NCBI GenBank assembly: GCA_033065855.1 | Contig: JAVXUO010002056.1 | Coordinates: 1-64,000, forward strand | Source: Escallonia rubra | Taxonomy: Eukaryota; Streptophyta; Magnoliopsida; Escalloniales; Escalloniaceae | Reading direction: 5' to 3' | Length of the DNA: 64,000 nt | Part shown: positions 1 through 64,000 of the stretch, piece by piece | Position numbering within the stretch: the first letter of the stretch is position 1 | Layout of the letters: every line of letters begins with the position of its first letter | Notes under the pieces: model-generated | Database searches by the model: none | What the model was told of the DNA's origin: nothing | The model's input: only the letters and a program-made list of their open reading frames with translations | Program-made: the position numbers and the translations under genes

Positions 1-616
1 TTATGGTGACACCACACCAGTCATTTTCTGTGGAAACACAAGTCAGTTTCTGCAACATTACGTGTCCGATTGTGCTGATGCCCAAGTCATTTTATGTTTT
101 TTTCTCGATGGGACCATTACATACGTGGGATGACCTTGCGGGAACCACACACACACATTGCCCTTACATGGCTGGGATCATTGAGGGTTGTCAGTATGCT
201 CCGTTTCGATGGAAACTCAAAGCATATCATTTCGTCACCTCTCCGTTAAGGCGCATTTTATCGGCCCGGCTACCATGGTTGTTGAGGCTGTAATGAGTCC
301 GATGCGGAGTGGTTGATGTGTTTACTGACCAAGCAGAGAAGAACGTTGTAGACGCAAACGGTTTGTGGTGACACAAGTCATTTTCTGTGGAAAGACAAGT
401 CAGTTTCTGCAAAAGTGCGTGTCGTTTATGCAGAAATTACGAGGGTGTGCGTGTGCGTGTGCGTGTTGGTAGGAATCCGTTGATTGGTTTTTCGTTCTGC
501 TTCTTTTGCAGGTAATTTGAATTGGTTTCGAGTTGTTTTTGTCGTGGCTTGAATTTTATTAGATGGTGTTATCACTGATTTGTTTGGTGAATTTTGTTTT
601 TTTTTTTGGATTTGCA
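1..616. other. Non-coding flank upstream of the DUF1677 pseudogene, with a direct repeat
   Basis: No gene is seen here. A ~36-bp stretch (tcattttctgtgg...gtcagtttctgc) occurs at about 21-56 and again at 378-413. It resembles the inner part of the fold-back element arms at 2745-2830 and 4610-4690, so this flank probably holds debris of that family. The end of the block (TTTTGGATTTGCAG at 604-617) is a good plant 3' splice site just before the DUF1677 start codon, which suggests a 5'-UTR intron in the ancestral gene. Confidence 0.5.
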
Positions 617-700
617 GGGATGTTGGCAACTATAGTTAACGAAGCAATGGTGATAATGGCATCGAAATCGCAATCGAAGCCGAACGGCGACGTTGAGTTC

Positions 701-895
701 GTGAAATGTGACTTGCCTGCACGTATGAGCCCAATAACCGCTGGAAATTATCCAACAAAGCTGAATTTATTCTATCAAACATTAGCCTCCTTTCGGATCT
801 CAGCCCAGTTGTCTCATCGCAGTATTTCTTCTCAAGATTGTCAAACACCCAAGGAGCAAGAGGGCGATCTGGAGAAAGCCAAGTGAAATGTGACT
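701..895. repeat. 13-bp direct repeat flanking the DUF4378 insertion
   Basis: GTGAAATGTGACT occurs at 701-713 and at 883-895. Both copies encode the same DUF1677 residues (VKCD), so one copy was created by the insertion. The length is in the range made by LINE-machinery retroposition or by end-joining with filler DNA, and longer than hAT (8), MULE (9-10) or LTR (4-6) duplications. Confidence 0.85.
714..882 (-). pseudogene. Captured DUF4378 exon fragment, antisense inside the DUF1677 pseudogene
   Basis: Read on the minus strand, these 169 bp stay open in one frame for about 56 codons: LSPDRPLAPWVFDNLEKKYC, then RSERRLMFDRINSALLDNFQ. This is the conserved start of the DUF4378 domain found in LONGIFOLIA/TRM-type plant proteins, whose hallmarks are VFxxLEKKY and RSERRLxFDRIN. 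Only this part of the domain is present, so it cannot be a gene on its own. It is bracketed by a perfect 13-bp direct repeat (GTGAAATGTGACT at 701-713 and 883-895), which looks like a target-site duplication. No TIRs or poly-A mark the ends. A retroposed or repair-filler exon fragment is the likeliest origin; a Helitron or Pack-MULE would normally leave other ends. Confidence 0.8.
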
Positions 896-1289
896 GATGC
901 GGGTTGACAGAGGAGTGCACAGCGGCATACATAGACAACATCGGCGAGCGGTTCAACTGGAGGTGGATCTGCGGGTTGTGCGACGAGGCGGTGAAGGACG
1001 AGATCGTGCAGTTCGAGAGGCCGGTGAACACGGAGGAGGTCGTGAACCGGCACATGAGTTTCTGCCGCAAGTTTAATTCCGCCGGTTCCCCGCCGAATCC
1101 GGCCGTGCATTTGATATCTGCGATGAGGCAGATCCCGTGGCGGAGTGCAAACTCGCCGAGATCGATGCCGAGCAGCCCCACCAAGACATCAACGATGAGA
1201 GGCTCTCAATTGGGCCTGTCCGACAGCTGTATCCCGAGCTTGGGTTAATGAGAAAATGGAGGGAAAGATGGGGGAGCGGTACTTTGGGT

Positions 1290-1447
1290 AGGCAAAAAAT
1301 GAGGAGTTGGAAAAACCCATTTTTTCTTAACTCCTTACCTTGTTCAGAGATTTTTAAAAGTTACCCCACTTTTTCACAAGTTTTAAAAAAAAACTTACCA
1401 TCCCCAAAGGTTTTATCCCAAAACCCACCTTTTTCTAATTTTCCCAA
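1290..1447. repeat. Half copy of a MULE-like MITE family
   Basis: This block resembles one arm of the MITE at 16066-16664 and of the fold-back element at 2574-4872: a TTGTTCAGA core, CCACTTTTTCACAA, then TTTTATCCCAAAACCCACC and an outer end ...CTAATTTTCCC at 1447. It lies just after the DUF1677 stop codon and just before the TIR fragment. The opposite arm is missing, so it is a truncated copy. Confidence 0.6.
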
Positions 1448-1699
1448 ATACCAGGCTGCAGTTAACACTCAATGGCTAAAATGTGATTTATGATAAAATT
1501 GGTTCATGAAAATTGGACGCTCTTCATTCAAGGGGGTAAATTGAGGATCCTTCGTTGCGAGATGATACAATTTAAGCATTTACAAGTCTGATGTGGTAGA
1601 TCCTACCATGTAACATGTCCGGCAATGCTACCGTAAATGGAAGACCACAAACATCTTCAAAAAGAAAAGTAATAAAGGACTTATAGGGAACTTGCTTAC

Positions 1700-2425
1700 C
1701 CGTCGGCTTCATTTCGCAACTCCATCCCTGCTAAATCTGCAGCCTGCCTAAGTGCTGCCCTCCACCCTTGCATCTTTTTAATCAATTCCTTTCCAGTTTC
1801 TGTATCACTTCCAACTTTGACCAATTGTTCTTCGTATCTAGAAAATGCGTCTGCAAACCCCCCCCCCCCCCCCCCTTTTGATTCCTCACTTCAGATGGTT
1901 CCACATCGTAGAAGAAAGGAAATACTGCATACCGCGAGAGAGATGTCTTTGCAGTGAAGAATCCTGGCAAGCTCGTCAAGGCACCATTCTGAAGTCGCGT
2001 AGTCCTTTGAGAAGACTATTATGGCAACCTGCGACCCTTTGATTGCTCTATCCAATTCCCATTTCAGATGGCTCCACATCGTAGAAGACAGGAAACGCTG
2101 TATGCCGAGAGGTATCTTTGCAGTCAAGAATCATCACAAGCTTGTCAAGGCACCATTCTGAAGACGCGTAGTCCTTTGAAAAGACTATGATGGAAATTTG
2201 TGACCCTCTGATTGCTTTATCCAATTCCCATTTCAGATTTTCTCCTCTCTCTATCTCGTCATTGTCTCTGAATACAGATAGTCCTGCTTGTATCAAAGCG
2301 GTGTAGAGATGATCTGTGAATGTCCTGCGAATGTCGGCGCCCCTGAAACTCAGGAATACATGGTAGTAACTACATGGAGGAGGCGAGGTGGAAGAGGAGG
2401 CTTCGTGGGCTCTTATGATAGCCAT
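1700..2425 (-). pseudogene. TIR-domain exon fragment of a TNL gene, with internal tandem duplication
   Basis: The ATG at 2425 opens MAIIRAHEASSSTS and then a TIR domain: YHVFLSFRGADIRRTFTDHL, FRDNDEIERGENLKWEL, IIVFSKDYASSEWCLDKLVM, FPVFYDVEPSE. After that, the segment from KWELDKAI to YDVEPSE is repeated (KWELDRAIKGS ... WCLDELARIL ... VFPFFYDVEPSEVR) because ~172 bp is tandemly duplicated (1890-2062 and 2063-2231). A C-homopolymer at 1858-1875 disrupts the frame where the intact gene reads a Gln/Gly/Ser stretch. The exon ends at a conserved donor (G|GTAAGCAAGT, exon end 1700), but no NB-ARC exon follows. In the first copy the NADase glutamate of the WCLDEL motif is lysine (AAG, 2141-2143). 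Non-functional. Confidence 0.88.
1858..1875. repeat. Poly-C homopolymer in the TIR pseudogene
   Basis: A run of about 17-18 C residues replaces coding sequence that is ordinary in the intact TNL exon (region 50335-50370). Its exact length may be a sequencing estimate. It shifts the TIR frame. Confidence 0.8.
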
Positions 2426-2573
2426 TCAAGGCAATGATTGATGACTTAAATCCGGTGATAAATCACTCTCCTAAACCTTAGAACTTCAAGACGAGACTTG
2501 GGCTCTTGTAACAATAGCCATTAGGTTCACCTTTTTTTTTTGGGTACATGAATAGGTTCACCTTTGTTGCTTT

Positions 2574-3435
2574 AGAATTAAAACTTAGTGAAGGGGGGGT
2601 TACTTTTGAAAAGTTGTGAAAAAGTGGGGTGATTTTTCAAAATTTCTGAACAAGGGGTAAACTTAGAAAAAAAATGGGTTTTTTGAAATCCTTTAATTTG
2701 GTCTTCCCAAATTATTCTTGCCCCCAAAATTGTTGACCCATGTTCTAATACAAGTCGTTTTCTGCAAAAATACAAGTACGGTTATGCGAAGATACTTGTT
2801 AGTTTGTGCAGATTTTCAAGTCATTTCTTCTCTTTCAAATGATGCAATACTAAATTTGCCAAATATTGGTATGTAATCATTTATGAATAACTCAAGGTGT
2901 TTCTTTTTTCCAGGCTGACCATGATTTGTTTTGAACACAAACCTACTAGAGGACTTATTGAGAATAAGGTCTGAACCAAAATGTTGCTTTTATTTGGCAG
3001 GAGTATCATTGGGTTGGTACTCACAGTACTTTACCTCTTTTGTAGCAAATGCATTTAGATACTATTATTATTTACTAACTGCAGAAGCAATCCTAAATGT
3101 TTGTCACATATATTGTCCAGTTACTGATCTGACACTTGTTCAATCAAATATAATTTGTATCTCTGTGAGTTCCCAACGGAGTGTAGATATACGGATATAC
3201 GGAGATAGAAACGATAACGGAGCCAAGAAAGAAAGCTAGGGACATATTAAATCTGAATAGAAACATAGATACAACTACTGTCAGCAGTATTGCCACTGAA
3301 GTAGAATAAACCTTCACAATGTTGTCAGCATGGGCCGATCTTTTTGTTAAACCTGTTGCAAAATGATATCAGTGGGAGAGTCACCCCACGCTGTGTGACT
3401 CAAGTATCTGTTTAAGTAATCTAAATCATCATGTC

Positions 3436-3484
<49 letters not shown>

Positions 3485-4872
3485 TATATATATATATATT
3501 GTATCTCATATGTCACATCTTTCCTAATACAACTTGATGGGTTCATTATGCCTCTATTACAAGGAAATATCCTTTTCCTATGTGAGTGGTTACTTGTGTG
3601 CAGGCGCACGCGCCTCCATATGTGTTCATTAATTGGTGATTAGCTCTAATTCTAATAAAGTTTCCTGTCCAAAAAATATGTTGCTTCCGTCAACCAAGAG
3701 CTTAGCTTTCAGATTGGACAGCTGAAGCTGAAAAGTGTACCTGCCATAATCATATTAATTTCAAGGAGGTGTACACGACATTTAGGTACGTAAGCGAGGA
3801 TTGTTCGTCACTCTTTGCTACTTTTGGCTTGGCTATATGAAATCATTTATATGATTGCATGGTTTGTTTTAGGTACAAGAATCCGGAGAAGAGAAGCAAA
3901 CTTGGAAGGAGATACTGCTAACTTTATTGCAACCGAACAACTGCTGGAGATTGGAGGTTTTCGGTCCTCATTTTTGCAGGTATTATTCTAGACGGATGGG
4001 ATTTAGATAGTTTCTAGCTTTTTCAATAGTTGCATCCCTATGTCTTCATGTGGCGTAACTTATATTCCATGTCTCTTTACGTTCAAACCCTTATTAGAAC
4101 AGTTATTTGGCATAGATGATGTAAAAAAAGAACTATATTCTTTTAGTATCTCTCGAATGTAGGAATTGACGACTTTATTTAAGGTGCAAGTGCTCTAACT
4201 TAACCAACTGACAGGATACCATGAACTGATATTAGACATTTTTCTACAAAATATAGTTCTTCTTTTAGTATCGCATATGGCCACATTAGTAACTGGACAA
4301 TATATTTGACAAACATTTAGGATTGCTTCTGCGGTTGATAAATAATAGTATTTAAATTCATTAGCTACAAAAAAGAAAAAGTACTGGAAAGTACCAACCC
4401 AATGATACTCGCGCCAAACAAAAGCAATATTTTGGTTCAAACCTTATTCTCAATGAGCTCTTCCAGTAGATTTTTGTTCCGAACAAATCGTGGGTCAACT
4501 TGAAAAACAAAAAAGCACCTTGAGTGATTCAGAAATGATTACAAACCAATGTTTGGCAAATTTAGTATTGCATTATTTGGAATAGAAGAATCGACTTGAA
4601 TGACTTGAATATCTGCACAAAATGACAAACATCTTTACATAACTGTACTTGCATTATTGCAAAAAATGACTTGTACCAGAACAGGAATTAACGATTTTGG
4701 GGGCAAGGCTAATTCGGGAAGACCAAAGTAAAGGATTTCAAAAAATCTATTTTTTTCTAACTCTGCCCCTTGTTCAGAAATTTTAAAAAGTCACCCCACT
4801 TTTTCATAACTTTTCAATACAATCCCACCTTCCGCTAAGTTTTATTTCCAAAACCCCTCGAAACATAATTTT
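2574..4872. mobile_element. Fold-back (long inverted-arm, MULE-like) element, ~2.3 kb
   Basis: The arm at about 2574-3150 is inverted at about 4240-4872. Paired stretches include GAAAAAGTGGGGTGA, CTGAACAAGGGG, TTTGAAATCCTTTA, GCAATACTAAATTTGCCAAA, ATCATTGGGTTGGTACT and GCAGAAGCAATCCTAAATGT. Arms are ~600 bp and differ by scattered substitutions and short indels. The right outer end (complement starts GGGAAAATTATGTTTCGAGG) resembles the MITE TIR at 16066; the left outer end lacks ~30 bp. Copy C of the surrounding repeat gives the empty site (GGTTCACCTTTGTTGCTTTTTGCATGCC at 18433-18460, continuous), placing the insertion between 2573 and 4873. The centre (3150-4240) holds a (TA)n tract and an exon-like stretch at 3873-3990. 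No transposase is seen. Confidence 0.72.
3441..3500. repeat. (TA)n microsatellite
   Basis: An almost pure TA dinucleotide tract, interrupted once by GAGA near 3481, in the centre of the fold-back element. Confidence 0.9.
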
Positions 4873-7800
4873 CCCTTTTGCATGCCACCTTTATGAAATA
4901 CGGGTCAAAGAGACATCTTACCACTGTAACTAAACTATTATAACCGCAAAACAAATCTGATCAATATCAATATTAAACATATAAAATACAAGTTTATCTC
5001 TGTTTTGAGCCAAATATTATCTTTTCATTCCAAACTTTCTCATAAAGTTTTGCCTAAATTAAAAAAATTTCAAATTGAACTCTATCTAATTGTGTTATTC
5101 AATTTTTCTAAGTACATTGTATTTTTTTTCATAATTTTGAAATTCTCTTTGCTAAGTTTCAAAAATTATTTTTTTTCATAATTTTAATGATTTCTATTTG
5201 GTTTTGCAGAAATTATCTACTTTTTTTGCATAATCATCTTTTCCTATGCTATCAACATTCAAACAAATCATCTCTCTCCTAAAATGCATGGCATATTTGG
5301 ACGCTGTCTACTTTCTCCATTTGTCCATGTTGGCACGTTTTAATTATTTACTTTTCATATTAGGCTCATGTTTTCTATTTGGTGTCAGACAAGATCATCG
5401 TCAACTCTAACATGCGAGGTGAGTCTGTGTATATTTCGTTCAAATTTTCACTATTACTTGAAACTTTTTTTGCTTTTCCTCTATTTGAGTCCGTGTTTAA
5501 ACTCTTAGATTTATCTCCAAGCATATAACACGGTTATAAGAAAACAAAAAGTTTTGGATCTTATATAAAATTTGAATCATGATTTTTTTTGTTGCAATTC
5601 TTCAACTTATTTTTGGTTTTGATGTTTCGTCTCCAGATCTCACCTAGAATGCGTCTTTCTGATGCTGTAGGCGCAGCAGCACGATATCATAGCCATTCTT
5701 AACATTTACCCTTCTCAACAATCTATGTTTTGTTAATCATATGTAAAATTGCTATAGCATTTTACCGTTTTTGACGTTTTTAGTAGCTATGACTTGAAAG
5801 TATAAATGACGACATATCTAATTTTCTCATTTACTTGAACTTTATATGTGACAAAAGTTTATTGTTCTTATCTCAAAAAAGTTTTATTAATTATATTTTT
5901 TATTTGTGTAATTACATCATAAAGGGTCGCTATAGATATTTAGTAACAACATTATTGTTCAGCGACAAAATAATATAGGACATTCTTTTCTAGCACCATT
6001 TTAAGCTATTATTCATGGTTCATCCAAGTACTTTGTTCCAATTGTACTCAAGTTGATTTTGATATGGATTTATATTATTTTAAAAAATATCATATTTTTA
6101 GTGACTATGATTATTTTGGTGGCATTCACAGGCATGTCACTACATATGCCGATTCACACTTTATTCAAAAAAGTTCTCATCCTACCAAATATGGCACATA
6201 TGGCAAAAATATCTTTGTTTGTGTTCTAACTTTATACCTTTATACCTCTAACTTTCTTCCTCTTTAAAACATGAACAGCATGAGTATGTATGTGATACTG
6301 TTATACATTATTTTGCTTCATTTTACGCTTATTACTTTATTTTTGTCCAAAAACAAAAGTTTGGTAGTAGTTCGTAGTACTAAAATATTCTTTCGTGGCA
6401 CTTCAGTTTGATTAAGGATAAGAACGCTCTCGTGTGCAACATAATTGTTTTTTTTTTTCCCTTTCTTTTGACCTTTTTTCTATTTTAATAGTTTATTCAT
6501 TGATTATTTGCTCCTAATAGATGGTTGTTCAGGTTCATTATTCCTTTATTTATATTATGATGTACAAGACATATTGTTTTGAAACGATAAGTGGGTCATT
6601 GTTCCTTTAAGAACTGCATTTTGCTTAATGGTCATTGGCGTTACATTTGAGAATCGGCTATGCGGTGCAACATTAGTCCTTTGTAACATTTATGATGCTC
6701 GGTTTACTTTTTGGCTTATGCTTAATCCTTTCACTTTAGTAGATCTTATAGATTTCTATTTTTTTTTTATTTTTCTCATCCACCAAATTTGGCATATATA
6801 TAGTTGCAATCTCTTCCCTTATATGTTTCTACCTCTAATTTTCTTGCTCTATGAAACATGATTACGTAATTTGAAATCTTGCAATCTATTCCTTTATTGT
6901 TATTGTACACTGCTCCTCTTTATTTTGCTTCCTTTTCTTTAACTTTGTCCAAAAACAAAAGTGTGAAATCTCGTAATACTAGTATTCCATACTAACACTT
7001 TATTTTGTTGAGGAAAAAAAGGCTCTTATGTGCAATGCATGAGGTTAAGCTAGTTAAATGAGACTTAATGAAAGATTAAATATCACTACAAGAAACATGG
7101 CCTTTGGCGACCGCCGGTCGCGGTCGCTAAAGCTGAAATGACGGTCAGTAATCGTCTTTATTTGCGGTGGCAAATCCGGTCGTTAGAGGCAAGATTGCTA
7201 ATTGTTAGCCACCGTAGTTACTCTGCGGTCACTCAATTTAGCGAGCACGTTGCCCAAACTTAGCGACTATCATTGCAATCTCTAAATATTTTTGCAAATT
7301 AATTTTATTTTTTGTTAGTGATCGCATTGACCAATTTACCGACTGTAACGGTAGTCGCTAAATATTTTTGCCAATAAATTTAATTTCATTTTTAGCGACT
7401 GCTATGACCTATTAGCGACCGGAGAATGCGGTTGCTAAATGTTTTTGTATGCTTTATTTAGCGACCCATTTTGCGGTCGTTAAATCTGTGTTCTAGATTT
7501 TCAGAAAACCTGTATTTGGTAACAATACTGTGATAACCTGCTGTCACTAATAGTCATATCATGAAATAATTAACATAATTCATTCCAAAACTCATTTAAC
7601 TAACAATCACGTCAATGTGACAAATAAAAACGTCAAGTCTCCATTATATACACATTGTCTTGAATAAAAAATAGATAAACGAGTCAAGTAGTTCACGAAC
7701 TAAGGAATTACAGTGGGATCAACCAAGAACATACTACAGAGTCAATGTCCTCGTCATCATTTTCTTCATCCCTTTTTAAAGGGCATGCCGTATCCAACAA

Positions 7801-7990
7801 TGTTCTCACCACCTTGAGAATCACCCATATTAGGCACAATACCGCTCTGCATGAAGTCAAAAAGTTCCATCAACAGACAAAAACATAGACACCAACATCA
7901 ACACCACCATCTCCATGATAAACAAAAACACAGATACCAACAACTCATCACAATTATTCCTGCTCTTCAAGACTCTCCTCTCGATCACAT
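4873..7990. repeat. Dispersed repeat, copy A
   Basis: From GCATGCCACCTTTATG (4875) to about 7930 this block matches copy B (11280-18255) and, with a large internal deletion, copy C (18430-19990). Shared landmarks are TCGTCAACTCTAACAT (5399), ATTTATCTCCAAGCATATAA, GGCATTCACAGGCATGTCAC, TGAGGTTAAGCTAGTTAAA and CACTACAAGAAACATGGCC (7084). It has no ORF of note. It shows uninterrupted sequence where copy B carries the hAT element (ACCTAGAATGC at 5643) and the MITE (GATTAAGGATAAG at 6411), so it gives both empty sites. Confidence 0.75.
7084..7500 (+). mobile_element. CACTA-type terminus with subterminal repeats (copy A)
   Basis: CACTACAAGAAACATGGCC at 7084 is the classic CACTA (En/Spm) terminal sequence. 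It is followed by many short motifs in both orientations, variants of TTTAGCGACCGC and GCGGTCGCTAAA, typical of CACTA subterminal regions. A matching right terminus (ending CTTGTAGTG) is not found in the following 3 kb, so the element is either truncated or longer than can be delimited here. The same terminus recurs at 17338 and, degenerate, at 19341. Confidence 0.65.
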
Positions 7991-7999
7991 CAAGAACAT

Positions 8000-10900
8000 T
8001 TCACTTTAAAAAAAAAAAAAGAACAAGCACTATTCCAAAACCGTACAAAACATAGGCTAACTTTAAGCGGTTGCTCTTTAGAGTTTAAGAGCCGTAGATT
8101 TGCAATTTTACAAATCTAATATAACTTAGTTTGTATGCATGCAGCAAACATAATGCAGGTATAGACTTCAAAAGTAATTAAATCAGCTACTATAATTAAA
8201 TCAAATCCAAGAAAATGACATTGTGCAGTAATCATTGTTTTGTAGTAATAATGTTTGATCAAGTAACATACCAAAATATCCTAATTAATTACAAAAACAC
8301 CATCTATAGCATAAAACTAATTTTACTAAAAATCACTTAAAGTTAACTTTCAAAGTTGATTAAGATTTGAATATAAAATTTGTTTCGAGAACCAATTCCA
8401 AACAGGGTCGTGTCTCGTGTCCAATCCATTGTAGTATCTGCTTTAGTAGCAATGCAGGCAACGTAGCCTTGCTTTTATAATGATGTGATAACAGTGAGAT
8501 ATGGTCTCAGAGAAAGAAAAGGCTATACGACAACGTAAAATAATAATTGAGACTCAAAATCATTGAAATCTTTATGCAGCAAACAGTCACAGAAGTGACA
8601 ACACCAAAACTAGCTTTTTCAAGGCAATCTAAGCCAAAAGATAGTAAGGGGGAAATGTTAACGGATCAGGTCTATGTGCCAACTCTAGGAAACCTCGCAC
8701 CTAGAACTTGCCAGATACAATAGTGAAAAGAATTTGAAAATAGAAAAGGTATTAAAGGTTAAAAGCACCAATGTCATAACTAAGAACATGAATATAAACA
8801 AGAAGCCTCAAAAAAGTATTGACAATAACAGTTGAATCTTATATCTCAAGCAAAAGATATTCAGTCGAAAATCTAGTTTGAAACATGTGTAACTCCACTG
8901 AAAAACTGATTGTTGGTTGTCAAGAAGAATATGTAGTAAGGACTAAAAATCTAACAGATTCTCAAAAACAATAATACTACAAGAAGTTGAATACCTTATA
9001 AGCAGGTCATTAATGTTTTATGGAATAGATGATCCGACCTTATTCGCAAAATCAAACATTGCGTATGCAACAAGAATTAGCCAAGCAGAAGTAACTCATT
9101 TTCGTCTAACCCCACCATGTAAATCGAAGATCTCTTCAGGTATCTAGGTTCTAGGATACGGTCTCGAAATACAAGCATAAACTAGTCAACCACATCCCCC
9201 ACAATGAACATCACACTCTTCTATAAGCGTATTGAACAACTGATAGCAAAATTGAAAACCCACGTGACGTCGAAGATAGAATGCTACGGCAAGAAAAGGG
9301 AAAAGATCGTACATGGGGCGCAAGAACTCTGTATGCCACTAAGTGGTCCAGAACATAATTCTTCGCAATTCCAAGTTACTTTATCCAACTATAGATGTCC
9401 TACAATTTAACAAACCAAAATGATCATCAAAGCTATTGTCCATAAAGCGGACATTTAGTTCGTTTGACCAAGAGTTAAGACAATTCACTTCTCATGTACC
9501 TCAATCTAGTAGGGGGCTATATTTCTTTTTAATTTGTTATTCGTCAATCATATCTTTGTGGATTACAAGAAACCTTCGTCGCTATCATAGTCTCTATAGA
9601 CTGAAAACATTATGAATATACTTAAGAAAGTAATCCTAGTTCAAATTGTGAATTAAAACTTTACCAAGAGGGTAATAAACTTTACTCAAGTGCTTCTTGG
9701 CTGTGAAACCCTTAGTCGATAAACAAGAGATGGTCATTTTCCAACTACTATAGGCTCTTCGGACAAGACGCAGATGTACGGTGAGCTGTCCACGACTCCA
9801 AGTTCGACAAGACGCAAGTAGAGCAGAGTGAGCTGTCCATGACCAAAAGTAGAATGAAACAAAATAATTGCAATTTCTCCTAATCTCTGGTTAACCAAAA
9901 GTAGAGAGGACTCTTAAGAGGTAGAATGAAACACGTTTATCAAAGTGGAAGAATGTGAAGTCCCACCCCTCAAAATTAAGGAGCTAATTTGTTTTCGTAT
10001 TTCGTATTTTGTATTCTATTTTTATTTTTCATATTATAATATTTAGTTTTAAAACCATATTGTGTACTTTTAGTTTTTTCTATACGTTTACTATTTTCAT
10101 TTTCTCCAACTTTTTTTGATCCATTCTTATATGTTTAGCATTTTCTACACTGTTTATACACTTTTTTTTTCCATTTTAACCCTACTCTTAACCTAATAAA
10201 TTATTTTTATACCATCTGTTTATCTTTATAACAACCCTACCTTTCATCACTCAACACCGGACAAAACCCTCCATGTAGCCAACCTGGTTCCCTCCCCCTT
10301 CCCCTTCCTTTCTTCTCTGGGCCTACATTTGTGTGTGACATCACCTTTCCCTTCCCCTTCCATTTCCCCTTCACAGGTGGAGTGTGCACAACAGCTTTTC
10401 TATTTTTCTTTTTCTTTTCTTTTTCTTTGCAATTCCTTCACAAGTGGAGTGTGCACAAGAGCTTTTTCTTTGCAATTCCCTTCTTTTTCTTTGCAATTCC
10501 CTCAATTAGTATATATACTTTGCAATTCCCTCTTTCTCTTTTTCTTTTCAATTTTATTCTTAACCTAGTGAAAAAATGCATTCCCGAATCAATTTTTCAC
10601 TTATTAAATTAAATGTAGAAGAAGCGGGTAAGTGAAAACGAGGTTAAAAGATTGAGCAAAATTATCGTTCACGAGGGTAAAAGATTTAGCAAAATTATCG
10701 TTCAGATTAAAATGAAATGCAATGAAATAACTTTTTAAAAGAATATGTCATTATTTATAAACGTACTTACACAAAAGGTCTTTTTGATTATATCTAATAT
10801 ATGATCAACTTTATTTTCTGAAGAGGTCCTGTCTTTTTCAATTTCTTGGATATAATATACTATCAGGATAAGGGTCTTTACTCATCATGCCTCCCTCCCT

Positions 10901-11279
10901 TTCCACTTTATTACTCATCTCTCCTCCCTCCCTCTTGCCGTTCAGACAACCTTTTTGACTACTTTATTACTCATCCCACCTTCTTCCATTCCGACAACTT
11001 TACTACTCATCGCACCTCGCTCCTTTCTTCCATTCAGAAAAGTTTTTCCTGTCCAATCAGACAACTTTTTATTTGACAAATAGACCATTTGTTTATCTCG
11101 ACTAATCTCTCATTCTATCTAATTCTGAATATCATCTATGTCGGTATTTTTGTTTAACCCCCTTTTAATGTGATTGCATTTATGTATTTGTATGTCAAGT
11201 TTCAAGTTTATTTTAGTGGTATGCAGCTTTGGATGGTGTTTACTTTCTGCTGCACCAAAAAAAAAAGCTTTGGATGGTG
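8000..11279. other. AT-rich stretch without recognisable genes
   Basis: No coding domain, RNA gene or bounded element is recognised. A near-repeated phrase on 'gacaagacgcag...gagctgtcca' occurs at 9759-9790 and 9807-9840. A pyrimidine-rich stretch (10280-10560) repeats TTTTTCTTTGCAATTCCCT three to four times, which explains the phenylalanine-rich reading frames there. Confidence 0.6.
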
Positions 11280-11554
11280 TTGGATAAGAACATCGTCAAC
11301 TCTAACATACGAGGTGAGGTTGTATATATTTTGTTCAAATTTTCACTATTACTTGAAACGTTTTTTTTTTGTTGCTTTTTCTCTATTTGAGTCTGTGTTT
11401 AAACTCTCAGATTTATCTCCAAGCATATAACGGTTATAAGAAAACAAAAAGGTTTGGGTCTTATGCAAAATTTGAATCATGATTTTTTTTTTGTTGTTGC
11501 AATCCTTAAAACTTTTTTATGGTTTTGATTTTTCATCTAGAGATCTCCCCTAGA

Positions 11555-14500
11555 CAGGGGCGGAACCAGGAATATTTTTTTTTTGGGGGGGGGGGGGGGG
11601 GGCAAAAATTATATGTCCGATACCAATTTTTTTAAAAAATAATATTAAAAACAAAGTGTACTTATAAAACATACAAAAAGTATTATTAAGTTTCACGAGA
11701 GTCATTAAAGACTCTTTACAAGTACAAAAAAAAAATACAAATACAAATTATACTCCGAGCATTTACAAGCAAAATTACTAAATTACTATTCGATGAGGCC
11801 CCGAAGATTGGTAGCGATTGATAATAGCCTCGTTCCCAATAGTTTTGAAGACATCTTTCTCAATGTAGCAAATCAAACTATCATTCATCCATTCATCTCC
11901 CATTCGATTCCGAAGTCGAGTCTTTATTATCTTCATTGCAGAGAAAGCCCTTTCCACAGTAGCAGTTGCAACAGGCAAGAGTAAGACCAATTTTATGAGC
12001 AAGTACACCAAAGGATATATCACATCCTTTTTCAACTCAACTAACTTCATAGCAAGTTCACCAATTCCCTTTACATCATAAAACTCTTCACATGACCGCA
12101 CATCCATAATATAAGTCTCAAGCTGACTTCCAAGTATCATAAGCTCTATTGGAGAAAAGTCATATGGATAAAATCGTGCAAGGCGTATCAATTTCTGCTT
12201 ATTAAAAGCAGAAAAATCATCACTTGGATCGAGGCATGCCATACAAATAAGCAACTTTGTAGTTACCTCATTGAAACGATTATTCAATTCACTGATTTGC
12301 AAATCAACAACAGCTAAAAACGTATCAATACGATAGTGATAAAGATTTGTACCTTCTTCAGCATTACGTTTTCGCCTTCCCGGGGTTACAAACCTCGCAC
12401 TCATGTCCAATACTTCAATCTCATGTTTTACACAAAATCCTGAAACCTCTTCCAACAAGTTTTCCCACCCATAATCTCTCAAGCTCTGCAATTGTTGCTT
12501 TGTTATGCTTACCAAATTCATTGAATTCACAATATTTGGATCTTTCTTTTGCAATGGTTGTGAAAGTTCGTTGGTTATCCCCAAAATGGTCTTCATCAAA
12601 TGCATGTTAAAGGCAAAATCATAAGTTGGCACCGTCCTCAAAAGGCACAATGCTTCACCTCTCTGATCATAATCTGTAGCATCGTCAGCAACCTTATTAA
12701 GCACGTCTATCACTGAAGCAAACATAAGAATCAAATTCAATAATGCACCAAAATGTGATCCCCAACGGGTCTCTCCTGCTCTTTTGATGCCATGTTCCTG
12801 ATTTAAACCCCGACCACTTGTAATATCACCATTTGCAAGAGCATGAATAAGATGAAAGGCTTCACTTTCTCGAAGAGCATCTTTTCGTTTGCATGAGACT
12901 CCCACTGTGTTTACTACCCTAGTAACCAAATTAAAGAGTAACGAAATCTGATTGTGTTTCTTTGCAACGGCTACAAGAGTTAACTGAAGTTGATGAGCAA
13001 AACAATGAATATAATAAGCTGTTTCATTCTCCCTTTGAATTAAGGCTTTAAGACCATTGAATTCACCTTGCATATTACTTGCTCCGTCATAGCCTTGTCC
13101 ACGAACTCTTGAAATATTGAATTCATGCATTGAAAACAAACCATCAATCGCATTTTTCAGTGATAAGGCAGCGGTACTTTCAACATGGACAATACCAATA
13201 AAACGTTCAACGACACGTCCTCTTTTGTCCACATATCTCAAAACAACTCACATTTGCTCTTTGACTGAGACATCACGACACTCGTCAACTAAAATGGAAA
13301 ATAATTCAGTTTTAATGTCCCCAACAATTTCACCTCTTATTTCTCCAGTAATGGCATTAACAATTCCTTTCTGAACTTTTGGTGATGTCAATTTGAGATT
13401 CTGAGGCGCATTTGACAGCGTGACTTTTTTCACACACTCATTGTGATCCGAAAGGAACTCTAAAAATTCTAGAAAGTTTCCCTGATTCTCAGATTCGTTA
13501 GATTCATCATGCCCACGGAAAGACAAACCCTGACGTAAGAGCAACCGAATGACATCAATTGATGTTGTCAAGCGAGTACGGTATTGAACCTTACTGTCAT
13601 TTGTTTGCTTAGACAAAACAACTTCAATACTCTGCTTCGGGTTATCAAATGTTTGACACTTACTTAAAGCAAAGTTGTATGCATTATCGACTTCTCCAAC
13701 ATGTTTTTCGAATTTTTCCTTCTTTTTCCAATCATTAAAACCATGACTGACAAAAGTACCACCACCCCCTTGCTCTCCATGAGCACTACTAAATAAGTAG
13801 CAACATAAACAATATGCTTCATCTTTTGCTACACTATACTCCAACCAACTCGCATGATGGTCAAACCAAGAAGAAACAAAACGACGAGATTGTTTCCCGA
13901 ATTGTGTAAATGGAAAATTGTGGCTACGAGGTTGGCAAGGACCTTTTGACCAATATGTTCGTCGAACTTTATCTCGAATATTGGGACTATAATCCATAAT
14001 ACTCGGACGTAAGCCAGGATCCGCAATAAGTTCATCAGAGTTGAACTCATTACAAATTCTACTTGAACCCCCGAAATCAACATCTCGATGCACAAAATGA
14101 GCCTTGTCCGTTACTGTTAAAGTTGAAGACTGTAGAATACTATCTTGATTAGGCTGCGAGGATTTTCCTAGCTTTTTAAAAAACTTATCCATTCTGGAAA
14201 AAAAAACACACGCACATTGAAATAAAATCTCAATATCTCAACACAAATTCACATAGTTAAATAACTGTACATATTATTATATTAGCATATTACACTAAAT
14301 TTAACATATTAAACTAAAATATAAATGTTAACATATTATCATATTAAACTAAAATATAATCATTACCTCAAAGAGTCACAACAGCTGATGATGAGTTATG
14401 ATAAGCAGTTGAAGCCACCAATACAGGTGTTGGTCTAAACTTTCATGTGCCTGCATTAATTTGATAAAAAGAGAGAAAAAAAAATGAGAATGAAAAATTA

Positions 14501-15280
14501 TAATATTTCCATTGCTTTAATATTTCACTTTTGTTGCCAACATTATTACTATTTTTTCCTTAATTAGTACTTCTAATTGTGCTTGTACAGTTCTACAAAA
14601 TTGACATCTAATAATAATGTGCTTATTTAGAGTTATTTTTTAATGTGAACTCTACTTTTGTCACTAATCACCAATTCACCATAATAATTATATAGTGATA
14701 ACAGTGAACTCTACTTTTTAATGTGAACTCTATTTTTTTATGTGAACTCCCTAACCCACCCCCTTCTCTGTTGGAACTTGGGAACTATAAAGCCAAGACA
14801 TAGAAAAAAGTACCCGGCTCATCTATGACTAAAAAAGGAAGACTGGAACTGGAAGAGAATGTACCAACTACCAAAGCTCCAAAACAACAAGAAGAGAGGC
14901 AGGCGGCAGCACCGCAGCAGCCGGCGTCGCGTCGGCGTCGGCGTGGGACTCGCGGCCGCGGGACTGCGGGTCTGCGGGAGGCAGGGGCGGGTCGCTGCGG
15001 GAGGCAGGGACTGCGGGTCTCAGTCTCAGATCTGGTTCTTCTTCTTCAAGGGCGTCGCCGGAGTGAAGCCGTGAAGGAGAGTCGCCGGTCGCCGGTGAAG
15101 CCGTGAAGGAGAGAGTCCGTGAGAGAGAGAGAGAGAGAGAGAGAGAGCCGATTGTGTTTGTGGGTCTCTCGGGGAACGGGATCTCGGGAACGGCGTCAGT
15201 GCGATTCCCAAAAAAAAAAAAAATTCCCCGAAGTCCGGGGGGGCTTCAGCCCCCTTTGCCCCAACGTGCGTCCGCCCCTA
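11555..15280 (-). mobile_element. hAT transposon, 3726 bp, with TIRs and 8-bp target duplication
   Basis: The left end is CAGGGGCGGAACC (11555) and the right end, complemented, is TAGGGGCGGACGC (15280). They form imperfect TIRs. A perfect 8-bp duplication CCCCTAGA flanks the element at 11547-11554 and 15281-15288, the length made by hAT transposases. Copy A has the uninterrupted site (TCTCACCTAGAATGC at 5638). Next to the left end is a T-run and G-run (11575-11602), and next to the right end the palindrome-like GGGGGGCTTCAGCCCCC. The minus strand carries one transposase ORF (11778-14192). The right side (14880-15115) is GC-rich and, for the minus-strand gene, would be promoter or leader sequence. 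A (GA)n tract lies at 15119-15147. Confidence 0.93.
11778..14192 (-). pseudogene. hAT transposase (TTF zinc finger / DUF4371 / hAT dimerisation), one in-frame stop
   Basis: The enzyme would cut and paste the hAT element in the nucleus. The ATG at 14192 opens MDKFFKKLGKSSQ, the usual start of plant ZMYM1-like hAT transposases. In order: TTF-type zinc finger (about residues 95-155, SSWFDHHASWLEYS and AYCLCCYLF), DUF4371 (about 155-320, ending FSILVDECRDVS with the first catalytic Asp), the second part of the RNase H-like fold (GQGYDGASNMQG, YYIHCFAHQLQL, ETRWGSHFGAL), and the C-terminal dimerisation domain (LLPVATATVERAFSAMKIIK). The frame is 805 codons, full length for the family. The only break seen is TGA at 13248-13250 (KEQM-stop-VVLRYVDK). 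The downstream frame is unshifted for 487 codons, so inactivation appears recent. Alternatively the stop is a sequencing error and the element is autonomous. Confidence 0.93.
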
Positions 15281-16065
15281 CCCCTAGAATGCTTCTTTTT
15301 GATGCTGCAGGCAAACGTAAAAGTGGCAGTCGCACTATATCATGACCATTCTTAACATTTATCCTTCTTAACAATCTATGTTGTATTAATCGTATGTAAA
15401 ATTGCAATAGCATTTTACAGTTTTTGACGTTTTTAGCAGTTATGGGAAAGTATAGATTTTCACATATCTAATTTTCTCATTTACTTGAACTTTTTATATG
15501 TAAAAAGTTTATTATTTTTATCTATAAAAAGTTTTATTAATTATTTTTTTATTTGTGTAATTACATCATAAAGGGTCGCTACAAATATTTAGTAACAGCA
15601 TTATTGTTCAAAGACAAAATAATATAGGACATTCTTTTCTAGCACCATTTGAACTATTATTCATGGTTCATCCAAGTACTTGGTTCTAATTGTACTCAAG
15701 TTGATTTTGACATGGATTTATATTATTTTAAAAATCTCATTTTCAATTCAGTGACTATGATTATTTTGGTAGTATTCACGGGCATGTCACTAAATATGCC
15801 GATTCACACTTTATTCAAAAAATTTCTCATCCAACCAAAATACGGCACATATGGCAAAAATATTTTGTATGCGTTCTAACTTTATACCTTTGTACCACTA
15901 ACTTTCTTCCTCTATAAAACATGAACATGAATATGTACGGAATATTGTTATACATTATTTTGCTTCATTTTACTTTTATTACTTTTGTTTTTGTCCAAAA
16001 ACAAAAGTTTGGTAGTTGTTCGTAGTACCAAAATATTATTTCATGGCACTTCAGTTTAATTAAGG

Positions 16066-16664
16066 GAAAATTAGGATTATAGGGGTTTGGAGTTAAATAT
16101 TTGTAGATAAAGGGTTTAATTTGAAATTTGTGAAAAAGTGAGATATCTTTTAGAAATCTCTGAAAAGGGGGAAGATTGAAAATAAAAGTTTTTTTTTAAA
16201 CCATCTTTTTTCTCATCCCCAAATTACCCCTCCCTCTGTTTGAAACTTATTGGAAATCGCCCTGTTTGAAAAATGGTGTTTCCCGCATACCACACTTTTT
16301 GAAAATCGCGATTTAAAACCGTGACTTTAAAGTAAAAATCGTGGTTTAGAACCACGACTTTAAGTAAAAAAACGTGATTTAAAACCACGTTTTTTTTTTT
16401 TCATTTTCTGCGTAATTTAAAATGGAAACACACACACATATATATATACTAAAAACGTGATTTTAAACTGCGATTTCCAAAAATGTGAAGGAGGGGTAAT
16501 TTGGGGATTGGAAAAGTCAAGGTTTAAAAAAAACCATTTTTTTCCCAATAGATCCCCTTTTTCAGAAATTTCTAAAAGTTGCCCCACTTTTTCACAATTT
16601 CTCAAACTAAATCCACCATCCCCAAAAGTTTTACCCCAAAACCCTTCTAATCCTAATTTTTCAC
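16066..16664. mobile_element. MULE-type MITE, ~599 bp, long TIRs, 10-bp target duplication
   Basis: The ends GAAAATTAGGATTATAGGGG and, complemented, GTGAAAAATTAGGATTAGAA form long imperfect TIRs (arms of ~160 bp). The flanks carry TTAATTAAGG at 16056-16065 and 16665-16674, a 9-10 bp duplication typical of Mutator-like elements. Copy A has a single GATTAAGGATAAG at this place. The centre (16300-16480) holds several small palindromes on AAACCACGnTTT. Related half copies are at 1290, 2578 and 4700. No ORF. Confidence 0.85.
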
Positions 16665-17337
16665 TTAATTAAGGATAAGAATGCTCTCGTGTGCAACATA
16701 ATTGTTTTTTTCCCCTTTCTTTTTCCCTTTTCTTTTCTATTTTAATAGTTTATTCATTGATTATTTGCTCCAAGTTTATGGTTGTTGAGGTTCATTATTC
16801 CTTTATTTACACTATGCTTACAAGACAGATTTTTTTGAAACGATAAGTGGGTCATTATTCCTTTAAAAACTGCATTTTGATTACTGGTCATTGGCGTTAT
16901 ATTTGAGAATCGGCTATGTGGTGCAACATTAGTCCTTTATAACATTTATGATGTTCGGTTTACTTTTTGGCTTATGCTTAACCCTTTCACTTTCGTTGAT
17001 CTTATAAATTTCTATTTTTTAATTCTTTTTCTCCTCCACCAAATTTGACATATATAGTTGCAATCTCTTCGTTTATATGTTTGTACCTCTAATTTTCTTG
17101 CTCTATGAAACATGATTACGTAGTTTGAAATATTGCAATCTATTCCTTTATAGTTATGGTACACTGCTCCTCTTTATCTTGCTTCCTTTTCTTTAACTTT
17201 GTCCAAAAACAAAAGTGTGAAATCTCGTAATACTAGTATTTCGTACTAACACTTTAATTTGTTGAGGAATAAAAGGTTCTTGTGTGCAATACACGAGATT
17301 AAGCTCGTTAAACGAGACTTAATGAAAGATTTAATAG

Positions 17338-17760
17338 CACTACAAGAAACATGGCCTTTAGCGATCGCCGGTCGCGGTCGCTAAAGCTGAAATGGCGGTC
17401 GGTAATCATCTTTATGGACCGCAAATGGTAGTCGACCGCAGTTACTCCGCGGTCGCTCAATTTAGCAAGCACGTTGACCAAACTTAGCGACTGTCACTGC
17501 GGTCGCTAAATATTTTTGCAAATTAATTTAATTTTTTGTTTAGCGACCGCTTTGACCAATTTACCGATTGTAACGGCAGTCGCTAAATATTTTTGCCAAT
17601 AAATTTAATTTCTTTTTTAGCGACCGCTATGACCTATTAGAGACTGGAGAATGCGGTTGCTAAATGTTTTTGTATGCTTTATTTAGCGACCGCTTATACC
17701 TATGTAGCGACCCATTTTTAGGTTGTTAAATATGTGTTTTTGATATTCGAAAAACCTATA
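17338..17760 (+). mobile_element. CACTA-type terminus with subterminal repeats (copy B)
   Basis: CACTACAAGAAACATGGCC at 17338 starts the same subterminal array as at 7084 (TTTAGCGA, GCGGTCGCTAAA, GACCGCAGTTACTCCGCGGTCGC). Since the sequence on both sides is shared with copy A, this terminus was copied as part of the larger repeat and did not move independently. Confidence 0.6.
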
Positions 17761-18079
17761 TTCGGTAACAATACCTTGATAACCTGCTGTCACATATAGT
17801 TATATTATCAAATAATTAAAATAATTCATTCTAGATCTCATTTAACTAACAATCACGTCAAGGCGACAAATAAAAACGTTATGTCTCCATTAAATGTACA
17901 TTGTCTTGAACAAAAAATAGATAAAAGAGACAAATAGTTCACGAGCTAAGTAACTACAGTGGGACCAACCAAGAACATACTACTTTTCGGAGTCATCAAT
18001 GCTGTCATCATCCGCCGTCATCGTCATTTTCTTCGACCGTTTTTTAAGGCACGCGATATCTAATAATGTCGAGACTCAC

Positions 18080-18227
18080 CAACATTAAGCACAATACCGC
18101 TATGCATGAAGTCAAAAAGTTCCATCAATAAACAAAAACATAGACACCAGCATCAACATTAAGCACAATACCGCTATGCATGAAGTCAAAAAGTTCCATC
18201 AATAAACAAAAACATAGACACCAGCAT
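18080..18227. repeat. 74-bp perfect tandem duplication
   Basis: CAACATTAAGCACAATACCG...AGACACCAGCAT is present twice, head to tail (18080-18153, 18154-18227), and only once in copy A (7830-7900). It arose after copies A and B separated. Confidence 0.9.
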
Positions 18228-18429
18228 CAACTCCACCATCTCCATGATAAACAAAAACAGGCCTCCATGCCAGTTAGCTTGTTTTTTCCAACAAAGAATT
18301 GTATCTTCACTTCCTAGCCTGCTTTTTCCAACGGTGAATCAACCCAACGCACTAGCGTTTCTTGTAAGCAAACCACATTCTACAGTCCACAGCAGCTTAG
18401 AATAGGCGTTACTATATGATATGATGGAA

Positions 18430-19990
18430 TAGGTTCACCTTTGTTGCTTTTTGCATGCCACCTTTATTCCTTTAACGACTTTCGACACTATGAAATACGG
18501 GTCAAAGAGACATATACCATTGGAACTATTATAACTGCAAAACAAATCTGATCAATATCAATATAATTATATAAACATATAAAAAAACAAGCTTATCTCT
18601 ATTTTGCGCCAAATATTATCTTTTCATTCCAAACTTTCTGATAAAGTTTTGCCTAAATTGAAATTTTCAAATTGAACTCTATCTAATTGTGTTATTTAAT
18701 TTTTCTAAGTACATTGTATTTTTTTCATAATTTTGAATATCTCTATGCTAAGTTTCATAAATTATTTGTTTTCATAATTTTAATAATTTCTATTTGGTTT
18801 TGCAGAAGTCATCTACTTTTGTTACATAATCATCTATTCTTATGCTATCAACATTCAAACAAATCAACTCTCACCTAAAATGCATCGCATATTTGAACGC
18901 TGTCTACTTTCTCCTTTTGTCCATGTTGGCACTTTTTAATTATTTACTTTTTTATTTTAGGCTCATGTTTTCATTATATCGTCAATACAATTTGAATTTG
19001 AAAATGTTATTAGCTAACAATCCTACAATTTAGCTATTTATTTCTGCGACTTTTGCATAATGTTTCCTATTTTTAAGGTTCTTTACATTTGAGGAATAAA
19101 ACGCTCTTGTGTGCAATACACGGGGTTAAGCTAGTTCAATAAAGGTCATGTTTCTCATAATGCTATTTAATCTTTTATTAGCTAACAATCCTACAATTTA
19201 GCTATTTATTTCTGCGACTTTTGCATAATGTTTCCTATTTTTAAGGTTCTTTACATTTGAGGAATAAAACGCTCTTGTGTGCAATACACGGGGTTAAGCT
19301 AGTTCAATATTAAAATGAGACTTAATGAAAGATTAAATAGCATTATGAGAAACATGACCTTTAGTGACGGTCGATCGCAGTAACTAAAGCTGAAATGGCG
19401 GTCGATAATCATCTTTACCAATCGCAAATGGCGGTCGCAAATCTGATCGTTAGAGGCAAGGTCACTTATTGTTAGCGACCGCAGTTACTCCGCGGTCGCC
19501 CAGTTTAGTTTCCGCATTGACCAAACTTAGCGACTACCGCTACGGTTGCTACATATTTTTGTAAATTAATTTAATTTTTTAGTTAGCGACTGCTTTGACC
19601 AATTTACCTACTGTAACGGCGGTCGTTAAATATTTTTGCCAATAAATTTAATTTCTTTTTAGCGATTGCTATCACCTATTAGCGACCGGAGAACACGGTC
19701 ACTAAATGTGTTTTGTATGCTTTATTTAATGACTGCTTATACCTATTTAGCGACCCATTTTACAATCGCTAAATCTGTGTTCTGGATTTTCGTAAAACAT
19801 GTATTTGGTAACAATACTGTGATAACCTGCTGCCCCTGATAGATATATTATCAAGTAATTAACACAATTCATTACAAAACTCATTTAACTAACAATGATG
19901 TCAACGTGACAAATAAAAATATTAAGCCTCCATTAAATACACATTGTCTTGAACCAAAAATAGATAAACGAGTCGAGTAGTTTTAATTTT
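18430..19990. repeat. Dispersed repeat, copy C (internally deleted and rearranged)
   Basis: It starts at GAATAGGTTCACCTTTGTTGC and follows copy A from GCATGCCACC to about 18980, then jumps to sequence equivalent to copy A ~7000 (CTCTTGTGTGCAATACACGG). The ~1.6 kb between is missing. A degenerate CACTA terminus (CATTATGAGAAACATGACC, 19341) and subterminal repeats to ~19790 follow. It preserves the empty site for the fold-back element of copy A. Confidence 0.7.
19007..19362. repeat. 134-bp direct repeat with a 34-bp inverted spacer
   Basis: A 134-bp segment occurs at 19007-19140 and 19175-19308, apparently identical. The 34-bp spacer (19141-19174, AAAGGTCATGTTTCTCATAA...) is the exact reverse complement of 19329-19362 just downstream. 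A direct duplication joined through a short inverted segment is the signature of replication template switching. Confidence 0.92.
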
Positions 19991-20090
19991 ACATGCAGTT
20001 GAGATAATTTCACTTGTGATACAACCATCCAGATTGAACCACTCATATCAACAGACCTTGGCATTAAAAGACAAATCAAAGGATCTAACA

Positions 20091-20224
20091 TTAAAAGGAT
20101 ATTATAGGTGTTAACCACTCAGTAGAAAGCAAATATAGAGAATGGAGGATGACAATGTTAAAAGGATATTATAGGCATTAACCACTCGGTAGAAAGCAAA
20201 TCTAGAGAATGGAGTATGAGAGAG
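20091..20224. repeat. 67-bp tandem duplication
   Basis: TTAAAAGGATATTATAGG(t/c)(g/a)TTAACCACTC starts at 20091 and again at 20158. The two units differ at several positions. Confidence 0.85.
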
Positions 20225-20291
20225 TTAAAGGGAGACGGAGATCAAAGTGAAGAGAGAAGATTGATAAAAAGAGAAAGAGATGGAGAGAGAG

Positions 20292-20913
20292 TAGGGGCGG
20301 ACCTACATGGTGACAAGGGGGGGCTGAAGCCCCCCTTGAACTTTTGAAAAAATTGCTTATGGAGGTGGTTCTGCTGAAATTTTGAAAAATTGCTTATGGA
20401 GGGGAGGTACAAACTTCTCATAGTTTTATATATGTTTCCCCTTTCTTATTTGTATCTAAAACGTGACATTAGCGTCTTACTTGAATCTTGCGCAATGTTT
20501 AGTTGAGAATTTGATTTGAAGCTTTGTTATGTGCTGATTATTTAGCTTGCTAGTTGGGTTATCAATTTAAGTGGTTAATTACGCACTCTGATGTACAATA
20601 ACTGATGCATAATGTACAACTTGATTGCACCGAGAGTGACAGACAAAGGATGATGAGGTTGTGGACAAGTAGTTGTTGTTAGAATCCCAGGTTTGTTGGG
20701 CGTACTTAGATGATTATATATTTTAATTTTAGTGATTATATATGTTAATTTTAGTTTAATTTCAGTGATTATTTAGAGGTTTAAAATATATGTTTGGTTA
20801 ATTTAATTTCAGTGATTATATAGAAAACTTTTTAAAATTATTTTACTTTAAATTTTTTTTGGTGAATTCGATATAATTTTTGCACCGCCCGAAAAAATTT
20901 CCTGGTTTCGCCC

Positions 20914-20914
<1 letters not shown>
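20292..20914. mobile_element. Small non-autonomous hAT-like element in a GA microsatellite
   Basis: The left end TAGGGGCGGACCTACATGG and the right end (complement AGGGCGAAACCAGG) resemble the TIRs of the hAT element at 11555-15280. Near the left end is the same GGGGGGCTGAAGCCCCCC palindrome. The flanks are (GA)n on both sides (20282-20291, 20915-20946), so an 8-bp AGAGAGAG duplication fits but its exact position cannot be fixed. No ORF; about 623 bp. Confidence 0.7.
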
Positions 20915-20946
<32 letters not shown>

Positions 20947-20951
<5 letters not shown>

Positions 20952-21345
20952 CATGAGAAGAAGCTTACCTGTCGGTGACAGTCGGATGCAACGGCGATGA
21001 CTGCAAAGTGTCGTCGTGTGTCGATGGCGAAAGATGTAGCGGTCGTGTGTGGATGACAAAAGAGAGAAGAATGAGACAGATTGATTAATGGGTAATGGGC
21101 ACCCATTTGTAGCTCATATAAATTAATGGCTAAATGGGTTGCAATATTCTTGACCCATTTAGACCCAATGATCTAAATATGTGGTTTTGGATCATTTTTA
21201 AGTGGGCGGGCAAATGGATTTGGGTTACAACTGCCATCCTTACTTAAAACAAACACATCTGGAAACAATATTTTAGAAAACACCAAGAATTTCAAGGTTA
21301 AGATGTACTAGTAAATCTATATTGAAATTTTAGGGACCAAAATTT
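20947..21345. other. Non-coding; probable degenerate hAT-type end
   Basis: No gene is seen. The segment 21090-21235 (GACCCATTTAGACCCAATGATC ... GGGTTACAACTGCCATCCTTA) resembles the terminal region of a widespread plant hAT-derived repeat ending in TGCCATCCTTA. A partner end was not located, so the limits are open. Confidence 0.4.
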
Positions 21346-21442
21346 CAAATTAGTGTATTTTGCACGTGTACAATTTGAAAGCATCTCATCGGTCCGTATA
21401 CATGCTAGTAAGACAACCCTCATCTAACGGACAAGAAAACAT

Positions 21443-21510
21443 CCACGTCATCCATCCACATAAAAGTCCCAATCCAACACTAAGAAACCACCTCTCTATT
21501 GTATATAAAC
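21443..21510 (+). promoter_or_regulatory. Relic histone-type promoter (hexamer and TATA box)
   Basis: CCACGTCA at 21443-21450 is the hexamer of plant histone gene promoters. A TATA box (GTATATAAAC) follows at 21501-21510. Both lie upstream of the H2B pseudogene but are now separated from its ATG by an inserted MULE. Removing the insertion leaves TATA about 54 bp before the ATG, a normal plant leader length. About 100 bp of the more distal promoter (21340-21410) is also found at 57580-57655. Confidence 0.65.
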
Positions 21511-21515
21511 TAAAA

Positions 21516-22665
21516 GAGTTAACTACTCGACTGACCATTATACTATTAGAAAATTTTAACTTTGGTCACTGAATTTTGATTTGTGTCAAAGTGACCACTG
21601 AACTCTTCAATTTGTCCAATCAAGTCACTCTGTTAAGCGCCGTCAGCCCCAAGTCTGTTAAGTGACTTCATCCGGGGGTAAATCTGTCATTTTAGTTGCT
21701 TTTTCTTTCTTTCTCCCTAGATTTGCCTTTCAAGCCCATCAACACCACCAACCACCATATGATGCCACCACTAACCACAACCACACCATCAACCCAACAC
21801 TAAGCACAACCACATCTCTACCACCAACTGCCAAAACAACCACGACACCCCATCCTTACCCCCCTTCCCCCGCCCCACACAATCCTACACATACACCAGT
21901 GGCAAATCGATCGTCGACCATGGATCTCCCGCACAGACAATCCCACTCCTCCACATACACATAATCAATAGCCAGCCATCACCATTACCCCTTCAGATTT
22001 AAGCCTCCGCCCCCACATAAGATCTTATGATTTTTCACCATCACCAGTGATAAATCGCACATGCACAGCCATAGAGATTCAACGGGGTTTTTAATGAGGG
22101 GCAGTGATGAAGGTGTGGTGATGGTGATGAGATTGATGATGGTTAGGTTTCAACAGCAATTGGGTGGTGGGGTGGTCTTCGCTTGTGCATGTATGGAGTT
22201 AGAGGGAACATGGATTGATAGAAGCGGGAGGGAGATCGACCAAAAGTGGTTGCGGGATTTAAATGATTGAGGGAGGAGGGGAAAATGTTAGGTGATTGAC
22301 GACGCCAACAATTATTGCTTGTAGGTTAGGGTTAGTGGTGGTGGCAATAGTCGAACAGTGATGGCTACTAGCAGTTAGGTATTGGCGGTGGTTGGGTAAG
22401 GTGGTGGGGGTAACGGGCATGAAAGGAAGAAAAAGACGAAAACAAAAAGAAAAGTAGAAAAAAATTAATTCTTTATATTTTGACAATTTTGCCCCCAATT
22501 TAACCCCCATGTGCCTCACACATGAGCACTTAACGTGCCAAAACTAACAAAGTAAGTTAATTAAGATCAATTGAAAAATTCAATGGTTACTTTGATACAA
22601 ATTGAAGTCTAGGGACCAAAATTGAATTTGCCTAAAAGTATAGTGGTCAATCGAGTAGTTAACTC
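21516..22665. mobile_element. Mutator-like element, 1150 bp, ~95-bp TIRs, 9-bp target duplication
   Basis: Left end GAGTTAACTACTCGACTGAC and right end (complement) GAGTTAACTACTCGATTGAC start TIRs of ~95-100 bp. The flanks are AAACTAAAA at 21507-21515 and 22666-22674, a perfect 9-bp duplication. The interior (21670-22500) has Pro/Thr/His-rich frames on the plus strand (about 100 codons, from 21662) and gene-like composition, but no domain is recognised and no transposase is seen. It is non-autonomous, possibly carrying captured sequence. It lies between TATA box and ATG of the H2B pseudogene. Confidence 0.9.
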
Positions 22666-22713
22666 AAACTAAAAAACCCCTCCTTCCCCTCACTACGAAT
22701 ACCTCACTCCCTA

Positions 22714-23119
22714 ATGGCACCAAAGGCTGACACGAAACTTGCTACGACGAGAAGAAGTCGCCGCTCAAGGAGGAGAAAAAGTTTCCAAAATAAGTGGCCC
22801 CACCGCCGTCGCCGGTGGTGGCGACAAGAAAGAGAAAAATGCGAAGAAGAGTATTGAGACGTACAAGATCTACTTGTTCAAGATTCTGAAGTAGGTACAT
22901 CAGGACATCGGGATTTTGAGCAAGGCCATGCGGATTGTGAACAACTTCATTAACGACTTCTTCAAGAAGCTTACGCAGAAGTTGGCGCGGTACAAAAAGA
23001 ATCTGACGATCACGTTGTGCAAGATACAGACAGTGGTGAGGCTCGTGTTGCCTGGGGAGCTGGCGAAGCCCGTAGTGTCAGAGGGAACTAAGGCGGTCAT
23101 GAAGCTTACAAGCTCTTGA
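22714..23119 (+). pseudogene. Histone H2B pseudogene
   Basis: The ATG at 22714 opens MAPKA-like sequence. A Lys-rich tail region follows, then recognisable H2B blocks in shifting frames: KKSIETYKIYLFKILK, a TAG stop (K-stop-VH, near 22890), [50 protein letters not shown] and KLTSS with a normal stop at 23117-23119. Frameshifts in the N-terminal tail and the internal stop mean no histone can be made. The parent was an intronless histone gene, since a hexamer and TATA box occur upstream, so it is a duplicated rather than retroposed copy. H2B would pair with H2A in the nucleosome. Confidence 0.93.
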
Positions 23120-23815
23120 TTTTTTGGATTATAAGGGAATTCGTGGTGTTTGATCCTTTTTATATAAATGGGGCTAAAAGACTGATTAATAGAAACTGGT
23201 GTCGATTTGAAGGATTGTTTCATCCAAGAATGGCTTGATACTTTTATACTATGCTTGATATCTTGAAATTATAACATCAAGCATGATTTTCTAGATGTAT
23301 TTTGACTATATTTTTTGGAATTCTCTAATTTTAGGAACCAAACATGATTTCTTATGTAGTTTCATAATATGAACTTTATTAAAAAAGAATTAAGCATCAC
23401 GTATAAGTATTTATTATCAGATTTTTCAATGAATTCTAAATTATAAAAATCAAACATGTCTAGATATTAACTATATTAAACTTTTGTTTTGTCATTTTTA
23501 AGAAAAAATTATAGGACACCAAAAGTTAACATTCTAAATGAATAGTTATGTAACACCAAAAGGATGTTACATCAAAAGAAAATTTTCCTTTATATATAGT
23601 ACAGACAAATGTTTTCAATAATACAATGATATATTTCACCCAAAAGAAAAAGAAAATGAATGGCATTATACATAATGGATGGACGGGTTTTAGAAGGTAA
23701 CTTGTGTTGAAGTAATCTTATTCTTTGATTGGCTTGAAAAATGGGTTCAAGCTACTTGGACTTGAAGTCTGTAAGTTAAAATTACTCATTGAGCTCGAGT
23801 TCATGTCGTTTGAAG
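23120..23815. other. AT-rich flank, no feature seen
   Basis: Nothing recognisable as gene, RNA or bounded repeat. It follows the H2B stop codon and runs into the duplicated block that starts near 23818. Confidence 0.6.
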
Positions 23816-23817
23816 GT

Positions 23818-24500
23818 AACTTTTGGGTCATTTTCGTCACATTTAAACTGCTTTTAATACTTTTAATAGGAACACCACTAAAGCGAATTTTGCTAAAAAT
23901 AGCTTACAGCTAATTTTGAAAGTTAATTAAGATTTACTCTTAAATTTGTTTTTGAGAACCAATTCCAAAACCCATCTAATCCTGTGTCCACTCCATGGGG
24001 CTACTTTGATGCTGTTGAGGGCTTATCATTCTTCCAGGGGCAATTGGGAGGTAGTTATGTTTTCTAATGCCAACATATAAATGAATATAATTCACCTCAC
24101 AACAAAAGAAAACTCCAAATTTACTAACTAAACATATATAAGAGAGAGAACTTGAATTAAACATTAAATCCCCTGCAGGTTCAAGGGGTACCGGAGGATG
24201 ATGGCAATCTAACGCCCGCACAGCTCAAATGAAAAAAAGGACAGGTTTTGGCGGGAATTATGGCGAGCTCATATGCATGTCAATCAAGACACGATGAGAA
24301 CCAAACTTTTAACGACAATGACGCCCATCAACTGGATATTTATAAAGAAACTTCATTTATTTTGTCTTTTGACACTCTCATTTGTTGCTATGTAATGACG
24401 TGGCGCGAAAAAGCATATGAGGATGTAAAAGTAGACATTTTCAAAAAAGAGTGCATTGCTGCCATAGTTCCAAGTTTATTTCTATGCAAACCATTATATA
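23818..24500. repeat. Duplicated block, copy 1 (paralogous to 61758-63045)
   Basis: TTGGGTCATTTTCGTCACAT begins a block shared with 61758 onward. It includes TCCACTCCATGG, TTTGATGCTGTTGAGGGCTT, AATCTAACGCCCGCACAGCTC and ACATTTTCAAAAAAGA. The copy at 61758 is interrupted by a LINE. The part from GATCAAGACACGATGAGAAC is also present at 26752-26935. No protein is recognised. Confidence 0.8.
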
Positions 24501-24879
24501 TGCATTACTAACTAACTATCTATACTGCATTTTAAAACGTGAATCCTTGAAAAAAAAAAATTAATCCCACCACAATACCCTAACATGCCTAGAATCTAGA
24601 TTTTCCAACAAACCATTTTTTACACTACTCACGAATGCTATGAACAATACATGAATGTCTCTCTCGTTTCTCATAAGACTTGTCATCAATAAAATGGATG
24701 TATGTTCAGTGTCATCCACAACTTGATGCTTTACATACATTAGAACATACAAGACCTTGACGATGATGATGATAACATTAATTTCTCAAATAATCATTAG
24801 GTTATAACAGTTTTCTCTCAACTTAGATGAAATTTTACTTTCATGTTGTTTTAATGGATAATTGGTTCAGTCTATCATA

Positions 24880-25440
24880 TTGCAATATTTAACAAATGTC
24901 ACTTGCAAAGACGAGGGAAATGGAAAAATTGACGAGAAATTTAGTACGGAGACCGGAATGAGGAAAGCGTACAAATGCAAAAGGTACCAAAATTTTTACA
25001 ATATAAGGAAATGGCAAAAGTTGACCATACCAAAATTTAGTAAGCAAATTGAAGCTAGAGTTTGATTTGCAACTTCTTATGAGAAAAAGAAAAAAAAAGT
25101 ATGTTTTTGACCAAAAATGTACACATGATTAAGAACATAAAACTTGGGCTGCCCACGAGCTGGACCAGCCAGTGTTAATCTTTGGTTTACCACCTTTTGG
25201 GCCAGTGTTAAATCTTTTGGTGTATCCCCTTTTCCCATGTAAAACTTTGAGTATTTTCTTTGCAACTTCAGGATATCAATTTAAAAAAAATCACCTTCAG
25301 ACTCCCGGAAAATAAATATCACATGGCTCACATCTTACCTTCCGATCCAAATACTTTGACCCAGGCATTTCCACAAGCAGCCGGTCTGCAATTGGTCTTT
25401 GCGCCATTGCTTAATCCTAGTCCTTCTCTGAAAATTGAGT
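24880..25440. repeat. Duplicated block (paralogous to 28460-28960)
   Basis: Shared landmarks are GACGAGAAATTTAGTAC, GATGCAAAAGGTA or its variants, GCTTGGGCTGCCCACGAGCTGGA and CAGTGTTAATCTTTGGTTT, in the same order and orientation at 24930-25440 and 28470-28950. No coding sequence is recognised. Confidence 0.8.
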
Positions 25441-25689
25441 GATGGACCTGTTTGCGCTCGGTAACACACTTTGTAATCAATTGCTATAATAGCTTTAATA
25501 CGCAGCTTCCTTTTTTGTCTGTCCGTATGAGGATTTCTCCTAAAGTGTTTGAAAAAAGAAATAAAAATTTTAATAGAAAAATGTAGATCGTCAGTTCACC
25601 CAAATAGGAAAGCATCTTTAACTTTCAAAAAGTTTTTGATACACTAATCTACGAAGGCTTTTGGTATCAAGAGGGAGCTGATTTACATC

Positions 25690-25845
25690 AATAAGAAGTG
25701 CTTCCTTTGGAAAGAAGACGGTGAGTCTGTGCCCCACATTCTACTGCATTGTCCACTCCCTAAATCCTGTGGGATTGGATTTGATGTTCAGTTTGGTGGG
25801 GTATTAGTTGGGTGATGCCTCTTTCCAATATCCTCCCACCACACA
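25690..25845 (+). pseudogene. LINE zinc-knuckle (zf-RVT) fragment
   Basis: One frame reads NKKCFLWKEDGESVPHILLH then CPLPKSCG, and after a frameshift WVMPLSNIL. This matches the zf-RVT region at the end of plant L1-type reverse transcriptases (CxxC...E(S)xxHLxxHC...W). It is short and broken, with no RT or endonuclease next to it. It is a decayed LINE scrap on the plus strand. Confidence 0.7.
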
Positions 25846-26224
25846 AAAATCCATACATATGCAAATGGTCCTTAATTTACATGATCATCACAAACCCCTA
25901 AGAAAAGCTATAGATTACATACAGACTTTTATATATATATATATAGATGCACATTGACCCCTTCTCTTAGAGTTCACCCCTGAACAATACAAGATTCCAC
26001 CAAAAATAGAAAGAAAGAACCCCTAAGAAAAGTTAATTAATTAAAACCTCAAAAAAGGGTTGCTAAAACTCAAAGGTGGCAAAAGGTTAAAAAGGAAATC
26101 GGAGACACCACAATCCACATGGTGGTGGGTCTCACTCTCTCTCTCTCTCTTTCTAAGGCACCCCAACAGCTCAGTGTTTTGTTTGGCTGGCTGGCACTGA
26201 GTTGGCACCCCCATCACCCCATGT

Positions 26225-26610
26225 CTACCAACTGTTAGCAACAAACCCTCTGTACTCAAACTCCAAATGGATTGTGTCGGCCAACTGGGCCAACTTCCAG
26301 CCCACTTCCTGCAAATGGTCCGAGTTGTCATGTGCCGGCGGTCCGATACCTGATAGTCTAAAACTCGGTGGGCCGCCGGTTCGTAGGGCCAAAGCTTGCA
26401 TCAAAGCCGGCCACTGCAAGCCCTGCTTGATGCTAAAATCAATCACATGAACCTTCTTCTTGTTAGCAAAAGCTTCTAAAACTGCCTGGTTGGCTGTAAA
26501 ATGAGCAAATTCGAGGTAAGGGTAGGTTTCGTATAAATCCATTTGGAGGAGGTCAGAAAAGGCAGACTCTTGAGGGTTCTGAGGGAATAAATAAAGATTT
26601 TGAAGGAGGA
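26225..26610 (-). pseudogene. DELLA (GRAS) gene fragment
   Basis: On the minus strand the frame reads [40 protein letters not shown], then [60 protein letters not shown], and stops after [10 protein letters not shown]. This is the leucine-heptad I / VHIID / start of leucine-heptad II part of the GRAS domain of DELLA proteins, the nuclear repressors of gibberellin signalling. Identity to DELLA family sequence is very high by eye, but only ~125 of ~550 residues are present. The DELLA/TVHYNP N-terminus and the PFYRE and SAW regions are missing. The stop follows an apparent 1-nt loss (AACAGTTGGTAG where AACAGTTTGGC is expected). No promoter or ATG is linked. Confidence 0.9.
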
Positions 26611-26744
26611 GTTGCCTTTAAGTAGGATAGGATTAAGGCAGCCTGTTGGTTCCGGTGAAGCCTATCTTGAGTTTTTGAACAGCTTCAAATGTTGTGGGGC
26701 CAGGATCGGTGTAATTGTAGTCACATATGGTATAGCCTCCCTTA

Positions 26745-27790
26745 CCATTGCCGATCAAGACACGATGAGAACCAAACTTTTAAGGACAATGACACCCTCA
26801 ATTGGATATGTATGAAAGAAAGTTAATTTATTTTGTATTTTGACACTCTCATTTGCTGCTCTGTAACGACAAATAATGTGCGAAAAAAGCATATGAGGGT
26901 GTCAAAGTAAACATTCTCAAAAAAGAACTGCCTTAGTTTTAGTGGCTATTCTGGTGATTCAAATGTTACTGTCGAGTCCAGGGATATAAGAAAATCTCGG
27001 GTTGGTAATCATGCACCATCTTTTCAAATATTCAATCCTATAGATCTACTTTAGCAGATTTCTGAGGTGAAAGTGAACTTATTGTCATTTGTCAATGATC
27101 TACTGATGATGTATGTTGAGAAATCAGGAAAATCTTAAAGAAGTGACGCTGAGAATTTTCTGTTCATTCCCTGAGCCAGGTTCTATTACCTAGTACATAC
27201 CAGGAGCTCAGATATATTTCAAAGAGGTAATGCTGAAAAAACAGGGGAAAAAAATTTAGAAGAAATGTTGAGAAATTTGTGTTCAGACCTGAGTTACTTC
27301 GTTGCAGACTATGTTCCCACTTAGCTTAGAAACGTATGTGAAGAGGTTCCCATACAGTAGTTGTGTTGAGAAGGTGGGGGGAGGAGAATACAACCACATT
27401 TAGCTCAGCACTTTAACATAGCATTATCGTTTTAGATAATGCTATGTATGGCGGCAAACTCTACACACATCATAATGACATGTAACTTAAATCTTCAAAG
27501 TCTTCATCGTGTATACGTATTCACATTTTATTGGTTGTGTTAAAATTTCTTTTTCATAAGCTAACGACACCTAATGATACCTAATTTGTTCTTCCTGTCG
27601 AAATTATATGTTCTTTTTTAGGATCATACATTCATAGTCTTTGTTAAAACTATCACAATGTAGTATCAAGATATATATGTAATCGGAATTTTTTTATTTT
27701 CTTTTCTGCTGAGCTTATAAATAAAGAAAATGAATGATACTTTTTTTTTCTCTCTTAAACTCATAAAGAAGAGAGAGAATTTGTGTTCTC
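26745..27790. repeat. Duplicated block (paralogous to 62870-63995)
   Basis: It follows 62870 to the window end in order: AACCAAACTTTTAACGACAATG-like, CATATGAGGGTGT, TTCAAATGTTACTG, GAAATCAGGAAAATCTTAAAG, GCTCAGCACTTTAACATAGC, AACGACACCTAATGAT, GAAAATGAATGAT. Copies differ by small indels, for example ~40 bp extra at 63600 and a 60-bp insert near 63735. Non-coding. Confidence 0.85.
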
Positions 27791-28459
27791 TTCTCTTCCA
27801 TGTAAACTAACAAGGCGCTATTCTCTCTGGCTCCCTTCTACCTACATTACCTATTTTTTAATGTTCTTTTTTAGATTATGCAATCAATTTTGAGATGGTT
27901 AACCTTCTTTATCTGGATTAAATAAAGTTGTTAGGCATTTAAACTGATTAAATCAGTTAAAATTAAATCACAATACAAGAAAATAAAAATTAATAAGTTA
28001 ATTAGTTTTTCATATTTATGTTCGACCACGTAACGTATCAAAATGTTTTAATTAATTACAAAGACCATGTATAGAGCACCTGGATGGAACCTCTCTTGAC
28101 ACACAATCATCATAAATTAGCATCTCATCCTTTACCAGTGATTTTATGTAAAAATCTATGGGGACCATTCTTCACATAATCTTTTTCCAGGCGACTATTC
28201 ACATGGGAGTCTTCTAGCCATTATGTTCCACTTCCCCATATTATGCCAAAAGTATTTGTTCAGCCAATAGATACCGCCTGAATGTGGCAGAAATTATACT
28301 CTTTCAAGGGAACCTCAACCAGCCAGGTTTAACGCTCTTAGAGTACTTGGCAAACCATTCCATTTGGTTGCTCTGATCTTTGCTTAACATTTTGCAGGTT
28401 GACAGATCCAACTCTGGTACATTCAACGTAAAATATTCAATAAGTGACATTGGCAAAAA
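27791..28459. other. Non-coding AT-rich stretch
   Basis: No gene, RNA or bounded element recognised. One 74-codon minus-strand frame (28304-28528) has no recognised motif and overlaps the start of a duplicated block. Confidence 0.5.
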
Positions 28460-28960
28460 TGAACGAAACGGTAAAATTGACGAGAAATTTAGTACAAAGA
28501 CTACAACGAGGAAAGTGAACGGATGCAAAAGGTAACAAAGTTTTTACGATACAAAGAAATGATGAAAGTTAACAACACCAAAAGTTTGTAAGGAAATTGA
28601 AGCTAGAGTTCAATTTGCAACTTCTTATGACGAAAACAAAAATTACATTATCGACTAAAAAATGTATGCATGATTAAGAATATAAAGCTTGGGCTGCCCA
28701 CGAGCTGGATCAGCCAGTGTTAATCTTTGGTTTCCCCGTAAAACATTTCACATTTGTGAAAATTTTGTTTGCAATTTAAGCATGTCAATTAAAAAAAAAA
28801 CACACACACACATTCAGACTACCACAAAATAAATATCACCTGGCTCACATCTAACCTTCCGATCCGAATACCTTCACCCAGGCATTTCCACAAATACCCT
28901 GTCTGCAACGCCATTGCTTAATCCTAATGCTTCTTTGAAAATTGATGGATGGATGGATGG
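28460..28960. repeat. Duplicated block (second copy of 24880-25440)
   Basis: Same order of landmarks as 24880-25440, with a (CA)n-like tract at 28799-28811. The block ends where sequence shared with the TNL 3' flank begins (28975-29045 resembles 46082-46150). Confidence 0.8.
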
Positions 28961-30518
28961 ACTGGGTGAGACCAGGAGACGTTGAAGTTTTAAAATGGCA
29001 GGAGAAGCAGTTAGCTAATGAAGTAAGGAAAATCTTTTTTCGAGAAGTTAAAATGAGCAAGGGGAATCTATTTCCATGATATTCATATCAGATGGTCTTT
29101 TAGTGCCAAGTAGTTGTTCATATAAATTTCCACATTCAACTGACATTGCATATTACGGAGTATTTACTAGTTAAATTGGTCAGAAGTTGGAAAATCACAC
29201 CTTCCCAATTAGAGGACTTCGCGAATCCTGGAGGAGGACTACTGAGGGAAAGATGACTGAGGAAGTACAATCCTGGGCGCAATTGATATCCTGATAGATC
29301 TCCACCAATGGTGTGATAAGTAAAGTTATTATCGTGCTCGTCAGTTTCATTCTCCAGTTCGTCCTCACCTCCTCTTCCTTTCTGGTACACAAAGTTGAAG
29401 CCACACTCCTTTAAACAAAAAGGATCGAAGAACTCAAAGGAAATGGTAACTAGATCCCCACTTTCCAATTGATTTCCAAACTTCCACTGGCTTAACCATG
29501 CCCAATCTTCCCCATCCTCATGATATTCAAAGTATGTAGAGTCGTATATCCACGTAAGATCCTTGGTCTTATTCGCAATCTCGAAATAACGATTTGTTTT
29601 CTGAAGGGAACCAGCATATACACAACAGATGTTCAAGCATCGGATTGTGAAATTCGGAAGTGAAGGCACAGTGAAGGATATTGATGATCCGTTGGTCTTT
29701 TCACTGAACCATCCTGGCATCACCTCTCTTGAGGGGACAAATGTGCTAAATATACCGAACTCATGAAATCCCTGTGCCACAGAAATTGTAATGTCGATAT
29801 ACGCCAAAACAAAGATGCAACAAATATTGAGTCCTAATACTAACTACCAGTAAATTTCTCTGTTGCCGACGCGCACGTGCTAAACGTGATTCATGAAATC
29901 CCTATGCCAGGAAGATTAATATCAACTAACACATGAGACATAGACGGAGGGTAAGGAAGAGCGTACCTGAATGGGTAACTTCAATGCATCCCTCACTAGA
30001 CCATGACAATAATCCACCTTTATATTTTTCAGAGATTCTACGTCACACAATCCTAAATTGTTGATTGTTTCCTTCTCAACTTCCCATATATTTTCTCTCT
30101 TGACATAACCCTCTATTTCAACCAGCTTTTTACAATCCCATACTACTAGAGAATAAATACTATGCTGAGGTGGTAATTAATGATATTATTTCCAGTGATG
30201 TATTGTTCGGCGCATATAACGTGTCTAAAGCATTAGGCAGACCTTCAATGGATTGGAGCTTTGTACATTCTTCTAAACCAAGATGTTTAAGCCTATTTAA
30301 GCTTCTGATGCAATCCGGTAGGCTACATATAAGATTATGGCCTAAATCTAATTCCCTCAATGAGGACAGGTCGCCAAAACTGTTGGGGAAAGAATCATCA
30401 GATAAGTTACAGTTCTGCAAACTTAAATCCACTAAGGAGCTTGGTAAAGTAACCAAAATGTTTCGTACACTTCTCTCGGGCTTTGGCTGAAAAAGTTGCG
30501 CCATGATTTCAAGGAAAG

Positions 30519-30923
30519 TGATATATCTCAAATATACTCCCAATAATTGGGGAATACCGGCACTCTCAGTCATACTAGGACATTGGAGATTATCTTATCA
30601 AGACTCTATCATCAGAGATAGACACGTGATTCTCTAGAATCCTAATACAATCCTAATTGGATTTGTTCACATTCAAGTCCTACTAGGGCTCTTCTTCCTA
30701 CCATTATATAAAGGGGTCTACCCCCCAGGTAAAAGGGACGACTACACAACTACACACATTCATGCTTTTTTAGAGTCATTATCATGTAGCTGCGCTCTGA
30801 CTTAAGCATCGGAGAGTTCTCCGCCGGGAACCCCACCCGGCGGTCACTCGTTTTCTGTCTTGCAGGTCATCGGTCCAGGCTCGGGTTCCGCAACGTACGC
30901 GGGACATATTTTAAGCAGCAACA
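30519..30923 (+). repeat. 5' LTR
   Basis: 405 bp, TG...CA ends, with a TATA box (TATATAAA, 30715-30722) and a C-rich downstream region. It differs from the 3' LTR at six positions by eye, all transitions. Confidence 0.93.
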
Positions 30924-33900
30924 TTTTGGCGCCATCCGTGGGACCCGCCAGCCTAGCCGATTGACCAAACCCAATCACGTCAAAGAAAAAATAAAATTAC
31001 TATGATCGTACAACTTGGAAACCACCGTCGACAGCCAACCGACGGCACCTCCACCGTGGGTCTCCAATCCCAACCTGGAGACTGTTTGAAGGTGGTCAAC
31101 AACAGAACCGTCAGCAGCACCTACACGGCAGGGCCATGCCTGCACAACCACAAACAAGGTTCAGACATCACCATCTCCGGCCGCCGCAAAGCTACTGGAG
31201 CAGCAAAGAGAACCAACAAATTGCCGCGAGCCACCGACGACAACGCAATAGGCAAAAGGAAAAGAAGCAGCAGTGGTAGCCCCGTCACAAGGTTCAACCC
31301 ATACGGGCCACCGCGTATGCTTCTGAACCACCAAGTCATCCGCCGCAAAAGGGCTGCCGTAAACGTCGTCTTTCTCCGGTCACCCTGTCACNGGACATTC
31401 ACCACCGACTGTCACCGTCGGCGGGTTCTTTCTCCGGACAGCACAATCACAACAACTCAACCACCCAAAAACAAAACAAAAAAGGGAAGAGAGATCGTCG
31501 CCGCTGTGCATCGGTGCCGCACCGTCGCGGCCTCACTGGGCCTTTCACCATGATCAGCAGTGGCGACGCCTCCAGGCGACTGCCACACCAGCCAAAATCA
31601 AGCCCATCCCGTACACACCGGCGCCTTCCTCCGAGATCTGTTTCACTGGCCTCTGCAGTGGCGCCGACTCCATCGGCCACCGGCATGGTGCTAACTGCTC
31701 CAACCGCCACCATCCGTCCATACAGGAGCTCGCTTGCCGTCACAGGCAACAATCCGCCGGTCAAACGCGGCGCCATGAGTCATGCCGGTCCAGTCAATGC
31801 CATCCTTACTCCAGATCTGCATCACCGCAGCCATGGGAGGTTGCCCTCACTGCAGCGCCGCCGTAAAATTTGGACGTCACCTCCAGATCTTCGCCATCGA
31901 GACGCGCACCACCGCGACGCCATCGGCCCTATCGCCACCATGAATAGCGGCAGCAACAATCGGTTCCTTCGTACCAAGGCTGAGACGAATCACTCCGTCA
32001 AGATCCTGCCCGTTGAGACGACGGCAAGCATCGCCACCACCGTGACTAGCGGTCGACTCCATCGCCACTATCGCAAGCTCCGGCGAAGGGTCACCACCAC
32101 GATCAACGGCTCCAATCGGCGCCACCGTCGCCTCACGATTACGGCCTTACAACTATGCCGCCTACCCAACATAACCACCAGAGCACCACCATCGGTGGCA
32201 ACTGCATCAACCCGAATACAAAGCAAACGGCAAAAGAAGAAGTCACAACGCCGCCTTCGGATCACTGTTATCGTGATATGCACCACCGCGATGCCAGCGA
32301 ACCCGTCACCACGGGTCAAAACTCCGACTAATCACCGGTGTGCCTTGGCCTTGCAACCTTAGCGTTGCAAAAGGCACCACCGCCATGCCGTCGTCGCCTT
32401 TCTCAAACAGGCGCTACCCATCAGTCCATACCGCATCGCCTTCACAGCCACAAATAGGACATGTGCAATTGCCGCCGCCAGCATCAGGAGGTCCGATCAC
32501 CGTCACCGCCGTGGTAGGCCCATCGCCATATCGGTCGCCACCATCACCGCCGCGACCTACCCATGTACCCCGCGCAGTCCGAGATCACAAGCATCACCGA
32601 GCTACGTCGCGGCACCGGCCTCCTCCTTCGAGATGCGCGCCACCGCGACCAGCAGCAAGGCGGCGCCATCACCACCGCGATGAGCTTGCCCCATCCCACC
32701 GGTACGATCGCCGTCATCGCAATGGGCAGATCTCGCCTTCTGTCCAAAAAAGAAAGGAGCAGACCGATTAAGCAGGTGCACTCTTTCCTTTTTTAAAGAA
32801 ATTATACAATCCCTCCGAAATTATGCATATATACTATTTTAGACCGCATGGTATTCACCATTTTGACATATGCCATATTTTTTAAAGTATTAGGCTTTTT
32901 GGAAAGATGATTATTTATATTAAAGACCCTACGGGTCTTATTTAATCGACATGGGCCATACGCTTTTAAAGGTTGAAAATTTACATGCAAATGCATATCT
33001 GTATTTTAGACCCAAAGGGTCTTACTTATTTAGCATACACCGTTAATTCTTTAAACATTAAGCTTTTTAGGGTGCATATTTAGATTGAGGACCCACGAGT
33101 CTCATTTAATTCATGTATGCCACGCATTCTTTAAAGTATGCGTGCATTTTATAATTTGTCACTAAAAAGAATTAAGTGACACGATTTTAGGCGTTAGCAA
33201 GTCTTTAGCTATGCGCTCGTATATTACCTAGACCTATGTTCTATTTTGGTCTAGCATTATTTACTTGCGCCAATTGACGCAAGCACATCACAAGTCGGGA
33301 CTTCCAACTGCTATGATGTTTTAAGCTCAAGCACATTGTCGTTTAACGGACAAAGTCCTAATAAGGCCACGGTGACTAAACACCGCTCTTAATTCTGTGT
33401 TAAAAATATATTTACATTTTCATATGCTTCAGAGGTTATTTTTTCAGTCACGTACTTTTATTTCTTGCAAGGGCTTTTACTGCGCTGATAAGCAAGGAAC
33501 AAACAAATTCACAGCCGGCCACGCACACGCCACCGGAGCCACCGGCGACGCAAAGTTGCTGGAAGATCGCGGTGGGCACCATAAGCCGCCGGCCACCGCA
33601 GTCCAGTTGCAGGAGCAAACAACATCTCAGCAAAAAATCAAAAAAAATTGCATCGGCGTCGGCGCTAGGCAACGCCATACGACCACCGTTGGTAACAAAT
33701 TGCGAGCGCCATTGCACCGCCCTCCAGTCAAGATTTATGCCGCCACAGCCCCAAGAGATTGGTTACCACTCCCAATCGTGCCGTCCACCACGGTCAGCGG
33801 CAACAACTCGTCACCGGTCAAACACTACAGTCACCACCGTGACTATCGGCAGCGCTATTAGCGTCATCGCCACCATCGTCGTCATCGCGTCACTGTCTCA

Positions 33901-35337
33901 CCGCTACCAGCTTCCAGATCTGCACCACCGCGGCCATGGGAAAAACATCGTCGCTTCATACCCGGAGGAGACCAACGATCGCCGCGAGTTTACTTCAGGT
34001 CGGCCGCTAACAAGCAACCACTATCGCCAACTGCAACTCCGGCGACACGCACCGTCCTAATCAGACCACACCGCCGGCGGCAAAAGAAAAAAATCAAAGT
34101 AGGAAGAACACTGCGAAGTAACCGATGCCACCAGTCACACAAACATCACCGCCGCTAAGCTGCCGGATCAGCCACACATCGGAAACAACAACCAAATCCG
34201 CAAAGACAAGTAGCGCCGCCAGCGCGCCACCACGCAACCACCTCTCTATTGCGCCACCTCAAGTTCGGTCAAAGAGAAAGTGGAGCAGACCCAATAAGGG
34301 TTTATACTGCACTCGTAAGCATCAACAATGACGTAAAACCACTTCACAAGCAAGGAACAAATTCACAGCACCCAGTGACTTAAAGGTCACGCCTAGGGTT
34401 TTTGCGGCAGTATCCTGCCGTCCCGACATTATATATCCGGTTATACAGTGACCGACTGTCAAAGGCCAAACATTCACACCAGCGCATGCTACCAATGCAA
34501 CTGGTGAATCAGAGCACTTTGCGCTCCATCCGCCCCCAAGGGCACATATGATGAGAACTCTGAGTTCCGTCAACCCTCCGAGGGTATTTACATGAGCTCC
34601 ATGCTCCATTCCCCCTCAAGGGCACTTATCAGAACTCTACGTTCCACTAGCCCTCTAGGGCGGTCACCCTCAAGGGCGGTCACCCTCAAGGGTGATAGGA
34701 TAGCACACAAGTGTTATCTGACACGGTCTAGCTATAGTTCTAGCCCGAGAAACGGCAAAACCACATGGGAGTTCGTCGCCCTACCCTGTTTTATTAATTC
34801 GACACCTGGCCGAGCGTGAGTGCGAGGCTTCTTTGCCAGCCCTTAGCTGACGATAAGGGTTCGCGTCAAAGTAAAACGCAAGCATGATGTGGTCAGCTCA
34901 AGCTAAAGAACACACACTTGCACAAAATAAACACCCTCCACATGAGAGGTGACCCCTCAAGGGGACATTCAAACACTTAGCACATGCAACAACTTGCATG
35001 CACAGCTCTGTGTCCTCTCTCTAGAGAGGCTAACGTGGGGCACATCCTTTAATGGATCCCGAGATCCACTTATTCATCTTCCCAAAGATGATTCCGAATA
35101 GCCTACTTAGGCGGCATTCGAAAGACCTAGCTCTCAAGAGCTAGAGTTCTAGCATCCTACTCGGGCAAAGTTCCAAGGCTTAAGCTCCCAAGAGCTTAGG
35201 TCCGAGTACATGGAGTAGAGAAATATTATTACCCCTACAAGCGGATGGAGAATCCCTTACAAATCTAACGTGTGTCTCAAGACACCAGGTATAAACTTCC
35301 TCAGCCAAACATTTTGGCTAAGGAAGTGGGGGGCTTA

Positions 35338-35742
35338 TGATATATCTCAAATATACTCCCAATAATTGGGGAATACTGGCACTCTCAGTCATACTAGGAC
35401 ATTGGAGATTATCTTATCAAGACTCTATCATCAGAGATAGACACGTGATTCTCTAGAATCCTAATACAATCCTAATTGGATTTGTTCACATTCAAGTCCT
35501 ACTAGGGCTCTTCTTCCTACCATTATATAAAGGGGTCTACTCCCCAGGTAAAAGGGACGACTACACAACTATACACATTCATGCTTTTTCAGAGTCATTA
35601 TCATGTAGCTGCGCTCTGACTTAAGCATCGGAGAGTTCTCCGCCGGGAACCCCACCCGACGGTCACTCGTTTTCTGTCTTGCAGGTCATCGGTCCAGGCT
35701 CGGGTTTCGCAACGTACGCGGGACATATTTTAAGCAGCAACA
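35338..35742 (+). repeat. 3' LTR
   Basis: 405 bp. It matches the 5' LTR except at six transitions (for example AATACTGGC against AATACCGGC, CCCGACGG against CCCGGCGG). Preceded by the polypurine tract at 35320-35332. Confidence 0.93.
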
Positions 35743-36500
35743 GAAAGGTTATTAGCTCTAAGCACACTCAATGGCTTCATCTTTCCCAATTTCACCAGAA
35801 GATCAACCAGATTTGAGCAACCAGAGATGTTAAGTTCTTGAAGACAGTTTAGCAGACCAATGTTGCTTGGACGTTTTTTCAGACTTGTGCAATCTTCAAG
35901 ATCCAACAAATCAAGTCCCTTGAGGAATCCAATTGATTCACAAACTTCAAGCAAACCCACGCAACCTTTAAGGATCAATTTCTCAAGATTAGGAAGTCTT
36001 GAGAAGTTAAAGGTTCTTGCAAGCCTTTCAGAATGGCTGAGATCGAGTATCTTCAGAAATCCAAGGCACTAATAGCAAAAAAAGGAAATGAATAAAAAGA
36101 CCAGGATTTTTTAGGCAAAACATATGTAACAAATCACGAGACTTAACATGGGAATGAGTAAACTTGAATATCATACCTTCGTTCCCTCCCAAAATTGTTT
36201 GAGTTTGCTATGACGCAAATCAAGTTTAACCAAATTCTCTAATGAAATGTCAATAGGGACATGTTTTAAAGGGAACCCATGCCAACACAACCATCTTAAT
36301 CTTATCGGGAAGTCCTCATAGTTCCCGGTGAGCTGTACATAGTTGAGTTGGAGTAGTTGTATATTCTTCATCCCGGCAAATGCATCAACATCCAAATAAC
36401 CTTCATTTGGAAGTTTTAATGAAACTTTTGTCATTTCCAAAGAGATTAAGCTAGAAAAGGGTCGTCTTAGTGACGCGCCATCATAGGCATTTCCCAAGAG

Positions 36501-37960
36501 TTTATAATTTTTATACATATTTCAAATCTATTACAAAAATTATGAGACTTTATTTTCAGCTAGAAATAATTATGGCTATTTATGGGTTTTTATTGCATTT
36601 AAAGAAATTATTTTAATTAAAAAATATTCAAAAAAATTAAAAATTCATATTTTGACTCTCTCTAATGTTTTAAGCTATAAAAGTGTTTTAGTGTAATTTA
36701 ATATAAATTTTGAAGGGTTGTTACACATTAAGGAGTGTATAGAATTTTCGGTTAGCTAGGTTGGTCGTGTGCGAGAACCGTTCTGAATTGTGTCATTCTG
36801 GGGTTAGAAGTGAGCGACGTTTTGGGTAGTTGATAATAGGATTTATAGCATAGTAGTGTAGATTATTTTTCTAATAAATGAATTTGCCAATTTGGGTTAA
36901 TTCAACGACTTTTGGATCGTGGTCAATTAGCATCGCTTAGCTTGGATCGAGGTAAGAATTTTCTCTCCGAACCCTACTTCATTGTTCTAAATTCAAATGT
37001 TTTATTATGAAATCTTTACAAAGTGCATTGAACTCTGATTTTATGATATGAAAATACTTTTGAACTACCCATAAAACCCTAGTTGAGCCTTATAGCGATT
37101 GTTGGAATTCCTGTATCATTCTCATCTTTTTATTTATTCGCTTATCATAAAGTATTTTCAACTGTAGTTTATTTCTTCTAAATGTTGACATGAGTTAGTA
37201 AACCTAGGAGTTATAAGGATGGTCTGTTAGTTGGGTTAAACTAGTACCTAGATGGACTAGTTAGTGTACATATGCATATGTAAATCGTATCGAGTACTGC
37301 CGGGGTAACTTTGTTATATTGTATTGTTCATGTTCAATGTTTCCTGTTTTTGTTTTATTGCACCCGAAATGTTTTTAAATGATTATTAATTAAAGGGAGT
37401 GAGTTGATACTCTTCCCTATTCTTCTATTGAATTGAAATGATGTGGTTTTCTTTGAAAACCCTTTTAAAATTTTCATCTGATTGTATAAAGAAAATCATT
37501 TGAATCTTTCTGTTTCTCTGTTTTAAAAGTTGTTACTTGGCTTAAATGTTAAATCGTCCGAGTCGTTTTGATTGTTTTTAAATCTTTGATCGACCTTACT
37601 GGGCTCTCGAAAGCTCACTCCCCTTAGACTTCCTTTCTGCATGTGATAGCCATCATTTGGGTGAGGTTGCCTGCACGGATTAGAGTCGAGCATAAGGAAG
37701 TGAATTTAAAGTTGTTAGTATTGATCATTAAGACCCCTGCGCGGGTAAACTTCTTTAGCTTGTTGGTTAGACTTAAATTGATTTGAGGATTTGAAATGAT
37801 TAGATGCTTTGACATAGGTTTTCATAGTTAGTTATTTGAAATCGAGGTTTTTATGCCCTTAAGTAGCGATTGTTTTAACGTTCCGGGAGTTCAGGGTGAT
37901 AACGCTTCGGAAAAGTCCGGGTGTTAAAGCTTCGAAATTTCGGGATATTAAAATTAGAAT
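36501..37960. other. Probable Ty3/gypsy LTR-like remnant
   Basis: The sequence has the feel of a plant gypsy LTR: AT-rich start, CTCCGAACCCTAC, a GGGCTCTCGAAAGCTCACTCCCCTTAGAC tract near 37601-37630 and TTCCGGGAGTTCAGGG / CGAAATTTCGGGATATT near 37880-37950. No duplicate LTR, target duplication or coding interior is visible. It abuts the truncated 5' end of TNL exon 3, so its arrival may have caused the truncation. Confidence 0.4.
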
Positions 37961-39639
37961 GTCTTTTCTCCGAAATGCATGGTGAAATTGTTAACATCTC
38001 ATTGGTGACATGATCTGCTTTCTTGAATCTTATTTTGGGATCTCAAAGTTTGTATCTCATTGCTCTCTGTCTAGTTGTTTCAAATCCGAGTTGCATATGT
38101 GTTGGTTTCGTTGGAACTTGGAAGCAACCCCATCTATGAGAGTTTTTGTTCTTCACGAAGCATGCTCATTGAAGATCAAAGTAGTCTGGGTTTATGACTT
38201 GATCTTCAACTTGCACCTTAAGGAGTCTGGCTTTTGGCGTGTATGTTATCTTCCAAACAATCTGAAAGATTATGTTTCAAATATAAAAAAATTCGCGTGG
38301 TAATGACAACCAAAGAAGCAAAATGTTTACACTGTCTCCAACTTCGGACGAAAGAGGAGGGGAAAGAGTCGGACACACCTTCGGCTTGAGGTTTTGCTGT
38401 TGCTAATTTATGAGAACAAAATTTGTCAAACTAATTATATCAAATCACAATTAGCAATAAATTCATTTAAGTAATAACTATTAATCAAAGAAAATTTTAG
38501 AATACCCCGAAATTTGGTTGAGGCACGGACAACCGCTTCTCTTGACGGAGATACGTACCCCCAAATTTGTACTTGATTAATGACGTTTCATTCCGCAGAT
38601 AGAACAAACGCTGAAGGAGTTTTGATGCCGCTAAAACCCATCTTGAACCTTAAAGCATCCGCATAATCCAAAATAATGTATAAAATCATGTGTGTAATTG
38701 TAGAAAAAAGAAGGGTGATGGATGATGACTGAGGTTGTTTTTTTAACAATAATAAAGGCTGTATGTTTTTTCTCTGGCCTTCCTCCTTTTTCAAAGACTT
38801 TTTGTAACTGTATTCTCTTCTGATTTTTCTTCTAACATGCAAAAAACGTAGTGCAGAGATTACAGATGCATGAGGGTAAAAAGGGGGAAAGAGAAAGTGG
38901 GTAGTCAAAACCAACACAGAGAGCATGATTGGAAGACTTATAGTCAAATAGTCTTCCAAAGTGGTTAGGATAACTAAAAATTTTCTATACTCCTATTGTG
39001 TTTTTAATCCCACCATACCCACCAAAAATAAAAAAAATACATATAACATAGTTGGAGTGCTTTTACCGTGCATTAGGCGTAGGTATTTTTCGGACTTGAA
39101 ACTACATCTAGTGTTAGTAAGTCTTGCATTTGAAGATACGTACTGAGTTAAGTCTTGAATTAAGTCTGTTTGTTCAAACTTCAACCTACCACCAAATGCA
39201 AAGTACAGATGATCAATTCGATTCTGTTATTTTTAGTATATTATAGCCCTGCACACATGTCTCTTTACGAGAATCTTTAGGAAGTAGCCCATTTTCTCAC
39301 AATAAGACTCATATGCGTGAGTCCTCCAAGGGTGATTTGTGTCCAACACCCTGCAGATTCCTGCTTAGCCTGATTTAGAGTTAAAACTCTCCTTAAACTG
39401 TCAAAATATGAGCATTATCACGATAGGATTGGAACAAAGCAATCCTTCAACAAAGAAAATTTAGTGCTTCTCTAGTCACCATACAACTTCGTTTTATCCT
39501 ACTGAAAGTCATTCGTGGGATCGTTATTTGCAAAAGGTTAGGTATCCAATTTGGTGCCTAGCTTATAGGCGACGGTAGCATTTCCCTTGATGATTCAATG
39601 ATTAGCATGCGCAACAACCCTTTTTATAAAAAGATTGTT
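37961..39639. other. No recognisable gene
   Basis: Two frames of ~97 codons (plus, 38010-38303) and ~123 codons (minus, 38588-38959) show no recognised domain, no signal of splicing and ordinary AT-rich composition. They are left uncalled. Confidence 0.5.
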
Positions 39640-41175
39640 AAATTCTTTTCTTACCTTACAAAATCAAGTGCTATTATACCCCGATATAACAATCTTTTAT
39701 AGAATTATATCAAAACTTTTATGTGCCTCATTTTTTTTTTCATTAGCTTTAAAGAGTATTGCCTTGATTATCGCAATGTATCAAAATTCTGCCTCACTAC
39801 TTGTCAAGTTTAAGGCGATATTTGCCTCCATTGTAAAGGGATATAATAGCTTGCTTCGTCAACCTCCAAACAATAGCACCAAGGTGAACACATGACCAAT
39901 AGCAACTTTAGCCTTGTCTACGTATGTGATCCAATTGGCATTAAATCCTTTTAAAACATTAGAATAATCAGAATAATGAAACCCATAATTTATTGTCCCT
40001 CTAAGATATTTAAATATCCTTTCTATAGCATGCCAATGATGAGAACTCGGGTTACATGTATATATCTAATCAAATATCAAATTGCACCTGACATATCATG
40101 TCTTGTACAATTAGTAAGATACATCATACATCCAATTATTTGAGCATACTTACGTTGAGACATTTTCACCCACATTTTCTCTAATGGAAAATTCGAATCG
40201 GAACGAGCAATTTCATCATAACTTTTTATCAATTTGATACCTAAATCACATTCGCAGAACCTAAATATTTCATATTAAAGTTCCTAGATAGTGACTTTTT
40301 AATAATATATGCATATCGGTACCAATGATAAGATATTGTTTTACAATATAAACAAAGGAAAATGCAAGCATGCTGATAGGTTGTCACATAAAAACATTTA
40401 TCAGAATCATTTATAGCAAAGCTATTAGAATGAATAACTTTATCGAACTTTTCATGCTATAGTTTCGGGACTCGTTTCAATCCATAAAGTGATTTAACAA
40501 GTGTACAAACTTTTCTCTTTTGGCCTTTTACAACAAAACTTTCTGGTTGATTTATTAAAATTAATTTTCGTCCGGCTCACCATTTAAAACGAACAAACTT
40601 TGGCTCCTACCGGGGTTATATGAATCTTCTTCCAATCCAGCGTATAGTGATAATTAATAGTCGCTAAAAACTTCCTGTGACTTTCTTCTAACACTTTCAG
40701 TGACAATTATTAATTAGTAGTATTTTTTTAGCGCCACTAAATACAAGGCACTACAAATATTTAGAGACGATTAATTGTCGATACATAGAGGATAGAAGGA
40801 AGATTCCTCCAACCGGGATATAAGTCAAATTTATTCCATTTAAAAACGCTATTTTTACATCCATTTGATATATTTTTAAGTTATAAACAAAAGCAATAGC
40901 AATCAATATCCTAATGACATTTGTGCACATTATTGGCGAGTAAGTATCAAAGAAATCTAATTCATTCCATTTGATTAAGATCTTTGGCTTCAAGCCTAGC
41001 CTTAAAATTTTCAATTGTTCCATCTATTCTAAGTTTCTTCCGAAAAAAATCTATTTACAGCCAATTGCCTTCCAAAAAATCCATTTACAAACACTTGCCT
41101 TACCGTTACGAGGACGATAAGAATGAACTCAAGTATTATTAGACATGATGATAGAGTTCATTTCCTATTTATTGC
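39640..41175 (-). pseudogene. Degenerate Ty1/copia pol remnant (RT and RNase H)
   Basis: On the minus strand, in shifting frames from 41175: EMNSIIMSNNT, then IFFRKKLRIDGTIENFKARL, EAKDLNQ, FFDTYSPIMCTNVIRILIAI, IYQMDVKIAFLNG. These are the start of the copia reverse transcriptase through the QMDVKTAFLNG block. Further on, SLYGLKRVPKL-like sequence occurs near 40480 and the RNase H piece TLGAIVWRLTKQA ... DNQGNTL near 39890-39755. Stops and frameshifts are frequent, and the YVDD region is not readable. Between 40590 and 40790 the pol sequence is interrupted by short sequence with GTCGCTAAAA and TTTAGCGCCACTAAA motifs, possibly a small insert. No LTRs delimited. Confidence 0.82.
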
Positions 41176-44079
41176 CTCTTTTCAAAAAGGTGCATCTAAA
41201 GAAGTCAAAGCTTCACTACAGGTCTTAAGATCCTTCTCCACTAGAAATGTAATGTTCCTTACAATCCAGAAGACAGAGCCAAGTTTAGTTTTGGTTACAG
41301 ATAATAGAAAAGAACTAGAAGAGAGAAGTATTAAAGTGGCCTCTCAAATCCACTCCACAAATCTTATCCTGCATCAAAAGAGATTCAACTCCAAGGAAAC
41401 TTCTTGTCTATCAGGCTGCTCAGACAACCTGTCTTCACACCCATATCATTCTTATTTTGGAACTCCTGTCAAGAAGCATCACTAATATCAAAACACGTTA
41501 ACCAAAAATTAGACAAATCTATCTGCTTATATATACTAGTAAGGATCACGTGCTTTGTACGTTATATAGTGATTTGAAATTAAATTATTATAAACCTTGG
41601 TGAAAAACATAGTTGAAATTAAAATATAATTTATTATTATAATTACAGTATAATAATAAATTAGTTGTTGGCTGCTAATCAAAGACTCGAAGTATGGAAA
41701 GTTCTTTGCCTAAAATATGGTCATACTTTCAAACTTGGATTTTTCATGCCAATTATCACTAATATTTTTCTCTATATATCGTACTTATTCCTTTCGTCAT
41801 GTCAAGTTGCCACTGAAGAGAACACTGACTGTTTCATATTATACCTTGTTATCCAAGGTACACTGACATTGTAATTAGTTTCAAACATTTTTCACAAATA
41901 TCTAACTCTCAAGAAACACTACAAGTTTGACTGTACAATAATAAAAGTGAAGAACGTGTTTAGAGATAAATAATATCAAGTGTATATATTGGAGTTGTCT
42001 AATTTCCAGTAATATAGATGGCATATATATAAGTATAGGAAGTAAAATCGAGAAGAAGATTGAATTATAATTAAGCGATATTAAGGAAAGTTTAAAAATT
42101 AACCCGGAACAGATTGTTGAAAGTATACTCATTTATCTCTATTGAACCGCTTTCTTCCTCCCTTTCTCTCGCGATAAAATGAAAAACTCATATAATAAAA
42201 ATGATATCATAAATAAGCGTGTAGTCAAATATGATCAAATAATTTGGGACAAAGGGAATTTAACTTTCATGTATCTCTTATTTTAAGATTAGAGTACAAA
42301 GTAATTCTTTTCAACTTTTTCTATCTTAAGTTTCAACGTCGAGTACAATTTGTCTAAAACTGCTCTTGATCTTAATTATACTTTTTTTTTCTACTTTTCA
42401 ATTAATAAATCTATAGTGCACTCTAAATTTCTCTTGATAGTGTACTCTAAACTCTCTTTTATTTTTATCTAGCATGACCTTTTTCATCTTAGTAGTACAA
42501 TAAGGTTATTAATTTAGTTGTGCATGTAATTTAGCGTGTATTTGCCATAAGACTTTTATTTTTAACATGGACTTAGATGTCAATACCAAACCTACTCATC
42601 TAAAAAGTCTATATACATGTGTATCTGTGTGTGTCCTTTTGAAATTTATACTACGAAATTAATCTGTGAAGTTGATATCAGATGATGGTAATGAACTAAG
42701 TAATTTTATTAATGTTCACAAGCCTACGTTTTCCATCCTATATATTTATACATATGCATTACATGTTTAATATAAATGCAATTTCAACAACCTTTATCAA
42801 GAATAATTCATAACCCATATCATTCATCAAATAAAGACATGTATCATCAAAATAAAAAAAAGGGGAAAAAATTACCTATGGCATAAGGTGTTAAGAGTTA
42901 AGAGAATTATAGGGTTAATTACACTCTTGACCTTGAGGCTGGAGTAAAATTACTTGCATGTCCATTAATATGGAACAAATAGTACTTATGTCTGTTGACC
43001 GAAATACTTAAAGGATGAAAAGACCAGAATGCCTATTAATTAGGAATGTAATTCTTCAAATGTCATTTCTTATCCCTTCCTCTCACTATACAGCCCCACC
43101 AACACCAGCATCTCTTTACACTTCTTTAGCTTCAAAACACAGACAAACATTACAAAGACACCCATAACCACACCCCTTCCCCCATCATCATGTTCTTACC
43201 GTCATCCTACCATCGCATCCTACCATTATCGTGTTTTCTAACTTTCTCACCTTTCTTCAGCCTTCTCACCCCAATCAATTGTCACAGCTTTCTCACTTCA
43301 ATAACTTGTAACAAACCATCATGATTCAACAAACCAAATGAACAAAAATAAAAATTTGAGTTCAGGGTTTAATATCTAGAGGAAGATATATAAGATTTCT
43401 TGTTTGCGTCAAACAACTACCCAACACCATGGCAGCCAGTACCATCAACCACCACCAGAGTAGTCTTCCACCACCATTAATCAGCCTATTACTGCGTCCA
43501 ATCGACCTTATAGTTAATGGCAGCAAACTTTGCTTGAAAGTCAGCAAATTGTTTATAAATTAATCCCTTGAGATTATTTTATACGCTTTAGCCAGATCCT
43601 TACCTATTTTGGTTATATTCATAGTTTTTTTGTCACTAAGAGATGTATTAGTAAACCTCTTTAGCGTCAAAATGTTTGAAGTTAATCAAAACGGTAGTAA
43701 TTTCAACTCGCCTTTTAAAAAGTCAAACTATTTAGAAAAATTTCAAAATTAACATTAATAGTATAATAGAAAAAAAAGATTTAGTTATTTAACCCCTTGT
43801 ATATCAAAACTTCAGAGTTTTCAAGCTAAAAAAAATCATTTATCATTTGAGTCGAAATAATTGGTGTCTTTATCGATTGGGTTTTATTTAATCCTATCAT
43901 TTATAAGAGGGAAATATACGAAGACAATAGCCATTTAAAAAATATGTTATCATATAAATATATAATATCTCGGGATGGAGTGGATAATAGAAAGACAATA
44001 ATCAAACAAAGTAAATGTTATTATGGAGATTAGGGTATTTCAATAACTCTAACACGAATATAGTATCATGTATTTGCCA
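41176..44079. other. AT-rich intergenic stretch
   Basis: No gene or RNA recognised. The minus strand of 41180-41480 may continue upstream copia sequence but is too decayed to call. Near 42905-43030 (GGGTTAATTACACTCTTGACC) the sequence resembles the end of a MULE-type repeat, but no partner end was found. Confidence 0.5.
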
Positions 44080-45980
44080 CAAACTCAAATGATAATTCGG
44101 AGTCAAATTATATGATCTAGCGATTCTTATGCATTTAAAAGCTTCTAAAAAGACTCCAATTTTACTATAATTTTCTTAAGCCACTATGTCCGTAATTAAA
44201 ATCTATAATTAAACTTCAGTTTATGATTGTATCAACATAAGAATATATTTGCATTGAAATAGATATACATGCACAATAATTGAAATTTGCAGCTATGCGT
44301 AAACATACAAATTGTGAAATACAAAATTAAAAAAGGAATAAGTTTCTGACAAAATATTCAATTTAGTTCAGGTAAATTATGTTTATTCTTAAATGCTATA
44401 GAAACCACTCTTCTCTAACACCGTTCTCTCTTCAAGTTGTTTTCATTAATCGAAATTGATGGAAAAGATGTAATAGCTCTGAGGATCAAGCTTTAACGTG
44501 AATGGAGGTAGTAGATTTTTAATAGAAAATTTTCAATAATAAAAGAACATGCAAGAATTCAAGGGTGATTTTATAGGTTCATAGGATTTTTTTTTACTAA
44601 AAAACGAAATAACTCTTTACTTTAACTAAAGCATATATTCTTATAAGGGCATTTTTAAAGAAATATGTTTCATATCCTAAGAGAAGCCAAATACACCCTT
44701 AATTTTTTAACAACAATTGAAGTCAACATGCCATAATCAATTCTAATTTTGTAAGAAGACTTCAGTTTAAAAAGGGCATCTTATTGAAAAAAAAATGAGA
44801 AAGGATTAGCCATTTAATTCCAATTAGGATTATATATGCATTTAAAAAATCCTAAAAAACTCCAGTTTTATGATAACTTTCTTATACCAATATGTCCGTA
44901 TTCAAAATCTAGAACTTCATGTTTATGATATTTTTAATGTACTAATATGTTTGTATTGAAATCTATATACATGTAAAATAATTCAAATCTGTAGCATACG
45001 TATCAACTTACAATTATGAAATACAAAATTAAAAAGGATTGAGTTTCCGACAAAATATTCAATTTAGTTTAGACATATTACATTTCTCCAAAAAGGCTGT
45101 AGAAAACTAATTTCTCTGCAAGTTATTTTCTTTAATCGAATATGCTGGAGAAAATATAATAACTCTAAGATCGTTTAGTTTTAACATGAATGGAGCTGGT
45201 ATGGTTTGGTAGAAATTTTTTCAATAATTAGAGAGTATACAGGAGTTCAAGGGTATTTTAAAGGGTTTATATAGGATTTCTCTCTCTCTCTCTCTCTCTC
45301 TAAATATAAGAGTCAAAACAATCCTTTACTCTAACAAAAACATATATTCTGATAAAGATATTTTCACAAAAGATGCTTGATATCATATGAAAAGTAAAAA
45401 TATCCTTATTTTTAATAACACTCTTATTAAATATCGGTTTTGATGAAAAAAAATGTTTTGGATAAAGTTCAGAGTCTATCGCTGGAATAGAGCTGTGTTC
45501 ATGGAGAAAAACAGGGAGTTGTGCCAAGCTTGGGAACTAGACCCTCAGAAAGTATTGAATGTAGATTAATTCAATTTTGGTAGGCATAAGTGAATGTATA
45601 GAGAGTAGAATTTAGCTGCTGTGATATAGTAGGCTTTACAAAAGCAAAATGTATGTACAGTGAGTACTATTTGTAAATCGATTGAGCTTTACATGAAATA
45701 AAGGAAATTTTCATCAAAAAAAAAAATGTTTTAAGTCATAAGTCAAAACGATCCTTAATCTAACAAAAACATATATCCCAATAAGGGTATCTTAAGAAAA
45801 GAGACTTAGTACCCTATAAGAAGTCAAAAGCACCCTTATTATTAAGTAACACTCTAAGCCAAGAAGAGTATTTAATGGGAAAGAAATGTTATGAGTCAAA
45901 AATACTCTTAGTCATCACTTATCTTGCTTGAAGACTTAAAATTAAAAGCGGTATCTTAAGGGAAAAAAAAATTAGCCATT
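44080..45980. repeat. Diverged large tandem duplication, about 700-bp period
   Basis: The order TATGCATTTAAAA, AAAACTCCA, ATGTCCGTA, GACAAAATATTCAATTTAGTT, TTCAATAAT, GAGTTCAAGGGT, then 'aactctttactttaac..aaagcatatatt' occurs at 44080-44710 and again at 44815-45420. The last part occurs a third time at 45735-45850. Units are diverged with many indels. A (CT)n tract is at 45281-45301. No coding sequence. Confidence 0.7.
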
Positions 45981-46369
45981 TAACCCCATCCATGATTTTA
46001 TATATAATAATATATATAGATGGATTCAATTGGATAATCCCCTTCACTTCAAAATTTTTGTCTTCTTTGACTTTTTACAATTTTGCAGAAAGTTTTAACA
46101 GTAAATTTTGAAATGGTAGGAGAAGCAGTTAGCTAATGAAGTAAGGCAAATCTTCGTTGGAGAACAACAACGAAAAGGCAGAAAGGGAACCTCGACGAAA
46201 AGGCAGAAAAACAGTCACCTTATGTCCTCTTCAACAGCAACTGATTGTGATGCTACTCGTTCCTGCCAATAACACCTCTCCTTCTGCCAACCCAGCCTCA
46301 TACAGGGAAAACTATATCCAAGATAACAAGATATTCATATAAACCTCCACATTCAACTGAAATTGCATA

Positions 46370-49300
46370 TCATTTACTAGTTAAATTGGTCAGAAGCTGG
46401 AAAGTCACACCTTCCCGATTAAAGGACTCCATGTGTCTCTCTATTGAGTGATCAGGGTATGGAATAACAGGACGAAGATGACTGAGGAAGTAAAGTCCTG
46501 GGCGCAATTGACATCCTGATAGATCTCCACCAATGGTGTGATAAGTAAAGTATCTATTATCGCGCTTGTTAGTTTCATTATCCAGTTCGTCCTCACGTCC
46601 TCTTCCTTCCGGGTACACAACGTTGTAGCCACACTCCTTCACAATAGTATCCGAAAAAACCTTAAAGTAAACGGTCACCACATCCCCACTTTCCAATTGA
46701 TTTCCAAACTTCCATTGGCTTAACCATGCCCAATCTTCCCCATCCTCCCCATATGCAGAGTATGTAGATTCGTACATCCACGTAAGATCCTTGGTCTTAT
46801 TCGTGATCTCGATAAAATAACTTGTTTCCAGAAGGAAATTAGCATATACACAACAGATATTCAAGCATCGGATTGTGAAATTCTCAAGTGAAGGCACAGT
46901 GAAGGATATTGATGGCCCTTTGGTCTTTTCACTGAACCATCCTGGCATCACCTCTCTTGAGGGGACAAATGTGCTAAATATACCGAACTCATGAAATCCC
47001 TGTGCCACAGAAATTGTAATGTCAATATACACCAACGAGAAATCTCAGGAGTGGAGACTCCTGATGAAAGCTTTGCCACCAAAACAAAGATGCAACAAAT
47101 ATTGGGTCCTAATAGTTACTATTACGTGCTAAACATGATTCATGAAATCCCTATGCCAGGAACACTAATATCAACCGACACGAGACATAGACAGAGGGCA
47201 AGAGAGAGCGTACCTGGATGGGTAACTTCCATCTTGCAGCCGATACACCATTATAATAATCCACCTCTATATTTTTCAGAGATTCTACGTCTCGCAATCC
47301 TAAGTTGTTGATTGTTTCCTTGTCAACTTCCCATATATCTTCTCTCTTGACATAACCCTCTACTTCAACCAGCTTTTTACAATCCCATACTACTAGATCA
47401 CGGATACTATGCCAAGGTGATAAAAATGATATTCTTTCCAGTGATGTATTGTTCGGCGCATATAACGTGTCTAAAGCATTAGGCAGACCTTCAATGGATT
47501 GGAGCCTTGTACATTCTTCTAACCAAAGATATTTAAGCCCATTTAAGCTTCTGATGCAATCTGGCAGGCTACGTATAGGATTATGGCCTAAATCTAACTT
47601 CGTCAATGAGGACAGGTTGCCAAAACTCTTGGGGAAAGAATCATCAGATAAGTTACAGTGTCGAAAACTTAAACTCACTATGGAGCTTGGTAAATAAACC
47701 AAAATGTTTTGTAAACTTCTCTCGGGCTTTGAAACCCACGACTGAAAAAAGGTGTGCCATGGTTTCACTTCCCCTGTGGGGATGGGTAATGATTTTAAGG
47801 AAAGCTTATTAGCTCGAAGCACGCTCAATGACTTCATCTTCCCCAATTCCACTGGAAAGTCATCTAGATTTGAGCAACCAGAGATGTCTAGTACTCGAAG
47901 ACAGTTTAGTAGACCAATTGGAAGTTTTTTCAGGCTCGTGCAATCTTCAAGATCTAATAAATCAAGTCCCTTGAGGAATCCAATTGATTCACAAACTTCA
48001 AGCAAACCCACGCAACCTTTAAGGATCAATTTCTCAAGATTAGGAAGTCTTGAGAAGTTAAAGGTTCTTGCAAGCCTTTGAGAATGGCTGAGATCGAGTG
48101 TCTTCAGAAATCCAAGGCACTAACAGCAAAAAAGGGAAATGAATAAAAAGACTAGGATTTTTTTAGGCAGAAACATATGTAACTAATCAATAAGTTTAAC
48201 ATGGAAATTTGTTAACTTGAATACGTACCTTGTTTTCCCGCCAAAATTGTTCGAGTTTGCTATGACGCAAATCAAGTTTAACCAAATTCTCCAGTGAAAT
48301 GTCAATAGGCACATGTTTTAAAGGGAATCCATGCCAACACAGCCATCTTAATTTTCTCGGGAAGTCCTTGTAGTTCCCAGTAAGCTTTACATAGTTGAGT
48401 TGGAGTAGTAGTATATTCTTCATCCTTACAAATGCAACAACATCCAAATCACCTTCATGGGGAAGTGTCAATGAAACTTTCGTCCTTTCCCAAGAGATTA
48501 AGCTAGAAAAGGGTCGTTTTAGTGACGCGCCATCATAGGCATTATCAACAGTGAAGGCTTCTCTATCGCTCTGCAACTTACTGACATCGAGGGTGAGGCC
48601 TTCGATCATTTCTGTTCCCTTATAAACAAAAAAAGAAGAGCAAAAATGAAAAACAAAAAATAAGCGATAGCATACTTGGAGAGGGTCGTAAAGTAAGAAG
48701 GACAGTTGAGAAGTGTACTTCTTACCAATTTTTCATTTAGTACGCAAAAGGAATCCTTATGACGCCATAGCCTACTGCGCCTCCCAGGCTCCTTCGGTGA
48801 TTCTTTGCGAACTATTTCTTTTCCCATCTCCTGGAGCAATTGATGCATCATCAGCTTGTTGCCATTCTCAACAGTTAAGAGACATCTATCAATGAGACTA
48901 TCAATTCCAACAGTTGGATGCAAACCACACTTTTCAAGTATCTTAACTGTGTCATCTTTTTCCTCTCCAATGAAGAAGCAAGCAATATGGAGGAATAGGT
49001 TTTTCTCATAGTCATCTTGCAAAGTATCATAACTTATTTCCAAGACTTTTTGGATGTCAGTACGTGGAACTTCTTCTAGTTTGCTCAAAGCATCTTCCCA
49101 TACATCTACGCTTTTACCTGATAAAGAAGAACCGAAAACTTGAAGAGCCAGGGGAAGCCCTTCACAACGCCTTACTAACCTTTCTGATTGCTCCACATAG
49201 CCGTCTATTGGGTGGTCTTGTCCAAAAGCATGCAAGCTAAAAAGCTTCGAGGATTCATCACAACTTAAACTTTTAACCCTATGCACCTCATGAGCTGCAT

Positions 49301-50729
49301 GAGCCCCAAGCAAGCCCTTTTTCCTAGTAGTTAAGATTATTTTACTTCCCGGATAAAACACTTGTGTTCCAAGTAGTGCGTCGAATTGGTCAAGCTTATC
49401 AATATCATCGAGAACGACAAGGACTCTCTTAGAACATATAGCCTGATTAATCTTGATTGAACCTTCATGAACATTGTATAGCCTTCCCTTTTCCCCCTTC
49501 AAAATATTTGAAAGAACGTGATTTTGTAGTTCAAGTATGCCATTAAATTGTTCTGCGTGCTGTTTAACGTTTGCAACAAAGCTACTGCTCTCAAATCTAT
49601 GAAAGTTTAAGTTGTAAGCAATTTGTGCAATGGTCGATTCCCCAACCCCACCCACTCCATAAATGACAAGAATGTTAGCATCAGCAGATTCGTCCTGTAA
49701 CCAAAGATGAATGTTTTGGACTCGAAAATCCTTTCCAACTAGATAGTGGGTAACACTCAAGACTGTGCGATTTAGCTTCTCTTCTACAACACGAACAATT
49801 ATTTGGATAAACCTTGACTCGTGCCTGGAAAAAGAACAAAGCATAAGTGAATGTAATCTTATCATTGCAAAATCAAAATCAGTTTTTTGCAAATTTTTAT
49901 TTAGATTATCCAATCACCACAACTTTTCCTATATCTCAACTATGATTTCATAGCCAGTTATTTAACTTTAAAGATTTCATAAGCTTGCTAAAATACTGGT
50001 TGCAGTTAACACTTAATGGCTAAAATGTGATTTATGATAAAATTGGTTCATGAAAATTGGACGCTCTTCATTCAAGGGGGTAAATTGAGGATCCTACCAT
50101 GTAATATGTCATGCAATGCTGCCGTAAATGGAAGACCACAAATATTTTCAAAAAGAAAAGTAATAAAGGATTTTTAAGGAACTTGCTTACCCATCGGCTT
50201 CATTTTGCAACTCCATCCCTGCCAAATCTGCAGCTCGTCTAAGTGGTACCCTCCACCCTTGCACTTTTTTCATCAATTCCTTTCCAGTTTCTGTATCACT
50301 TCCGGCGTTGATCAATTGTTCTTCATATCTAGAAAATGCGTCTGCCAAACTACCCCTTTGTTTCCTCACTTCAGATGGTTCCACATCGTAGAAGACAGGA
50401 AACGCCGTATGCCGAGAGGTATCTTTGCAGTCAAGAATCATCACAAGCTCGTCAAGGCACCACGTTGAAAACGCGTAGTGCTTTGAGAAGACTATTATGG
50501 CAATTTGTGACCCTTTGATTGCTTTATCCAATTCCCATTTAAGATTTCCTCCTCTCTCTATCTCATCGTTGTCTCTGAATACAGATAGTCCTGCTTGTAC
50601 CAAAGCTGTGTAAAGATGATCTGTGAAAGTCTTACGAGTGTCCTCGCCTCTAAAGCTCAAGAACACATGGTAACTGCATGGAGGAAGAGAGGTGGAACAT
50701 GAGGCTTCGTGGGCTCTAATGATAGCCAT
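46370..50729 (-). CDS. TIR-NBS-LRR (TNL) immune receptor gene, five exons, 1187 codons
   Basis: Predicted intracellular immune receptor. Exons on the minus strand: 50729-50191, 49824-48726, 48618-48229, 48119-47214, 46999-46370. All introns are GT-AG, phases agree, and no stop interrupts. Domains: TIR (residues ~20-150, VFLSFRGEDTRKTF, FRDNDEIERGG, WCLDEL with the NADase Glu at 94); NB-ARC (~190-500, Walker A-like GVGGVGESTIA, kinase-2 RVLVVLDDID, GSKIILTTR, CEGLPLALQVFG, CFFIGEE, MMHQLLQEMG); LRRs in exons 3-4 (FPRKLRWLCWHGFPL, LVKLDLRHSKL, LEKLILKGC); and a C-terminal post-LRR domain (GFHEFGIFSTFVPSREV). Walker A Lys is Glu at residue 242 (GAA, 49638-49640), and MHD is MHQ (Gln 508, CAA at 48840-48842). 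Family knowledge predicts impaired nucleotide binding; the protein may be inactive, a decoy or a sensor partner. The ORF is otherwise intact. Confidence 0.94.
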
Positions 50730-50789
50730 TCAAGGCAATGATTGAGGACTTAAATCCGATGATAAATCACTGTCCTAAGCTTTAACCCT

Positions 50790-51365
50790 TCAAGATGAAA
50801 CCTGGGCTCCTCTAAATATTGAGAGAAGAGCTCTTCTCTTGATGGTGTGTAGTCAACACTATCGGTTTCAAGTCCGTGAACGCAGATTTCCAATTAAAAG
50901 ACCAAGTAGGAACTTGTTTTCAAGTCTCTCACAGATGAGAGAGTGAGGTGTTATCTTAAGAACGCAAATTGCAAATTAAAAAAGAAAGTGGAAAGCCATG
51001 GACATCCTTTGAGCTTGCTAGCCGGCTTGCTATCTTGTATCTCCACTTGCTAGCCTGCTTCCAGAATAAGTCCCTTTCCTGTAAAAAATATTGTGTATCT
51101 ACTTGCTAGCCTGCTTCCAGTGCAGGCCCCTTATTTTGTCATGTCTGCAGACGAAAAGCCAAACAAAAATAGAGAATCTTTTCTTTCACTGGACAAGATT
51201 ATGCCTCTGATCACCCTCAATCTACCTTTGGTTTAACAAACCTCACACTTCTATCAACTTATAATAGGAAATGGAAAACAAAGCAACAGAGCTGGTTGCT
51301 GTCTGATGACATAGGTCTAAGTGTATTTTTATGCAAACCATTTCAACCTTATTACTGATTATACA
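50790..51365. other. Upstream flank of the TNL gene
   Basis: The ~60 bp before the ATG are shared with the TIR fragment flank (2426-2480). No clear TATA box was picked. A short direct repeat (TTGCTAGCCTGCTTCCAG) occurs at about 51046 and 51102. No other feature. Confidence 0.5.
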
Positions 51366-51527
51366 TCAATCAGACATAAGTGGCCCAACCGGCATGTTAA
51401 GCATAAAAGAGCTGGGTTCAGCTTGGTTATTGAGGATGTCAAGAATCGCCTCGACAGATGTAAGGCCAAACGCCTCATCTTGTCGACGACTTTCTCTATT
51501 TTCTGTTCTTGCATGAGACCCAATATT

Positions 51528-51674
51528 AAGCTTTGGCTGGTGCGGTTTAACAAGAAGCCAACGAACCATTAGAGCGATATACAGACGGCGGTGAGACTCG
51601 TGTTGCCCGGGGAGCTGGCCAAGCACACGGTGTCGGAGGGGACTAAAGTGGTCACGAAGTTTACTAGCTCTTAA
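51528..51674 (+). pseudogene. Histone H2B 3' fragment
   Basis: In one frame: RFNKKPTNH, a TAG stop, then [33 protein letters not shown] and TAA at 51672-51674. This is the C-terminal third of H2B (alpha-3 and alpha-C helices). The 5' two-thirds are absent, replaced by unrelated sequence. It is better preserved than the H2B pseudogene at 22714 but truncated, and not functional. Confidence 0.93.
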
Positions 51675-52584
51675 TAGTTTGGGATACTAGCTATTGAAAT
51701 TTCTAATAAACATGTAATATACGCCCATATATCTGTCGCAATCTATGTTGTTGATGCATGTTATATACGCACAAAACTGTACTCAGCAATCTTAACTTCT
51801 TTGGCAGAGCAGGAAGATGCATGAAAATATTAGAGAGATTTCAAAGTACCAAAGTAAGGTGTTAAAAAAATTGGTTAAAACACATTAATTATTGATACAT
51901 TATAACTCTTGTTAATTGCTGGCAATTATATAAATTAAAATATAAGATCACTTCTTGAAAACACCTTTTTAGATGTGAATCTTACAATAAATATAATTAT
52001 GGTATAATCTTAGAATGCTTTTTCATAAGCAGTAGTTTTGACATTTAGCTACAAATTATGAGCGACAATAGATTCGTAATTTTAACTTATTAGTCAAGCA
52101 TCAATGTTCTAATCACCAGATTAAAGCAATCTTATCTCCAAATATACTCTGAAGGAAGAAAATCACCATTCATATGCTCATTTTTATTATTCTGTTTGTT
52201 TTTGTTAACAGAATATAGTAAATAGTTACAATTTTCCCCCTCAAGGATGATGTATATGAAGCTCAATCTTCCTATAAGCATAAATGCTAATTGAGTCATC
52301 TAATATCTTTCTTTATTCAGAGTACTTGGCATAATTTTTGTTCGTTGCATAATGAAAAGGAAATATAGTACTCAAAGTATGTCCTATGTATATGTTCAAA
52401 TTATCAAAGATTAATTGAGTCATCACTATATCTTTTTCTTCAGGGTGTCTAATTCAAATTTCAATTTATAACTCATGCACCACTTCTACGTTGATAGTAC
52501 CTCGAAATGCTTTACGAAAATGAATATATTTAGAACTATCACTATGGACACCTTATCACTTGCCTAAGGCATATTAGAGCGTAT
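51675..52584. other. AT-rich spacer
   Basis: Nothing recognised between the H2B fragment and the CACTA element. Confidence 0.6.
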
Positions 52585-53489
52585 CACTACAAGAAAAACA
52601 GTTTTTTGCGACGGACTTTTAGTGACGGATTTAATTCCGTCACTAAAAGTGGCCTTTACCGACGGATTGTCCGTCACTAAAAGTCCGTCGCAAAAAACTG
52701 TCGGTAAAGGTTTTTTGCGACGGACTTTTAGTGACGGATTATTACCAACGGAAAATCCGTCGCTAAATGATATTTTTGAAATTTTCATTTTTGACAATAT
52801 TTTCTCTTGCCTGAAATTACATTAAAGATAGAAACCCTACTTTTTATCTTATTCTCCCCGCCGCTCTCTTTTTCCCATCTCCTCTCTCTCTGTAGATCTG
52901 TCTTTCTCTCACCCACACTCACCTCCATCATCTACCTTCGCCGCCCACCTCCGATGCCATCCCCAACCCGCTACCTCACTCCGACGCCACTGCCACCCAA
53001 CTCCCACACGGCCCAAACAACGCATCCATTGTGCCGCTGCCGCCCCTACCGCTGCTGCCCCCTGCCATGTCCACAGCCGTCGCTGTCTCCCCATGTCGTG
53101 TCCACTGCCGCCGCTGAGACTACGAACCCGCCATGCCCCTTTCCGATTGCTACTGCTGCTTCGACTACCTATTTGTATGTGATTTTGATGATTAAATTGC
53201 TTGTATTTTTCTGTCATATATTTCTATGTTGAATAATGTGATTCCACGTTCATTGATTTGCAAATAATGTGATTCCATGAGATCTTCTCTTTAATTGTGA
53301 CACTGAAAAGAAAACCCTAATTGTCTATTAAGTGTTCTGTTACATGTAGATTCATCCTGTAGTAACTATGAAAGGGAAGTTGATTGCTAATTAACTATGT
53401 GTAGATTTCCTAATTGTTACTTTTGGTGACAAAAACCTGCTCTTAAGTGTTAATTATAAATTATATTTTTGCTATTGCATGTCCGTGAG

Positions 53490-53900
53490 TGTATTGGGTG
53501 TACAAATGTGGAGATGTGTATGGATTGGTGTGTGTGAGTTGGTATGTGACAGTGAAGGGGTGTGCGTGTGTGTTATTTTAGTGCAGTAGTGTGGGTTTGT
53601 ACATGCCATGAGTGTGTGTGTGTGTGTGAATGAGTGTGTGTGTGTGTAAGGCTGCCAAAGGGGGTAGCTGGGTGAGTGTATGAGAGCTGTGTGCATGAAA
53701 GAAAAAAAAAGGATGTGCAAAGTGTGTGTGCGTGCATGGTGATGCTGCCAAGAGGCAGCCCATGTGTTGTTGGGTGCTCATATGTGTGTTGTGTAAATTG
53801 ATTGCACTAGTGTGTGTGAGTGTGTACATGGGTGTGCTGTGTGAGTGTGTACATGGGTGTGCTGTGAGAGTGTGTGTATGTGTAATGTTTGTGCGTGAGT
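53490..53900. repeat. TG-rich low-complexity tract
   Basis: Long runs of TGTG/GTGTGAGTG on the plus strand, with a repeated phrase GTGTGTACATGGGTGTGCTGTG at about 53820-53860. It is within the CACTA element and yields His/Thr-rich antisense frames that are not genes. Confidence 0.85.
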
Positions 53901-53994
53901 GAGTGGAACAAAAAAAAATGAAGAGAGGGAGAAAACCCACTGCCTCATAGCAGTAGTGTGGGTTTGTACCGTCCCCATTAATGCGCTGTTTTAG

Positions 53995-54082
53995 TTATGT
54001 CATGGGTATTGGTGAAGCAGAGGCCTTTTCTGAGAGGTTGAAGCGAGAACTTCAAGCTTTGGGAGCAGCAAATGTGCATGAG
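53995..54082 (+). pseudogene. Captured SEC3 (exocyst subunit) exon
   Basis: After an acceptor-like TGTTTTAG (53994), the frame reads [20 protein letters not shown] then ALGAANVH, followed by the donor-like GAG|GTAACC at 54082-54083. This is a conserved segment of plant SEC3, a subunit of the exocyst that tethers secretory vesicles at the plasma membrane. Only this exon and what look like its flanking intron sequences are present. Gly replaces the Glu usual in ALEAANV. The host gene is not in the window. The recognition is from family memory of the [14 protein letters not shown] segment; a protein search would confirm it. Confidence 0.82.
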
Positions 54083-54848
54083 GTAACCTTTTCTATTACA
54101 AGATGTTGTTCATGACCTGAGGACTATTTTCTATTACTTGTGGGGCTCGTGGTTTTTGTTGTCTTATATATCATAAATATTCTTCTTTTTCTTTTCTTTT
54201 TCCAGTTTGTGAGTTTTTCTTCATGAACATGTGCATCTTGTTGGAATGCATCTCATGGTCACCATGCCTTTCAATGCCAGCTATATGACTTGAAATAAAG
54301 CTTACTAGGGCTGAATTTCTTTTAGTTCAAAACAAAATTATGCTCTGCCTACGTATTTGGTTATTGTTTGTGCACATTGGTCAATCATATGCTGAGGTCT
54401 CGGAGTAATATAACAAGAATGAATGATAGAATTACTTCTGGAATGGATCGAGTGGGGACTGAAAATACAACATAAGAATTCAGAAAGAGCAAGCAAAAAT
54501 TAGAATGCCTCTATTCTTCACCCAGCAAAAGTTGTGTCCTCTTTCTCCTATTTTAATCTTCTCCTCTAGTCTGTGTCATTTGGTTAACAGAGGAGAAGAA
54601 TGTAGTGTACTACATACCTGGTTGACTTCTACCACATTTTTGCATAATGTAGTTTCTAATAAAGAGGTATCTCCATTGCACAATTTGCACAGCTTGCCGG
54701 ATAGCTGGGAACTTCAATCTACTTTGCACTGAAATTGGAATTGTTTTAGTGAGATGGATTTCATCATTTGATTTGAGAATTTGCATTGTTATGAATGAAG
54801 AATGTGATGATTCAAGAAAAAATTTCTAGTACTTTCTTGTTCTTCTAG

Positions 54849-55356
54849 ATGTTTATGAGAGGCTTATTCAAAGTGGAAAGAAACTCTGGTTAAGAAGTTG
54901 TTGGTGTTTTTGAACTTTGCTTACACGCTTCTAGTTCTGAACTACTCCTATGTTGGATCCATGGTTAGTCTCTGTGTATGTATGCTCGCGCGCACGCGTG
55001 TGTGCTTGCATGCTTGTGGGTCCTGTGGGCTTCCGTATGTGTTTGCTTGCCTATGTGTGCTCGCCAGCGTGTGTGCTTGCTGGCGTGTGTGCAAGATAAG
55101 TCTAATTCACACTTACACAGCCTAAAAGCGAAGGTGAAATTCTAATACTTCTTTTCATCCATCTCAGGTATTGAGCTTGCGTGAAACGCTTGCGGCATAC
55201 GGGAGTGTACATTACATCGGAACCATTATTCCCATAGTTTTGATCCTCCTCAGCCATGTGATTAAACCAGCAAAGCCCGGCTCTGTTCCTGACTTGAATG
55301 GGTTTTACGGTTTCTTTACTTGTACGCTGAGCATTTGGTTTATTTTTTTTTTTTAG
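54849..55356 (+). pseudogene. Captured C-terminal exons of a lysophospholipid acyltransferase (MBOAT/LPLAT1-like)
   Basis: From 54849, after TTCTTCTAG, one frame gives VYERLIQSGKKLW. After a junction near 54890 another frame gives KKLLVFLNFAYTLLVLNYSY then VGSM to 54963, followed by GTTAGT. A second exon starts after ATCTCAG at 55168 (VLSLRETLAAYGSVHYIGTI then IPIVLILLSHVIKPAKPG) and ends in unrelated residues at a TAG (55354-55356). These are the last parts of plant LPLAT1-type enzymes, ER membrane proteins that reacylate lysophospholipids. One intron (54964-55167) is retained. The exons between GKKLW and KKLLVF, including the catalytic His region, are deleted, so it cannot be an active enzyme. 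Confidence 0.85.
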
Positions 55357-56103
55357 TTTTAGTGAAACTTGTAATTTTATTATTGGGATTTGTAGATGTG
55401 ATCGCGTTTATATCATATTTTTGGTGAACGTGTAATTTTGGTAGTTAAAGTATGGAGTGTTAGTTGGTGGTATATATGATGATAAATCTTATTTGTGTTA
55501 CTTGAAATTTAGTAAAAGATGGATGCTAGTTTAGAGAATTAAATTATTGTCGGATTGGAAACAGGTTTAGGTTTTTAAAAAACAATATAAAATAAAATAA
55601 AAAGTTTTTTTCACTTTTTTTTAGCGACGAAATTCTGTTGTTTTAGTTTTCCAACAGACTAGTTAATTTTATAAAGACAAGTTTTTAGCGACATAAATTA
55701 GAATTCTGTCGCTAAAAGTCCTCCAGACTAGTAAATGTTTTTAGAGATAAACTTTTAGCGACGGAACAAATGTCGCTAAAGCTTTTTTCGACGGACTTTT
55801 AGCGACGGAATTTCCGTCGCTAAATGTTTTTTAAAACTTTTTCTTCAGAAATTCAGATTTTTTTTTAAAATATAGAAAATAGTTTTAGCGACGGAAATTT
55901 CCGTCGCTAAAAGTAAATAATTCCGTCGGTAAAGTAAAATTTTGCCGACGGACCACCAAATTCCGTCGCTAATCTTTTAGTGACGGGGTTTTCACCCACG
56001 GACTTTTAGCGACGGACTCTCCGTCGCTAAAAGTGTTTATCGACGGAATACCCACTTTTAGCGACGGAAAATTCCGTCGCTAAAAGTGTCTTTTCTTGTG
56101 GTG

Positions 56104-56875
56104 GTAACTTGTCAACCACCATTATATTAATGCAACCTCTAATCACCTTAGAATTACTACTTACTAACTGTTACACTAACATCACCTTTGCCATTACTAT
56201 AATCCTATTGCTAAGATTACCACCACCACAACCATCTCAAGAACTACACGTACCATTGCAACCATGGCTTGTCAGAACTATTACAAATCTCAATCTCATT
56301 AATAGTGCTACAACTACCATCATTAGAATATCACTATCACATTCATAGTCATTGTCACCTTTCTAGTTTCCACCACTGTCACACTGTGACATCCATCGCT
56401 AAAATCTCCCTAGTACCATTACTTTCACTATCATAATTGGCCATTGTTATCAATTTATGCGAAAAAAATTCTTTTAACTCGTTTACCCTTACATTTATTC
56501 TCTTCCAACTCAATTTTAGCTTACCACAAGTTATTTTCTTTCAAGTACATACTGCTTTTAGTTAAAATTAAGTGGAACACGGTTAGACTTTGAATGTATA
56601 ACTTATAAAAAATTAGATTCCTTTCAAACTTACCTTTAACGTTATCAAAGAACATATAACTCTCTTAGAATTTCTAATGTAATTGCCGATCAAGAGTTCT
56701 AAAATCTTATTTGTCAAAAATATAAGTATTCAACAAATCTTACGTGTAATAATCAATAATACTTATAAATTTTTCAATAATAAAACCGTACTAAAGAGTT
56801 ATTAAGTAAGGAAGATTTCATACTTTATATTTTTGAGATTTTATGTTATTAGTTTAAAGTGGTTTTGAGGTGTTC
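56104..56875. other. AT-rich flank of the CACTA element
   Basis: An ACC/CTA-rich stretch (56110-56400) gives a 79-codon Thr/Ile/Leu-rich frame without a known motif. No gene is called. Confidence 0.5.
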
Positions 56876-56877
56876 AT

Positions 56878-57495
56878 AATCAAGATTAAGTACTAGTGTA
56901 TAATTAATAATGATTTGGTAGAGTTTTATAAGGTGTATGATTGGTTTCTTAATTTTACAAAGTTTACAAATATAGAACAAATTATACCTACAAATTTTTT
57001 AATAATAAATCATAGGAAAGAGTTATATAAGGTAGAAAAAGAAAAGAACACTAAAACAAATAGAATTCTTAAATATTATATATCCACTTTAAAAAAGTTG
57101 GACTCTAAATGAAGAGACTAATTAAGTTGAGGAACTACCACATGCAAAGGTGAAACTTACATGTCAGAAGGAGAAGATTCCTAAAAAGTCCTACATGACG
57201 CAAAGATAGAATTCTAAAAATCATGTTATTTTAAGTACTTTTGAGGTGTTAATAAGCGAAATTCGGGCCTAATGTGTAAATGAAGTGATTTGGTAGAGTT
57301 TTATAAGGTATATGATTGACTTCTTAGTTTTATAAAGTTTACAAAAAAAAGGGTAAATTGTACCTATGAATTTTCTAATAATAAATGATAGGAAAGAATT
57401 AAATAATAAGGTAGCAAAAGAAAAGAACACTAAAATAAAGGTAAAAAAAGAAAAGAGCACCAAAACAAATAGGATTCTTAAATCTTATAGGCTAT
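56878..57495. repeat. Diverged direct duplication, ~350-bp period
   Basis: GATTTGGTAGAGTTTTATAAGGT, then ATGATTG, AAAGTTTACAAA, TAATAATAAAT, AAAAGAAAAGAACACTAAAA and ATTCTTAAAT occur at 56911-57075 and again at 57286-57488. A third start (GATTAGGTAGAGTTTTATG) is at 57532. Non-coding. Confidence 0.8.
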
Positions 57496-57579
57496 TAATA
57501 ATCAAAATTAGGGCCTAATATATGAGTATAATGATTAGGTAGAGTTTTATGCTGAAATTCACCCAATGAGAAAATTTTA

Positions 57580-57655
57580 GGGACCAAAATTTCTAATTAC
57601 TGTATTTTGCATGTTTACCATTTGAAAGCATCTCATCTGTCCGTAAACATGCTCG
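57580..57655 (+). repeat. Copy of the distal H2B promoter
   Basis: GGGACCAAAATTTCTAATTA ... TTGAAAGCATCTCATC ... GTAAACATGCTCGTAAGA matches 21343-21412, upstream of the H2B pseudogene. The copy stops before the hexamer and TATA, and no histone ORF follows. Confidence 0.75.
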
Positions 57656-58890
57656 TAAGATAAAAGAGTCAAATTTGTGAGGTGAAATAAACCAGACTTA
57701 AACAATTGAAAGCAATGTTGCAAGTTTAGTTTGTTCAACTGGCTACAGCTTCTGTAAGGCGAGTGAGCTCTAACATTTTTTTCAGTTATGCTGAAAAATA
57801 AGGAAAATACTAGAATGACGCTGAGAATTCCCTGTTCATTTCCTGAGCAAGGTTCCATTACCTAGTGCGGACTAGATTACTAGAAGTACAAATATATTTC
57901 AAAGCGTTAATGATGAGAAAGAAAAAAAATAAAAAAGCTAAAGTAGTAAAGCCAAGAAATTTATGTTCATTACCAGAGCTACTTTGTTGCATGTTAGTAT
58001 CACTCAGGTAGATGCAGCGGACACGTTGGTATATAATGAAAAGAATAATTAGGAGAACTACAATATAAAAGGATGATGCAAGGAAGTGGATTCGTACTTA
58101 CGTGGAGGTGCCACAAAGGCTGCAGTCATTGTCAGCTTCCAAGTATGCAGAGTGAGAGACAGCAGGGACGGAGTAAGGCTGAGAGCAAGTCTTCCTAGAC
58201 AGGCCGTGAGGAATGGCAGTGCTGCGAAGGCAAGGCTAAGACGAACAGGGCCGGCAGTCGATAGTCCAAGTCAGGGTCTGAGTCGAGGTCCAATGTTACG
58301 ATCTTAAGCTATGTCCAATTTTATGTTTCTCTCTCTAGAATCCAAGAGCTCTCCAATTCTAGAGTGAGAAAGTGATTTTTGTGAGAATGAAGAAGAAGGC
58401 CCACTTGATTTCTAAAGTTCACTATTTATAGGAAACAATGTGCTTATGTCATAAAGTGCCACATGTCGTCCCCTGGGAGTGACACGTCACCAGGGGGTCC
58501 CAAAATACCGGTTCTCCGTTGGACTGCCAATTCCCAAATTCGCGTTGCCTGCCTCGCACAGCGTCGCTCTACCTGTCTGAGAAGACTGACCATACCATGA
58601 CGGCATGATCAGAGTAAACCCGTTGCCCCAGCCACCAATCCAAGCCCTTACTGAATCCCATGAGGTGCGTCAAGAGACGCGCAGATAACCTGACAGTGGT
58701 GAGGGTTACCCCTGTAGCCAACTGCTAGGCGGACTAGGCGCGATGCCCTCCAAGGACCTGCTCCCGTCCCGGAGTGACCCGGGGGTCATTGCCCTGGTGG
58801 TGTCGAAGATCGACAGTAACATGAGCGGACATGGTCGCAGCTCAGTGCTCCGAGTCTGTGGCGAGGGGTCCTTGTGTCGGAGCCCCCTGT
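57656..58890. other. Spacer with a possible minus-strand promoter
   Basis: 57815-57870 repeats part of the 27150-27195 and 63255-63310 blocks (GACGCTGAGAATT...TGTTCATT). From 58080 GC content rises. On the minus strand CCTATAAATAGTG (58427-58439) is a good TATA box with a C/T-rich leader downstream. No ORF with a known domain follows, so this may be an LTR or element promoter. Confidence 0.4.
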
Positions 58891-58896
58891 GACTGT

Positions 58897-59318
58897 GACG
58901 GCGATGGCTATGAGGTTGTGAGCCCATCCCGGTACGAGGCCGAAGCCCCCTTGTGATTGAGACGGCGATGGCTATAAGGTTGTGAGCCCATCCCGGTACG
59001 AGGCCGAAGCCCTCCTTTTGATTGAGACGGCGATGGCTATAAGGTTGTGAGCCCATCCCGGTACGAGGCCGAAGCCCCCCTTTTGATTGAGACGGCGATG
59101 GCTATAAGGTTGTGAGCTCATCCCGGTACGAGGCCGAAGCCCCCTTGTGATTGAGACGGCGATGGCTATAAGGTTGTGAGCCCATCCCGGTACGAGGCCG
59201 AAGCCCTTTTATGATTGAGACGGCGATGGCTATAAGGTTGTGAGCCCATCCCGGTACGAGGCCGAAGCCCCTTTGTGATTGAGACGGCGATGGCTATAAG
59301 GTTGTGAGCCCATCCCGG
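58897..59318. repeat. Tandem array 1: seven units of 63-65 bp
   Basis: The phrase GACGGCGATGGCTAT starts at 58899, 58961, 59026, 59091, 59154, 59218 and 59283. Each unit also carries GGTTGTGAGCCCATCCCGGT and ACGAGGCCGAAGCCC. Units differ by a few bases. Antisense frames repeat a Gly-rich peptide but resemble no protein. Confidence 0.95.
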
Positions 59319-59399
59319 TAGTATGCAACATGATTGTGGCGCATGAGCGCGGTGCCTATAGCACGAGACAATACCTGGTGCCTGGGGCACGTGTTGTGA

Positions 59400-59824
59400 A
59401 AGTGGTGCGGCGACGAACGTCGCGGAGCAATATTTGGTGCCGGGGCACATATGATGAGACTGGCGCACGGGCGCGGCGACAAACGTCGCGGAGCAATACT
59501 TGGTGTCGGGGCATGTATCATGAGAATGCACGTAGGCACGGCGACGATCGTCGCAGAGACAATTGTCGCGGAGACAATACTTGGTGTCGGGGCACGTATC
59601 ATGAGAATGCACGCAGGCGCGGCGACGAATGTCGCGGAGCAATAGTTGGTGCCGTGGGCACGTATCATGACGATGGCGCAAGGGCGCGGCGACGAACGTC
59701 GCGGAGCAACAGTTGGTGCCGTGGGCACGTATCATGACGATGGCGCAAGGGCGCGGCGACGAACGTCGCGGAGCAACAGTTGGTGCCGGGGGCACGTATC
59801 ATGACGATGGCGCAAGGGCGCGCA
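59400..59824. repeat. Tandem array 2: about six units of 65-81 bp
   Basis: The units contain GGCGCGGCGACGAACGTCGC, GGAGCAA(c/t)A(g/c)TTGGTG and GGCACGTATCATGA. Anchors (GTCGCGGAG or near variants) are near 59419, 59485, 59565, 59631, 59698 and 59766. The last two units are essentially identical; the longer one holds an extra AGACAATTGTCGCGG. Confidence 0.93.
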
Positions 59825-60008
59825 TCGGGTGTCCCGAAGACGAGATGTGAGCTGAGTGTGCCTGTCATAACAAGATAATGAATGCAACATATAGTAATGA
59901 CAAAGTTGGTAGTTATGGTATGCGGTCGTCGGCGACGGGTCATTCGGTGATAGTGCGCGACTTTGGGCGATGGGCATCGCGGGAGCGGTGTGCGGTCACA
60001 GACGACGG

Positions 60009-60230
60009 AGGTCACGAGGTTGATGCACGAACGGACGTCGCGAGGTTGATGCACGACGGACGTCGCGAGGTTGATGCAGGAACGGTCGCGAGGTTGATGC
60101 ACGACGGACGTCGCGAGGTTGATGCACGAACGGACGTCGCGAGGTTGATGCACGACGGACGTCGCGAGGTTGATGCACGAACGGACGTCGCGAGGTTGAT
60201 GCACGACGGACGTCGCGAGGTTAACGTACG
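60009..60230. repeat. Tandem array 3: about nine units of 23-26 bp
   Basis: GAGGTTGATGCACGA(ac)GGACGTCGC recurs at 60016, 60042, 60067, 60090, 60115, 60141, 60166, 60192 and 60217, mostly alternating 26- and 25-bp units. The open frames on both strands across it are repeat-encoded. Confidence 0.95.
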
Positions 60231-60329
60231 AACGTCCGTAAACATCACGGAGGTGCGAAGACTCGAGGACACAAGTGCGCGCGGGAGGGGAGACCATAGG
60301 CCGAACATTGGGGGAAGGCCAAGGCCATG

Positions 60330-60745
60330 ACCCCTGGGGAGGCCGAGGCCGACCCCTTGGGGAGGCCGAGGCCGACCCTAGGGAGTGGCCAAGGCCAATG
60401 GCCAACTCCCATGAAGGGAGGCCAAGGCCACTCCCCCTTTCCGTGAACTTCAGGCGCACCGACGGTAAGTGTTTTGATGAGCAATGGGAAATCCGAAAGT
60501 TGCGTTACGACGAGCATGTCGACGTGAATCGTACCCATGTGACGAACAAGGTGTTAAAGTCACGTACGAAGCAAAAAAAGTACGTAAAGGACTTTGCACA
60601 AAAAGTGAAGAACCGAGGGAGGAAGGCCAAGGCCAACCCCCATGGGAGGCCGAGGCCGACCCCATGGCCTTGGGGGAGGCCGAGGCCGACCCCATGGCCT
60701 TGGAGGAGGCCGAGGCCGACCCCATGGGGTTGGCCAAGGCCTTTG
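60330..60745. repeat. Tandem array 4: GGCCGAGGCCGACCCC units in two clusters
   Basis: GAGGCCGAGGCCGACCC occurs near 60339 and 60362, then at 60646, 60676 and 60706 with an exact 30-bp period in the second cluster. Between the clusters lie single copies of GGCCAAGGCCA-type palindromes. GC content is very high for this window. Confidence 0.92.
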
Positions 60746-61757
60746 TCCGTTGACCCCGTTGCTCCGGTTGCGCCATCGGTCGACATTTTTTGGTGAAAAG
60801 GTGCTCGGGTGGTTTCGACGTGACGATCGCGCTAGCGTTAGTTACGTCGACGCGAAATAAAAATGTCTAAGTCGCGTACGAAGCACGTGAAGCGAGGAAA
60901 AGACGTGTCTTGGGCGTGCGGGCGCTGACCGGTTTGATACGTTGGAAAATTGATCGTTGACAATGTCGATGTGCTCGCGTGAGGCGGGACCCCTGGTGGG
61001 CCCTTGGGTATGACCAGAATGGGTTGGGAACAAAGGATAAGGCAAAAAAAATTGGACACAAAATTTAACGTGATTTGGCTATAACCTGCCTACTTTCACG
61101 GGACGTGCAAACTTTGTCGTGCTATGAGAATATCGATACAAATATTTAATCCCAAAAACCCGAGACCATTATCCAACTGGATATCGTTATATATCCCACT
61201 CAATATTCCCTCTCAATGAAGAAGGAGGTACTCAAATTCTTTCTTGCTCACTCACTTTGGGATGATCTAGATGAAAGGCCTTATTTATAGGCAATTTCTA
61301 ATTATGCATATGTGTTAGGTGCGCCACCAAAACAATACCATGCATTTGGTGACTAACATTCGGTGAGTGAGAGGTCACACACACAACATTGCAGACGAGG
61401 TTCCCACTTAGCCTAGAACCGTAGGTGAAGAGGTTCTCATATGGCCTGTACTTAATCTTTTTTAGGGTAAAATAGCAAGGAGCTGTTCCCTCTTGCTCCT
61501 ACTATGTACAACAGTTGTTTTCCTGTGTTGTAGAGCATGTTTGTGGTTGATTTTGAGATGGTTAAATTTGATTTTATTTGAATTAAATGATGTTATTATG
61601 TATTTTACAAATCAGCTTTCAAAATTTAAACATACTCCAACAAAAGTGAGAATTAATTAAATCAATCACTTTTTTTATAATCAGATTTGACCAAATAACG
61701 TACCAAAATAACCCAATTAATTAGAAAGACCTTTAACATGTTTAATTCAAACATTAA
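60746..61757. other. Non-coding; LTR-like segment on the minus strand
   Basis: Reading the minus strand, CCTATAAATAAGG (about 61282-61294) is followed by a leader, and farther on the phrase around 61066-61100 (AACGTGATTTGGCTATAACCTG...) resembles sequence found beside LTRs of plant retrotransposons. Duplicate LTRs were not found. 61385-61440 (AGACGAGGTTCCCACTTAGC...) repeats 27305-27350 and 63430-63475. No gene. Confidence 0.4.
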
Positions 61758-63995
61758 CATTTTGGGTCATTTTCGTCACATTTAAACTACTTTTTAATTC
61801 TTTTATACAAACACCATTAAAGTTAATTTTGCTAAAAATAGCTTCAGCTAATTAATTTTGAAAGTTAATTAAGATTTACTCTTAAATTTGTTTTTTTTGG
61901 ATAGGAAAACGATTTTATTTCAAAAGTTTTGGGGTACATCATCTTGGATGGCAGACTTTACAAATTCCGGCGCCTCTTCCATCCATACACAATAATTATC
62001 AAGAATTCTAGCATACTGTGCCAATTTGTGGGCTACTCTATTTCCTGTTCTCTGGAAAAGGCTAAAATCACTTCGATGGAAATTCTTGCACATCTCTTTA
62101 GCTTCTTCAATCACATTGCCTATTTCTGATAAGTTCTCGCCTTCATGCCGAAGTGCTGAAATAACATTTGCTGCATCGCCTTCAATGGTTACGTCCCTAA
62201 ATCCACATTCGAGTCCAAAAAACACTGCTTCAGAAGCTGCCAGTGCCTCTGCATTTTCTGGTGTCAGTGAACCCGTTATTTTCTTCGACAAACCTGCATA
62301 AAAATTACCTTTGTTACCTCGAACCACTACTCCAACACCAATTGCGCATTCCCTTGTAAACAGTGCTGCATCAAAATTAATCTTGTAACGATTCTCCAGA
62401 GGAGTCTGCCAGTTAATAGGTGTCATGAGACTTGGGTACGGAGCCTTGATTTGTGCATTTTTGTATTGCCGCAGCAGATCAGTGGTGGAGGAATACAGGT
62501 CTAAAGCATCATGTTGTGCTCCTGCAAATAAACACACATTCCTATTATTCCAGACACTATCTTATCCTGTGTCCACTCCATGGAGCTACTTTGATGCTGT
62601 TGAGGGCTTGTGATTCTTCCACGGGCAACTGGGAGGTAGTTAATTGTGCTTTCTAATGCCTAACATATAAATGGATATAATTCACCTCGCAACAAAAGAA
62701 AACTCCAAATTTACTAACTAAACATAAGAGAGAGAACTTGAATTGAACTTTGAATCCCCTGCGGGTTCAAGAAGCACTGGAGGATGCTGGCAATCTAACG
62801 CCCGCACAGCTCAAATGAACGGAGGACAGGTTTTTGGGGAATTATGGGGAGCTCATAGCCTATTTGTATACCAATCAAGACACAAATGAGAACCAAACTT
62901 TAACGACAATGGCACCCATCAATCGGATATTTATGAAAGAAACTTCATTTATTTTGTATTTTGGCGCACTCATTTGTTGCTCTGTAACGACAAGTGAGGC
63001 GCGAAAAAGCATATGAGGGTGTAAAATTAGACATTCTCAAAGAGAACTGCCTTAGTTTTAGTGGCTACTATAGTGATTCAAATGTTACTGCCGAGGGATA
63101 TAGGGAAATCTCAGGTTGGTAATCATGTGCCAACTTTTCAAACATTCAATCCTAGCCTATAGATCTACTTTAGCAGATTTCTGAGGTGAAAGTGAACTTA
63201 TTGTCATTTGTCAATGATCTACTGATGATGTATGTTGAGAAATCAGGAAAATCTTAAAGAAGTGACGCTGAGAATTTTCTGTTCATTCCCTGAGCCAGGT
63301 TCTATTACCTAGTGCGAACCTTCAAAGAGGTAATGCTGAAAAAACATAAAAGAAGGAAAAAAAAAAAAAAAGACTAAAGAAGAAATGTTGAAAAATTTCT
63401 GGCTGTTCATACCTGAGCTACTCTGTTGCAGACTATGTTCCCGCTTAGCTTAGAAACGTATGTGAAGAGGTTCTCATATGGCCTGTACGTTATCTTTGTC
63501 AGTAGCCAAAAATACAGTAGTTGTGTTAAGGAGGTGGGGGGAGGAGAATACAACCACATTTAGCTCAGCACTTTAACATAGCATTATCGTCCTTAAGACC
63601 TTTATAGCAACAGAAATGTATGGCGGCAAACTCTACACACATCATAATGACATGTAACTTAAATCTTCAAAGTCGTATTCACATTTTATTGGTTGTGTTA
63701 AAATTTCTTTTTCATAAGCTAACGACACCTAATGATGATTATGTTTCATAACACAGTTGTGATGCGGCAAATGATGTCATTGATGACTAATTTGTTCTTC
63801 CTGTCGAAATTATATGTTCTTTTTTAGGATCATACATTCATAGTCTTTGTTAAAACTATCACAATGTAGTATCATGTTAGAGTTAGATACGTAAACAAGA
63901 GTGTTTTCTTTTCTTTTCTGCTGAACTTACAAACAAGGAAAATGAATGATGCTTTCTTTTCTCTTAAACTCACAAACAAGAGAAAGAGAAATTGT
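61758..63995. repeat. Duplicated block, copy 2 (paralogous to 23818-24500 and 26745-27790)
   Basis: 61758-61895 and 62563-63045 follow 23818-24500. 62870-63995 follows 26745-27790. The joined order suggests that this copy keeps a more contiguous version of the block, while the 24-28 kb copy is split by other sequence. It is interrupted by the LINE at 61896-62562. The block runs off the window end. Confidence 0.85.
61896..62562 (-). pseudogene. 5'-truncated L1-type LINE with RNase H domain
   Basis: The minus-strand frame (62537-61920 and upstream to ~62560) begins WNNRNVCLFAGAQHDALDLY, the junction of the zf-RVT and RNase H regions of plant L1 LINEs. It continues as an RNase H-like (RVT_3) domain: YKINFDAALFTRECAIGVGV, TPENAEALAASEAVFFGLEC, VTIEGDAANVISALRH, NRVAHKLAQYA. 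Acidic residues of the DEDD site are visible (Asp in NFDA, Glu in AEALA, Asp in EGDA). The 3' end has a short A-run (minus strand AAAAAAAAC at 61890-61898). Comparison with 23938-23980 shows that ~23 bp of target was lost and no target duplication formed. RT and endonuclease are absent. Confidence 0.85.
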
Positions 63996-64000
63996 ATTCC

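Follow-up and report, generated by a model that had tools for sequence, protein, structure and literature searches.

How does a single transposable element come to carry pieces of two unrelated host genes? This question is raised by a stretch of 3,519 bp (52585-56103) on contig JAVXUO010002056.1 of Escallonia rubra, which lies within the 64,000 nucleotides analysed here (the window; its contig is labelled C2475 in the SEC3A genome search). The stretch is a non-autonomous CACTA element holding exon and intron pieces of SEC3 and of the acyltransferase gene LPLAT1. With a probability of roughly 93%, it is a Pack-CACTA-type hybrid of three parts, fused at microhomologies from elements that each carried a piece of one gene only. 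All features described below are on the forward strand unless stated otherwise.

The element is bordered by terminal inverted repeats, CACTACAAGAAAA at the left end (52585-52597) and CACCACAAGAAAA on the reverse strand at the right end (56091-56103), which differ by one change. Subterminal repeats are dense and occur in both orientations: sites of the CCGTCGCTAAA type (up to two mismatches) number 64 across the window, where 8.9 would be expected, and when the window is divided into 128 bins of 500 bp, a stricter form of the motif occurs in four, three of which lie at the element's ends. Both the coordinates with these ends and the density of the repeats had been proposed in the original prediction, and both hold. 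Such terminal inverted repeats and dense subterminal repeats are those of the CACTA (En/Spm) superfamily. Ten subterminal sites are listed on the left (52598-52777) and 19 on the right (55620-56087), with the CGCTAAA form making up 1/10 and 13/19, respectively (Fisher p 0.005, from a hand count of sites that are not independent). This imbalance was the first hint of a hybrid and is explained by the three-family make-up that emerges from element-to-element matches. Inverted repeats are also present within the subterminal parts.

The element is filed as non-autonomous because no transposase domain was found in the 20 ORFs scanned against Pfam, out of 27 ORFs of at least 50 aa that overlap it; two weak ORF matches, to Acyl-CoA_dh_C and DUF2961, remain below the Pfam cut-offs. 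An exact 3-bp target-site duplication is absent at this copy, which has TAT before and GTA after the element. A dead right end was considered as the cause and rejected, since the same right-end variant, CACCA, comes with perfect duplications at C2015 (ATA/ATA) and C1374 (AGA/AGA). The insertion site is not inside any recognised gene.

The identity of the cargo was approached with Arabidopsis LPLAT1 and SEC3A protein queries, assigned by Pfam to MBOAT and Sec3; the names SEC3 and LPLAT1 for the two cargo genes rest on these sequences. Gene identity was then confirmed by DNA alignment to the parent genes in the same 566-Mb genome. On their own, the short cargo pieces gained no support from Pfam or PDB. 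This silence is explained for the SEC3 piece by its length of less than 30 residues, and for the LPLAT piece by the extent of the MBOAT match in the Arabidopsis LPLAT1 query, which stops at residue 413, most of the captured part lying beyond it.

For SEC3, tblastn places the Arabidopsis protein at 53993-54085 of the window (55.8 bits, E 2e-10; best of 200 shuffles 29.6 bits). The cargo consists of an exon fragment (53995-54082) with a 29-letter translation, followed by an intron piece (54083-54309), and the two together align with the parent on C1806 at 79% over 347 columns, 33 of them gaps. The same protein yields 30 matches in the genome, 22 of which lie on one strand of C1806 and cover aa 1-887; the remaining eight are single pieces within aa 210-257, one each on the window contig, C1927, C1789, C1374, C1942, C2458, C688, and C2153. 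C2502 matches the SEC3 piece as well, by DNA, and C1374 and C2458 harbor a second short piece (aa 256-277). Near the 3' end of the exon, 30 bp of the parent sequence are gone from the window copy. Among the five SEC3-bearing copies aligned with the parent, this loss is common to the window, C1789, C1374, and C1942, and C2458 shows a different one of 23 bp at the same place. The exon span given in the original prediction is borne out; its claim of splice borders stands for the donor, GTAACC, and fails for the left border, which is a transposon junction whose AG lies in a 3-bp overlap.

Arabidopsis LPLAT1 matches the window in three co-linear blocks, at 54851-54883 (23.9 bits), 54877-54966 (40.0 bits), and 55168-55278 (56.2 bits), compared with 30.8 bits for the best of 200 shuffles; the first block covers 11 residues and, with E 0.6, does not reach significance by itself. 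The LPLAT1-derived pieces span about 54666-55277. They start with an intron piece (54666-54848; 92-95% to the parent on C2065), continue with exon a (54849-54883; VYERLIQSGKK, acceptor TTCTTCTAG), an internal deletion junction with different reading frames on either side (54884-54891), and exon b (54892-54963; LVKKLLVFLNFAYTLLVLNYSYVGSM), and end, after a GT...AG intron (54964-55167), with exon c (55168-55277; VLSLRETLAAYGSVHYIGTIIPIVLILLSHVIKPAKP). A second deletion junction, at which 164 bp are lost, follows at 55283-55284. Upstream of these pieces, 54302-54665 is sequence of an LPLAT-type element that finds no match in the LPLAT1 gene stretch (L038). The genome search with LPLAT1 gave 37 matches, and among the listed loci aa 1-101, 113-192, and 192-330 are found on C2065 only, all others beginning at aa 329 or later. 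This spread of LPLAT1 over aa 1-330 on C2065, like that of SEC3 over aa 1-887 on C1806, is the reason for taking these two contigs as the sites of the parent genes. Both the assignment of the second gene to an MBOAT acyltransferase and the presence of several pieces with an intron retained had been anticipated and are supported by these alignments.

The retained introns also bear on the mode of capture. The LPLAT1 intron (54964-55167) aligns with that of the parent over 204 columns at 95% with no gap, and SEC3 intron sequence extends to 54309. Judged by these introns, capture is at the DNA level, as originally proposed, and retroposition of a spliced RNA is rejected. The possibility that transposon ends have merely interrupted the real SEC3 or LPLAT1 locus is likewise dismissed, because the parents reside on C1806 and C2065. 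Viral contigs were scanned with the spliced LPLAT peptide, which gave 32 pattern matches with none confirmed as a relative, and with the subterminal repeat pattern, which found no relative.

In its present state, the cargo is most likely without protein function, to judge from its reading frames: with losses of 30, 188, and 164 bp, the LPLAT frame is disrupted and its end gone, and both genes are present as short pieces only. Between LPLAT exons a and b, the window and C1927 lack 188 bp that are present in C1789, C2015, and C1411, which joins the two exons in different frames. The 164 bp holding the end of the LPLAT1 frame are absent from the window, C1927, and C1789 in comparison with C2015, C1411, and C3079. 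If transcribed, the element would give rise mostly to non-coding chimeric RNA. siRNA cross-talk with the two parent genes may occur, because the element has perfect 21-mers in common with the stretches of these genes, counted across exons and introns (11 with SEC3, 145 with LPLAT1, and none in the left module). A stronger version of this idea, in which the element would serve as a source of siRNAs dampening SEC3 and LPLAT1, is favored further by the inverted repeats in the subterminal parts and by reservoirs of siRNAs against donor genes that a review describes for maize Helitrons, Pack-MULEs, and Sireviruses (PMC13317346). It is nevertheless considered improbable, as LPLAT pieces occur on 16 further non-parent contigs and the window copy would not be special.

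The comparison of related elements within the genome offers an answer to the opening question. SEC3 is carried without LPLAT by elements at C1374, C1942, and C2458, and LPLAT without SEC3 by elements at C2015, C1411, and C3079; both are joined at C1789, C1927, and in the window. In C1789, positions 1-1722 match SEC3-type elements (C2458 at 90.6%, C1374 at 88.0%) and positions 1715-3692 match LPLAT-type elements (C2015 at 96.9% and 92.2%), the two parts overlapping by 8 bp, TTACTAGG. The same microhomology marks the transition from SEC3-type to LPLAT-type element in the window (54302-54309) and is common to C1789 and C1927. A further switch occurs upstream: positions 1-1411 of the window element match L020, and 1409-3519 match C1789, with an overlap of 3 bp, AGT (53993-53995). 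The left module defined in this way (52585-53995) belongs to a CACTA family without SEC3 or LPLAT and is nearest to L020, located on C461 (96% over 52895-53995), and to L017 (98.7% over 52895-53670). By these matches, three CACTA families contribute to the window element.

The sequences flanking the two junctions indicate which state is derived. Beyond the 8-bp junction, the parent SEC3 intron continues in C1374, C1942, and C2458, and not in C1789 or the window. Since copies with SEC3 only still follow the parent intron past this point, the joined state is the derived one. On the other side, 5' of the SEC3 exon, the parent intron continues in C1789 and not in the window: the parent intron ends GTTTGCAG before TTATGTC, with which C1789 agrees, and the window has GCTGTTTTAG before the exon, identical to L020. 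The AG at 53993-53994 sits in the 3-bp overlap common to both fusion partners, and the sequence 5' of it is transposon, not SEC3 intron. This junction landed at the edge of the SEC3 exon and left the AG in place.

These observations bear directly on the alternative that one element captured SEC3 and LPLAT1 straight from their genes in two independent events. The position of both pieces on one strand, together with their introns, would be in line with it. Yet each gene piece has an element family of its own, the joined forms switch family at short overlaps, and the parent intron kept in SEC3-only copies is gone from the joined forms, all of which renders two direct captures very unlikely. The original view of one element with two captured genes is thus retained for the presence of both pieces and revised for their origin, as they were not captured side by side.

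Further copies reveal how the assembly behaves. With the left 816 bp as a query, at least 111 matching pieces were found in the genome (repeat counts are lower bounds), and 20 loci (L009-L028), chosen from the best and among the closest matches, were examined. Each of them carries matches to some or all of the left module. Within the stretches examined, SEC3 was present at one of them (L009), and LPLAT at none within the stretches first examined, L025 being cut by its contig end. Both ends could be located by pattern at 14 of the 20 loci, 12 of which show a perfect 3-bp duplication; the other two, L019 and L021, lack one. When neighbouring stretches were added, L009 (C1927) was recognised as a second full copy, so that the genome search suggested at the outset has returned both parent genes and another copy of the element. 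This copy agrees with the window at 97.5% over 52585-54570 and at 98.8% over 54565-56103, and it is split by an LTR retrotransposon whose LTRs of 2.03 kb are 99.6% identical. It is flanked by a perfect TGA/TGA duplication, and its flanks show no match to those of the window element in 200 bp on either side. Unrelated flanks and the TGA/TGA duplication show that the whole assembly transposes as a unit. Among the single-gene carriers and C1789, perfect 3-bp duplications are found at C2015, C1411, and C1374, and an exact one is absent at C1789 (aaa/caa) and C2458 (aca/ata); for C1942 and C3079, no left end was found. With host-gene fragments between CACTA ends, parent genes elsewhere, and several copies moved as a unit, the element corresponds to the Pack-CACTA type.

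The preferred reading, a hybrid fused from single-gene carriers, can be laid out as a series of steps whose order is deduced from the shared junctions, the composition, junctions, parents, and copies themselves being observed. Elements of one CACTA family carry the SEC3 piece and those of a second one the 3' part of LPLAT1. Carriers of the two kinds then probably fused at the 8-bp microhomology, a state kept at C1789. Subsequently, the left part would have been swapped for the left end of the third family at the 3-bp microhomology, with 188 bp of LPLAT lost, and the three-part product transposed, with at least two copies, in the window and at C1927. Neighbouring elements presumably fused through aberrant excision or through gap repair, and mobilisation in trans is supposed to have relied on a CACTA transposase supplied from elsewhere. 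On this evidence, the presence of two host genes in a single element does not necessarily imply two captures by that element. As single-gene carriers, an intermediate, and the three-part hybrid occur in one genome with readable junctions, the order of steps is testable.

Least credible is the co-option of the cargo as a chimeric gene of SEC3 exon and LPLAT1 exon c, for which an AG left at the SEC3 exon edge by the junction at 53993-53995, an in-frame join of the two exons (open for 89 residues from the first Met, a prediction given little weight), and the splicing of captured exons of this sort in soybean Tgm-Express1 (PMC1947982) might be cited, and against which it counts that exon a would have to be skipped (SEC3 spliced to exon a is predicted to hold 41 residues, counted from the first Met, before a stop), that an in-frame junction would be expected in 1 of 3 cases by chance, and that the frame, once past exon c, ends in sequence other than LPLAT1. 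Far more tentatively than the hybrid origin itself, it might be speculated that Pack-CACTA elements with several genes generally grow by the joining of single-gene carriers at microhomologies, with pieces traded between families like modules; as a generalisation this is doubtful at present, and the join at the exon edge described here, with its AG kept, would be a case that leaves a potentially spliceable SEC3-LPLAT1 chimera.

Capture of gene fragments by CACTA elements is well known, and the kind of element described here is not new; what stands out is the complete and unusually clear series of intermediates. Elements carrying gene fragments occur in grapevine (PMC2528002) and Chenopodium (PMC8978399), some Pack-CACTA elements of Arabidopsis, rice, and maize combine DNA from two or more loci (PMC8903248), and a soybean CACTA element contains fragments of five genes (PMC1947982). 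Fusion of neighbouring elements has been proposed as a way for Pack-CACTA to gain DNA (PMC8903248; PMC13317346), and the window element illustrates this known process clearly. It resembles Pack-CACTA and Pack-TYPE elements in being non-autonomous, in having terminal parts more conserved than interiors, in the multi-locus DNA of some of them, and in growth by fusion of neighbours (PMC8903248; PMC13317346). It differs from them in that its genome also houses, alongside the final element, single-gene carriers and the fusion intermediate C1789. Exon and intron pieces likewise make up the cargo of the CACTA element Tgm-Express1, from five genes there and two here; Tgm-Express1 sits in a gene intron and splicing of its cargo has been shown (PMC1947982), whereas the window element lies in no recognised gene. 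A likeness in structure exists to the Tpn1 family of morning glory, described as sharing subterminal regions with varied gene fragments between them (cited in PMC8195511).

Text searches of the literature with the cargo peptide strings gave no match, which does not show absence from print. The same limit applies to a search combining CACTA gene capture with SEC3/exocyst and LPLAT, where 'CACTA transposon' was absent among the matches listed, and to one combining CACTA hybrids with microhomology, which matched only transgene insertion. The terminal string CACTACAAGAAAA itself was matched in the literature, including work on a radish CACTA element.

The nearest relative of the window element's left module, a copy on contig C461 of the same genome (L020), resembles two different relatives along its length: its left 1,319 bp are like the 3.7-kb family (98.3% identity to the genomic copy L018), and its right 1,244 bp are like another copy, L010 (98.8%). 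Judged by these similarities, this copy is itself a mosaic, and the window element is therefore not the sole case of joins between carrier elements. Among the other loci matching the left module, L017, L018, L021-L024, and L026-L028 constitute a homogeneous 3.7-kb subfamily (96-98% identity to L017) with an interior of ~2 kb. Compared with L016 and other relatives, L015 (contig C1801) carries an additional ~1.3 kb, which contains many low-complexity repeats of the GGN/CCN type.

Further CACTA-like ends with CGGTCGCTAAA repeats are found in the window at 7084-7484, 17338-17692, and 19360-19773, inside larger duplicated blocks. The blocks around the first two (6408-7903 and 16665-18158) are 85% identical to each other, and the third block spans 19257-19982; a pattern search revealed no right ends near these three sites. 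A hAT-like transposase is present on the minus strand in two adjoining frames (11778-14237), with DUF4371 and Dimer_Tnp_hAT domains detected in a scan of the frame at 11778-13247.

TIR-NBS-LRR resistance gene copies occupy 46370-50729 (minus strand), with ~1.9 kb separating position 50729 from the CACTA element. The three scanned ORFs of 47151-50729 contain TIR, NB-ARC, and LRR domains as well as a Roq1-like winged helix; calls outside these ORFs, including further copies at 2048-2425 and 29136-36521 (the latter on the minus strand), are based on visual judgement and duplicated blocks. A histone H2B C-terminal fragment lies at 51537-51671 (plus strand; 80% over 45 amino acids to an H2B query sequence) and contains a stop; a Pfam scan of 51579-51671 within it gave no match. 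A second, longer H2B copy (22754-23116) likewise displays a stop, together with gaps. A minisatellite cluster with units of, among others, 64, 67, 81, 25, and 30 bp is located at 58881-60727.
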